From assembly GCF_032884065.1 (NCBI RefSeq), contig NC_088867.1:57982675-58046674 (forward strand): a DNA stretch of 64,000 nucleotides, read 5' to 3'. Origin of the DNA: Artemia franciscana. Its lineage: Eukaryota; Arthropoda; Branchiopoda; Anostraca; Artemiidae. A program made the translations under genes and the position numbers. This document shows positions 1 through 64,000 of this stretch, piece after piece. The notes under the pieces were generated by a model. The model was not told the origin of the DNA. It made no database searches and worked only from the letters and a program-made list of their open reading frames with translations. Each line of letters starts with the position of its first letter. Positions within the stretch are counted from its first letter, which is position 1.

Positions 1-3000
1 TTAATCAATGAAAGTAAATAATGGTACAAAACCGCTATCTCGAAGCCGAAAGAAGGGGGACTACAATTGAAAATTTCCACTCCTTAATTCTAAAAATTTA
101 AAACTTCTACAGCCTTAGCGTTAAAAATACAAATTATGTATTCAAATCGAAGTTTGAAATTATTTTTTGACCCATTCTATGAGCTGCATGCTTTACGTAA
201 AAAAGAAATTAGATTTTAATATTATATTATGAGGCTGGGGGAGAAGATATTTGCGAATATATGGGGTAATTTCTACTTGGTATATATATATATATATATT
301 TTTTTCCACATACAAAACCAAAACACATTTTTTACAAAATGTTGCCGCACTAAGAAAATCGGCAGTAACAAGTAAGCTCTAATTTTGCCTTTTGCGGACG
401 CTCCTGTGATATGTTCGTTAAATTGAATGTCAAGGGCATATAATTCGAAACGTGAATATCGAAAAATCAAGAAAATATGAATTAAATTTTGATTTAGAGA
501 AGAAGAAGAATCAAGAAAATATCAGCCTCTTTTATTGCAGCACAAAGGGATATTTAAGAAAAAAAATACTCAAAATTATTTTACCAAAGGGATTAGGTGT
601 GTGAATGGTCGCCAACAACCCCCCTCCCCAATATATTCTAAAAAATCGAAATATATTATAGGCTTTGCCTAAAAAAAGAATATTTTAGATAAGCTCCGGA
701 AGTAAAAATGCAATTTTGAAATGAATTAGGGTTCCAAAAACTGTTCCATGCTCCCGTGTCTGATTTAAAAAAAAGTGTTTTATTGCTATAAAAGGGGACT
801 GAGAGAGAGGACACTCCCTCCTTACCCCCTCATACATACGTTAGTTTCCGCTTGCTGTAGATCGAAATCTTGTCATTTATGGTCATAAAGCGACCTAGTT
901 TTCAAGAATTTTTTCCAAATAACTAATTTTTTAAAGCATCCAATCTTTATGGTATTTCAAAATTTGTTATTTCAAAATAAATATTTAAAATTTTGATCCA
1001 AAATTGAGAGAGGAGATTACAGGGGGAGGGGTATAAAAAGGCGTAAAAAAGGCGGGTTGGTCTCAAATCCCTTTCGACCCTGAAATAACTTCACTAGAAT
1101 TTACAGTTGCCAATTCAAACCAGAATCTAGCATGGGCCAGAGGGAGAGGGGGCCCCAACATAACCTTCCCCAATACATAGGGTAATTTCTCATTGTTATA
1201 GATTATAATCCTGTCATTTATAGCTACGAAATCAAAATAATTTTTAAGTGTTTCCTTCAATTCAACTCATTTTTCTTAAAGCATCGAGCCTTTTTGGGCC
1301 AAGATTTGTTGCTATGTTTTGATCGAACAAAAATAATATTTTGGAGAAGGCCCATAAAAAATGAACTCCAAACAAAGTGTAGGCCCAGATCCAAGATTTC
1401 CTACGCCTATCGATCAGGCAATTAGGACCATATCTTAGCTGTATCCAAGTGGAAATCCTAATTTCCAACACGTTTCGAAGGTCGTTGTTTCCAAAAGCAT
1501 TTCTTTGTAACAAAGGATTGGAAGATTTCTAGTTTTTGACCAATCAGAGAGAGAGAAAGGAAAGAGGAACATGGGTCACTTTGGGTGTTATATAAATTAT
1601 GATTTTGGGGTTTTCTTAGAGTTAGTACGCCATCGTTAGCGGACAGGAAATATAGGGCTATACCTTTGTGTCCTTATTGCAGTGGCCTTGGCCGGTACGT
1701 CAAATTTTTTCCTTTGTTCTCAGAGCTTAAGCCATGGATATAATGTCATAGCATCTTGAGACAGGACATGCTAGAACGAAGAGGGATACTTTTAAATTAC
1801 TAATTTTATGGTTTTGTTTGTATTTTGACAATTCATCCCAAGCCCACCCATAGCCCTAGGCTATGTAGAAAAAAAAATAGCATGATAGTTGACAGAAATT
1901 GATTCAAAAACAGAGAAAAAAGAAGAAAATATGGTTCATTGGTACTTGCTGCAAATCATGAAGTAAGAATTCCATCATTATTATCTTTTTTTTGCTTAGT
2001 TTCTTGTTATAGCCTAGGGATTTATAAGATCATTAGAGGAAGGGGGGTCTGGGGATGAATTGTTGAGAACGCGAACAAAAGCATAAAAAGGAAAATAAAA
2101 TTAGCTATCAAAAGATTTCTCTTTTTTCTAGCACGTCTCCATCTAGACAGGTGAGACATTCATGCTATATTTTCACCGGTTTACGGCTTCTGTTTCGATG
2201 CATTGAGGAGCAAGAAAAATTAAGCTCTTTTAAATAGGGGTAAACCGACCGATTGTCGGTCACAGACTAAATTCCAGGCAGAATTTTTGATTGGATTCCA
2301 ACATGCCCAATACTTAATCAAAATACATTAATCTCGGGCACCCGATCTCAGTCAGAGACTTGCTTTTTCTGAGTCACTTCCGAAAAACCTGTTTAGAGGC
2401 TCTTTGTCTGGTTATTAGACATTTAATGTCTTGAAATTTGTTATTTTAAATTGGATTTTCAGAGAGAAAATAGTGGATCCAGGATTTTCTTTGGGGGGAG
2501 GGGGGCATAATAGGTTGCTTAGATAAACTTGCAAACAAAAAAATACCCGAAATTTTAAAGGGAACCTCAACAATTATGCGTCGTAGGGTAGAGGAAATGG
2601 TCTAAAGTACTAAAGAGTTTGGCCTTTATTTTAATGTTTTAAGATGAACAGAGGAGGTGATATGTTGTATGTATAATGCGGAGCTTTAATTAGATGAAAA
2701 TAGGCAGTAAAGTGGCCACCATTTCTCACATAAACTTAAATTAATAAATTTTGCGCTTCTCATGCATTTATTTTCTATTATACAAATTCCCTAAAAAACT
2801 ACTAGGCTATGTTGTAAAAGCAATCCCTCTTGGCAAAAGAAAGCAGACCCAAAAGCCCAAAACAGACTAACAAAAAAGTAATGATAGGCCTATCAATCTC
2901 TTTGCCTCAGTGCCATAGCAAGACTCAAAAACAAATTTTAGACAGTAAAACGAAGTAAATATTTTGCTTTTCAGTCCCGTTGTGACAACACAATCCTGAA

Positions 3001-3214
3001 ATATCATTTTGACAGCCTAAAGAAGTTAGGATTTTAAATTTCTCCTCCTTGTTATTACGAAACGAAGATTTTCGCCTTGCAGTTGGCTTTTGCGGTAATG
3101 GGGACAGATTCCGTTGATAAGCCTAAACTTAATTAGATAATTTTTGGCGGTATGCGACATCAGTCAAATCTAACAAAGACCGCACAAAGTTACTAAAATC
3201 TGATTTTTTACAAC
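1..3214. other. No gene recognised; AT-rich intergenic or intronic DNA
   Basis: No open frame here looks like a protein. A diverged direct repeat of about 330-340 bp is visible: the block near 840-970 (cttgtcatttatggtcat, then ttttttaaagcatccaat) recurs near 1190-1310 (cctgtcatttatagctac, then ttcttaaagcatcgagcc). A short TA run sits at about 281-298. The rest shows nothing I can name. Confidence 0.5.
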
Positions 3215-4445
3215 AATAGTTACTTCAAAAGAATCGCATTTTAATGTTAATTTTAATTATATAAGTTTCATCAAGTTTAGACTTACCCAACAAAAGTTAC
3301 GAGCCTGATAAAATTTGCCTTATTTTAGAAAATAGGCGGAAACACCACTTAAAAGTCATAGAATATTAACGAAAATCGCATAATCATATTTAGCGTATCA
3401 GAAAAACCCTACTTTATGAGTTTCAAGCTCCTATCTACGAAAATTTGGAATTCTGTATATTTTGCCACAACACAGATCACGTATGCGTGTTTCTTTGTTT
3501 TTATTGTTGTTGTTTTTACCCAGGGGTGATTGTATTGACCCAGTGGTCCTAGAATGTTGCGAAAGAGCTCATTCTAACGGAAATTTAAAGTTCTAGTTCC
3601 CTTTTAAAAACAATGAAAAAATAAATATGAAAAAGTTTTTTCAACTGAAAGTAAGGAGCAGCATTAAAACTTAAAACGAACAGAAATTATTACGCATATG
3701 GGGGGTTCCCCTTCTAATACCTTGCTCTTTACGCTAAAGTAATTTTAGTAATTCCAACTTTTTATTCTACGCCCTTTGTGATTCAAGGGTCATTGTTAAG
3801 GAATTGGGACAAAATTTAAGCTTGAGCGAAGAGAGAGAGGTATTGACGAGGACCTGAACCCCCTCACATACGTAATAAAACCTACGAATATAGAAGTTTG
3901 TTACGTAATTTAATTCGTAAGTTGCGTATATTTTTACTAATAAAACAATCGTAAAATTAAAAGTTCTAGTTGCCTTTTAAGTAATCGAAAAATTCGAGGG
4001 TAGCTAGGCCTACTCCTCCAGCTCCTTTTTTTTTCAAAATCGTCAGATCAAAACTATGAGAAAGCCATTTAGCTAAAAATATAAATTAATGTGCAAAATT
4101 CGTTCTAATTATTCATGCGCGGAGAGCCAAAATCAAAACATGCATTAATTCAAAAACGTTCGGAAATTCAATAAAACAAGTTTTTTTTTAACTGAAAGTA
4201 AGGAGCGAAATTAAAACTTAAAACGAACAGAAATTACTCCGTATATGAAAGGGGCTGTTCTCTCTTCAACGCCCCGCTCTTTACTAAAGTTTTTTAATGT
4301 TTTAAAAGGTGGAATGGAGAGAAAGAGTCAAACTTTAGCGTAAAGAGCAAGGTGTTGAAGAGAGAACAGCCTCTTTCATATACAGAGTAATTTCTGTTCG
4401 TTTTAAGTTTTAATGTTGCTCCTTACTTTCAGTTAAAATAACGTC
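3215..4445 (+). repeat. Dispersed repeat R1, copy a (head truncated)
   Basis: R1 is a non-coding family of about 1.7 kb that recurs across the window. Markers in order are: caaaagaatcgcattttaat, catcaagtttag, caaaagttacgagcctg, aatcgcat...agcgtatcag, tccta(g)aatgttg...ctcattctaacgg, then aactgaaagtaaggagc near the tail. This copy lacks the hairpin head. It matches the copies at 33.5 kb, 50.4 kb and, inverted, 40.4 kb. No protein is encoded. Confidence 0.75.
4178..4442. repeat. Fold-back (long terminal inverted repeat) element at the tail of R1
   Basis: The left arm begins aactgaaagtaaggagcg and runs through attactccgtatatgaaagg. The right arm carries the same text reversed (tttcatatacagagtaattt, then gctccttactttcagtt). 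The arms are a little over 100 bp and diverged by scattered changes, around a short centre. The same foldable unit recurs at 34.9-35.2 kb and 38.7-39.0 kb, and in more degenerate form at 14.1-14.4 kb. Confidence 0.75.
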
Positions 4446-4556
4446 TTTTTTATTATTTAATATATCTTAAAACCATATAACAAATATATCTACACAAATT
4501 TAGGAAACATCCATTGCTCTAATTCAGCCACATTAAGGAATTCTGACCACCTGCTA

Positions 4557-5312
4557 ATGATGTATCTTGAAGATGGAATTATTTTTCCTTATATATTCAA
4601 TTCTTGTTTAGCTACTGCCCTTAATTCTCTTTCCTGCTCTTTTGTTTCATTATCTCAAAATCTGTCTTACATTGCATATGCTGATGACATTATCCTTCTA
4701 AGCCGGTCCAAGTCTAGTCTTGTTTCTAATTTTAATATTTTAATTAATTGTTTAAAAGGTTTGGGCCTTTATATCAGTTTTGAAAAATGTCAATTTTTTG
4801 TTGTAAATTGTTTAGAGGATAATGTCAGGGCGACTCTCGATTGCGGCAAATGTGTTATTTTTCAGTCGTCGCCAATAGTCACTTATTTGGGATTACCTTA
4901 TGCTGCTTCGAAAAGAGATTTTAAACTAGTCCTGGTTCAGCATGTTCAGATGAAACTACGCAAGGCATTTGGTCTTTTAATTCGTTTTCGGGGTATTTAC
5001 CGTCGGGACGTCCTTGGTCGTATGTATAGCGCTGTTGCCCTGCCTCATGTATTGTTCCCGTCGCTCCTCTTCCGAAATTTCAGACCTTCTGATCTTTCGC
5101 CAATTAAAGTTTCTTATTTTAAATTCTGTAAATTTTTACTTGGTTTCCCCCTTTCTTTTAGAAACACAGAGATTATTTTAAAGCTTAATGTGAAGGATCC
5201 TGTAGTCTGTATAAAGAAACAAGAGCTAAGAGCTCATATGTCACTTGTGACGAGGCGAGAAGAGCTAAGAGCCAAGAGATCATATGGTATGAGCTCTAAT
5301 AAAATTCTATGA
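4557..5312 (+). pseudogene. Non-LTR retrotransposon reverse transcriptase, C-terminal half of the RT domain (5' truncated)
   Basis: The open frame encodes about 250 residues. It holds the RT catalytic motif YADDI at residues 41-45, a preceding FPYIFNSCL stretch in the place of the usual SPYLF motif, and the downstream GLYISFEKCQ and VTYLGLPYAASKRDF blocks of the palm/thumb. This is the second half of a LINE-type RT. The endonuclease and the first RT motifs are missing, so it is a dead 5'-truncated copy. The last ~30 residues (LRAHMSLVTRREELRAKRS) are not LINE protein: they read into the head of repeat R2, which apparently inserted here. The clade is not assignable by eye. The LINE 3' end at 15.2-15.6 kb could belong to the same family, but this is unproven. 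Confidence 0.85.
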
Positions 5313-6129
5313 ATCAATAGATTGATTTAAAAAGGAAAATAAGAGGCTTAATGCCGGTCAGGATTTAAAATAAGAGCTCTGAGTCACGATGTCCTTCTAA
5401 ATATCAAGATTTATTAAGATCCGATCACCCACTCGTAAGTTATAAATACCTAATTTTTTCTAATTTTTCCTCTCCCTTTAGCCCCCCAGATGATTGAATC
5501 TGGGAAAACGACTTTATCAAGTCAAATTGTGCAGCTCCCTGACACGCCTATCAATTTTCATCGTCCCAGGACGTCCAGAAGCACCAAATCACTGAACCCC
5601 TCCCCCCAACTCCCCCAAAGAGAGCGAATCCAGTACGATTCTGTCAATCACGTATCAAGGACATTTGTTTATTCTATCCACCAAGCTTCATCCCGATTCC
5701 TACACTCAAGTGTTTTTCCAAGATTTCCCCCTCCAACTCCCCCTAGTGTCAAATGATCTGGTCAGGATTTGAAATAAGAGCTCTGAGACATGAATTCTTT
5801 CTAAAAATCAAATTTCATTAAGATCTGATCATCTATTCGTAAGATAAAAATACCCCAATTTTAACGTTTTCCAAGAATTCCGGTTTCCCCCTCCGACTCC
5901 CCCCAACGTCACAGGATCTGGTCGGAATTTAAAATAAGAACTTTAAAGCACAAGATCCTTCTAAATATCAAATTTCATTAAGATCTGGTCACCCTTTCGT
6001 AAGTTACAAATACCTTAATTTTCAAAACTACCTCCCCTCCAATTCCACTAAAGAGAGCAGATTCGGTCCGGTTATGTCAGTCACGTATCTTAGACAGGTT
6101 TTTATTCTTCCATTCCATTTAAATGAAGA

Positions 6130-6990
6130 GGACTTCCATGTGCAGATTACCATTAAATCTTATATAAGTATGCATATATAAGTACATAAGTGCAGTCTTA
6201 AAGCAGTTTGTCCATATAGCTTTTTTATTATAAATGTCTATTTTTCAGAACGTCTTACTAGATAAGAGGAAAGATTTCTTGATAACCATATTTAAATTTT
6301 CTAACACTAAATTGTGAAAAATTAGTATACATTGTCGCAAAATTGAAAGACTAAATTCTTTTAGCCGAAACCATCGTTAAAGAGTCTATCACCTGCAGTG
6401 AATTATTAACACTCCAGTATGGATTAAAATTCGAAAACTTTTTAATACCAAAAAAACAGGTTTTAAGTTTATTTATAATTTCCTTTAAAATTAAAGAGAG
6501 GTCAGTAGCAGCAATGCAGGTTGGAAATCTAGCTGCTCCAGCAAATAACCGTGTCCTAGGGGGATTCTTATGAATTTTTACAGTCCAATATAGGAAAGGG
6601 AACTTTTTATGATTGTCATTAATTCTAATATTAAATTTTTTTTAAGTATTTCCTTAGTTCTTTCAATTAAATTTTCATCCTCTAAATTCACCTTTTCATT
6701 TCACCTTTTCATAAACATTAGTCGTGCATAACTCCCTTGCTAAGACATCACAATACAGCTTCTGACAAATTATGGCAAAATTATTATTAGCTTTATCCAC
6801 TGGCACAATTACAAATTCATTATGTAGCTTAGCAATTGCTTGTTTTATTCTAGCATTATAAAATAATGGTTTAGTGTTACTATTTTTTATATTAGTATAT
6901 ATTTTATTTTTTATTCTATTAATTAATTAATATATTCTATTAAAAGTTTCTTCCCGTATTCTATTAAAAGTTTCTTCCCAATCTCTCCAC
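6130..6990 (-). pseudogene. Fragment of the RT gene found intact-like at 59.0-60.7 kb
   Basis: The DNA matches the minus-strand RT of the large duplication: cttatataag, aatttgtccatatagc, gataagaggaaagatttctt, the ctttatccactggcacaat block (the VDKANNN motif region), and attgcttgttttattct. It spans roughly from the motif A/B linker back to the region before VDKANNN. It is broken by many indels and a small internal duplication (caccttttcatttcacct), and has no open frame. It is older than copies A and B and sits inside the R2 array. Confidence 0.85.
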
Positions 6991-7281
6991 TGTAAGAGTT
7001 TTCCTAGATTTCAGGTTTCCCCCTCCAACTCCCCCCAATATCACCGGGACCGGTCGGAATTTCAAATAAGAGCTCTGAGACACAATATCCTTCTAAGTAT
7101 TTAATTTCATTAAGATCCGATGACCCGTCCGTAAGTCACAAATGCCTCATCTTTTCTAATTTTTCCAGAATTAACCGTCCCCTACTAGCCTCCCCACTCA
7201 GATGGTTGAATCGCCCTAGCTTATTTGGAAGTGCCCAAACTAGCAAAACCAGAACCGACAGAAATTGCAATAACTGTATGT

Positions 7282-7301
7282 CACTTGGTAAATACCAAGT
7301 G
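7282..7301. other. Perfect palindrome at the R2 tail
   Basis: cacttggtaaataccaagtg is self-complementary and is followed by ccataaaaag, after which R2 copies diverge from one another (compare 35.34 kb reversed and 25.15 kb). It is probably a terminal or subterminal hairpin of the element. Confidence 0.7.
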
Positions 7302-7638
7302 CCATAAAAAGCAGGCCCATCTGTGTCGCGTTTGTTTTTTTAACTTACATAGTCCTTCCCAAACTTTTTCTACCATCCCTTTTCATAAACAAATATCACT
7401 CAGTGCCCCGTGCGGATTATTTAATTTCACATTTTAATACCAAATAAACAGAAAGAGTATACAATAATGCACCTACCTTCTTCGTAAATCATACTAAAGA
7501 AAAGAGGAAACTGGAATAACTGATGCTATTATTAAACCAATTTTATTATAAAGCATAATAAAGCAAAAAAATTATCTACAATGAAATTTGATTTATGACA
7601 AAATCTTGAAACTAGCCATTGAACTTAGAATAGAATAG

Positions 7639-7749
<111 letters not shown>

Positions 7750-8099
7750 TATATTGTTTTTAATATTGCTTTAAGCCAATATTTCGCAATTAAGTGTGGA
7801 AAAATTCCATTTTGTCGGCTGTGATTTTGTTCAACCCATAAACGTATTTATTTATCACAGACTGAATAAAAGACGTTTTTTCCAAATATCCTTGTGATTT
7901 TTAAAAATAAGTTATATTTTTTAATTTTCTTACAAAAATAAAGTTTAGGTTTTTGAAAAGTGAATAATGGTGAAAATTCATCAATTAGATATCAGGTGAA
8001 ATAGACCAAACAGTGTAATCAGGTTGTGTCTAAATATATTTAGGATTAAACCATATGAGAGCCACTCAGGTATTGATTTGATCCACTCCATTTTTTTAA

Positions 8100-9770
8100 T
8101 ATAAATTTTGGTGTCAAGAAAATTCCGACCGGTCCTGGTGATGTTGGGGGGAGTTGGAGGGGGAAACCTGAAATCTTTGAAAACGCTTAGAGGGGAGAGA
8201 TTGGGATGAAACTTAGTGGGAAAAATAAGCGCAAGTCCTAGATACATGATTGACATAACCAGAACAGATCTGCTCTTTAGGGAAGTTTGGGGGGGGGGAT
8301 TGGGAAAAATTAGAAAAATGATTTCTAACTTACGAACGACTGATCGGATCTCAACAAATTTGATGTTTAGAAGGACCTGTTAGCTAAGATCTTTATTTTA
8401 AATCCCTACCATATCCAGTGTCATTGGGTGGGGGGGGGGGGGCAAAAACCTTTGAAAAAGCTTAGAGTGGAGAGATCGGGATGAAACTTGGTGGGAAGAA
8501 TAAGCACAAGTACTAGATACGTGATTGATATAGCCGGATCCGCTCTCTTTGGAAGGGGGGAGGGGGCCGATTCGGTAGTTTGGAAAAATTATATGTTTTC
8601 AACTTACGAACGGCTGATTTGATCCTAATGAAATCTGATATTTAGAAGGAACTCTTGTCTCTGAGCTTCTATTTTAAATCCTGACCATATCTGGTGACAT
8701 TTGGGGAGTTTGAGGAGGAAACCGTAAAATCTTGGAAAACACTTAGAGTGGAGAAATCGTAATGATACTTTCTGAGAAGAATAACCATAAGTCCTAGATA
8801 CATGATTGATATAATCGGACCGGATTGACTCTCTTTAGGGGGGTTAATTTGGAAAAATTTGAAAAAATGAGGTATTTTAACTTACGAACGGGTGATCAGA
8901 TCTTAATGAAATTTGATATTTTGAAGGACCTCGTGTCTCAGAGCTCATATTTTAAATCTCGACTGGATCCAGCGACATTGGAGTGAGTTGGTGGGGGAAC
9001 TTGAAATCTTGGAAAACGCTCAGAGTGCAGAGATCGAGATAAAACTTGGTGGGAAGAATGTCCTAGATACGCTATTGACATAACCAGACTGATTCTGCTC
9101 TCATTAGGGGAGTTGCGGGGGTTTTAATTCGGAAAAATTTGAAACTTGCGGTGTTTTTATCTTACGAACGGGTAACCAGATCTTACCGAAATTTGATATT
9201 TAGAAGGGATTCATGTCTCAGAGCTCTTATTTTAAATACTGACCAGATCTGGTTACATTGGGGGAAGTTGGACGAGGAAACCGGAAATCTTTGAAAACGC
9301 TTAGAGTGGAGAGATTGGGAAGAAACTTGGTTGTTAGAATACGTAAATATCGTAGATACGTGATTGATGCAAGTGGAATGGATCTGCTCTCTTTGGGGAA
9401 GCTAGGGGGGTCCAGTGCTTTGGCGAGTTCAGTGCTTCTGGACGTGCTAGGACGATAACAATTGGTGGCCGTTTCAGAGACCTGCACAAATTGACTTGAT
9501 ACAGTCATCTTCCCCGATTCGACTATCTGCTGGGCTGAAGAGAGATGAAAAATTAGAAAAAGTGAGGTATTTTTAACGTGCGAATTGGTGATCGGATCTT
9601 AATGAGTTTTGATATTTAGAAGGACCTCGTGTCTCAGAGTGTTTTAAATCCTGATCGGTATTAAGCCTCTGATTTTCCTTTTAAATCAATCTATTAATTC
9701 TTATAATTTTGCTATTATCTCTCTTCTCGTATCCTTTCTTATAGGACAATTCTTTCTCTTATGTTATTTA
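8100..9770 (-). repeat. R2 element, inverted copy with about five ~280-bp units
   Basis: The unit marker (ggtgacattgggg-like) recurs near 8128, 8410, 8690, 8965 and 9245, giving a period of about 275-282 bp. The ~110-bp extra block (gtgcttctggacgtgctagg) lies at 9400-9520 and the head text ttaagcctctgattttcctt near 9660, so the copy points left. The tail palindrome is missing, so the left end is truncated near 8100. There are short open frames on both strands but no recognisable protein. Confidence 0.8.
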
Positions 9771-10903
9771 GAGACAGTCTAGAACCTTTCTAAACTTTTA
9801 TTTCAAATTATATAAAATTTGAGGAACAACTTGGTTGAATGCAACCAAAACCAGCTTATGTAACTTATGTTAAATGTAACTGCCGTGATTCTGTTTTAAA
9901 ACAATTTAATTTAACTTATTCAGTGAGGTAAAATTTAAGTCCTTTATGATCAAACTCATATGATCAATGTTATATGAACCAATATGAATATGAATATGAA
10001 TATGATCAATATGAATATGAATATATGAACCATATGAACCAATGTTAGATCAACGTATGTAACTGCAGTGATTCTGTTTTTAAACAATTTAATTTAACTT
10101 ATTCAGTGTGGTAAAATTTAAGTCCAGTATGATCAAACTCGTATGATCAACCAGATCCTCTTCCAGATCCATTGAGTTTTTACATACACTGAAACTATCT
10201 TCAGCAATGGCTAAAGACTTCAGAAAGACTAAAGAACAGCTTTAGCTTTACAAATCAAATTAATTCAGTCTGATTGACCTGATATTTTAGATACGGACTG
10301 ATTTTTACTGGGAATATATACATCAATTACCAATTATAAATTAATTTGAAATTTAATTAACCCTTTGTTTATATATTCTTTTTGCTTACATAGTAGGCCT
10401 ACAATAAAATACCACTTTTTCTATACCTCATACTTTCTGATAATGACTGAAAACTAAAATCAAAGAATAAAAAGAGTAAAGTGAAAATGTTGAAAAAAAC
10501 TTTTTTGAAACGTCCTTATGTCTCCAAATGCAAGAAAATTAAAACAAACAAAAAATATGTCTGTGACCCATTCTAAGATAGCTGCTTCTATGTTATAGAT
10601 GATCAAGCACAACGCATTATAGTTGATGGTAAATAATTCAATTGTTCAATTTACAACCTATTCTATCTAATGAAACTATCACTCATAATTAATAACTATG
10701 ACTACCATCACGTAGTAAATGATTAAGCATTTATTCATTAGTTAAATTTCTTGCCGTCTTTCGGTCCAGACTAGAATTTTATTTTACTATATCAAGCAAA
10801 ACTTTTAAGATGAAAAAAAAGGAATTTCTTGTCACGATACACCATGTATGCTAAGAATGGCTGTAACTCAAGAACCTCATCAATATTTATCGCTGATTTT
10901 TTT
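9771..10903. other. No gene; local duplication
   Basis: A block of about 100 bp (gtaactgccgtgattctgtt ... aagtcctttatgatcaaact) at 9868-9968 recurs at 10054-10150, separated by degenerate tatgaa repeats near 9980-10030. Nothing else is recognised. Confidence 0.6.
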
Positions 10904-12986
10904 TCAGGTGTAAAGCAGAAGAAAAAGCAGAAGAATATTTTCATAAATAGCATATTCAAGCTTTAACTCATCACCAAAATCAAAAAGTTTTGAGCCACTA
11001 TGCTCTATTGGAGTCATATAGCACTTCCCATCACTTGAGACATTATTCAATATGGCTTGAACATTTTCAATCCAGATGTTGCTATTTTTTTCGTCAAAAA
11101 TGGGAAATTTTGTGAATCGGCTTGATCTAAGGAGCTCAAACTCAGAGGGAAAGTCAGTCTCGTCTAGAATATATGTAAATATACTACTATGTACGATACG
11201 CTCTGCATTCAGCTCATTGCTCAGGAGCTTGAGAATTTTTCCAAATTCTTCTGGGGTTGAAAGAGGAGAATAGGACTGAATTCTGGACAAAAAATCGTTT
11301 TTCTGTTGAATATTTGCTGCCACATTTATAAGTTTGGACAGACTGGAATAGATTTGCTTTCCCGTCGATCGAAAATTAAGCATTGTGCAAGTGACTAGGT
11401 CATCAAGTGCATTTTTACTGGACGCATCATTGTCCAATGTAGCCTTTAATGTGTTTCTTAGGATTCCAGTACGTCTATGAAATTTATCGATTGTGAACTG
11501 GATATTAGCAATCTCATACTTAACTTCGATAGCCTTTTCTGAAAAATCAATTTTTAAATCAACAAGTGACGTCAGCGAATCAAGCTCCGCTACGATTTGG
11601 CCTCCTAGTAGGCTAGAAGCATCGAAAATTACAGATTTCAACCGAGAAACCAACAGACGAACTTTATGACGTTGAAACCTGGTGCTTATCCTGTGTCCGT
11701 TTTCTAGATGGCCATTCAAATTACATGGGAAGATTGATGAAGGTATGACAAATTTTTTTTTTTTTTACAACACTATTTCTAAAACTTTTAAACGTGTTAA
11801 ATGCTTTGTTAATGTCTCTTGTTGAGTTCAACGCATTCAGGATACGAATACCTTCCTGTACAAGTTTCTCCGCTTCAGCACGTTCAATATAAGCAAATGA
11901 CATTCGTTGTTTGGAACATCGACTAAACATATTTTTTTGTTCCAATACAAATGTGTCTAACATAGGACTAATTTTTTCTGTAATTCCTAATGGTAATTTA
12001 CTTAGTAGTTCTCGGGAGCTTGAAAGTGTGGTGGAAAAATGTTCCTTCAAGCACTCACGGTCTTGTTTGGGGAAGTACATGCAGACGTGAAGGAGTTTCA
12101 TCAACTATGATTGAATTTCACTTATTGCAATCTGTATGTTATCATATTTTCCATTGATTTTGTTAGCCGAGCTTCAGTTACATCCCATACTTTCTTAACC
12201 AATCCTTTTTTGTCATTCATTTTGGCTTTGCTCTGCAAGGACACTCAATTTGTTTTTTTCCTCATCTGTTAAGGACTTGATAGCTTCAACCAGATTTTCA
12301 ATCGTATTATTTTATTATATTCATCATTATCTTATCTTATATTATTATTATTATTATTATTATCTTATTATATTCAATCTTATTATTTCTCTCGATTTCA
12401 TTTAGATTTTCGCTAAAGAGAAACACATACTCAGTTACGTTTTGTTTTGTGTTAGCAGCAAACAAATTATCCATTATGTCAGCATCACGAAATTTGGCAC
12501 CTGAATTAATCTTTTCAAGTACTAGTTAATACAAATTCGTCATTATTGTTGGTGTAACAACAGTACCAGTAAGGACTCTAACTTGGCCTCTTTCTTGTAA
12601 AATCAATGTAATTAATTTAATTAGACTGTTTGAAACGATCTGATCCTTCCCCTTTAAGGCTAGTATATTTTAAATACTCATCTATCCTCGGGAGATGCAA
12701 ATAAGGGAATCCTACAACTTGAAGTGACTTGAAACATTGCTTTAGTTCTTTGTGTATAGAATTTCGGTTTGTTGCAGTTTGGGTTTCTGATTCAAATTCT
12801 TCTTCTAAAACTTCGTCTGTAAGATCTTCGTCACTTTCGTAGCCTTACATTTTATTCACTATTACGACTCATCGCCCGTCCATAAAGTCAGTGCAAAGCT
12901 CACCACTCTCATCTTGGATTTTATTTGCCAAATTCAGTAAAAATTCAATTTTGTAAGCTCCTTATCTGCCCGTAAGGAATCGGAGA
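10904..12986 (-). pseudogene. Unrecognised multicopy gene, copy 1 (longest, decayed)
   Basis: Two adjoining frames on the minus strand (12104-11721 and 11719-10904) read as one protein if the T run at ~11753-11765 is one base off. Further upstream, coding-like text continues with stops and shifts to 12986. Examples are GYESDEDLTDEVLEEEFESE near 12840, INSGAKFRDADIMDNLFAAN near 12500 and LVEAIKSLTDEEKNKLSVLA near 12280. I see no domain I know, only helix-rich, Lys/Glu/Ser-rich sequence without signal peptide or membrane segment. The last 200 residues match copies 2 and 3 closely, up to a tyrosine-glutamate-asparagine where this copy diverges into a Leu-rich tail. The upstream end is cut exactly where the large duplication begins (12987). 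It is probably a dead copy; no function is proposed. Confidence 0.7.
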
Positions 12987-13490
12987 TGCCCTCCAATTTT
13001 ATTTGTCACTGAAAAAGGGCACTAGAACTTTTTTTCCGTTAGAATGAGCCCTCTCGCAACATTCTTCGACCGCTGGGTCGAAACGATCACCCCCGAAAAA
13101 AAAACAAAAAAAAACACGAACCTTGTGATCAGTCTTCTGGCAAAAATACGAAATTCCACTATTCTTAGATAGGAGCTTGAAAATTCTACAGTAGGGTTTT
13201 CTGATACCCTCAATATGATGATACTATTATCATTAAGATTCTATGACTTTTAGGGGGGGGGGTATTTTCTCCCATTTTCCAACATAAGGCAAATTCTATC
13301 TGGCTTGTAACTTTTGACCACGACTAAATTTGATGAAACCTATATATTTTAAATCCGAATAAAAATCGGATTCTTTTGACGTATCTATTAGTATCAAAAT
13401 CCCATTTTTAAAGTTTCGTTTACTATTTCGGTTACTATTGAGCCGGATTGCTCCCTGCTATAGTTCGTTACCACGAACTGTTTGATTAGC
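12987..13490 (-). repeat. R1, inverted fragment with hairpin head
   Basis: It reads leftward from the head hairpin (cagttcgtggtaacgaact type, here at ~13463-13486 as its complement) through cgattcttttgacgta-type text to the tgccctccaatttt block, where copy A of the duplication starts. In copy B the same R1 piece continues further left, so copy A is truncated here. Confidence 0.75.
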
Positions 13491-13499
13491 TCTAAGTTA

Positions 13500-15080
13500 T
13501 AAAATTTGCCCACTCCTTGCATATAGTAACTGTTATTGAGAAGTGCACATATATTTTCGGAGGGAAAGGGGTGATTTTTTGCTAAATTGGGTTTCCGTGG
13601 GAATAATTATCTACAGAAAGGGAAGTTTTCAATGGTGACCTTTCCTGGAGAAATTTTACACTGAGAGGATTTGAAATAATTTGCAAAACGAAATTCTTTT
13701 TAGTGTCTTTCTTTCTCTTTTCCAACTCAATTTGTTTTATAAGATGTTCTGGGGGAATTTACCGGGGGAGATTTTTGGCAGGTTCAGATTTCTGAGAATA
13801 ATGTACCTGGAAAGGTGATTTCTCGATTGATCGAAGAAACGATTAGAAATTTAACAGTCTTTTGAATTAAAGCATGTAAAGGAGAAGTGATTCAGATTGA
13901 ATCATCGGTAAAAATATTACGGAGAGGAAGAAAGAATTTTCAGCAGGGATAACATTGTCAGAAGGAAATTTTACAGGATAGGGGAAGGGCTGTTTTAGGT
14001 AAAAGGACTTTTCTACTCAAGAGTACCCTGTTATAGGAGGGGATTTTGCTTGGAGGCCGAAGCAGATTGACCAGTATTATATGAAGAACGATAAGAAATG
14101 AAATAAAAAGGAAAACGAAGTTTTTCAACAAAAAGTAAGGAACCATACTAAAACTCAAAATGAACAAAAATTATTCTATATATGAATGGGTTACCTCCTC
14201 CTTAATACCATTATCTTTATGCAAAAGTTTGGCAGTTTATCTCAATTTCTCAATAAAGACTCCTGAGACACAAGGGATATTAAATGAATAGGGAGCTTTT
14301 TTAAAAGTGCTTTAGCGTAAAAAGTAAGCTATGGAGGAGGGGGAGGGATAAACCCTTTATATAAGGAATAACTTCTTTTGGTTTGAGTTTTAACATTGCT
14401 CCTTACTTTCAGTTGAAAAAACTTCAGTTTTCTATATTTAAATACCTGAAGAAAGATCTTGGATGCGTGTTTATTTTTTTGTTTCTTGCGTTTTCCCATG
14501 GGTAATCGTATTGAATAAATGGTCCCAAAATATTGGAAGAGGTTTCATTCGAACGGAAATGAAGAGTTCTAATGCCCATTTTAGAGTGACAAAAAAAAAT
14601 TGGAGAGTAACTAAGCCTTGTCTCAAACGCCTTTTCCCCAAAAATTGTCCAATCAAAACTTGAGATATCTATTTCGTTCAACATAGTTGAAAGGTTAATA
14701 GGTATACCTTTGGTGATAACATAGCCCCCATCACCCCTGGGAAAAGTTCACTAAACTATAGATCTTGCCCATTTTTATGTATAGCATTTCCTAAAAGGAA
14801 GCATGGATTCATTTTTCTGGTGACGAGGGGGGTGGGGAGGAGTTTTCTGCTTCGGATGGTTTCCACGGAAAAATTATCCATGGAAAGGAAAGTTTCTGGG
14901 GACTGAAATACAGGAAGTACTGAATGAATAAAATACTGAAATGAAGGAAAGTTACACAGGGGGGAAATGTCAAAATTCGTTTACAGAATTCTTTTTCCTT
15001 GTCTAACTTTCTCTTTGGCGACTCAATTTTACGTTTGAAGATATAAAGGGTAACTGTCTGGAGTAAATTTTTACCGGGAC
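13500..15080. repeat. Repeat R3 with fold-back arms
   Basis: Non-coding repeat, also seen at 55.46-57.05 kb and, diverged, at 41.6-42.37 kb (shared text such as tttctttctcttttccaact). A fold-back pair lies at 14104-14415: caacaaaaagtaaggaacca on the left and tgctccttactttcagttga on the right. The short open frames on both strands are not protein-like. Confidence 0.65.
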
Positions 15081-15176
15081 TGGATTGTCAAAATGATATT
15101 CACCTCGAGGGAGGATCTTCCCTTGAAGGTAGAGCTGGATTTCTTGGCATTATTAAAAAACATCCAGAAATTAAAT

Positions 15177-15600
15177 AATAATAATAATAATAATAATTTA
15201 TTTATAACCCACAAAGTACATTAAACTGTGGAGTAAATACACACAAAAAAAAAAGAAAAAAAAAACAAGACAAAAAAAAACAACATAATTAACATAGGAG
15301 CATAGCAACATACAACATAATTAAATTACCTCAATTCAAAAAATGGCCAAAGATGGTCAAAAACCCCAATCATTTGCCGAGTTTTAAGACATATGTCTTT
15401 AGATAAATGTTTCAGTCACGAGGATGCATCAACGATGTCAAATTTAGAAACGACTGTATGATTCCGATACTACCGAGGCAGACGCAGCAAATACTTGCAA
15501 TACTTAAAGTATCCTGAGCGTATTTTCTTTGTATCCTTCTTGCGAAGGAGGAAAACAAAACCAGAAAGATAAAATGAAAACACAAGTTTTTCAACTGCAA
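15177..15600 (-). pseudogene. Non-LTR retrotransposon 3' end (last codons, 3' UTR, ATT tail)
   Basis: On the minus strand a short frame (15600-15412) ends SFLNLTSLMHPRD and stop. It is preceded by RRIQRKYAQDTLSIAS, the type of basic, alpha-helical end typical of LINE ORF2 proteins. After ~180 bp the strand finishes gggttataaataaattatta and a run of seven or eight ATT units. Ending in a simple-repeat tail is characteristic of several non-LTR clades. In duplication copy B (57.05 kb) the ATT tail has been deleted. Confidence 0.6.
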
Positions 15601-16375
15601 GTAAGAACTAGCATTGAAATTTCAAACGGCCAGAAATTATTATGCTTAAAAGGGGGTTTACTCCTTCTCCATGCCTTGGTAATTACGCTAAAATTGTAAT
15701 TTTACTCCAATCCCTTAAGGACGACTCATGAAATACAAAGTTCGTTTCGTTGGAATAATGAGAAGCTTTTTAGAAAGCACTAAGAAATTAGCGTGAAGAG
15801 CAAGGGATTGAAGAAGGGTCCTCCCCTTAACTACGTAATAATTTATGTTTTTTTTAAGTTTTAATGTTTGTTCTTGATTTTAGTTGAATAAAAAAGTGTT
15901 TTTTTTACTTTACTATTTCAAAGCACCCCAGAATTTATTAGTTCAACTGAAATTCCTGCTTTGTCTCCCTCTGACTTGAAACTAAAGATAATAATGATAA
16001 ATAGTGTGTGATGCATAAATTAAAGAGAGCTTAGGTAAAGAAACATTGTTGGTTGTTAGGGAGGCTAGAACTTTCAATTTAAGCTTAAATGAGCCCTCTC
16101 TCAATATTATAGGACCACTGGATCGATAGAATAACCCATGAGGAGAAAATAATTCCATGGTCTTTCTTCTGGTAATTAAATAAAAAAACATTAGTCTTAA
16201 TGCTAAAAGTAAGGACCAAAATCAAAACTCAAAACCAAAATACGAAAGGGTTTTCCCCTTCCTCAATAACTTGCTTTTTTTACTAAATACTTTAGCACCA
16301 AGGCAGACGCAGCAAATACTTGCAATACTTAAAGTATCCTGAGCGTTTTTTTTTGTATCCTTCTTGCGAAGGAGG
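15476..16375. repeat. Pair of ~75-bp direct repeats about 0.83 kb apart
   Basis: The text gcagacgcagcaaatacttg ... gtatccttcttgcgaaggag occurs at 15478-15550 and again at 16304-16372, just past the 3' side of the RT gene. Copy B holds the same pair at ~57297-57370 and ~58137-58210. The region between is non-coding and contains R3-like fold-back text. Confidence 0.85.
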
Positions 16376-16608
16376 AGGATAACAAGCTTATCCTGTTAAT
16401 ATATCCCTCATTTTATCAACAATAGGTAAACTAAATATGATAAATTTTACTAAATCACAAATATTAACACATGGCAAAAAACCTGAATGAACTAAACAAT
16501 TATAGAATTCATTTTTACCATGTGGCTATATTTAAAAAAAAATCCGCTCTATTAGAAACACAATTCAAAATAAATGGCGCTGCATCATGATTTCTCGAAC
16601 CTCCGAGA

Positions 16609-18873
16609 TTAGTTGAAAATTTCTTTAAATATTTCCAGATAATTCTTTTGATATTTATTTAAATGTTCGTTATAATGAAAACAAAATTTTTTAAATTGCC
16701 AAGTTAATTTATTTGCAGAAAAACCTCTTGATATCAATTTTTGGCTTAAGATTTTACATCTATTTTTTAAATCAATATAATTACTACAAATCCTTGCATA
16801 ACGAAGTAACTGTGAGAAAAACGCCGAATATGTGATATTTGAGTGTATATTACTTTCAGGGAATGGGAAACTAATCACTTCAAAATCAAAATCATCCGTT
16901 TTATTATACATTTTAAAACTTAATATATTATTATCACAAATATTAATATTTAAATCTAAGAAATGATCTTCATGACCAGCGCCATAACTAGGTTCAAGAG
17001 TAAGCTCTGATGGATATATATTTTTAGAAATATCAATGAAATCCTTACAATTTAAGACCAAAATATCATCTAAATATCTTTTATTATTTGACGAAACATG
17101 TTTTAAATTATTTGGATTATTCTTATCCATCTTATATTTATATTCTAGTTGACTTAAAACAAGTCAGCTATAAATGGGCTGGCTTCCCCCCCCCCCATGG
17201 GAATTCCCACGATTTGCTTGTACAAATCACCACCAAATCTTATATAAGTATTGTATAAAACAAATTCTAATAACTCAAAAATCATATCCAAGCTGTAACA
17301 TCTCAAGTTAACTGTAGTATTAAAGCAATTTGTCCATATAGCTTTTTTATTATAAGTGTCTATTTTTAAGAACCTTTTACTAGATAAGAGGAAAGATTTC
17401 TTGATAACAGTTTTTAAATTATCTAATACTACATTAAGTGATAAATTAGTAGCCTATACATTGTCGCAAAATCGAAAGACTCAATTCTTTTAGCTGAAAC
17501 CATTGTTAAAGAATCTATCACCTGCAGTGAATTATTAACACTCCAATATGGATTAAAATTCGAAAATTTTTAATACCAGAACAATAAGTTTTAAGTTTAT
17601 TTACAATTTCCTTTAAAATTAAAGAGAGGTCAGTAGCAGCAATGCGGGTTGGACATTTAGCTGCTCCAGCAATAAACCGTGGTTTAGGGGGATTCTTATG
17701 AAATTTTACAGTCCAATATAGGAAAGGGAACTTTTTATCATTGTCATTTATTTTAATATTAAAATTTTTTAAAAGTATTTCTTCAGTCTTTTCAATTAAA
17801 TTCTCATCCTCTAAATTTACCTTTTCGTAAACATTAGTTGTGCATAACTCCCTTTTTAAGATATCACAATACAGCTTCTGACAAATTATGGCAAAATTAT
17901 TATTAGCTTTATCCACTGGCACAATTACAAATTCATTCTGTAGATTAGCAATTGCTTGTTTAATCTTCGCATTATAAAATAATGATTTAGTGTTACTATT
18001 TTTTAAGTTAGAATATATTTTATTTCTTATTCTACTAATAATTAAATTCTTCCAACTTTGAAAACTCTCTTTATTTTTATTCTCTTTCTTACACCACTTA
18101 TCAATAAATAAATCAAAATCATTTTCCAAGCCATCAAGAACAATCGATGGTTTCAGATGATGAGAAAGACGGAAATTAGCCCCTTTATTCATTATAATTT
18201 GAAGATCATCTTGCTTTATTATTGACAAGTCTCCTGTTATAACATGTTTGTAAGTAGGATTTGCAAATGGGCCAAGTTGCTTACAATTACAAACCGGTTT
18301 CCAATTTATATCACTATCTAATCTTTTAAGTATCAAATTATAATTAAAAATAATTTGCCCAATAGTTTTTGAAAATTTATAAGTTAAAATTGGACTATCA
18401 TTATAATTCAAATTACTAGGAAGGGCCTGTTTCACATGCCGCTGATTTAAAATTTCTGGTAAATTAATATCTTCAATCTGCTTACAAGTAAAATTAATAG
18501 GTAAATATAATCTGTTATCCTTATTACCAATCTTATCAAACTTTTTCCTTTTTGAAATAAATTTTGTTTTAGTTAGAATACAAATTGTATCACATATTAC
18601 TTTAAAATTATATTCAAGAGCTGTATTATTCTTAACAATCCAGAAAAGTTTGATTAAATTCCTCTTGGATAAATTATTTATACATTTTATTACAGAAATT
18701 ATACCCCTAGATTCAAGTAGCTGGCATAGATCTATAAAAAGCATATGTAAATCTAATTCATTTTTTCTATTATTTTTCCTATGTCCTCTCGATCGTTTTT
18801 TACGTTTAGTAGGACAAGTGAAAGAATGATGGTCCATAAAACCATCAATACATTTAACAACAACCTGAGACAT
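16609..18873 (-). pseudogene. Reverse transcriptase gene, duplication copy A (frameshifted)
   Basis: A start at 18873 gives MSQVVVKCIDGFMDHHSF and a basic N-terminal region (KRKKRSRGHRKNNRK). The frame runs through NEFVIVPVDKANNNF and FLYWTVKFHKNPPKPRFIAG (RT fingers) to ~17570, where a T run one base shorter than in copy B shifts it. The rest of the palm follows in other frames: a GIPMG motif encoded by an 11-base G tract near 17188-17198, a second one-base loss in a T run just after it (ADLF region), then a 173-residue frame (17130-16609) with RYLDDILVLN, the catalytic YxDD box, and HFLDLNINI. This is the RT family common in corals, molluscs and other aquatic invertebrates, Penelope-like in motif layout. 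No GIY-YIG or other endonuclease is visible after the final N and stop. Confidence 0.9.
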
Positions 18874-18894
18874 GTCACCATATTTTGCTACACG

Positions 18895-20035
18895 ATCATT
18901 TACGAACTGTAAAAAACAGTTTCAATTCTTGATAATAATAGATACATCAAAAGGATAGAATTTTGAAGCTTAATCAAAACATATAAGATTCATGAAGTTT
19001 AATGCTACCCATCAAAAGTTATGAGTCTGAGAAACTGCCTAATTTTCACAAAAGGTGGAAACACCCATTAGAAATCAAGTGGTCTTAATGAAATTCACAC
19101 CATGAGATTCAGAATATCAGAAAACCCTACTGTAGAGGTTTCAAGTTCCTATATACAAAAATGTGGAATTTCAAATTTTTGCCAGAAGCAAGATCACGGA
19201 TGCGTGTTTATTTGTTTGTTTGTTTGTTTGTTTGTTTGTTTTTGTTTTTTTTTTCAGGGAGAATCATTTCGAACCAGTGATACTATAAGATCAGGATAAG
19301 GCTCTTTTGATCATAAATCAAAAGCTCTAGTGTCCTTTTTATGTGACCAAAAATATTAGAGGGCAGCTACCCCCCTCCTACCCCTCTTTTTATCCAAAAT
19401 TGTCCGAGTTTAATTTTGAGATAGCATTTTTTTCAGCATGGTTAAAAAATGGAATAACTATGTCTTTGAGGATGATTTGACCCCCCACAGCCTCCGGGGA
19501 AGGGCTGCAAGTTATGAACTTCGTGCATTTCTTACATACAGTATTGGCTATAGGGAAGTATTACAATATTTTTGGTTGAGGGGCTTCTGGTGGGGGTGAT
19601 TACGCAGAAAGATATTTCTACGGAGAAGTTTTCGTTTGAGAAGGGAATTTTCCATGGAAGAAGGAGCTGGAATTCTCGGCTTTGATTAAAAAACTATCAA
19701 AAATTAAATTGGACGCCTCACTCTTAATTTCTTTGCGAACACTACGAGGAAAATTTCGATCCTCGTATTCAATTTAGGTTAATTTGTGTTTCGACTTTTC
19801 TTTTGTTATCATATCTAATTTCTATAAAACCAAATTCTTTAGAAACGATTCCTGAAACACAAGGATCATTTATTTAGAACAATAAACAACCTTTTTAAAA
19901 GTACCAAAACCTTTAGCGTGAAGAGCGAGGTGCTGAGGAGGGGGCAACTCCCCTCATGTACCTTATAATTTCTGTTCGTTTTAAGCCTTAATGTTGCTCA
20001 TTAATTTCAGTTGAAAATATCTTGAAAATGAGCAA
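18895..20035 (+). repeat. R1 variant adjoining the RT 5' end
   Basis: It begins with its own small hairpin (aactgtaaaaaacagttt) and follows the R1 marker order: aagattcatgaagttta, catcaaaagttatgagtctg, agattcagaatatcag, ctctagtgtcctttttatgt. It ends with fold-back arm text at ~19990-20030. It also contains a GTTT microsatellite (~19205-19245). The same element lies at 60715-61822 in copy B. Confidence 0.7.
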
Positions 20036-20058
20036 AACAAATGTTCAAATTAAATTGT

Positions 20059-20335
20059 TCAAAGGAAGAAATTTGCCTCTACAGGCTTGCGTCGCAAGTG
20101 ATTAGACCAAATATAAATATAAAATAAAATATCCATATTGGCTAGGATAAAAGTAAAGAAGAAAAACTTATCCTCATTTGATTTTTTCTTAAAGGGTTTT
20201 CGTCGTGTAAAACTTAAACCGTGTCTTTCAAAGAGGGCAATGACTTCACACAACACCCACGGATGTAGACGCTCAAAATCTTCCTCTGATAAATCTTCCA
20301 TTCTTGTTATTCCACTTTCTACAGGTTCAGGAAAA
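20059..20335 (-). CDS. Exon-like minus-strand frame, unrecognised (copy A)
   Basis: On the minus strand a frame reads DVFPEPVESGITRMEDLSEE, then DFERLHPWVLCEVIALFERH and GLSFTRRKPFKKK, before turning into low-complexity Phe/Ile text. The beginning has the look of an exon: a T-rich tract and AG (here mutated to caag; tttttcag in copy B) stand before GATGTTTTTCC. The acidic-then-basic composition is more protein-like than the opposite strand. I do not recognise the family. The same frame is conserved in copy B at 61868-62160. No donor site is obvious. It could be the terminal exon of a gene read leftward, or chance. Confidence 0.3.
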
Positions 20336-21345
20336 ACATCTTGAAAAAAATGTCAAATTTAGGTTTTTTTTAAATTTGTTATTCTTCGGAGAAACAAACT
20401 TACTGTAAATGATTATTCAAACGATACGATGTGGCTATCACTGCAATCCTTGATATATCCTGCTTCTTACAGGTTCAGGAAAAACATCCTGAAAAAATGT
20501 CAAATATAATTTTTTTTCTTCGGTGAAACAAATCTTCTGTAAATGATTATTCAAAGGATACGATGTTGCTATCACTGCAATCCTTACATATCCCGCTTTT
20601 TACAGCTTCAGGAAAAACATCCCGAAAATGTCAATTTTTTTTTTAATTTGTTATTCTTCGGAGAAACAAAGTTACTGTAAATGATTATTCAAACGATACA
20701 ATGTGGCTATCACTGCAATCCTTGATATATCCCGCTTTTTACAGGTTCAGGAAGAACATCCTTAAAAAATGTCAATTTTTTTTAAAATTTGTTATTCTTC
20801 GGAAAAACAAAGTTATTATAAATGATCATTCAAACAATACGACGTGGTTATCACTGCAATCCTTGATATATCAAACTTTTTACAGGTTGCGGAAAAACAT
20901 CCTGAAAAAATGTCAAATTTTAGTTTTTTTCTAATTTGATAATCTTCGGAGAAACAAAGTTACTGTAAATGATTATTCAAACAATATGATGTGGCTATCA
21001 CTGCAGTCCTTGATATATCCCGCTTTTTACAGGTTCAGGTAAAATATCCTGAAATATGTCAAATTATAGTTGTTTTTTTTTTTAATTTGTTATTGTTCGG
21101 AGAAACAAAGTTACTGTAAATGATTATTCAAACGATACGATATGGCTATCACTGCAATCCTTGACATATCCCGCTTTTTACAGGTTCAGGAAAAACATCC
21201 TGAAAAAATGTCAATTTTTTTTTTAATTGTTATTCTTCGCAGAAACAAAGTTATTATAAATGATCATTCTAACGATACGACGTGGCTATCACTGCAATCC
21301 TTAATATATCAAACTTTTTACAGGTTACGGAAAAACATCCTGAAA
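20315..21345. repeat. Tandem array of eight ~140-bp units, each with a splice-acceptor-like core
   Basis: The core tttttacaggttcaggaaaa recurs near 20320, 20470, 20602, 20741, 20882, 21029, 21180 and 21321. Spacing is 130-150 bp. The rest of each unit also repeats (gagaaacaaagttactgtaa, gatgtggctatcactgcaat, ccttgatatatcccgc). The first unit overlaps the exon-like minus frame and the last one opens gene copy 2 on the plus strand. The core is therefore a repeated copy of a segment shared by both neighbours. Confidence 0.9.
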
Positions 21346-22375
21346 AAATGGAGTTTGGAGTTCAATTTTCCGATTTGATGAATGCTTATACTCCTGTTTC
21401 TTTGGCAAATATTGATATAAGCACCAGGTTTCAACGTCATAAAGTTTGTCAGTTGGTTTTTCGGTTGAAATCTGTAATTTTCGATGCTTCTAGCCTACTA
21501 GGAGGCCAAATCGTACCGGAGCTTGATTCGCTGACGTCACTTGTTCATTTAAAAATTGATTTTGCAGAAAGGCTCTCGAAGTTAAGTATGAGATTGCTAA
21601 TATCCAGTTCACAATCGATGAATTTCAAAGACGTACTGGAATCCTAAGAAACACATTAAAGGCTACATTGGACAATGATGCGTCCAGTAAAAATGCACTT
21701 GATGACCTAGTCACTTGCACAATGCTTAATTTTCTATCGACGGGAAAGCAAATCTATTCCAGTCTGTCCAAACTTATAAATGTGGTAGCATATATTCAAC
21801 AGAAAAACGATTTTTTGTCCAGAATTCAATCCTATTCTCCTCTTTCAACCCCAGAAGAATTTGGAAGAATTCTCAAGCTCCTGAGCAATGAGCTGAATGC
21901 AGAGCGTATCGTACATAATAGTATATTTAAATATATTCTATACGAAACTGACTTTCCCTCTGAGTTTGAGCTCGTTAGATCAAGCCGATCCGGAAAATTT
22001 CCCATTTTTGACGAAAAAAATGGCAACATCTGGATTGAAAATGTTCAAGCCATATTGAATAATGTCTCAAGTGATGGGAAGTGCTATATGACTTCAATAG
22101 AGCATATTGGCTCAAAACTTTTTGATTTTGGTGATGAGTTAAAGCTTGAACCTGCTATTTATGAAAATGCTTACAAAAACCCAGGCCCTGAGTGGATTAT
22201 TGAAGCATCAACTGTATATAATCATGCTGAACTTATAAATTATCCCTTTTCATCTTATTACAAAATTAGTGTCCCACAAAACTATCAAATAGGCAATGAT
22301 TTGTACAATATAAATGTGAATATGGCTTCAATTCGTCAACTAGAATTAATTTTCAAAGTATGGATTAAAAAGTGA
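21324..22375 (+). pseudogene. Unrecognised multicopy gene, copy 2 (one frameshift)
   Basis: The last tandem unit supplies a pyrimidine tract and CAG. Reading from 21324 gives VTEKHPEKMEFGVQFSDLM, then DISTRFQRHK and continuous protein to ~21570. There one base is missing compared with copy 1 (gcagaaaggc versus tcagaaaaggc), so the frame shifts. The rest runs from about 21668 to the stop at 22375, ending RQLELIFKVWIKK. Copy 1 shows the same protein in the other orientation but has a different sequence before DISTRFQRHK and a different end. No known domain, signal or membrane segment is seen. Either a recently broken terminal exon or a gene whose single frameshift is a sequencing error. Confidence 0.7.
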
Positions 22376-23879
22376 AAATATTCGCACAAATTTGGTCACT
22401 GAAGGATTTTAATCAAGTTGATATTTAAGCGTATGAAAATTTATTGGCACTTTTGTTATTTATTTCTCTTGTTAGATCTTTATTTTTTTTTTATTAGGTG
22501 GTACATAGGTGAGACCCATACCTTTGCAAAAAACCACAATAATGAGAACATTCAAAGCCACTAACAAGACTGGAAAGGCTATTATTAATTCACTTATTTA
22601 ACGTAAATTTATCCAAATAAACGTTTAACTCCATTCTTTATTATGCCGGCTAAACTTTTAAGTCAACGACCTAATTTGTTTTTAATTCGAATCTTAAAAA
22701 AAAATCTAAAGATAGAGAAAAAGTCACTATAAAACCTAAGACAAGCAGAAATAAAGTTTTATGAAAGTTCGATATATTTTTTCGAAAAAGTCAGTTTCAG
22801 ATTTGTTTATTCCTTTTAACTTAATTGTATCTGTTTTTCTTATGTTATTGAATAAACCTTTATCCCTCTTGCATCCATCCTCATGTCTCGTGAAATCCGG
22901 GTAAGATAGCAGGTGCTACTAGCTGTCTATTACTTCAAGTTTTTAGTTTATTTTTCCCTTTTCTACAACTACTGGTACTCTTACTACTACTACTACTAGT
23001 AGTATTACTGAAGCTAAGGATATTAAGACGAACCTTTCAGAGAATGTTGTGGAAAATCTTAAACTATATAGGAACACACTATGTCAATTTAGGTTATCGA
23101 ATGGGTGTAACAGGTATATTCCAAGGGCAAACTAGCGTATTCAGTTGAAACTTCCAGTGAATGTTAAAGGCGATGTTGAAATAACCAAAAAGCACTATAT
23201 GCATACTAAAAAAGCACTATAGCTACCCCTTTCTACCTACAAAATACCCACCGCACTTCCTTCATAATAGCTGATGCACAATTATATTACACATTACATA
23301 TCAAGCATTAATATGAATATTTATATTAACCACTCATCTTATATGGACTGCAAAACTGTTTCAGCAACTGAGAAGTTCAACATACAAAAACTAAATGCTT
23401 TTAGATTGATTGGATATATCAGAATTTTTCAGTTTGTTTCAAATCGTAGTTTGATGATGTAGTCAGTAAATTGACAGAACCAATCAAATTTAGTATTGAT
23501 GATTCGACAGTTATTTATTTCAGCAGTGCAGGTAATATTTTTGGCGCCAAAATGTTGAGTAAAAGAAAAAAAAAACAAAAAAAAAGAATTGTAAAACACT
23601 TTTGTCTCTAAAATAATTAGAACACGATTTTTTTCCACTTTTTTTCTCTTAAAAAATGATATTTCTTTATACTGAAAATGTAACTCATGTTTTTGGCCTT
23701 AGTCTTAAAATTTTCAGATTTCCAGGTAAAGGTTTTTTTTATTACTTCTTAGTAATAAAAAAAATATGTCTTTTAAAGTTGTTTATGTTATTGTTCTTGT
23801 CTTCTTTGTGCGCCTGTGGTGTCACACTGCTTGTGTGACCGCAGTAAGCTCATCTCTACTTGGCGTTTCGGGGATTCAA
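22376..23879. other. No gene recognised
   Basis: To 22547 this is still duplicated sequence (3' flank of the unrecognised gene). Around 22975-23130 a block with ctactactactactagtagt followed by cgaatgggtgtaacagg resembles the units at 44.4-46.7 kb. Short open frames are AT-driven. Confidence 0.5.
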
Positions 23880-25170
23880 TTGACATTGAATCTCTTCAAT
23901 GTCACCGAATATGGTCGGGATTTAAAATTAGAGTTTTAAATCACAAGATCCCTTTAGATATCAAATTTCATTAAGATCTGATCACCTGTTCGTAAGTTAC
24001 AAATACCTCATTTTTTCTTATTTTTCCAAATTACTCCCCCATTTTCCCCTCTCACAATTCCACTAAAGAGAGCGGATCCGGTTTGGTTATGTCAGTCACC
24101 TATCTTGGACTTGTGTTTATTCTTTCTACCAAGTTTCATCCTGATCTCTCTGCCTTAAGCGTTTTACAAGATTTTCGGTCCCCCCCCCCCGTAATGACAC
24201 TGGACCCGGTCGGGATAAAAAACTAAGAAATCTGAGTTTCGAGGTTCTTCTAAACATGAAATTTCGTTAAGATACGATCACCCTTTCGCAAGTTAAATAT
24301 ACCTCATTTTTTTTAATTTCTTAGAATTAGCCCCCCTCCCAACTCCCCCAAAGAGAGCAGATCCGTTATGTCAATCCCGTATTTAGGACTTGTGCTTATT
24401 CTTATCACCAAGTTTCATCCTGATCACTCTAAGCATTTTTCCAGAGTTTAGGTTCCGCCCCCCCCCCAAACATCCCCTTCGCCGGATAAGGTTGAAATAT
24501 AATATAAGAGCTCTGAGACATAATTTCCTTCCAAATATCAAATTTCATCAAGGTCTGATCAATCTTTCGTAAGTTAAAAATACCTCATTTTTCTAAATTT
24601 TCAGAATTAACCCCCCCCCCCATTCCCCAAAGAGAAATGTGAAATATCAAATTTCATTAAGATCTGATCACCCTTTCTAAAGTTACAAATACCTCATTTT
24701 TTCTTATTTTTTCAATCGGAATTTAAAACAAGAGCTATGAGACACGATATCCTTCAACACTTCAAATTTCATTAAAGATCCGATCACTCTTTCGTAGGTT
24801 AAAAATACCTCATTTTTCTAATTTGTTCAGAATTAAGCCCCCCCCCCCCACCAACTCCTCCAAAGAGAGTGGTTCGTTCTGGTTATGTCAATCATGTATC
24901 CAGAGCTTGTGCTTGTTTTTCCCACCAAGTTTCATCCCGATCCCGCCACTCTAAGCATTTTCCAAGGTTCTAGGTTCCTCCCCTCCCCCTCCCTCAATTC
25001 TCCTCAATGTCACCGGATCCAGTCGGGATTTAAAATGAGAGCTCTGAGACACAGTATCCTGCCAAACTTCAAATTTCATTAAGATCCCATCACCTGTTCG
25101 TAAGTTAAAAATACTTCATTTTTTCAATTTTTTCCGGATAAATTGGTTAATACCAAGTGCCATAAAAAAG
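23880..25170 (+). repeat. R2 element, plus-strand copy
   Basis: Units with catcctgatc..., caaatttcattaagatctga and cgtaagttacaaatacctca recur with a ~280-bp period. It has long C runs (24179-24190, 24838-24851). It ends with a half tail (aataccaagtgccataaaaa) at ~25148-25168; the head is missing. Confidence 0.8.
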
Positions 25171-25321
25171 AGATTAGTTTATTTGTTAAGAGATATGTCT
25201 ATCTATTATCCGTATATGCGTAATTGCTAGGGCAGTAGAACCAAGGTAGATAGTCATAGAGATAATTTTATTTTACTAATTAAAAGTAAATACATTTTCC
25301 AATTTGGCTGGGTAACTTCAC

Positions 25322-25469
25322 CTACAACAATAAAGTTTGTTTTACCACTAACTGAGTGCGTAGCTTTTCGACCGTATTTCCTAACAAGTTCTTCAGTTTG
25401 GTCAAGCTCTAAAGAATCTAGCACGCCGGTTATGACATAAGTTAATCCAGCCAAGCAGCCTTCAGTCCC
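25322..25469 (-). CDS. RFC1: Replication factor C subunit 1, BRCT-domain exon
   Basis: The exon is flanked on the minus strand by tcttatttcag before 25469 and by a GTGAAG donor after 25322 (148 bases, ending in phase 1). It encodes about 49 residues: GTEGCLAGLTYVITGVLD, then SLELDQTEELVRKYGRKATH and SVSGKTNFIVVG. This is the first two-thirds of the RFC1 BRCT domain, with the GL-x-YVITG strand, the YGRK glycine turn and the KTNFIVVG strand. RFC1 is the large subunit of the clamp loader that places PCNA on primer-template DNA in the nucleus; its BRCT region binds 5'-phosphorylated double-stranded DNA. The preceding exon (28873-29076) ends in phase 0, and the joined text ..NEIPE-GTEGCL.. matches the spacing in animal RFC1. 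Later exons (ATPase domain) are not in the window to the left as far as I can see. Confidence 0.9.
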
Positions 25470-26155
25470 CTGAAATAAGAAGACATTAAACATATTTATC
25501 TAAAAGGAGAAAGGAGGGAATATTCACAATTATCTAATATTATTTCCAAGGACCAAATTAATTGATTGAAAAATAAGTTTTCAACAAAAATTGAAGATCA
25601 ATATTAAAACATAAATAATTAGAAATTACAGCAAGCTCGAGAGGCAAAAAAAAAACAAAACAGATATTACTAAAAACAGAGACAACACCTCTGAAGGCTG
25701 AAGTATCATTTACACTTAATTGAAAATTAAATAGATTCCACAAATTGAAAGCTTTATTGATCCAGTGGATTTTCTATACTTTCGGATATGAATGGTTTTT
25801 AAAGAATATTTTAACGAATATTAGGTCCATTAGAACATAATAAAGCCTTTGATGCAAACTGTGGTAGAAATCGGAGGCCATTTGCAGAGCAGGTAGGTCG
25901 AAATAGGTGCTTTTTATCAATTTATAATTCTAGTCATATTTTTGCAATTAGTGATTTTAAAACAACATCGATGGCACTCACAAAAATATGTGCCTTAAAC
26001 TATTGAAAAGGAGCAGTTTCTTTTAAGATTAAAAAAAAAACAAAAAAAAAACAGCTGAATGATTCAGCTTCCTATCAATATGTAGCTAATAGAATCATGT
26101 CAAATAGTTTTTGGGCTACAAATTATGTGCATACTAAATATACAATAATATATAG

Positions 26156-26433
26156 CAGGGGCGTAATTTGCTATGGGGCATGGGGCTACTGCCCCCTTCA
26201 GACCCAAGTTTGCCATCCCGCTCAGCTGAAATTTATTTTGAAAATAAAAATATGCCTGCATAATTCAAGTGTACATATAAACAGGTCAGTTTTCTTTAGT
26301 ATATCTTTGCCTTTGTGGTACCGCTTCGATCATTTTTCAGTTTTCACTGCCATTTTTACTTGATTTGGTAAAATTGGCTCCAACTTTGACCAGCCTCCCC
26401 CACCCCAATAATTTTGACGAAATTATGCCACTG
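26156..26433. mobile_element. hAT-type MITE, 278 bp, with 8-bp target duplication
   Basis: The ends are caggggcgtaattt and aaattatgccactg, imperfect inverted repeats (12 of 14 matching). They are flanked directly by atatatag on both sides (26148-26155 and 26434-26441). Terminal CAG and an 8-bp duplication are the marks of hAT transposons. There is no transposase; the internal open frame is incidental. Confidence 0.85.
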
Positions 26434-27019
26434 ATATATAGATACATATCATTATATAATTTTACTACAGACACTATTGTCCTCCACTTGTTCTAACAAA
26501 TAATATCACAGGGCCAAGAACCATAGAACCCATCTGCCATCTTCATAGTTTCTACAAAAGAGTGAGAATAAGTACTTGAAGCCTTTGAAATAAATAGCTT
26601 TTTAGTAGGATTAAAAAAAAGGCTGAATAATTTAGTTTTCGTTTGATATTTAGAATTTAGAATCATATCAATAGTATTTGGGCTAAAAAGTACCTATAGA
26701 CTACACATGCTATTACCTAAAGTAAAATCATTCCATAGAGACTTTGTAGAGTGTATACAGGATTTTTTCAGGAAGGAGGTTATTTTTTCGGGTAGAACGG
26801 AAGAGAGGGGGGGGGGGGTAATAAAAACTCTTATTTATATGAATTTATGTTACTTTTTTGAGACTCAGTAAAAAATTTAGAGAGAGGGCAGACCCGGTAA
26901 AACCCCTTGGATAATCCTTATGGTGCTCTAAATGATAAAACCGTAGGGCCCAGAAACACAAGACGTATCTAATTACTTAAAATAGAGCAAAAACTGATTT
27001 CTGAAGCTTTTCAATAGAA

Positions 27020-28450
27020 CAGCTTCTGAGAAAAAGAAGCAACTGAAGATAACTAAGAAAAATAAGGCTCCAAGTGCTGCTAGTGTGGTAAATGAGTTTC
27101 TTAAACATGGTGGCTCTACGGCTAGAAAAAAGCTACTGAAGATTATGAATATGATTTTGAAAAAGGGGTAGTACCTAAAGATTTTAGGAAAACCTCAATT
27201 GAAACACGGTACAAAAAAGGTGATAAGAATGTGTGTCGTAATTATGGAGGCATTAGTCTTGTCTCTTTAGGTAGCAAGTTATTTAGTCATATGATACTTT
27301 TTAGACTGAGAGATGTTGTAGACAAAGTTTTAAGAGAATAACAGTGCGGTTTTTGAAGAGGTAGAGGATATGCAGATCAAATTTTAATTTTTAGGTTAAT
27401 AAGTGTTCGATTCTGTTGATACAAGAGTTTTTGTAAAGGTCTTATCGATGTATGGTATACAACACAAATACATGAAAGTGGTTAGTGCTATGTGCGAGAA
27501 TAACACTGCTGCGGTTCAGGTAAGAAATGAAGTTAGCAGCTAGTTTTAAATTAAAACAGGAATAAAGCAGGGTTGTGTTCTATCCCCCTTTATATGGATC
27601 ATTTTGATTGACAATGTCATAAAGGGGACAGGAAAGGAAATGGGAGACCGCAGAATCAAATGTGGAGGAATAATTTTCCTGGACTTAGATTATGCTGATG
27701 ATTTAAGAATCCTACATGAAAGTGTGTGCAAAATGAATGAACTTTTAGAGGTTTTGCGAGTTCAGATTGCTAGAATAGGTTTGAAAATTAAGGTTAAGAA
27801 GACTAAGTTACAAAGGATAGGAGTAAATGAAAATGAAAAGGTGACGTTGGGTAAGCAGCTTCACTTACCTTGGTTACATTATTAGTAAAGACGGTGGGAG
27901 CAGTGGAGATGTTAAAAGTAGAATAGCCAAGGCTCAGGGTGTTTTTAGCAGTTAAAAAAATTTGGAAGAATAGGAAGATAAGCCTGCAAATCAAGATTAC
28001 AATATTGGAAGATACAATGATGACAGTGGTCACATATGACTCTGAAGCATGGGATTTCTGAAAAGCGAATGAAGATTTACTAGATGTTTTCCAGAGAGAT
28101 TACCTACGAATTGTTTTGGTTACCCGGCCGACTCACCGTATTTCAAACTGTAGGCTGTACGAAAAATGTGGTTTAATGTTGCTTTCTAAGGCTATAATGA
28201 AAAAAAGATTGAGAGGGCTAGAGCATAATCTTCGAATAAAGAATGATAGATTGCCAAAAATTGTCCTTTTCAGCCAACCGTCTAGAGCTAGGGATGAGAC
28301 AATGTCATGAAGAAAGATATAAAGAAAAGGGAACTTCATAGGAGGGTGTAAGAAGGGACGCTTTGAAAAGATGGGGATGGAGGAGGAGCGTGCATTGCTG
28401 CGTTGGCCTCAGGCAGCCTGGTGCTGCAGTGGGTTGTTAGTAGCAGTAGT
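27020..28450 (+). pseudogene. Non-LTR retrotransposon (endonuclease-reverse transcriptase type), 5' truncated wreck
   Basis: Decayed RT coding text runs left to right: KAPSAASVVNEFLKHGG near 27070, KTGIKQGCVLSPFIWIILID near 27555, DLDYADDLRILHESV (catalytic YADD) in an open stretch at 27604-27885, then after a shift the YIISKDGG block. It ends with the conserved tail KIWKNRKISLQIKITILEDT, DLLDVFQRDYLRIVL, RLYEKCGLMLLSKAIMKKRL and an AAWCCSG-like end before a GTAGTAGTTAGT tail. Frameshifts and stops are many, and the endonuclease is absent. The family resembles RTE-type elements; the clade is an inference. It lies antisense to RFC1 inside its intron. Confidence 0.88.
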
Positions 28451-28872
28451 TAGTGGTAAGTAACTGAATAAGTTGGCCTCCTTGTGGCATATAGCAAATA
28501 GAATAAGCAACATATACTTAAATGTATTTTTCTCCATATCAAGACGGAAAACAACCTTCACAATTACATTTTAACACAATTAATCGTTGTAAAAAATAAT
28601 GACAGGTTAAGTTCGATCACAAAAATTTACGCTTCTTTTCTTAAGTAAAAAATAAATAAATGACAAAATTTTAACTTTAACACTCAAATTAGATTTTAGT
28701 TAGTCAATGAACTTGCTGAAAGCTCCATATGGACACTGCAACCACCAAGTCCTCTTTGACATATTCAAAGCAATGATAAAAAAAAAAGGATTTAGGGGTT
28801 TACAGCATGTGCTAATTGCAAATAAAAAGTGACTTGCATCCCTATTTTGTTTATAAGTCTCAAAATGAATAC

Positions 28873-29076
28873 CTCTGGTATTTCATTACTTCCAAGATTT
28901 TTACGTCCTTCTCTTGCCAGATATTGCTGATAATTGAACAATTTTCGTTTCTGTTCTCCTTCTAAACCACTTTTTTGTTCCTTTTGTTCTACACGATGGG
29001 GTTCGAGTTTAGGTTCATCTTTAACCCTCTTTTCTGCTGGCATTACTTCCAGTTCATAGGTTTTGCCTTTCTTCAC
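28873..29076 (-). CDS. RFC1: Replication factor C subunit 1, exon just before the BRCT exon
   Basis: From 29076 the frame encodes 68 residues: VKKGKTYELEVMPAEKRV, a charged linker rich in Lys/Glu, then KLFNYQQYLAREGRKNLGSN and EIPE, followed by a GTATTC donor. The NYQQYLxREGxKxLGSxEIP stretch is the conserved segment that directly precedes the BRCT domain in animal RFC1, and it joins in frame to the 25469 exon. The 5' boundary is less certain. The only AG after the in-frame TGA is in ctgaaag at 29077, which lacks a good pyrimidine tract. Upstream of the TGA the same frame reads QILNKLASGKANKKKF, lysine-rich like the linker, so the exon may be longer with a premature stop or base error. Confidence 0.87.
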
Positions 29077-31329
29077 CTTTCAGAATTTTTTTTTATTAGC
29101 CTTTCCTGACGCCAATTTATTTAATATTTGCATCTCAGGAGCAACATTTTGATTTTATCTTTCTTTATATGGTAAAGATTTCAGTTTACTTCAAGAAAAT
29201 AGTGAGGCTGTAGTATATGTGACTTAATGCCAAGTGTGCACCTCAAACCAGACTCATGAATATTACACTACATATTAGAAAGCTGGATATAATGCATGTC
29301 TCGCTGTCCTTGATCCAGAACCGAACAACACGAGAGGTGAAGTGTAGTGCTACAGTCAACATAAGAAAGGGATTTCTCAAGTTTTTCTGTAAAGCTCTCA
29401 TTTTTTTCAGCCATAGTCCTACTTTAAAGCTCAGTTTCAGCCTTTCCAACATGCAGTGTCACATTCATTAATTTTGTTTTGGACCCCAACTGATGTATCC
29501 CAGGAAGCTGAAGAAAAAAGTCTTTATTCATCCTTAAATAAGCAATGGTCATTATCTCAGGATCTTCTGATGTTGAGGTCAACTGTTGTTGAGTTATAGT
29601 CATTGGGCATTGTATGAAACAAGTGTAAGACAATCCAAGACAATGAAACTGGTATCAGTCTTAAATTAAACTTACACTAAAATTGAGAGAGTCTAAGTGG
29701 CACGACGATTCCCTGGTCAGTGGCCCAGCCACCAAAATATTTCATTATAATAATAAATTGTATAAAATTACAGATCAGCTGAAAGACGAACAATTTTCGT
29801 GTTTTCTAAATTTAGGCATAAATTGGTCCAAGAACTTCAGACTGCCCTCCTATCACCAGCTTTTCATCATATTAGACTTGTTGCTCCCTATTTGAAGCGG
29901 AATAGTGACAGAATAAAGATTCTATCGGTATGACCACAGGCACTTGGCTCCTCCAAGACAACCTTCTACCATCAAATTTTCAAAAAAAGTAGAGAGGAAT
30001 TTTGTTCACCAATTGGCTTGAAATTTATGGGGCAGACACCCGAGGCTAACAGGACATGATGGGACAAAGTGACATAAACAAGAAGAATCATTTCTAAAAC
30101 CGCTTTACTATTCTTTGACCAACAATCTATTTGAAACTTATGAAGCAAGCAATTTTTAGCCAAGGGAAAGCAGATGAATTTCCTTTGGCACCCAAAACTT
30201 CTGAGGTTTATCTGATTTCCAAGTCAAAGTGTCTGTATTAAGTAAAAACTTGGTAGGGAGGTACCTACAGCCAAAGACCAAAGCTGTTTTGGTTGACCTG
30301 AACATGAAGAAAATTCGGTTCTAGAAGAGCTTGTGATAGCCTTTTGAAAAACAATATTAGCTTATCCTTATGTTTCCTGAAACTGCAAACCATGGCACAA
30401 TGTTACTCCAGCAACACTTTGGTCAGCAAAGCCAACAAACAGTTGCTGCAATATTGCTCTATCGAAAAAAATCTAGCTTCTTGCTTACAGGATAACTTAC
30501 TCGAGCCGTGATTTATCTAGGGTACACCTGCCCTGGCATGGTAGGTTCAAATTCATACTCGATTGAGAAAAAATATTCCATTAAAACAAAATATCAGAGA
30601 ATTTTCCTGTTTTCAAGATTTAAGACCCCCATTTGCAAGCTCAAGAAAACTCAGTTATTTTTTCGTTCTCGTGCTGATCTGCTCTTAATCTGCTGATCTG
30701 CTTTAATGCTTAACTTTGTGTGTGATTTAGGGCCGTAAGCGTTAAATCATACATCTAAAGTGTTCTACAGAAAATGACAGAAGATGAATAATGGTAGAGT
30801 TAACAAAAGACTTTGTAACAAGTTTTGACAAATTTCCATTTTATATCTGGTTAGCTCCTAAGTGACTTTACCGAACTCTATTTGAAAGAAACAACAGATG
30901 CCATCCGTACAAATTTCCATTTTATATCTGGTTAGCTCCTAAGTGACTTTACCGAACTCTATATGAAAGAAACGACAGATGCCATCCGTACCCTCAGTCA
31001 GTTTATTTGGAAGTTATTACCGGTATAAATATTAGCAAATAAGTTTTTTGCACTGTAAATAGACGTAAAGTAAAAAATATATTTTTTACTTTGGACAGAA
31101 TCTAGGGTTGAGTTTAATCCCTTAAAAGAATATCTTCAGAGGGGGGAGGGTGTAGGGCCTAATCATTCAAGAACACAGACTTTCACACCAAATTACCAGG
31201 ATTCATGTTTACTTTCTTTATCATCAGAAACGGTACTTTTTAAATTATCAGAGACGCAATCTAACATAAATTTTGTTTTGGGAACTAAGGCATTAGAAAG
31301 AGTTTTTTCTCTCATACAGATAGGTGTGC
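29077..31329. other. No coding exon recognised; probably RFC1 intron or 5' flank
   Basis: A ~35-bp imperfect inverted repeat pairs 29255-29290 (atgaatattacactacatat) with 29425-29470 (complement atgaatgtgacactgcatgt). The frames around it are not recognised. A tandem duplication lies at 30831-30989. The remaining sequence shows no gene. Confidence 0.5.
30831..30989. repeat. Recent ~79-bp tandem duplication
   Basis: The block caaatttccattttatatct ... acagatgccatccgta occurs twice in a row with only about three differences (for example tttgaaagaaacaac versus atatgaaagaaacgac). Confidence 0.92.
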
Positions 31330-33480
31330 ATAGGTCTGTGGGTCCTCTACAAAATACTACTACTGCTAACAAGACACTGCAGTATCAAGCCGCCCAAGGC
31401 CATTACAGCTACGCAAGTTCCTCCTCCATCCTAATCTCTTCAAACCTCCCTCTTCACATATTCCCAGGAAGTTCCCATTTCCCTAAAAAATTTTCTTACG
31501 TCACTATCCCACACAAACCAAATACGATCTGCTTTTCGTTTAGCCATAGTCGGTTGGCCGAAAAAGACAGTCTTTCGAAATATGTCATCCGTCATCTGAA
31601 GAACGTACCCTAGCCCTTCCAACGTTTCTCTCACCTTAACCAAACTTAAGAAAGGAAAAACGTGTATAATTATAAAAAACAGTGGAACAAAAAAAGGAAC
31701 AGCAGCAGCAAACTTTAAATAATAAAAATCCAAATATATTGACTCCATGTCGGAGAAACTTTGCAAATGAAAAAAAAAATTAAAGTTGAATTAAACACAA
31801 GGTATAAAGACAAAGAAAGAACAAAAGCAAAGAAAAACAAAAAAAACGAATAAATAAAATCATATCTTAGTAACTTCCAAAATGCTGCAATCAGTGTATA
31901 AGCCTGAATAAGCACACAGAAACAACAAAGCACTGTCTCTGGTACACCAAATTGTGCCTCGTACTATTTCAGATTGGCAACGAGATATTTTTATTTTCTG
32001 GATGTTTATTCAGGCTTTTACCCGGATTGCAGTATTTTGAAGGTTATTCAGATACGAGTTTTATTTATTGATTTTTTTTTTCTTTATACGCTGCATTCAT
32101 TATATTTAAACTTTTATAATTTAAAGTTTGTTTTTCCACTGTTTGATTAAAATTATACCCATTTCTCTCTCTCTTAAATTCTGTAAATAGAAAAGCAATG
32201 TGGTCTAAGAAATAAATCTAAAAAGAGGGATTCAACCACACCTTTCATAAATTTCTCTGGAAGACATCTAGCATATCTTCTTCCGTTTGTCGGAGCGCTC
32301 CTGCTTCAAAATTATACTTGATCCATGTCATCACTGTAAATTGCTGTATTCTAATCTTAGTTCACACACGTAACTTCGTATTGTTCTAAACTTTTTCAAC
32401 TGTAAAAAAAAACCTGAGCCTTGGCTATTCTACTTTTAATATCTTCACTGCACCAACCATCTTCACTAATAACACTACCTAGGTACATGAAGCTGTCCCC
32501 ATCATCGATCTTTTCGTTACCAACGTCACCTTTTCATCAATAATTTTTCCTAGCCTTAGCGATTTATTTTTCTTAACATTGATTTTCAAACCTATCCTAG
32601 CACCCTGAACTCGCAAAACCTCTAAAAGTTCATTCATTTGGCTAACACTTTATCTAGGACGCTTACGTCAACAGCATAATTTTAGTCCATGAATGTTTTA
32701 CTTCCCATTTGATTGCTTGTTCTCCCATACCTTTGTTGTGCTCCTTGAGACAAAGTCTATCAAACTGATCCCTTTAAAGTGAGATAGAACATAACCCTTC
32801 TTAGCTACTGATTTAATACTAAATCATCTACTAGCCTCATTTCCTACCTTTAACATAGCAGTAGTTATTCTTGTACGTAGCAATAATTACTTTAATATAT
32901 TTATCTCGTATACCATATCAGAATAAGACCTTCGCTAAAGCTCCTCTATCAGTTGAATCACATTCTTGGTCATAATCTATAAAACTGAAGACTAGAGGCA
33001 TTTGATGACTCAGACGCTTCTCAACTGTTAGCCTAAGAGCGAAAAACCGCACTGTTCTTCTCTTAAAATTTATGTATACAATATCTCAAAGCCAAAAAAG
33101 TATCATCATATTAAGTATTTTGCTACTTACAGAAACAAGGCCTTTTTTTATACAGGGTTAAATTAAAGTTTTTAAAATTGCTTGGTATTTCCCTTTTTCC
33201 AAAAATAATATTCATAATCATCAGTAACATATTTCTAACCCCATAGCCACTGTTTTTAAAAAACTCATTTATCACGCTATCAGCATCTGGGTATAATCGT
33301 TTTTTAGTCCTTTCAGTACTGTTACTATTCTTCCTCACAAATAAATCTTCCTTCACTTCAAAGGTGAAACAAACTTTTACATTCTCCTCTATATATTTTT
33401 CTGTAACTCTATCCTGGCTTAGCATATTCTCAAAATGTTCAAGCCATATTTCTTTAACTCTTATCTTATCACTAATTGTG
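31330..33480 (-). pseudogene. Second wreck of the same endonuclease-RT non-LTR family, minus strand
   Basis: In the minus direction: NMLSQDRVTEKYIEENVKVC and ADSVINEFFKNSGYGVRNML (33425-33123), decayed RT text with a leftover of the YADD region near 32690-32600, LLEVLRVQGARIGLKINVKK near 32630-32570, and an AGALRQTEEDMLDVFQRN block near 32290-32250. After ~620 bp of unrelated AT-rich insert (about 31630-32250) come LEGLGYVLQMTDDIF, FGQPTMAKRKADRIWF and EMGTSWEYVKREV, with the 3' tail ending near 31330 in a TAGCAGTAGTAGT run. Every conserved block is in order. No frame is long enough to function. Confidence 0.85.
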
Positions 33481-33492
33481 GTCCTGTTCCAA

Positions 33493-35190
33493 TCAAACAG
33501 TTCGTGGTAACGAACTGTAGTAAGGAGCGACCCGGCTTAATAGTAAACGAAACTCTAAAAAACGGAATTTCGATACTAAAAGATATATCAAAAGAATCGG
33601 ATTTTTATGCTGATTTTAAATATATAAGTTTCATCAAATTTAGTCTTTGTCATCAAAAGTTACGAGCCTGAGAAAATTTGCCTAATTTTGGAAAATAGGG
33701 GGTAACACCCCCTAAAAGTCATTACACCATCGCATAAAAATTACACCATCGCATTCAGCGTATCAGAGAACCCTATAGAAAAAATTCCAAGGTCCAATCT
33801 ACAAAAATGTGGAATTTCGTATTTTTTGCCAGAAGACAAATCACGGGTGCGTGTTTATTTTTTTTTTTTTTTTTTTTTTTCCCCAGGGGTCATCGTATCG
33901 ACCAAGTGGTCCTAGAGTGTTGCAAGAAGGCTCATTCTAACGGAAATGAAAAGTTCTAGTGCCCTTTTTAAGTGACCAAAAAAATTGGAGGGCACCTAGG
34001 CCCCCTCCCACGCTCATTTTTTTCCCAAAGTCAACGGATCAAAATTTTGAGATTGCCATTTTGTTCCGCATAGTCGAAAACCATAATAACTATGTCTTTC
34101 GGGATGACTTACCCCCCACAGTCCCTGGGGGAGGGGCTGCAAGTTACAAACTTTGACCAATGTTTACATACAGTAGTGGTTACTGGGAAGTGTACCGACG
34201 TTATCAGGGGGATTTTTTTGGTTTGGGTGTGGGGTTCAGGGGAGGGGGCTATATGGGAGTTCTTTCCTTGGAGGAGTATTTCATGGGGGAAGAGAAATTC
34301 AATGAAAAGGGCGCAGGACTTTCTAGCATTACTATAAAAAAAAAACAATGAAAATATAAACATGAAAAAGTTTTTTCAATTGAAAGTAAGGAGAATCATT
34401 AAAACTTAAAACGAACAGAGATTATTACGCATATGAAGGGTTCTAAAAATACTTTAGCATAAAGAGCGAGGTATTTAGGAAGAGATAAATACTTCGCTCT
34501 TTATGCTAAAAATTTTTTAAATAATTTCAACTATTTATTCTACGGCCTTTCTGATTCAGGGGTCATTCTTAAAGAATTGGGATAAAACGTAACGTAAGTT
34601 ATGTACGTTTGTTACGTAAGTTAATTCTTAAGTTACGTTTTTTTTTTACTAATAAAAACGTTCGTTAAAAATTAAAAGATCTAGTTGCCTTTTCGAGTAA
34701 CCGAAAAATTGGAGGGCAACTAGACCTCCTTCCCCACCCCTTATTTCTCAAAATCGTCTGATCAAAACTAAGAGAAAGCCATTTAGCCAAAAAAAGAATT
34801 AATATGCAAATCTCATTTTAGTAATTTATGTACGGAGAGCCAAAATCAGACATGCATTAATTCAAAAACTTTCAGAAATTAAATAAAAAAAAACAAGTTT
34901 TTTTTAATGAAAGTAAGGAGCGACATTAAAACTTAAAACGAACAGAAATTACTCCGTATATGAAAGGGGCTTTTCCTCCTCGACACCCCGCTCCTTGCGC
35001 TAAAGTTTGATTCTTTCTCGCAACTCTACTTTTTAAAACAATAAAAAACTTTAGCGTAAGGAGCGGGGTGTCGAGGAGGAAAAGCCCCTTTCATATACGG
35101 AGTAATTTCTGTTCGTTTTAAGTTTTAATGTCGCTCCTTACTTTCATTAAAAAAAACTTGTTTTTTTTTATTTAATCTTTAACAGGAACA
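33493..35190 (+). repeat. R1, near full-length copy with hairpin head and fold-back tail
   Basis: The head palindrome cagttcgtggtaacgaactg is followed by tagtaaggagcgacccggct. All R1 markers follow in order to the fold-back at 34890-35178. A small second palindrome-like pair (agagcgaggtatttagg...aatacttcgctcttt) lies at ~34458-34505. A run of about 21 T lies near 33858-33878. The small frames in both strands are not protein-like. This is the best copy for defining the family. Confidence 0.85.
34890..35178. repeat. Near-perfect fold-back element, ~125-bp arms
   Basis: The left arm (aacaagttttttttaatgaa ... gacaccccgctccttgcgct) and the right arm (agcgtaaggagcggggtgtc ... ttcattaaaaaaaacttgtt) are almost exactly complementary around a ~50-bp centre. 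Near identity implies recent formation or arm homogenisation. It would fold into a long hairpin if transcribed. Confidence 0.92.
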
Positions 35191-35319
35191 AATCTAGATT
35201 GACTATTCCCTCTCAATTTATTAATATACCTATATCAGTACAATATTTTACTATTATGCAATCTAGCTGCATGTTCCAGATAAAGAGTCAATTGGAAAGG
35301 TGATCTTGCTCAAAATCAT

Positions 35320-36790
35320 AGTCCTGGAATGCTTTTTATGGCACTTGGTATCTATCAAGTGACATATAGCGATCGCTAATTCGGTCTGTCTCTCTGGCCC
35401 GGTTTTGCTACTTTAGGCACTTCCGGGTAAGGTAAGACAATGAAATTTGGCATGTGTATCAGGAATCAGACCAGATTAAATTAATAGTTTTCGTTTTCCC
35501 CATTAGACCATCTGGGGGGAGTGGGGGAACGGTTAAATCGGAAAAATTAGAAAAAATTAGGCATTTTTAACTTACGAACGGATGATCGCATCTTAATGAA
35601 ATTCCATGTTTGGAAAGATATCGTGTCTCAGAGCTTTTATTTTAAATTCCTTCTCGATCCAAAAATATTGGGAGAATTGGGGGAGGGAACCTAAAATTTT
35701 GAAAAATGCTTAGAGTGGAGGGATCATGATGAAACTTGGTTGGAAAAATAAACACGAGTCCTAGATACGTGATTGACATAACCAGAATGGATCCGCTCTC
35801 TTTGGGGCAGTTGGGCAGGGGGAGAGTTAATTCTGAAAAATTCGAAAAAATGAGGTATATTTAACTTACGAAGGAGTAATCGGATCTTAATGAAATTTGA
35901 TGTCTGGAAGGATGTCAGGTTACAGAGCTCTTATTTTATATCCCGACGGGATCCGATGACATTGGGGTGAGTTGGGGGGAACCTAAAATCCTGGAAAACG
36001 CTTAGAGTGGAGGGATCAGGATGAAACTTGGTGGAAAAATAAGCACAAGTCTTAGACACGTGATTGACATAACCGGAATAGATCTGCTCTCTTTGGTGGA
36101 GCTGGAGGTTGTTAATTTGGAAAAATTGAGGTATTTTTAACTTTAGAATGAGTGATCGGATTCTAATGAAATTTGATATTTAGAAGGAGCTCATGTCTCA
36201 GAGCTGTAACTTCAAATACCGACCAGATCTGTTGACATTGGGGAGATTCGGAGGGTGAACCCGAAAACTTGGAAAACGCTTAGAGTGGAGATATTGGGAA
36301 GAAACTTGGTGGGTAGAATAAACAAATGCCGTTGGAACGTGATTGACGTAACAGGAATTGATCAGCTCTCTTTGGGGGAGTTAGGGGGTGGGGCTCAGAG
36401 CTTTAGCAACTTTGGTGCTTCTAGACGTGCTAGGACGATAAAAATTGATAGGCGAGTCAGGGAGCTGCACAAATTGACTTGATAAAATTGTTTTTCCGAT
36501 TCGACCATCTAGGGAGCTGAAGGGAGAGGAAAAATTATAAAAATTGAAGTATTTTTAACTTACGAGTGGGTTATCGGCTCTCAGTGAATTTGATATTTAG
36601 AAGGACCTTGTGTCTCAGAGCTCTTATTTTAAATACCAACCGGCATTAAGCCTCGAATTTTCCTTTTATATCAATCTATTGATTCTTAGAATTTTGCTAG
36701 AGACCATACCATATGAGCTCTTGGCTCTTAACTCTTCCGACTTCGTCACAAGTGCCATATGAGCTCTTAGCTCTTGTTTTTATAGAAAAA
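35320..36790 (-). repeat. R2 element, inverted copy with both head and tail
   Basis: The tail palindrome (tggcacttggtatctatcaagt type) lies at ~35338-35362 and the head (gagctcttagctcttgttt) at ~36755-36780. Units recur with marker positions near 35650, 35946 and 36228. The extra ~110-bp block is at 36400-36520, next to the head as in the 5.2-kb copy. This copy shows the full head-units-tail order. Confidence 0.85.
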
Positions 36791-38035
36791 GAATTACCGC
36801 ATCTTTGTGCTAAATTAAATAATCAATCAATCCTTTTATTGATACTAATTACAAAACGATAAAATAGACCAATACTTCAAATATAATTATTAAAGCAATC
36901 AATTGGTGAAGCAATTCTTTCAGTTTGAATTTTGATAATTTAGAGGAGTAGATTTATGCTCCGAAATTGAGTTCAAAGCTGGAAAACCAGTCACTTCTAA
37001 TTGGAATATTTGTGGAAATATAAGAATATTCTAAAACGTACTCTTGAGTATTGCTAAAAAGAGACCATCAAAACATGGTGTTGTTAAAAGTTTGGCATCA
37101 AAGAGTAAGACCATTTAATGACTAAAAATAGGGTCAGATAAACATGTATTATAACATTAGTTAGCTTTACCAAATAGTAACAACGATATGAAATATAATT
37201 TTTGGAATATGAAGTAAATCGGTAACTTGGTCGTAAGCCATCAGCCAGCAATGACGCATGTTCGAAGTTGACGGACTAACCTGAAAACTCGGATTGTGAG
37301 AGAGGGGTGTAGTTACTACAGCATTAATTTTAGCATTATCAATGGCTGCAATATTTTTCTTTTTCATTTGTATGAATTTCTTATTAATTTCATTAAGCCT
37401 TTTTTTATTATTTCTTTTATTAATGTTTGTAAAAATTAGTTTCGGAATCTGTGATAGTAATACAGAAGAGGACCCAATAAATTATATATAAGCGTTTTAA
37501 AGCAATAAGTATACGAGTGTCTTCGGGAGGGGGGATATTTTCATATGTAATATGCAGTTCTATTTGTTATAGGTAATCTTGGTACTTTGACAGTACGTGG
37601 TCCCTAAGACCCTCTCCCCCTGCACACATAAATACCTGATTTAAAACGTATCACCTTGAGACAATCATTTACTAGGGTAAATTAGAAAGTTAGGTATACT
37701 TTAAATTAGCAAGGTTATGAAAACAGAAATACTTTTTTGCCAGTTTGATCCATCTTAGCTGGCTGAGAACACGGATTTTCTTGTATTTTCTTTTGGTTAT
37801 TTCAGGTTATGAAGTTTTTAGGACAATAAATGTTTCTCTAAGTACCCACATTGAGCCAAATAAATGAATAAGTGAAGCTAATTAGTTAAATTTTACAAAG
37901 TTCTTCGTCTGAAAAAACTCAAACATAACAACTTTATCGATCCCCGAAGATGACAACTTACGATTATCAAATTGTCAGGTAAGGCCGTATCAAAGGTGGA
38001 GGGAGCACGGTCTATGTGCACTGTACTACTAGTCC
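36791..38035. other. No gene recognised
   Basis: AT-rich, with no convincing exon. A short minus frame at 37367-37167 (NMRHCWLMAYDQVTDLLHIP) is not matched to any family I know and has no support beyond being open. Confidence 0.5.
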
Positions 38036-38339
38036 ACAAAAGATTTTTTCACAAGGAGAAACTCTTTCTTTCCCTTGGAAAACTGAAAATCACCAACGCC
38101 ATCTAAACTTCGGTGATTGACCATTTGTCTTATTTTGGATACATTAAATGTTTGTAAGAGTAAATGAAGTGGCGTAATGTCGGGAATGAAATTGCCAGGT
38201 CAAAGTTGAAAAACTTACATAGACCTGCCAGGACTTTCCACGCTAATCCAGTTCTACTTAGCGAAGATTTGATTTCGACATGACCTTTCATGTCATGCTG
38301 ACATGTGACTTGCAGACATGACATACATGTTATGTTTGT

Positions 38340-38523
38340 TAACAACGGTGCAGCACCAAGCCTCTTGAAGCCAACACAGGAACATCCAAATTTATTCAAA
38401 ACTTCCCTCTTTACACCCTCCCAGGTATTCCCCATTTCCTTTAAATCTTTCCTTACGACATCCTCCCATCCTAATTTGGTTCGACCTGTTTTTCGTTTGG
38501 TGCTAGATGGTTGGCCGACAGAG
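38340..38523 (-). pseudogene. 3' end of the endonuclease-RT LINE (about 60 codons)
   Basis: An open minus frame reads SVGQPSSTKRKTGRTKLGWE, DVVRKDLKEMGNTWEGVKRE and VLNKF, then CSCVGFKRLGAAPLL, the C-terminal end of the LINE family seen at 27.0-28.4 kb. It is severely 5' truncated. The partner fragment at 52225-52430 starts at the same codon. Confidence 0.88.
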
Positions 38524-38734
38524 ACTTAAAACTTTTTGACTTGAAATAATATTTAAAAACAATACCGATTAGATACTAATTAGTTCTGTCAATTATCCAG
38601 CTGGCTTTGATGTTTTTTTATTCTATTAAAAATGTCGCCAGACGCTAAAATGTTAGAAGCACTAGTGAATATCCACCATGTTAAATTACCTAAGATCTAA
38701 CTCTAATGAGTTTCCCAGTCTCTTTGGTATAATT

Positions 38735-40397
38735 TAAAAAAAAAAAAGTTTTTTTTAGCTGAAAGTAAGGAGCAACATTAATACTTAAAACAGACAGAAA
38801 TTACTCCGTATATGAAAGGGGCTTTTCCTCCTCAATCCCCTGCTCTTTACGCTAAATTTTGACTCTTTCTCTTAACTTTACTTTTTAAAACAGTAAAAAA
38901 CTTTAGTGTACAGAGTTGGAAATTGAGGAGGAATAGCTCCTTCCATATACGGAGTAATTTCTGTCCGTTTTAATGTCGCTATTACTTTCAGCAAAAAAGC
39001 TTGTTTGTTTATTTAATTTCTGAACGTTTTTGAATTAACACCTCTTTTGATTTTGGCTCTCTTCACATAAATAAATAAAACGAAATTTTTAAATCAATTT
39101 TTTCTAGCTGAATGGCTTTCTCATAGTTCTAATTGGAAAATTTTGAGAAGAAAAGGAGCAGGGAGGAGGCCTAGTTGCCCTCCAATTTTTAGATTACTTA
39201 AAAAGACAACTGGAACTTTTAATTTCTTACGAACGTTTCCATTAGTAGAAAATATACGTAGCTTACGAATTAACTTAAGTAAAGAACCTATGTTCGTATG
39301 TTTTTATTACGTATATTAGGGGGCTCACCCCCTCGTCAATACCTCGGTCTTTACACTAAAGCTTAAATTTTGTCCCAGTTCCTTAAAAATGACCTCTGAA
39401 TCACAAAGGCCGTAGAATAAATAGTTGAAATTACTAAAAATACTTTAGCGTAAATAGCGAGGTATTACGAGGAGGCTAATCCCTCATATGCGTAATAATT
39501 TCTGTTCGTCTTAAGTTTTAATCCTGATCCTTACTTTCAGTTGATAAACTTCATATATATTTTTTCGTTTTTTTTTTTTAATAATGCTAGAAAACCCTGC
39601 ACCACCTTCATTGAAATTCTCTTCCCCCATGGCAAATTCCTCCATAGAAAGATCCTCCCATGTAGACCCCCCTCACCCAAATCCAAAAATTTCCTCCTGA
39701 AAACGTCTGTACACATCCCAATAACCATTACTATATGTAAACACTGGTCAAAGTTTATAACTTGCAGGCCCTCCCACATGGACTGTGGGGGAGTAAGCCG
39801 TCCCCAAAGACAATAGTTAATAGGTTGAATAGGAATCGACTATGGTGAATAAAATGACTATCTCAGAATTTTGATTTGGTGACTTTGGGAGAAAATGAGC
39901 GTGGGAGGGGGCCTAGGTTTCCTCCTATGTTTTTGGTCACTTAAAAAGGGCGCTATAGCTTTTAATTTTCCGTTAGAATAAGCCCTCTTGGGACATTCTA
40001 AGGCAACTCCCACCCCTGGGGAAAAAAAACAACAAACATCCGTGATCTGTCTTCTGGCAGAAAATGCGAAATTTCACATTTTTGTAGATAGGAGCTTAAA
40101 ACTTCTACATTAGGGTTATCTGATACGCTGAATCTTATGGTGTGATATTCGTTAATATTGCATGAGTCTTAGGGGCTGTTTCTTTCTATTTTCCAAAATA
40201 AGGCAAATTTTCTCAGGCTTGTAACTTTTGATGGGTAAGACTAAACTTGATGAAACTTATATATTTAAAATCAACATAAAAATACGATTCTTTTGATGTA
40301 ACTATTGGTACCGAAATTCCATGTTTTTAGTTTTGGTTACTATTGTGCTGGGTCCCTCCTTACTACAGTTCGTTACCACTAACTGTTTGATGCGTTA
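38735..40397 (-). repeat. R1 copy in the left inverted arm
   Basis: It reads leftward from the head hairpin (cagttcgttaccactaactg at ~40368-40387) to the fold-back tail at 38735-39010. It shares with the right-arm copy the uncommon text cattaaaacggaca in the tail (its complement in this arm), where other copies read cattaaaacttaaaacgaac. Confidence 0.83.
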
Positions 40398-42369
40398 CGC
40401 CCCGCTTTTTTTAAAAACTTAAAGGAATCTATGCATTTTGTTTTAATTATATTTTGGAAGTTAAAGATTTTCAAATTTATGCCATTGTTTCCTTTAAGAG
40501 CCAGTCAGTTTTCATTAGTAATCCAAGATTTAAATTTGAAAAGGGCCTCATTTGAAATTGGGTGACAAGAGAACTCAGAAGTGTGTCATTCATTTGTGAC
40601 CATGATATCATCCCATACCTTTTCCAGATAGATAGTTCCTCAAAAACGTAATAGTACCCCCCTGAAGCTAAACCAGAAACCTGTCAATAGCAGGGTAAAG
40701 AACAATGTTTTCTCCAGCTATGTGGTTGGCCCAATAAGCTGAGCCCTCATCATCAGTAACCAGTATGTGTAGGATTCATCCTTATTACTTGCAAGAGTGA
40801 TATAAGGCAATCAAGTTAGTATGTAATATGGCAAATTAGTTATTTGCCCTGAGGTTAAGAGTTAATATATAGCTTGTCAAGCTAACCCTTTCCCCCCAAA
40901 GTCATCTGATCAAAATTTTCAAATGGTTATTTTATTCAGCATTATTGAAAAATCCAATAACTATGCCTGGTATATCTGTATTATAGCAAACCCACTAAAG
41001 TTCTTGATCTGAGTAGAGCTGATTTCTCTGACAATAAATGAAATTTATTAAGTTTGACAGGTGTAGTGACAGAGAATAATTTCTCCTATGGAAGTTAAAA
41101 TGAATATTTAGGATTTGCCAAGGCCTGAAGAAGAGGGAATTAGACTTTTCCAAGATAAAGGGGTGTTGCCCAAAACATAACAGTGTGTCAATGGAAACAA
41201 CATGACTTAATGCTTTTTCAATAAAAAGCCTTTTCGGAAGTGAACAACTAAGCCATGAAGGAAAAGTCGGTAAGTGTGTCAACACGTGGTTTGCTGATAG
41301 TAACATTTTATTAATTTCCTTAATTTTCTTCTGTAGTTTCCATAATTGCGTTAATAAAATATCATGTTTTCATCCTGTTTTGATATATTTCACCGAGCTT
41401 CACTTCTTGAGTCCTGTTTTGATATATTTCACCGAACTTCACTTCTTGAATGGGGTCACTATAATACATAAGTACCTATGTCCTTAGGGACAAAATAACC
41501 CCCCAATGTCCTTAGGGAGAGCTCAGAAATGAGCTCTCCCTAAGGAGAGGCTGTAAGCTCAGAAATTTGCTCATTGTTTACATATGGTATTTGTTATTTT
41601 GAAGTTAATATATTTTCTCTGGGGGGTGGCCAATTGGAGTCGGTTTCTGTATGAAGAATTTTGAGTGGAGAGAAAAATTGACCGGGGATTATTTTTTCAG
41701 GGAAGATTTACATTGGGGAAATTTCACAAAATTCCTATACGAAATTCCTTTTAATTTTCTTACTTTCTTTTTACCAACTCAATTTTGAATGTGGAGATGA
41801 TGTGGGAATTATCCGAGGTATTTTCAGCGTGTTTTGATTTCTGGGAAAAATTTCCATGTAGGGTGGATTTCCGAAGTGATCGAGAAAACGGTTATATATT
41901 AACGTATATTTCAAAAGAAAGTAAGTTCAGGTGAATTTTTCTCACTGAATCCTCCGCAATAAATTTTCGGCGAGGATGGAACTGTCTCGAGGAAATTTCG
42001 CAGAGGGGTGGCACTGTATTTTACAATGAAATATAATTTCTACAGATGAATATTCCGTGAGGGAGAGGGAAATTTTTCATGAAGGGTGAGTCAGACTTAC
42101 TGCCCTTATTTGAAAAACGATCACTAATTAGATACGAAAGATCAAGTCTTTTTTTAAAAGGAAGGAAGGAGCAACATTAAAGCTCAAATCAAACAAAATT
42201 GATCTGTATATGAATGGATTGCCTCCCTTCTCAATACCTTGCTGTTTAAGCTAAAGTTTTAATATTGTCCTAGCTTTTTTTTCAGTAACAGATACTGAAA
42301 CACAAGGGCTGTTTAAATAGAATAGGAAGCTTTTTTAAACTAGCTAAAACTTTAGCGTAAAGAGCAAGG
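40398..42369. other. Insert in the left arm: R3-like repeat, small duplications, no gene
   Basis: The right arm has only ~75 bp at the matching place. 41640-42370 resembles R3 and ends with fold-back text (gtaaagagcaaggtactgag). A ~42-bp tandem duplication (cctgttttgatatatttcac) lies at ~41371-41453, and a perfect hairpin at 41509-41546. A 103-residue minus frame at 41306-40995 is open but not recognised. Confidence 0.6.
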
Positions 42370-42750
42370 TACTGAGGATAATGTAAGGCTTAGAGGGGAT
42401 TTGATGATATAGTATATATTTTATTAAAAAGGTAATAACCAGAATTGTCTTTTTCCGCATTCATAGTGTCTATTTCTTCAAATGATTTATGTATATATAT
42501 TTCAGGTCTATTTCCATTAATTTGCTAATTTTCTACTAACCTATTAATTTGCTAATTTCTGCTTCCATTAATTTGCTAATTTTCTAATAAAAACTCACTA
42601 CAGAACCAAGCTACCTGAGACAAGCACTGCTGCATACTCTCCTCCTACATCCCAATTTACTCAAAGCTTAACTCTTTACCCCGCTTCTGATTTTCTATTT
42701 TAGTTAAATTCTTCGATATTTCAGCGGTTACTTTAAAAAGATATTTCTGC
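42370..42750. repeat. Inverted-block segment with LINE 3' end and attaatttgctaatttt mini-repeats
   Basis: It matches 49975-50310 reversed. The minus strand near 42690-42600 carries the last codons of the endonuclease-RT LINE (ggtagcttggttctgtagtg type), followed by copies of attagcaaattaatgg. In the right arm the same end reads gtgctgccgtgagttgtt. Confidence 0.75.
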
Positions 42751-44539
42751 GAAAATTATAGATTGAATCAAGCACATTTTTTTAGTTAAAAATCTCTAAA
42801 TATTCAATCTTGGGAACCTTGAAAGAATATAAACCTTTGCCATATTTCAGACAGAAAAAATTAAAGACATATAAATTCTCACTTAATAGCTCAAATCATA
42901 GCACATTTGGTTAAAAAGGTAAAAAAAAGACCCCCCCCCCCCGCAACTCATATTTTCCCAAAATACATCTGATAGAAATTTTGAGATGTCTATTTGTTGT
43001 CGTAGAAACTTCAAAAAAGGCTCATTCGATTGAAAACTGAAAGGGGGACAACTAGCCCCCCTCTTACGCCCACCATTTCCCCACATCACATCCATTTCCC
43101 CACCAAACACATCCAATCAAAATTTTGAGATTGCAATTTGTTCAATATAATTGAAAGCTCCGGAAATTGTGTCTTAGATGATTATATCCCTCTCCAACCC
43201 TTCAAGGCAAGAGTTGTAAGTTATATGCCCTGGGTGCATATAAAGTTTACGTATAGAAACATCAGACGGGGGATGATTGGATTGGTATTGCGACGTTCTA
43301 GTGGCATGTATAAGATTCAGAGTTATTGGAGGGTGAATACCCTCCCCCCAAATCTCGTATTTTCCCGAAATGCATCTGATAGAAATTTTGAGATGGTCAT
43401 TTGTTGTCGTAGGAACTTCGAGAAGATTTCATTCAATAAAAAATTAAAAGGGCTAGTGCTCTTTTCAATATTTGAAAGTGATTGAAGGGCAACCAACCCC
43501 TCCTCCCATGCCTACCATTTCCCCAAACACTTCTAATCAAAATTTTGAGATAGCTATTTTGTTCAACATAATTCAAAGGTCCTGAAATTGTGTTTTTAAG
43601 GATGAAAAACCTCCCACAGTCCTCAAGGCAAGGGTTGTAAGCTATGCCCTGTGGGTATATAAGGTTTATATAGAAAGGGTGTTCTAGTGTCCTTTTAGAG
43701 ATTAAGAGTGATCGAGGGGTGGATATCCCCCTCACCACTCCTCATATTTTCACGATCTGAATCGTATTTTCAAAGGTTGTATGTTATGCCCTGGGGCATA
43801 TAAGGTTTATATAGAAAGGGTGATCATATATACTTCGGAGGGGGCTCTTTGGATTGCTAATCAGGAGTTCTAGTGTTCTTTTCAACACTGAGAGCGATCA
43901 AAAGGTGGATATTCCCCAAGCCTCGTATTTTCTTAAAATGTATCGGATAAAAATTTAGAGATGGTTATTTGTTGTCGTAGAAACTTCGAAAATTCGATAG
44001 GAAATTCGATTGGAAATTCAAATGCCTAGTGCCTTTTTTATTAGTCAAGGTGATTGGAGGGTGACAAACCCCCCCCCCCCCTCCGTACGCCCATTAATTC
44101 CTAAAACACATCAAATAAAAGTTTTGAGATAGCTATTTTGTACAGCGTATTTGAAAGGTCACGACTAAAACTGAAGACTAAAGCATAGTTTGCACTTTGC
44201 TGAAAAAAAAAGGATTCTGGATTGTCAGTATAGTATACATATACTGATATATATTCCTTAAAGTTTTAATAATTTTTGTTTATTAAAGATGAAAAAGAAA
44301 AAATATTTGAAACATATTTTGTCATTCAATACCTAAAGCAATGAAGGTGAAATTTTCAAGAAATTTTTAGGGGGAAAGATAAATTGAAACATAATTGCCC
44401 CTCTGTATGCAGGTTGTCAAAAGGGTGTAACAGATATATCAAAAAAGGGTTGTCAAAAGGGTAAAACAGTTAGGTGTTAGAAGTTGAAACTAACAGGGCT
44501 TGTTGTGAGGAGCTTTTAACTAACCAAAAGAAAATATTG
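42751..44539. repeat. Degenerate tandem repeats related to R1/R3
   Basis: Markers recur in order: gaaattttgagatg...tttgttgtcgtag near 42970, 43380 and 43950; ttttgagatagctattttgt near 43120 (partial), 43540 and 44125; tataaggtttatatagaaag near 43660 and 43800. Unit lengths are about 400-570 bp. C runs occur at ~42930 and ~44070. No protein. Confidence 0.65.
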
Positions 44540-46800
44540 CATCCTAATGCTTCTGCTTCTACTCATTCTATAATTACTGTTGCTATTATTACTGCCTCTT
44601 TAACTGCAACTGCTACAAAAGCTTAGGCTATTAGAACTAATTCTACAGCTACTACTACTACTACTATTAAAACTAAGGGTATTAAGGCGACAATGGAATA
44701 TGTAAACATTCCTATTTTATATTTTATATAATATTATAATTTTATATAATAAGGCTGATTATATATTTTTATACTTTAAAGTATAGTCAATAGTTTTGAC
44801 TTCAATAGCTCCTCCCCCCATTTGGTAGAAAATTGGAATTACTGGTTCCTTTTAAGTCAAAAATGATGGATGGCAACTAGCCCCCCTCCCACATAGCTAA
44901 CTCTTCCTTCACTAAATGTATCAAATTGAAAATTTTAGATAATCATTTTCTTCAAATAGTCCAAAAACACATAAAAATACCTCCAGTGTTAGGATAATCT
45001 ACCAGAACCCTGGGCTGAGTGTTGTAAGTTACACAATGGTCTACCTCTTTCTTCACCGAATGTATTTAATTGAAATTGTGAAATAGTCATTTTGCTCCAA
45101 ATAGTCCAAAAAATACATAAAAATCCCTCCATTGTTGACATAATCCGCCAGAACCCTGGGCCAAGGGCTGTAAGTTATGCCATGGGGGCCTATAAAGTTT
45201 TTAAGGAATGGATGGTCATATAAACTTCAAATGGGGCTCATAGACATTGGAAGTTATAATGCCCTTTTTAAGAGCCAAAAGTGATTTGAGAGCAACCAGT
45301 CCCCCCCCCCCACACACACACCCATCAATTAAAAAAAATGCCAGAAAGGTTTTGAGACATCTTTTTTTTCAGTTTTGTTGAAAAGTTAAGTAATTAAGCG
45401 TTTGGAGGTTTCGATTCCCTTTCTCCGGGGCCTCAGGGCAAGGTCCGTAAGCTAAGCAATTTGTTCATTGTTTATATATAATATATGCTATTGAAAAAAG
45501 GTATGCATGTTTGACTTCTACTTTCCCAAAACGCGAAGCGCATTATTGAGAGTATTTCAGGGAATGTAACGGGGAGTGTTGAACTATATGAAAACATGTT
45601 ATATGTATATGGGTTGTCAAAAGGGCATGACTTAGGCACGACTGAGTATATTAGTTTAGAACCTTCCGGAAATGATAAGGAAAGTAATCAATTGACCAAA
45701 AAGGTAGTGTTTGCATGCTACTACTGCTGCTACCAAAGCTACTACTGCTACTACTACCACTACTGAACAGAAGTAAAACTATTGTAACTAAATTGTAACT
45801 AAAACTACAACTTCTGTAGTGAGTGCTACTAAGGATGAGGACATTAAAGTAAAAATCTGAGGAAATGTTGAGGGAAAAGTTGAACCAAATCAAAACATAC
45901 TATTTGCATACATATTACTGATACGGGCGTATTAGCATTATTTTTGGAACGGTTTATTGTATCAAGATGAAAATACATGGGTATCATGAGTTAATGTTCA
46001 GTTGACCAAAAGGCAAAATTTAACTGCTATTACTGGTATTAATACTCCTGCTACTACTGTCATTACTACAAAACAGAATCCAAAACATACTATGTGTCTG
46101 CAGATTGTCAAAAGGGTGCATCTCAAAAATGGATATGGACATTAAAATGAAACTTTCATAGAATACTTAAGGGGGGAAATCAATTGACAAAAAGGTAATA
46201 TATGCGTGTCACTATTAAGACTTCAACCACTGTTACGTTTACTAATACTGCTACTAAACTACTACAGTTACTACTTCAATTGCAACAAAGCATTAAGATG
46301 AAAAGGAGGTCAAAAGTGCAAAAGCTAAGGGTATTCAAGCTAAAATGTTGAACAATATTCAAAACACATTTAACTAAATCCAAAAATGTTATGCCAACAT
46401 AGGTTGATGATATTAAGTTGAAACTTTTATCGTGTATTGAAAGGATTAAAAAAACTAAAGGATTTATTTTCGTATTCTACTACTAAGGCTTCTACTGAAA
46501 CCACAATTATTGCCAATACACAAGTGAAGGGTTTTAAGGTAAAGCTTTCAAGGAATAATTTGGCGGATGTTGAACTAAATCAAAAAAAAGTATGATCATG
46601 CAGATTGTCAAAAGGGTGACAAAGTGATGTCACAACAACAGCTTAAATTATTGAATTAGACGTTTGAGGGTAAGTTATGGCGGACGTTGACTTAGCCAGA
46701 AGACACTTTGTTTATTCTTTTAATACTAGTTCTATGGTTAGTATAACTAATGACACAAAAAATATTAAGAAGAAACTTTTTGGGAGTGTTTAAGAGAAGT
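44540..46800. repeat. Degenerate repeats with TAC/TGC trinucleotide stretches
   Basis: gattgtcaaaagggtg-type text recurs near 44452, 45612, 46107 and 46600, each followed within ~100-150 bp by runs such as ctactactactactatta and by attaag...gaaact. Similar text is at 23.0 kb and, reversed, at 49.35-49.97 kb. The C-terminal tails of the LINE family here end in GTAGTAGT, so such stretches may be tail-derived; this is an inference. Confidence 0.6.
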
Positions 46801-49329
46801 TAAGGATGTTAATTGGGAGTGATTAAGAAGAACTAGGATGTTAATTTTAAGCGTTCGAACTCATTATCTTCGAAGAGATTTCAAATCGGTTCACAATTGT
46901 TGACAGCATATATATAGAGTGTTCCTGTAAGACCACTGGATTTGAATCTTTTGTAAATCGATATTGTTAATTTGAAAAAGAAAACAAAACACCATTGTCA
47001 TCAGGAGATGTTAAAATCATACCTGAAACCCAGCATCGGGCATATCCCCCCCCCCGCTCATGCTAGCCCCAAAACACATGCTACAAGAATCAGTTGCCAA
47101 ATCCTTGCTATAATTATAAGTATTAAGGGGTTAAGCTAGCCGTACAGCTACTAAGAACCAAAACCATTTAGCCTCATCTGGGTTAACACTTTTTATCCTT
47201 TCAGAAGCATGGCCAGCTTTGATTAGACTGCCAATGATAGTCTACGAAATTTTCGAAGGCTTTGCAGTTCTATTGGCTGTCCAATCATAGCCGGATGTCT
47301 AAAAATAATCCAACTCCAAAAAATGCTGCTTTCAAGGTGAATGGTGTCAATCAAGACGAGACTTTGCAGTTGGTAAGGTGTCATTTAGTTTCATAGGCAA
47401 ATTTGTCTGAAACTCGAAGCTCAACTCAATATACAACTTCTACAATTACTTCTTAATGAAAATGTTCATTTGCAAAATCATATTATCAGCAATCTTTTAA
47501 AACCAATGCGCATCAGTAAGCCCTTTGAATCTTGGAATGAACTGAATCGTAGCGTGTGTTTTTAAATTGTAAAACAGTAAAATTGTAAAAACGTAAAACA
47601 TGAGAAAAAATTGGTTTGTTTCTATTCCCTCTTTAGTGTGATTTAATTTTTGTTTCTTTGTTATGTATCTTGGGTTATCCTCAATACGAAAGAGGTTCCC
47701 ATTCCTTTAAATTTAAATTTTGGATATAGTTGTGTAGAAAATTGGGCTAATTTAGTCTCTTTGATTTTCAATATACTTTCTTTTGAAAATCGGAAAGAAG
47801 ATGTTCTGTCAAATATTGTAGCAATTTATTTCTGAAATAAATGTTGCTGATGCCCCAGGAGCGTCCGTAAAGTAAGGGTCCCCTTAAAGTCCTAAATTTT
47901 TGGAGTTCTTGGTAGCCCTAGTTTGTATTCAAATTATTAAGAAAAATTATTATAAGCCCCCTCCCACTTCAAAAAAGAACAAATTATGTGCACATACTTG
48001 TGGAACGTCATAAGAAAAAATTACCCAGAACTCTTATCATTAATTTCAATTGATACGATATTTCTAAGAGATAATATTTTTACCTTTGTTCAGTTTAAGT
48101 TTGACCTTAACATTTATATAATTTCAGCTTCCTGTAGAATTCATGTATTAAGTGTGTTTTGAATTTGACATCGTAGCAAATTGTTCTGGTTCGATGCCTC
48201 AATGTCTTATCCAAAATTTTACCTTTACGTTGATTGAAAACAGTGCCATCTTTGGATTTCGATTTTCTCTTATACTTTGTTTCGGGTTTCATGTGTGCTG
48301 GTATTAAATTGTTTTGGGTCGATGCCTAAGCGTCTTATCCAAAATTTCACTAAAACGCTAACTGAAAACAGTGCCATCTTTGTTTTTCGGATTTTGCTTA
48401 AGCTTTGTTTCAGGTTTCATGTATGTTGGTAGTAAATTCTTTGGTTCGATGCCTCAACGTCTTATCCAAAATTTCACCTATACATTGATTGAAAACAGTG
48501 CCATCTTTGAATCTGTCATTTTGCTTATACTTTGCTTCAGGTTTCATGTGTGTTGGTAGCAAATTGTTTTGCCTCGATGCCTCAACGTCTTATCCAAAAA
48601 TTCACTGATACGTTGATTGAAAATAGTAATATCTTTGATTTTCGGATTTTGCTTATACTTTGACCGTAAAAACAAATGACCGTATATTACCAGTTTAATT
48701 GACATATAATGCTATTTATTCCTTAAGGATTTTGATAATTATTTATATATGAAAGTAAGAAAAGTTAAAAGATTTCAAAAGTATTTCGTTATCAGCCCTA
48801 CTCATGTTAATTTTTGCTCGTTTTGGGCTTTACTTGGCTATTTATTGTAACTTCTGTTCGAATTGAGTTTCATTTATTTATTAATAATGATTTTTGGTTT
48901 TTAGAAACTAAAAACTTTAGTTTTGCTCATTTTGGGTTAAATAAAACTCTGCTTTTTTTTTGAAAACTTTCTCTGTGGAGAAATTTTTTTAAAGTAATTT
49001 TTTTTTCATTTTTATTGACATAGGCCTAGTCCTTTTGCTGGAAAAAAAATCCTTTATATCTTTTCACTTTTTCGTTCTATAGGAATACATTGTATGGGTT
49101 GCTATTTGTATGTTGGAGAAACTTTTGGAAAATGAAAGGGCTTGGAGGAAGGGCTGCTTGTCGTCCAATCTCTTGTTAATCTTAAAAAAGGCCCAAGAAC
49201 TTTTTACTTTGAATCGATTTAGCTCCTTCACAAGTTTCAATGATATTTCTAGCTATTATAGATGGGTGCTGCCCATGATATTGCTTATATACCCCTTTGA
49301 AAGCCTGCATGTCTACATTCTTTTCCTTT
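46801..49329. other. Spacer between the inverted arms; no gene
   Basis: No recognisable exon. It contains the 128-bp tandem repeat at 48110-48665. Small AT-rich frames (47650-47835, 49110-49331) show no family likeness. Confidence 0.55.
48110..48665. repeat. Minisatellite, about four copies of a 127-128-bp unit
   Basis: tcgatgcctcaacgtcttat recurs at about 48192, 48320, 48447 and 48575. Each is followed by aaaacagtgccatctttg and ggtttcatgtgtgttggta. Copies differ by scattered substitutions. Read on either strand the unit is interrupted by stops. Confidence 0.92.
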
Positions 49330-50384
49330 GATTGAAACTCCTAAATATTTCCTAAGAATTTCATCTTAATACTTTTAGCGTAATTAGTTACATTACCTGT
49401 AGTGGTAGTATTAAAGGTATAAATATTGTGCTTTCTGGCTAGTTCAAAATTCCCCATTGCTTACCCTTAAAGGTCTAAATTAATAATATAAGTTGTTCTT
49501 CAGATATAGCCTTGTTACCTTTTTGAAAGTGCACATACTCATAGCTTTTTTTAAGTTTAAGATCCACCTAAATACTCGTTAAAAGTCTCACCTTAATACC
49601 TTAGCTTTCGTAGTAGCAGCATTAGCAGCAGTATGGGATTAGCGCCTTTAGTTTCTTCAACATCCCCTTCAACAAACCTGGAAGGTCTCAGCTTAATACA
49701 TACCATCAACCATTCCTGAACCTTTTCCAACGCATCCACTTGACAACCTGTGTTGGCATAGTGTGTTTCGATTTAGCTCCATACAGATTTTACATATTCC
49801 AAATTTGTCGCCTTAATACCCTTAGTTTTAACAGCAGTAGAAGTAGTAGCTGTAGAATTAATTCTAGTAGCCTAAGCCTTAGTAGCAGTAGCAGTAAAAG
49901 AGGTATTAATAATAGCAACAGTAATAATAGAATGAGTAGAAGCAGAAGCATTAGAATGCAAATATTTTCTTTTTAAAGTAACCGGTAAAATATGGAACTA
50001 AATTAGGATGAAGAGTTAAGCTTTGAATAAATTGGGATGTAGGAGGAGCGTATGCAGCAGTGCTGGTCTCAGGTAGCTTGGTGCTGCCGTGAGTTGTTAT
50101 TAGAAAATTAGCAAATTAATGGAAGCAGAAGTTAGCAAATTAAGAGGTTATAAGAAAATTAGCAATTTAATGGAAAAAGACTTGAAAATATATACATAAA
50201 ATATTAGAAGGAATCGATACTATGAATACGGGAAAAAGATAATTCTGTTCATTACCTTTTTAATAAAAAATATACTATATCATCTAATCCCCTTTAAGCC
50301 TTACATTATTATGCATCATTGAATTTTACTCAAAAATGACCCAAAATATATGACTCAAATTAAAACACAGTCATAGTACAACGC

Positions 50385-52000
50385 ATCAAACAGTTCGAGG
50401 TAACAAACTGTAGTAAGGAGGGACCCAGCTCAATAGTAACCGAAACTCTAAAAATATAAAATTTTGGTACCAATCGTTACATCAAAAGAATCGCATTTTA
50501 AAATTTATTTTATATATATAAGTTTAAAAAAAAACGCAGGGCGTAACGTATCAAACAGTTCGTGGTAAAAAATGTAGTAAGGAGGGACTCGGCTCAATAG
50601 CAATCGAAACTCTAAGAAACGGAATTTTGGTACCAATCGTTACATCAAAAGAATTGCATTTTAATATTGATTGTAAATATATAAGTTTCATCAAGTTTAG
50701 TCATACCAATCAAAAGTTAAAAGCCTGAAAAAATTTACCTTATTTCAGAAAATAGGGGGTAACAACCCCTAAAAGTCATACAATCTTAACAAACATCACA
50801 TCATTAGATTCAGTGTATCAGAGAACCATATTGTAGAAGTTTTAAGCTCCTATCTACAAAAATGTGGAATTTCGCAATTTCTGCCAGAAGACAGATAATG
50901 GATGTGATTTTTTTCCCCCAGGGGTGATCGTATCGACTCAGTGGTAATGGAATGTCCCAAGATGGCTCATTCTAACGGAAACCAAAAGTTCTATTGCCCT
51001 TTTTAAGAGACCAAAAATATTGGACGGCACCTAGGCCTCCTTTCACGCTCATTTTTTCCCCAAAGTCACCAGGTAGAAATTCTGAGATAGCCATTTTATT
51101 CACCATAGCATAAAAGCCTAATACCTATTGTCTCTGGGGACCACCTACTGCCCCACAGTCCCCGTGGGAGGGTCTGCAAGTTGTAGACTTTGACCAGTGC
51201 TTACATATAGTAATAGTTATTGGGAAGTGTACAGACGTTTTCTGGGGGATATTTTTTGACTGGAGGGGGGAGGTACATGGGAGGATCTTTCCATGGGGAA
51301 GAGAATTTCAATGAAGGTGGTGCAGGGTTTTCTAGCATTATTTAAAAAACAATGAAAAAATAAATATGAAATACTTTTTCAACTGAAAGTAAGGAGCAGC
51401 ATTAAAACTTAAGACGAACAGAAATTATTACGCATATGAGGGATTAACCTCCTCGGAATACCTCGATCTTTTCCCTAAAGTATTTTTAGTAATGTCAACT
51501 ATTTATTCTACAGCCTTTGTGATTCAGGGAATTGGGACAAAATAATGGGACAAAATAAGGAATTGGGACAAAATTTAAGCTTTAATGTAAAGACCGAGTT
51601 ATTGACGAGGGGGTGAACCCTCTCCCATACTTAATAAAAACATGCGAATACAGAAGTTCATTATGTAAGTTAATTCGTAAACTACGTATATTTTTTACTA
51701 ATGAAAATGTTCATAAAAAAAAATTAAAAGTTCTAGTTGCCTTTTAAGTAATCAAAAAATTGGATGGCAACTAGGCCTCCTCCCCGCTCCCTTTTTTCTC
51801 AAAATCTTCGAATCAAAACTATGAGAAGGCCATTTAACCAAACAAAATTAATATGCAAATTTCGTTTTCATTATTTATGTGCGGATAGCCAAAATCAAAG
51901 GAAGCATTAATTCAAAAACGATCAGAAATTAAATAAAAAAACAAGTTTTTTAACTGAAAGTTAAGAGCGACATTAAAACGGACAAAAATTACTCCGTGTA
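50385..52000 (+). repeat. R1 copy in the right arm with duplicated head
   Basis: Two heads lie in tandem: caaacagttcgaggtaacaa at ~50390 and caaacagttcgtggtaaaaa at ~50552. Each is followed by tagtaaggagggac. The first ~150 bp are thus duplicated. The rest follows the R1 order; the fold-back tail has lost its second arm. Confidence 0.83.
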
Positions 52001-52224
52001 TGAAAGAAGCTTTCATAGCGCATGGTGAAAATTCACTAGCGCTGCTAACATTGTAGCGTCTAGCAACATCTCTAAAAGAATTAAAAAAAAACCATCAGGG
52101 CCAGCTGGATAAATGACAGAACTAATTAGTACTGTTACAGGATCAGAGCTGAAATTTGTTTTGAAGTAATGTCTAATCGGTATTGTTTTTAAAAATTATT
52201 TCAAGTCAAAAAGTTTTAAGTCCC

Positions 52225-52430
52225 TGTCGGCCAACCGCCTAGCGCCAAACAAAAAACTGTTCGTACCCGATTAGGACTGGAAGATGTCGTAAGGATTGAT
52301 TAAAAGGGAATAAAGAATACCTGGGAGGTTGTAAAGAGGGAAGCTTTGAATACATTGGGATGGGAGAGGAGTGTTCGTACTTATGTTGGCTTCAAGAGAC
52401 TTAGTGCCGCACCGTTGTTAGCAGTATTAT
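52225..52430 (+). pseudogene. 3' end of the endonuclease-RT LINE, right-arm partner
   Basis: The plus strand reads VPVGQPPSAKQKTVRTRLGL, EDVVRID, a stop, then NTWEVVKREALNTLGWERSV and RTYVGFKRLSAAPLL. It begins at the same codon as the 38523 fragment, so both derive from one truncated insertion, and it has gained a stop. Confidence 0.87.
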
Positions 52431-52861
52431 TATTTCATGTCAAAATCAAAATCTTCGCTAAGTAGGCCTGGATTAGCGCGGAAAAATTTTGGCAGGTCTA
52501 TTTATCCTTTTCAGCTTGGAGCAGACAATTTTATTCTTGAGATTACACCACTTTCTTTACTCTTTCCAACATTCAATGTATCCAAAATAAGACGAGTAAT
52601 TAATCATCAAAATCTAGATGGCGTTGGTAATTTTCAGTTTTCTAAGGGAAAGAAAGGGTTTCTCCTTGTGAAAAAAATCTTGTATCTATTATTATGAAAA
52701 TCCTATTTTTTGAGTGTCAATTACTATTGAGCCGGATCTCTCCTTACTACAGTTCGATTCCACGAACTGTTTGATACGCACAAACTACAATCACTCAAAA
52801 TCTGTTTTGATATTGATTTGTTCTGATTTTTGACGATCAAACCCAGCAATTTCCGTAAACA

Positions 52862-53299
<438 letters not shown>

Positions 53300-53301
<2 letters not shown>

Positions 53302-54430
53302 CTAATGAACATGAGACCAATTATTTAAGCTTCTATTCATTTTTCTATTCTGTTTCGCAATTTTTGTGGCAACAGCTGCCCGAGTCAATAAGTTTAATGA
53401 CCATCCAATCCTTGTTAGGAGAGATGCATAATTCATATGTACGCCAAAGCTATTAATAGTGCCTGAAATCTATGCTAAGAGAATGAATCTTGCCAAGTAA
53501 CAAAGAAAATTAGATTCAGATTTTAGTTGGAAGGTAATAGCCCATAGTTGAAGTTAAAACAATAAAATGCATCAGATCCACTTTAATTTTAGGGATGTCA
53601 TGCGATGCTTTTTTATACTCTACTTTGTTTTATGTTTTGAAAAAAGTCATGGTAAATCCACTTACTTCGATAAAGATGTGGTTAAGCTGGTTGACTTTGT
53701 TAGCACAATACAATGGATTGATTTTATATATGACTAATCAATCCATTGTATTGTGCTAACAAAGTCAAGCTATCTCTGGATGGTGGCGCCAAGGTAAGGT
53801 TTTTTCGGTTACATACTCATATCAGTGTGCCATTTCGTACATTCTGGTGTGATCAGGAGACTTTTTTATTGTATCCCAATTTGGCCTAGGATTTGGAAGA
53901 GGAAAAAATGGCTTTGTCACTGAATCTCTTTACCTAATGGCACCTGTCACCGAATGTACGGATTGTCACGGAATGCTTGTCATTGTTCGGTGCTGTTGGG
54001 TATTAACTTTATCAAGGTGACAAAATGACTCCAAATCGATAAAGAAAACCCCATGGAAGAAAAAACAACAAAAATCACATTGAATTGTAAAACAAAATTT
54101 TGCACGACAAAACATACTGCTAGATGAGAAAATAAAATTACAATGGAAAGAAGGAACGTGTTAGTTTATATTGCGTGAGTCTATGACGGATAAACACGAA
54201 CAATAAAATTGAACGCATTCCAGAATTATACATTTTAACTGCTTACTTTCCACCGTGTTTTCTAGGAACATGTTATTTAGCCTCGGCAAAGGTATACATG
54301 AAAAAGGAAATGGATTCGCAAATGAGTTTTTTATATACCCTGGAATAGCAAGAAGTAGTTTTGGCACTTATGAAGGGTAAAAAGAAAAGTGGAATTGAAT
54401 TTATAGGATAAAAAATATATGAGGGATGTC
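53300..54430. other. No gene recognised
   Basis: Contains the perfect hairpin at 53692-53769. A minus frame at 54367-54161 (PKLLLAIPGYIKNSFANPFP) is open but not recognised. Confidence 0.5.
53692..53769. other. Perfect inverted repeat, 33-bp arms, 12-base loop
   Basis: ttgactttgttagcacaata... (53692-53724) is exactly repeated in complement at 53737-53769 around ttatatatgact. Short flanking matches (agct on both sides) suggest slightly longer arms with a 2-base bulge. Confidence 0.96.
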
Positions 54431-54439
54431 GTTTTTTAT

Positions 54440-54958
54440 AACAAAACAGTTCTTCGTAATAAAATGTAGGTAAGTAGTGACATAGCTAGTCAGTATCCGA
54501 AACTCTAAAAAATTGAATTTTAATATCAATGCGTGCTTCAAAACAAGTGAATTAGTATGGCAATTCAAAATACGTAAGATTCATCAATGTTAGTGTTACC
54601 TGTCAAAAGTTACGAGTCTGAGAAAACTTGCCTTATTTAAAAAAAAGGGATAAACGATCAAAGAATTTTAATAAAAAACAAACTATGAGATTCAGCGTAT
54701 CGGAAAACCGCGTTGTATTAGTCTGAAGCTCATATGACGGCGTCGTTCTAGCAAAAATTTAAAGCTCTAGCGTCATTTTACGTGACTAAAAAGATGAGAA
54801 GGCGACTTGTCCCTCTCCCAGGTTAGGTTAGGTTTCCCTAGGTTTTTGTCCCCAAAGACTTAGTTATTAGGTTTTGCGACTATGCTGAACAAAATGACCA
54901 TCTCAGAATTTTGACCCGTTGACTTTGGGAAAAAAATGAGTGGGGAAGGGGGTCTAGG
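54440..54958. repeat. Two R1 fragments in opposite orientation, joined head to tail
   Basis: 54440-54800 reads plus from a degenerate head (acagttcttcgtaataaaat) to aagctctagcgtcatttta. From ~54830 the text is R1 minus (ccccaaagacttagttatta, atctcagaattttga), which runs on across the duplication boundary into 54959-55455. Confidence 0.75.
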
Positions 54959-57900
54959 TGCCCTCCAATTTTATTTGTCACTGAAAATGGCACTAGAACT
55001 TTTGTTTTCCGTTAGAATGAGCCCTCTCACAACATTCTTCGACCGCTGGGTCGAAACGATCACCCCCGAAAAAAAACAAAAAAAAACACGAACCTTGTGA
55101 TCAGTCTTCTGGCAAAAATACGAAATTCCACTATTTTTAGATAGGAGCTTGAAAATTCTACAGTAGGGTTTTCTGATACGCTCAATATGATGATACCATT
55201 ATCATTATGATTCTATGACTTTTAGGGGGGGTATTTTCTCCCATTTTCCAACATAAGGCAAATTCTATCTGGCTTGTAACTTTTGACCACGACTAAATTT
55301 GATGAGACCTATATATTTTAAATCCGAATAAAAATCGGATTCTTTTGACGTATCTATTAGTATCAAAATCCCATTTTTAAAGTTTCGTTTACTATTTCGG
55401 TTACTATTGAGCCGGATTGCTCCCTGCTACAGTTCGTTACCACGAACTATTTGATTAGCTCTAAGTTATAAAATTTGCCCACTCCTTGCATATAGTAACT
55501 GTTATTGAGAAGTGCACATATATTTTCGGAGGGAAAGGGTGATTTTTTGCTAAATTGGGTTTCCGTGGGAATAATTATCTACAGAAAGGGAAGTTTTCAA
55601 TGGTGACCTTTCCTGGAAAAATTTTACACTGAGAGGATTTGAAATGATTTGCAAAACGAAATTCTTTTTAGTGTCTTTCTTTCTCTTTTCCAACTCAATT
55701 TGTTTTATAAGATGTTCTGGGGGAATTTACCGGGGGAGATTTTTGGCAGGTTCAGATTTCTGAGAATAATGTACCTTGAAAGGTGATTTCTCGATTGATC
55801 GAAGAAACGATTAGAAATTGAACAGTCTTTTGAATTAAAGCATGTAAAGGAGAAATGATTCAGGCTGAATCATCGGCAAACATATTACGGAGAGGAAGAA
55901 AGAATTTTCAGCAGGGATAACATTGTCAGAGGGAAATTTTACAGGATAGGGGAAGGGCTGTTTTAGGTAGAAGGACTTTTCTACTCAAGAGTACCCCGTT
56001 ATAGGAGGGGATTTTGCTTGGAGGCCGAAGCAGATTGACCAGTATTATAAGAAGAACGATAAGAAATGAAATAAAAAGGAAAACGAAGTTTTTCAACAAA
56101 AAGTAAGGAACCATACTAAAACTCAAAATGAACAAAAATTATTCTATATATGAATGGGTTACCTCCTCCTTAATACCGTTATCTTTAAGCAAAAGTTTGG
56201 CAGTTTATCTCAATTTCTCAATAAAGACTCCTGAAACACAAGGGATATTAAATGAATAGGGAGCTTTTTTAAAAGTGCTTTAGCGTAAAAAGTAAGCTAT
56301 GGAGGAGGGGGAGGGATAAACCCTTCATATAAGGAATAACTTCGTTTGGTTTGAGTTTTAACATTGCTCCTTTCTTTCAGTTGAAAAAACTTCAGTTTTC
56401 TATATTTAAATACCTGAAGAAAGATCTTGGATGCGTGTTTATTTTTTTGTTTCTTGCGTTTTCCCATGGGTAATCGTATTGAATAAAAGGTCCCAAAATA
56501 TTGGAAGAGGTTTCATTCGAACGGAAATGAAAAGTTCTAATGCCCATTTTAGAGTGACAAAAATTGGAGAGTAACTAAGCCTTGTCTCAAACGCCTTTTC
56601 CCCAAAAATTGTCCAATCAAAACTTGAGATTTCTATTTCGTTCAACATAGTTGAAAGGTTAATAGGTATACCTTTGGTGATAACATAGCCCCCATCACCC
56701 CTGGGAAAAGTTCACTAAGCTATAGATTTTGCCTATTTTTATGTATAGTATTTCTTAAAAGGAAGCATGGATTCATTTTTCTGGTGACAAGGGGGGTGGG
56801 GAGGAGTTTTCTGCTTGGGATGGTTTCCACGGAAAAATTATCCATGGAAAGGAAAGTTTCTGGGGACTGAAATACAGGAAGTACTGAATGAATAAAATAC
56901 TGAAATGAAGGGAAGTTACACAGGGGGAAAATGTCAAAATTCGTTTACAGAATTCTTTTTCATTGTCTAACTTTCTCTTTGGCGACTCAATTTTACGTTT
57001 GAAGATATAAAGGGTAACTGTCTGGAGTAAATTTTTACCGGGACTGTGGAGTAAATACACACAAAAAAAAAGAAAAAAAAACAAGACAAAAAAAAAATAA
57101 CAACATAAATAACATAGCAGCATAGCAACATACAATATAATTAAATTACCTCAATTCAAAAAATGGCCAAAGAGGGTCGAAAACCCCAATCATTTGCCGA
57201 GTTTTAAGACATATGTCTTTAGATAAATGTTTCAGTCACGAGGATGCATCAACGATGTCAAATTTAGAAACGACTGTATGATTCCGATACTACCGAGGCA
57301 GACGCAGCAAATACTTGCAATACTTAAAGTATCCTGAGCGTATTTTCTTTGTATCCTTCTTGCGAAGGAGAAAACAAAACCAGAAAGATAAAATGAAAAC
57401 ACAAGTTTTTCAACTGCAAGTAAGAACTAGCATTGAAATTTCAAACGTTCAGAAATTATTATGCTTAAAAGGGGGTTTACTCCTTCTCCATGCCTTGGTA
57501 ATTACGCTAAAATTGTAATTTTACTCCAATCCCTTAAGGACGACTCATGAAATACAAAGTTCGTTTCATTGGAATAATGAGAAGCTTTTTCAAAAGCACT
57601 AAGAAATTAGCGTGAAGAGCAAGGGATTGAGGAAGGGTCCTCCCCTTAACTACGTAATAATTTATGTTTTTTTTAAGTTTTAATGTTTGTTCTTGATTTT
57701 AGTTGAATAAAAAAGTATTTTTTTTTACTTTATTATTTCAAAGCACCCCAGAATTTATTAGTTCAACTGAAATTCCTGCTTTGTCTCCCTCTGACTTGAA
57801 ACTAAAGAAAATAATGATAAATAGTGTGTAATGCATAAATTAAAGAGAGCTTAGGTAAAGAAACATTGTTGGTTGTTAGGGAGGCTAGAACTTTTAATTT

Positions 57901-58442
57901 AAGCTTAAATGAGCCCTCTCTCAATAGTATAGGACCACTGGATCGATAGAATAACCCATGAGGAGAAAATAATTCCATGGTCTTTCTTCTGGTAATTAAA
58001 TAAAAAAACATTAGTCTTAATGCTAAAAGTAAGGACAAAAATCAAAACTCAAAACCAAAATATTCTTTCTCCGATTACGAAAGGGTTTTCCCCTTCATCA
58101 ATAACTTGCCTTTTTTACTAAATACTTTAGCACCGAGGCAGACGCAGCAAATACTTGCAATACTTAAAGTATCCTGAGCGTATTTTTTTGTATCCTTCTT
58201 GCGAAGGAGGAGGATAACAAGCTTATCCTGTTAATATATCCCTCATTTTATCAACAATAGGTAAACTAAATATGATAAATTTTACCAAATCACAAATATT
58301 AACACATTGCAAAAAACCAGAATGAACTAAACAATTATAGAATTCATCTTTACCATGTGGCTATTTTTAAAAAAATTCCACTCTATTAGAAACACAATTC
58401 AAAATAAATGGCGCTGCATCATGATTTCTCGAACCTCCGAAA

Positions 58443-60703
58443 TTAGTTGAAAATTTCTTTAAGTATTTCCAGATAATTCTTTTGATATTTATTTAAAAGT
58501 TCGTTATAATGAAAACAAATTTTTTTAAATTGCCAAGTTAATTTATGTGCAGAAAAACCTCTTGATATCAATTTTTGGCTTAAGATTTTGCATCTATTTT
58601 TAAAATCAATATAATTACTACAAATCCTTGCATAACGAAGTAACTGTGAGAAAAACGCCGAATATGTGATATTTGAGTGTATATTACTGTCAGAGAATGG
58701 GAAACTAATCACTTCAAAATCAAAATCATCCGTTTTATTATACATTTTAAAACTTAATTTATTATTATCACAAATATTAATATTTAAATCTAAGAAATGA
58801 TCTTCATGACCAGCGCCATGACTAGGTTCAAGAGTTAGCTCTGATGGATATATATTTTTAGAAATATCAATGAAATCCTTACAATTTAAGACCAAAATAT
58901 CATCTAAATATCTTTTATTATTTGACAAAACATGTTTTAAATTATTTGGATTATTCTTATCCATCATATATTTATATTCTAGTTGACTTAAAAACAAGTC
59001 AGCTATAAATGGGCTGGCATCCCCCCCCCCATGGGAATTCCCACGATTTGCTTGTACAAATCACTACCAAATCTTATATAAGTATTGTATAAAACAAATT
59101 CTAATAACTCAAAAATCATATCCAAGCTGTAACATCTTAAGTTAACTGTAGTATTAAAGCAATTTGTCCATATAGCTTTTTTATTATAAGTGTCTATTTT
59201 TAAGAACCTTTTACTAGATAAGAGGAAAGATTTCTTGATAACAGTTTTTAAATTATCTAACACTACATTAAGTGATAAATTAGTATACATTGTCGCAAAA
59301 TCGAAAGACTCAATTCTTTTAGCTGAAACCATTGTTAAAGAATCTGTCACCTGCAGTGAATTATTAACACTCCAATATGGATTAAAATTCGAAAATTTTT
59401 TAATACCAGAACAATAAGTTTTAAGTTTATTTACAATTTCCTTTAAAATTAAAGAGAGGTCAGTAGCAGCAATGCGGGTTGGACATTTAGATGCTCCAGC
59501 AATAAACCGTGGTTTAGGGGGATTCTTATGAAATTTTAAAGTCCAATATAGGAAAGGGAACTTTTTATCATTGTCATTTATTTTAATATTAAAATTTCTA
59601 AAAAGTATTTCTTCAGTCTTTTCAATTAAATTCTCATTCTCTAAATTTACCTTTTCGTAAACATTAGTTGTGCATAACTCCCTTTTTAAGATATCACAAT
59701 ACAGCTTCTGACAAATTACGGCAAAATTATTATTAGCTTTATCCACTGGCACAATTACAAATTCATTCTGTAGATTAGCAATTGCTTGTTTAATCTTCGC
59801 ATTATAAAATAATGATTTAGTGTTACTATTTTTATAGTTAGAATATATTTTATTTCTTATTCTACTAATAATTAAATTCTTCCAACTTTGAAAACTCTCT
59901 TTATTTTTATTCTCTTTCTTACACCACTTATCAAAAAATAAATCAAAATCATTTTCCAAGCCATCGAGAACAATCGATGGTTTCAGATGATCAGAAAGAC
60001 GGAAATTAGCCCCTTTATTCATTATAATTTGAAGATCATCTTGCTTTATTATTGACAAGTCCCCTGTTATAACATGTTTGTAAGTAGGATTTACAAATGG
60101 GCCAAGTTGCTTACAATTACAAACCGGTTTCCAATTTATATCACTATCTAATCTTTTAAGTATCAAATTATAATTAAAAATAATTTGCCCAATAGTTTTT
60201 GAAAATTTATAAGTTAAAATTGGACTATCATTATAATTCAAATTACTAGGAAGGGCCTGTTTGACATGCCGCTGATTTAAAATTTCTGGTAAATTAATAT
60301 CTTCAATCTGCTTACAAGTAAAATTAATAGGTAAATATAATCTGTTATCCTTATTACCAATCTTATCAAACTTTTTCTTTTTTGAAATAAATTTCGTTTT
60401 AGTTAGAATGCAAATTGTATCACATATTACTTTAAAATTATATTCAAGAGCTGTATTATTCTTAACAATCCAGAAAAGTTTGATTAAATTCCTCTTGGAT
60501 AAATTATTTAGACATTTTATTACAGAAATCATACCCCTAGATTCAAGTAGCTGGCATAGATCTATAGAAAGCATATGTAAATCTAATTCATTTTTTCTAT
60601 TATTTTTCCTATGTCCTCTCGATCGTTTTTTACGTTTAGTAGGACAAGTGAAAGAATGATGGTCCATAAAACCATCAATACATTTAACAACAACCTGAGA
60701 CAT
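58443..60703 (-). pseudogene. Reverse transcriptase gene, duplication copy B (one frame break in the catalytic region)
   Basis: The best RT in the window. Start 60703; basic stretch at residues 20-38; CNCKQLGPF near 196-204; GDLSII near 214-219; VDKANNNF near 320-327; FPFLYWTLKFHKNPPKPRF near 382-400; motif A FDFATMYTNLS near 467-477; motif B KQIVGIPMG near 551-559. Motif B is encoded by a run of 10 G (59021-59030 on the plus strand as C) that throws the frame into GGMPAHL and stop at 59003. The rest, beginning near FLSQLEYKYM, is open from 58997 to 58443 with RYLDDIL (motif C) and HFLDLNINI. Total length would be about 750 residues, like relatives in aquatic invertebrates. No endonuclease domain is seen. 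Either the tract slipped, inactivating the gene, or it was misread. Confidence 0.92.
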
Positions 60704-60714
60704 GTCACCATATT

Positions 60715-61822
60715 TTGCTACACGATCATTTACGAACTGTAAAAAACAGTTTCAAGTCTTGATAATAATAGATACATAAAAAAGGATAGAATTTTGAAGC
60801 TTAATCAAAACATATAAGATTCATGAAGTTTAATGCTACCCATCAAAAGTTATGAGTCTGAGAAACTGCCTAATTTTCACTAAAGGGGGAAACACCCATA
60901 AGAAATCAAATGGTCTTGATGAAATTCACACCATGAGATTCAGAATATCAGAAAACCCTACTGTAGAGGTTTCAAGCTCCTATATACAAAAATGTGGAAT
61001 TTTAAATTTTTGCCAGAAGCAAGATCACGGATGCGTGTTTATTTGTTTTTTTTGTTTTTTTTTCAGGGAGAATCATTTCGAACCAGTGATACTATAAGAT
61101 CAGGATAAGGCTCTTTTGATCATAAATCAAAAGCTCTAGTGTCCTTTTTATGTGACCAAAAATATTGGAGGGCAGCTACCCCCCTCCCACCCCTCTTTTT
61201 ATCCAAAATTGTCCGAGTTTAATTTTGAGATAGCATTTTTTTTCAGCATGGTTGAAAAATGGAATAACTATGTCTTTGAGGATGATTTGACCCCCCACAG
61301 CCTCCGGGGAAGGGCTGCAAGTTATGAACTTCGTGCATTCCTTACATACAGTATTGGCTATAGGGAAGTATTACAATATTTTCGGTTGAGGGGCTTCTGG
61401 TGGGGGTGATTACGTAGAAAGATATTTCCACAGAGGAGTTTTCGTTTGAGAAGGGAATTTTCCATGGGAGAGGAGCTGGAATTCTCGGCTTTAATTAAAA
61501 AACTATCAGAAATTAAATTGGACGCCTCACTCTTAATTTCTTTACGAACCCTACGAGGAAAACTTCGATCCTCGTATTTAATTTAGGTTAATTTGTGTTT
61601 CGACTTTTCTTTTGTTATCATATCTAATTTCGATAAGACCAAATTCTTTAGAAACGATTCCTGAAACCCAAGGGTCATTTATTTAGAACAATAAGCAACC
61701 TTTTTAAAAGTACCAAAACCTTTGGCGTGAAGAGCGAGGTGCTGAGGAGGGGGCAACTACCCTCATGTACCTTATAATTTCTGTTCATTTTAAGCCTTAA
61801 TGTTGCTCATTAATTTCAGTTG
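60715..61822 (+). repeat. R1 variant, copy B
   Basis: Counterpart of 18895-20035, starting at aactgtaaaaaacagttt and ending in gttgctcattaatttcagtt. The GTTT run of copy A is shorter here (~61039-61060). Confidence 0.7.
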
Positions 61823-61867
61823 AAAATATCTTGAAAATGAGCAAACCAAATGTTCAAATTAAATTGT

Positions 61868-62160
61868 TCAAAGGAAGAAATTTGCCTCTACAGGCTTGCC
61901 TCGCAAGTGATTAGACCAAATATAAATATAAAATAAAATATCCATATTGACTAGGATAAAAGTAAAGAAGAAAAACTTATCCTCATTTGATTTTTTCTTA
62001 AAGGCTTTTCGTCGTGTAAAACTTAAACCGTGTCTTTCAAAGAGGGCAATGACTTCAGACAACACCCACGGATGTAGACGCTCAAAATCTTCCTCTGATA
62101 CATCTTCCATTCTTGTTATTCCACTTTCTACAGGTTCAGGAAAAACATCTGAAAAAATGT
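61868..62160 (-). CDS. Exon-like minus-strand frame, unrecognised (copy B)
   Basis: Same frame as 20059-20335: DVFPEPVESGITRMEDVSEE, DFERLHPWVLSEVIALFERH, GLSFTRRKAFKKK. Here the presumed acceptor is intact in form (gacattttttcag before GATGTT at about 62150). Three residue changes against copy A (L/V, C/S, P/A) and no frame break in the core. Unrecognised; it may be a real exon of a leftward gene. Confidence 0.33.
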
Positions 62161-62995
62161 CAAATATAATTTTTTTTCTTCGGTGAAACAAATCTTCTGT
62201 AAATAATTATTCAAAGGATACGATGTGGCTATCACTACAATCTTTGACATATCCCGCTTTTTACAGGTTCAGGAAGAACATCCTGAAAAAATGTCAATTT
62301 TTTTAAAATTCGTTATTCTTCGGAAAAACAAAGTTATTATAAATGATCATTCAAACGATACGACGTGGCTATCACTGCAATCCTTGATATATCAAACTTT
62401 TTACAGGTTGCGGAAAAATATCCTGAAAAAATGTCAAATTTTACTTTTTTTCTAATTTGTTACTCTTCGGAGAAACAAAGTTACTGTAAATGATTATTCA
62501 AACAATACGATGCGGCTATCACTGCAATCCTTGATATATCCCGCTTTTTACAGGTTCAGGTAAAATATCCTGAAAAAATGTCAAATTTTAGTTTTTTTAA
62601 TCTGTTATTCTTCGGAGAAACAAAGTTACTGTAAATGATTATTCTAACAATACGACGTGGCTATCACTGCAATCCTTGATATATCCCGCTTATTACAGGT
62701 TCAGGAAAAACATCCTGAAATATGTCAAATTATAGTTTGTTTTTTTTTTAATTTGTTATTGTTCGGAGAAACAAAGTTACTGTAAATGATTATTCAAACG
62801 ATACGATGTGGCTATCATTGCAATCCTTGACATATCCCGCTTTTTACAGGTTCAGGAAAAACATCCTGAAAAAATGTCAATTTTTTTTTTTTAATTGTTA
62901 TTCTTCGGAGAAACAAAGTTATTATAAATGATCATTCTAACGATACGACGTGGCTATCACTGCAATCCTTGATATATCAAACTTTTTACAGGTTA
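62120..62995. repeat. Tandem array of seven ~140-bp acceptor-like units (copy B)
   Basis: Cores (ttacaggttcagg type) near 62130, 62263, 62403, 62545, 62695, 62845 and 62989. One unit fewer than copy A, and the unit variants are not in the same order throughout, so the array has changed since the duplication. Confidence 0.9.
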
Positions 62996-63829
62996 CAGAA
63001 AAACATCCTGAAAAAATGGAGTTTGGAGTTCAATTTTCTGATTTGATGAATGCTTATACTCCTGTTTCTTTGGCAAATAGTGATATAAGCACCAGGTTTC
63101 AACGTCATAAAGTTCGTCAGTTGGTTTCTCGGTTGAAATCTGTAATCTTCGATGCTTCTAGCCTACTAGGAGGCCAAATCGTACCGGAGCTTGATTCGCC
63201 GACGTCACAACATATATTCAACAGAAAAACGATTTTTTGTCCAGAATTCAGTCCTATTCTCCTCTTTCAACCCCAGAAGAATTTGGAAAAATTCTCAAGC
63301 TCCTGAGCAATGAGCTGAATGCAGAGCGTATCGTAAATAGTAGTATATTTAAATATATTCTAGACGAAACTGACTTTCCCTCTGAGCTTGAGCTCTTTTC
63401 GTCAAAAATGGGAAATTTTGTTGATCGGCTTGATCAAGCCGATCCGCAAAATTTCCCATTTTTGACGAAAAAAATGGCAACATCTGGATTGAAAATGTTC
63501 AAGCAATATTGGATAATGTCTCAAGTGATGGGAAGTGCTATATGACTTCAATAGAGCATAGTGGCTCAAAACTTTTTGATTTTGGTGATGAGTTAAAGCT
63601 TGAACCTGCTATTTATGAAAATACTTACAAAAACCCAGGCCCTGAGTGGATTATTGAAGCATCAACTGTGTATAATGATGCTGAACTTATAAATTATCCC
63701 TTTTCATCTTATTACAAAATTAGTGTCCCACAAAACTATCAAATAGGCAATGATTTGTGCAATATAAATGTGAATATGTCTTCAATTCGTCAACTAGAAT
63801 TAATTTTCAAAGTATGGATTAAAAAGTGA
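62992..63829 (+). pseudogene. Unrecognised multicopy gene, copy 3 (deleted and rearranged)
   Basis: It starts like copy 2 (VTEKHPEKMEFGVQFSDLM, DISTRFQRHKVRQLVSRL). After ELDSPTS near 63207 about 245 bases present in copy 2 are missing, shifting the frame. It resumes as SRIQSYSPLSTPEEFGKIL. At 63396-63471 a 76-base palindrome replaces the single strand text of copies 1 and 2. The final part runs open to the stop at 63829 and ends RQLELIFKVWIKK. The deletion and palindrome make this copy non-functional for the full protein. The 3' flank to 64000 matches copy A. Confidence 0.75.
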
Positions 63830-64000
63830 AAATATTCGCACAAATTTGGTCACTGAAGGATTTTAATCAAGTTGATATTTAAGCGTATGAAAATTTATTG
63901 GCACTTTTGTTATTTATTTCTCTTGTTAGATCTTTATTTTTTTTTATTAGGTGGTACATAGGTGAGACCCACACCTTTGCAAAAAACCACAATAATGAGA

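Follow-up and report, generated by a model that had tools for sequence, protein, structure and literature searches.

The 64-kb window of Artemia franciscana DNA analysed here, by which we mean the whole stretch of 64,000 nucleotides, contains three copies of one protein-coding-like sequence (copies 1, 2, and 3, Table 1), which are most probably recent non-functional fragments of a single ancestral coding gene of unknown family that has been multiplied as DNA. The locus looks like the product of ordinary genome wear and duplication, and not like an active gene family. In the scenario that we favour, one locus consisting of a divergent ORF, a tandem array, and the gene was duplicated along with no less than 9 kb of the repeat-rich DNA beside it, giving rise to copies 2 and 3, and copy 1 would be another piece of this gene, 753 bp long, placed in inverted orientation against an older and more decayed coding relic. 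Each copy would have drifted neutrally thereafter: copy 2 lost its frame by one base, and copy 3 lost about 246 bases and gained an insertion, which would be the fold-back product of a polymerase that copied the strand it was making. The array would have grown by unequal exchange involving the sequence that directly precedes the first ATG.

Table 1. Features of the 64-kb window (positions count from its first base)
Feature	Position	Strand	Basis
Copy 1, shared coding stretch, 251 codons, 0 disruptions	10937..11689	-	96.3% to 21417-22168; disruption count
Probable decayed coding relic beside copy 1, disrupted at least 11 times by stops or frame switches	11690..12983	-	disruption test
Copy 2, from ATG to stop codon, frame shifted by a single base near 21567	21348..22375	+	frame and alignment
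Copy 3, ~246-bp deletion at 63208, 32-bp palindromic insertion at 63396-63427	62987..63829	+	alignment
Long direct duplication, first copy (A); left end within dispersed repeat R1	12984..22547	+	self-comparison, alignment
Long direct duplication, second copy (B); right end beyond window	54956..64000	+	self-comparison, alignment
Tandem array, 141- to 147-bp unit	20308..21350	+	tandem-repeat scan
Counterpart of this array in duplicate B	62167..63018	+	tandem-repeat scan
Divergent short ORF across array, ATG 20301	20059..20352	-	frame scan; second copy 61868-62206
RT-like ORF in duplicated segment, frameshift-broken	16609..18921	-	RT motifs by eye
Same RT-like ORF, second copy (frames P0006, P0008)	58443..60751	-	RT motifs by eye
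R1 dispersed repeat, at least 8 places	3195-3608, 12984-13487, 18905-19559, 33491-34587, 39368-40421, 50519-52011, 54849-55456, 60759-61369		self-comparison

That the same protein is found at three places, as claimed in the original prediction, is borne out by the self-comparison of the window (best 150 matches listed) and by open frames at these positions. Copies 1 and 2 align at 96.3% identity over 753 columns, copies 1 and 3 in separate blocks of 416 columns (88.5%) and 124 columns (96.8%), and copies 2 and 3 also in two blocks (92.1% and 93.6%), in which the array and flank are counted. The shared stretch of copy 2 continues to the stop codon at 22375, and the part of copy 3 resembling the stretch shared by copies 1 and 2 spans 63085-63829 on the plus strand. 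Copy 1 is open at 10904-11764 on the minus strand (286 codons), copy 2 at 21273-21647 and 21560-22375, and copy 3 at 62941-63306 and 63434-63829, the latter four on the plus strand. In 100 dinucleotide shuffles of the window, from which the AT microsatellite had been removed, the longest frame had 134 codons at the median and 167 at most, and was thus shorter than the frames of 286 and 271 codons. In addition, the minimum count of stops and frame switches that have to be passed in crossing each stretch is below that of 300 shuffles each, namely 0 versus a mean of 8.4 in copy 1, 2 versus 11.9 in copy 2, and 3 versus 9.5 in copy 3, the terminal stop being included in each of the latter two. Open frames exceeding chance in this way argue that the ancestor of the three copies was a coding gene. 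Because the 251 codons of copy 1 are fully open and the breaks in copies 2 and 3 are few, a functional relative must have existed in the very recent past. Such a relative may exist elsewhere, and the discovery of a living parent would add a small new family to the annotation.

The copies are differently broken, as had been noted: copy 2 carries the frameshift, copy 3 the deletion (relative to copy 2) and the insertion, and copy 1 is unbroken within its 753 bases, the match stopping at 10937 and at 11689 with both gene ends missing. The reverse complement of the first 25 of the 32 inserted bases of copy 3 lies just downstream of the insertion. The two arms of 25 bp form a perfect inverted repeat, and the whole is a 76-base hairpin whose fold as DNA has a z-score of -10.9, not equalled by any of 200 shuffles. 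The insertion has the form expected of a template switch by fold-back. It resembles the quasipalindrome template-switch mutations described earlier (PMC7954356, PMC7202029) in making perfect inverted arms beside unchanged sequence, and differs from them in that it is a single event deduced from sequence only. The locus provides an example in which such a fold-back insertion is cleanly visible.

The small number of amino-acid changes among the copies had been taken as an argument for recent coding function, and a comparison of synonymous with nonsynonymous differences had been suggested as a check. The comparison speaks against the argument. With the method of Nei and Gojobori and stop-bearing codons set aside, the ratio of nonsynonymous to synonymous changes is 24:2 over 249 codons between copies 1 and 2, 15:3 over 167 codons between copies 1 and 3, and 17:5 over 259 codons between copies 2 and 3, where neutrality would give 20.4, 14.1, and 17.4 nonsynonymous changes, respectively. 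The probabilities of finding as few nonsynonymous changes under neutrality are 0.99, 0.78, and 0.50, and in all three pairs nonsynonymous changes are about as frequent as under neutrality or more so, the counts being small (18-26 changes per pair) and still compatible with weak constraint. Over the 506 columns common to all three copies, copies 1, 2, and 3 have 11, 8, and 8 private changes, of which 1, 1, and 2 are synonymous (the nonsynonymous counts take in one nonsense change of copy 3 at the edge of its insertion). Thus, none of the three branches shows the deficit of nonsynonymous change that membership in a constrained gene family would leave. Nor does the gene diverge more slowly than its flanks between the duplicates carrying copies 2 and 3: its identity is 96.9-97.1%, compared to 98.1, 98.0, 97.3, 97.6, and 95.8% for non-coding pieces, 99.4% just downstream of the gene (171 columns), 98.4% for the RT-like frame, 98.0% for the divergent ORF, and 92.7% for the array. 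The protein changes among the copies are few because the DNA is young, and high protein identity, which had been taken for constraint, should be read with caution in such cases. The nonsynonymous excess between copies 1 and 2 has a simulated P of 0.005 (at least 24 nonsynonymous changes and no stop in 26 changes); as one comparison among several, it is not read as positive selection. We consider it quite unlikely that the copies are only locally broken members of a lineage-specific gene family that is otherwise alive and expanded. Open frames far beyond chance, the ATG at the edge of the array, and the lack of a recognised domain would suit such a family, but every copy in the window is broken or truncated and none of the branches is short of nonsynonymous change.

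The three sequences are real, but copies 2 and 3 are not independent of each other; they are one locus that was duplicated together with its flanks. The two long segments (A and B in Table 1) match in direct orientation and continue to do so right up to the window's end. Outside the array, their identity is 95.7-98.6% in 500-bp bins, with one end bin of 16 columns at 93.8%. Copies 2 and 3 share flanks well beyond the gene, and copy 1 shares none with them. The suggestion that the gene might be cargo holds in so far as copies 2 and 3 do ride on a longer duplicated segment. The R1 repeat of the second segment reaches 107 bases further left than the R1 repeat at 12984, and its left limit (54848-54849) is common to five other R1 matches in the window. 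The R1 repeat at 12984 starts 107 bases in and abuts the neighbour of copy 1. The simplest geometry would be a tandem duplication in direct orientation, with a period near 42 kb and its joint inside R1, in which case the sequence between 12984 and about 54955 would be found again past position 64000. The same picture would result from a haplotype duplication, in which a mis-assembly has put both alleles of a single locus in tandem as copies 2 and 3. The divergence of about 2-3% outside the array, the match that does not end within the window, and the private lesions would all agree with this, as would the somewhat high proportion of duplicated BUSCOs and the two-copy k-mer signal given in the 2024 Artemia assembly paper (PMC11492255). 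However, the window contains no gap (N), and we regard an assembly origin of the pair as doubtful. A genuine duplication of the locus would share with tandem and segmental duplications containing pseudogene copies that long near-identical direct copies are present, that genes and repeats are copied together, and that neutral drift is accompanied by private lesions. It differs from known segmental duplications in that the right end lies beyond the window and the gene belongs to no family recognised by the libraries searched.

The duplicated segment also includes an RT-like ORF, the motifs of which presumably resemble those of Penelope-like retrotransposons. Some Penelope-like branches do without the GIY-YIG endonuclease, for which no Pfam match was obtained (E up to 1) in the frames P0006 and P0008 of the second copy. 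Neither was a Pfam RT row found for these two frames at E up to 1, and the match of the NCBIfam group II RT to P0008 is below the cut-off (E 0.047). The RT-like ORF found no partner in PDB at E up to 5 and nothing in viral_contigs. It differs from Penelope-like retrotransposons, as described in the literature (PMC11167929), in having no GIY-YIG match and showing no tandem element or pLTR, and also in that its 5' side abuts R1 and may be truncated. Between the duplicates, it has accumulated 27 nonsynonymous and 9 synonymous changes (ratio 0.70), which does not differ from neutrality (P 0.23). A third piece of the RT-like family is located at 6116-6930 on the minus strand; its part 6187-6930 contains 3 stops in 241 codons and has a pN/pS of 0.59 compared to the second copy. 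The presence of the RT-like ORF could mean that gene, array, and RT make up a mobile element, autonomous or passenger, that corresponds to the duplicated segment, and that each copy is an insertion. The star-like divergence of the three copies (11, 8, and 8 private changes), as expected after a burst from one source, and the fact that copy 1 has no flank in common with the others would support this. However, the left end of the first duplicate lies in the middle of the R1 repeat and not at an element end, the piece of the RT family near 6116-6930 has neither array nor gene beside it, and the left junctions, inspected by eye, are free of terminal repeats and target-site duplications, the right end lying beyond the window. 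An element of this kind is unlikely.

Copy 1 had been described as having a long decayed N-terminal extension. The decayed coding character of the 1294 bases next to it is probable. On the strand of copy 1, 11 disruptions are needed to cross them, compared to a shuffle mean of 17.8 (P 0.003), and on the opposite strand 12 compared to 12.2. Of four control stretches subjected to the same test one was also low (P 0.027), and the remaining values were between 0.31 and 0.72. The extension is probably an old coding relic. Its assignment to copy 1 is less certain: the extension has decayed far more than the rest of copy 1 and therefore need not belong to the same copy or gene. With 11 disruptions in the adjoining 1294 bases compared to none in the 753 bases, copy 1 looks chimaeric, and the relic appears older than the shared part. 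Elsewhere in the window, the relic has a single match of 32 bp, which lies within its ATT-rich microsatellite. No flank common to copy 1 and copies 2 or 3 was found in the self-comparison, among the matches listed, or in a regional comparison. Gene conversion was rejected as the origin of copy 1 because neither side of its 753 bases resembles copies 2 and 3.

The start of copies 2 and 3 had been proposed to be fed by a tandem array, and the array indeed runs into the first ATG of the gene at 21348, which makes the locus an example of an array ending at a start codon. A splice-acceptor-like (T)nACAG occurs in the array units, together with an imperfect palindrome that approximates TTCAGGA-N6-TCCTGAA. 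Allowing up to 3 mismatches, the 20-base palindrome core matches 8 times in the first array and 7 times in the second (15 in all, 0.02 expected). The hairpin of the core is weak, 13 of 200 shuffles being equally good. A scan of the array for bacterial promoters and terminators, which is not designed for such DNA, gave values near the shuffle mean. The divergent ORF is no longer than expected by chance (P 0.16 in the shuffle test) and differs between the duplicates by 5 nonsynonymous and 0 synonymous changes. With this ORF pointing away from its other side, the array resembles the shared upstream region of two divergent genes. That the fragments descend from an undescribed, still living protein family of this lineage, whose genes each face a second gene across a self-amplifying ~147-bp array acting as their common promoter and which spreads by segmental duplication, is very improbable. 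An array with a palindromic core between two divergent ATGs is also reminiscent of large DNA viruses, of which the locus could be an integrated relic with palindrome-bearing repeat arrays between divergent genes, and endogenous nimaviruses have been described in crustaceans (PMC10871703). However, a term search of the text of that report finds Artemia, Anostraca, and branchiopods nowhere mentioned. Neither the proteins of the gene nor the RT has a relative in viral_contigs, although such scans mostly catch close relatives, and in Pfam neither the gene nor the divergent ORF has a match that reaches the cut-off. A single sub-threshold viral Pfam row, of a coronavirus family (E 0.11), is taken as chance. 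The divergent ORF, no longer than chance, also speaks against a viral origin, which is very improbable. Just left of the divergent ORF, a short dispersed repeat is found at 19845-20024, which is 73-81% alike at many sites of the window, and the stretch 19561-20307 has 20 non-self matches in the window, one of which is the duplicate itself.

The protein was thought to lack a known domain, and none was recognised in the libraries searched. The profile searches that had been suggested gave nothing above cut-off or better than chance in Pfam, NCBIfam, PHROGs, and PDB. In Pfam (P0001 at E up to 1, P0003 and P0005 up to 10) the best sub-threshold row is DUF713 with copy 1 (E 0.061), in NCBIfam (E up to 1) the best E is 0.025, far below the cut-off, and PHROGs yielded one row below cut-off, for a piece of the relic (E 0.028). 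Single-sequence and profile searches of PDB sequences returned only rows of E 0.26-0.68, which are taken as chance. The protein has no relative in viral_contigs and genome_contigs, and copy 1 none in the plasmids; among the phages, copy 2 retrieved a single phage, present in two records, at E 0.5, which is also taken as chance. These genome collections are viral, prokaryotic, phage, and plasmid, and therefore their silence says little about animals. A resemblance of the C-terminal end of the protein to Tc-toxin A-like proteins was considered. Libraries such as those searched hold Tc-toxin members, and this reading was rejected as no such match was found in Pfam, NCBIfam, and PDB.

The window is very repeat-rich and has a GC content of 33.7%, consistent with the GC content of 34% and the repeat contents of 58% and 67.26% given for Artemia in published work (PMC8406910, PMC11492255). 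A tRNA scan with bacterial settings found no tRNA in the window, and in an Rfam scan of the window no family reached its gathering score. Fragments of Pfam RVT_1 are located at 4461-5312 (E 4e-13) and 27550-27885 (E 3e-12), both on the plus strand, and these two frames fit a repeat-rich eukaryote genome. The R1 pieces range from about 400 bp to over 1 kb, and R1 looks like a repeat of brine shrimp. Related repeats of a further family, which share about 70-80% similarity and lie in both orientations, are found at several places including 8122-9714, 23888-25142, and 35515-36784. At 52863-53299, a (TA)n microsatellite of 437 bp opens spurious long frames on both strands.
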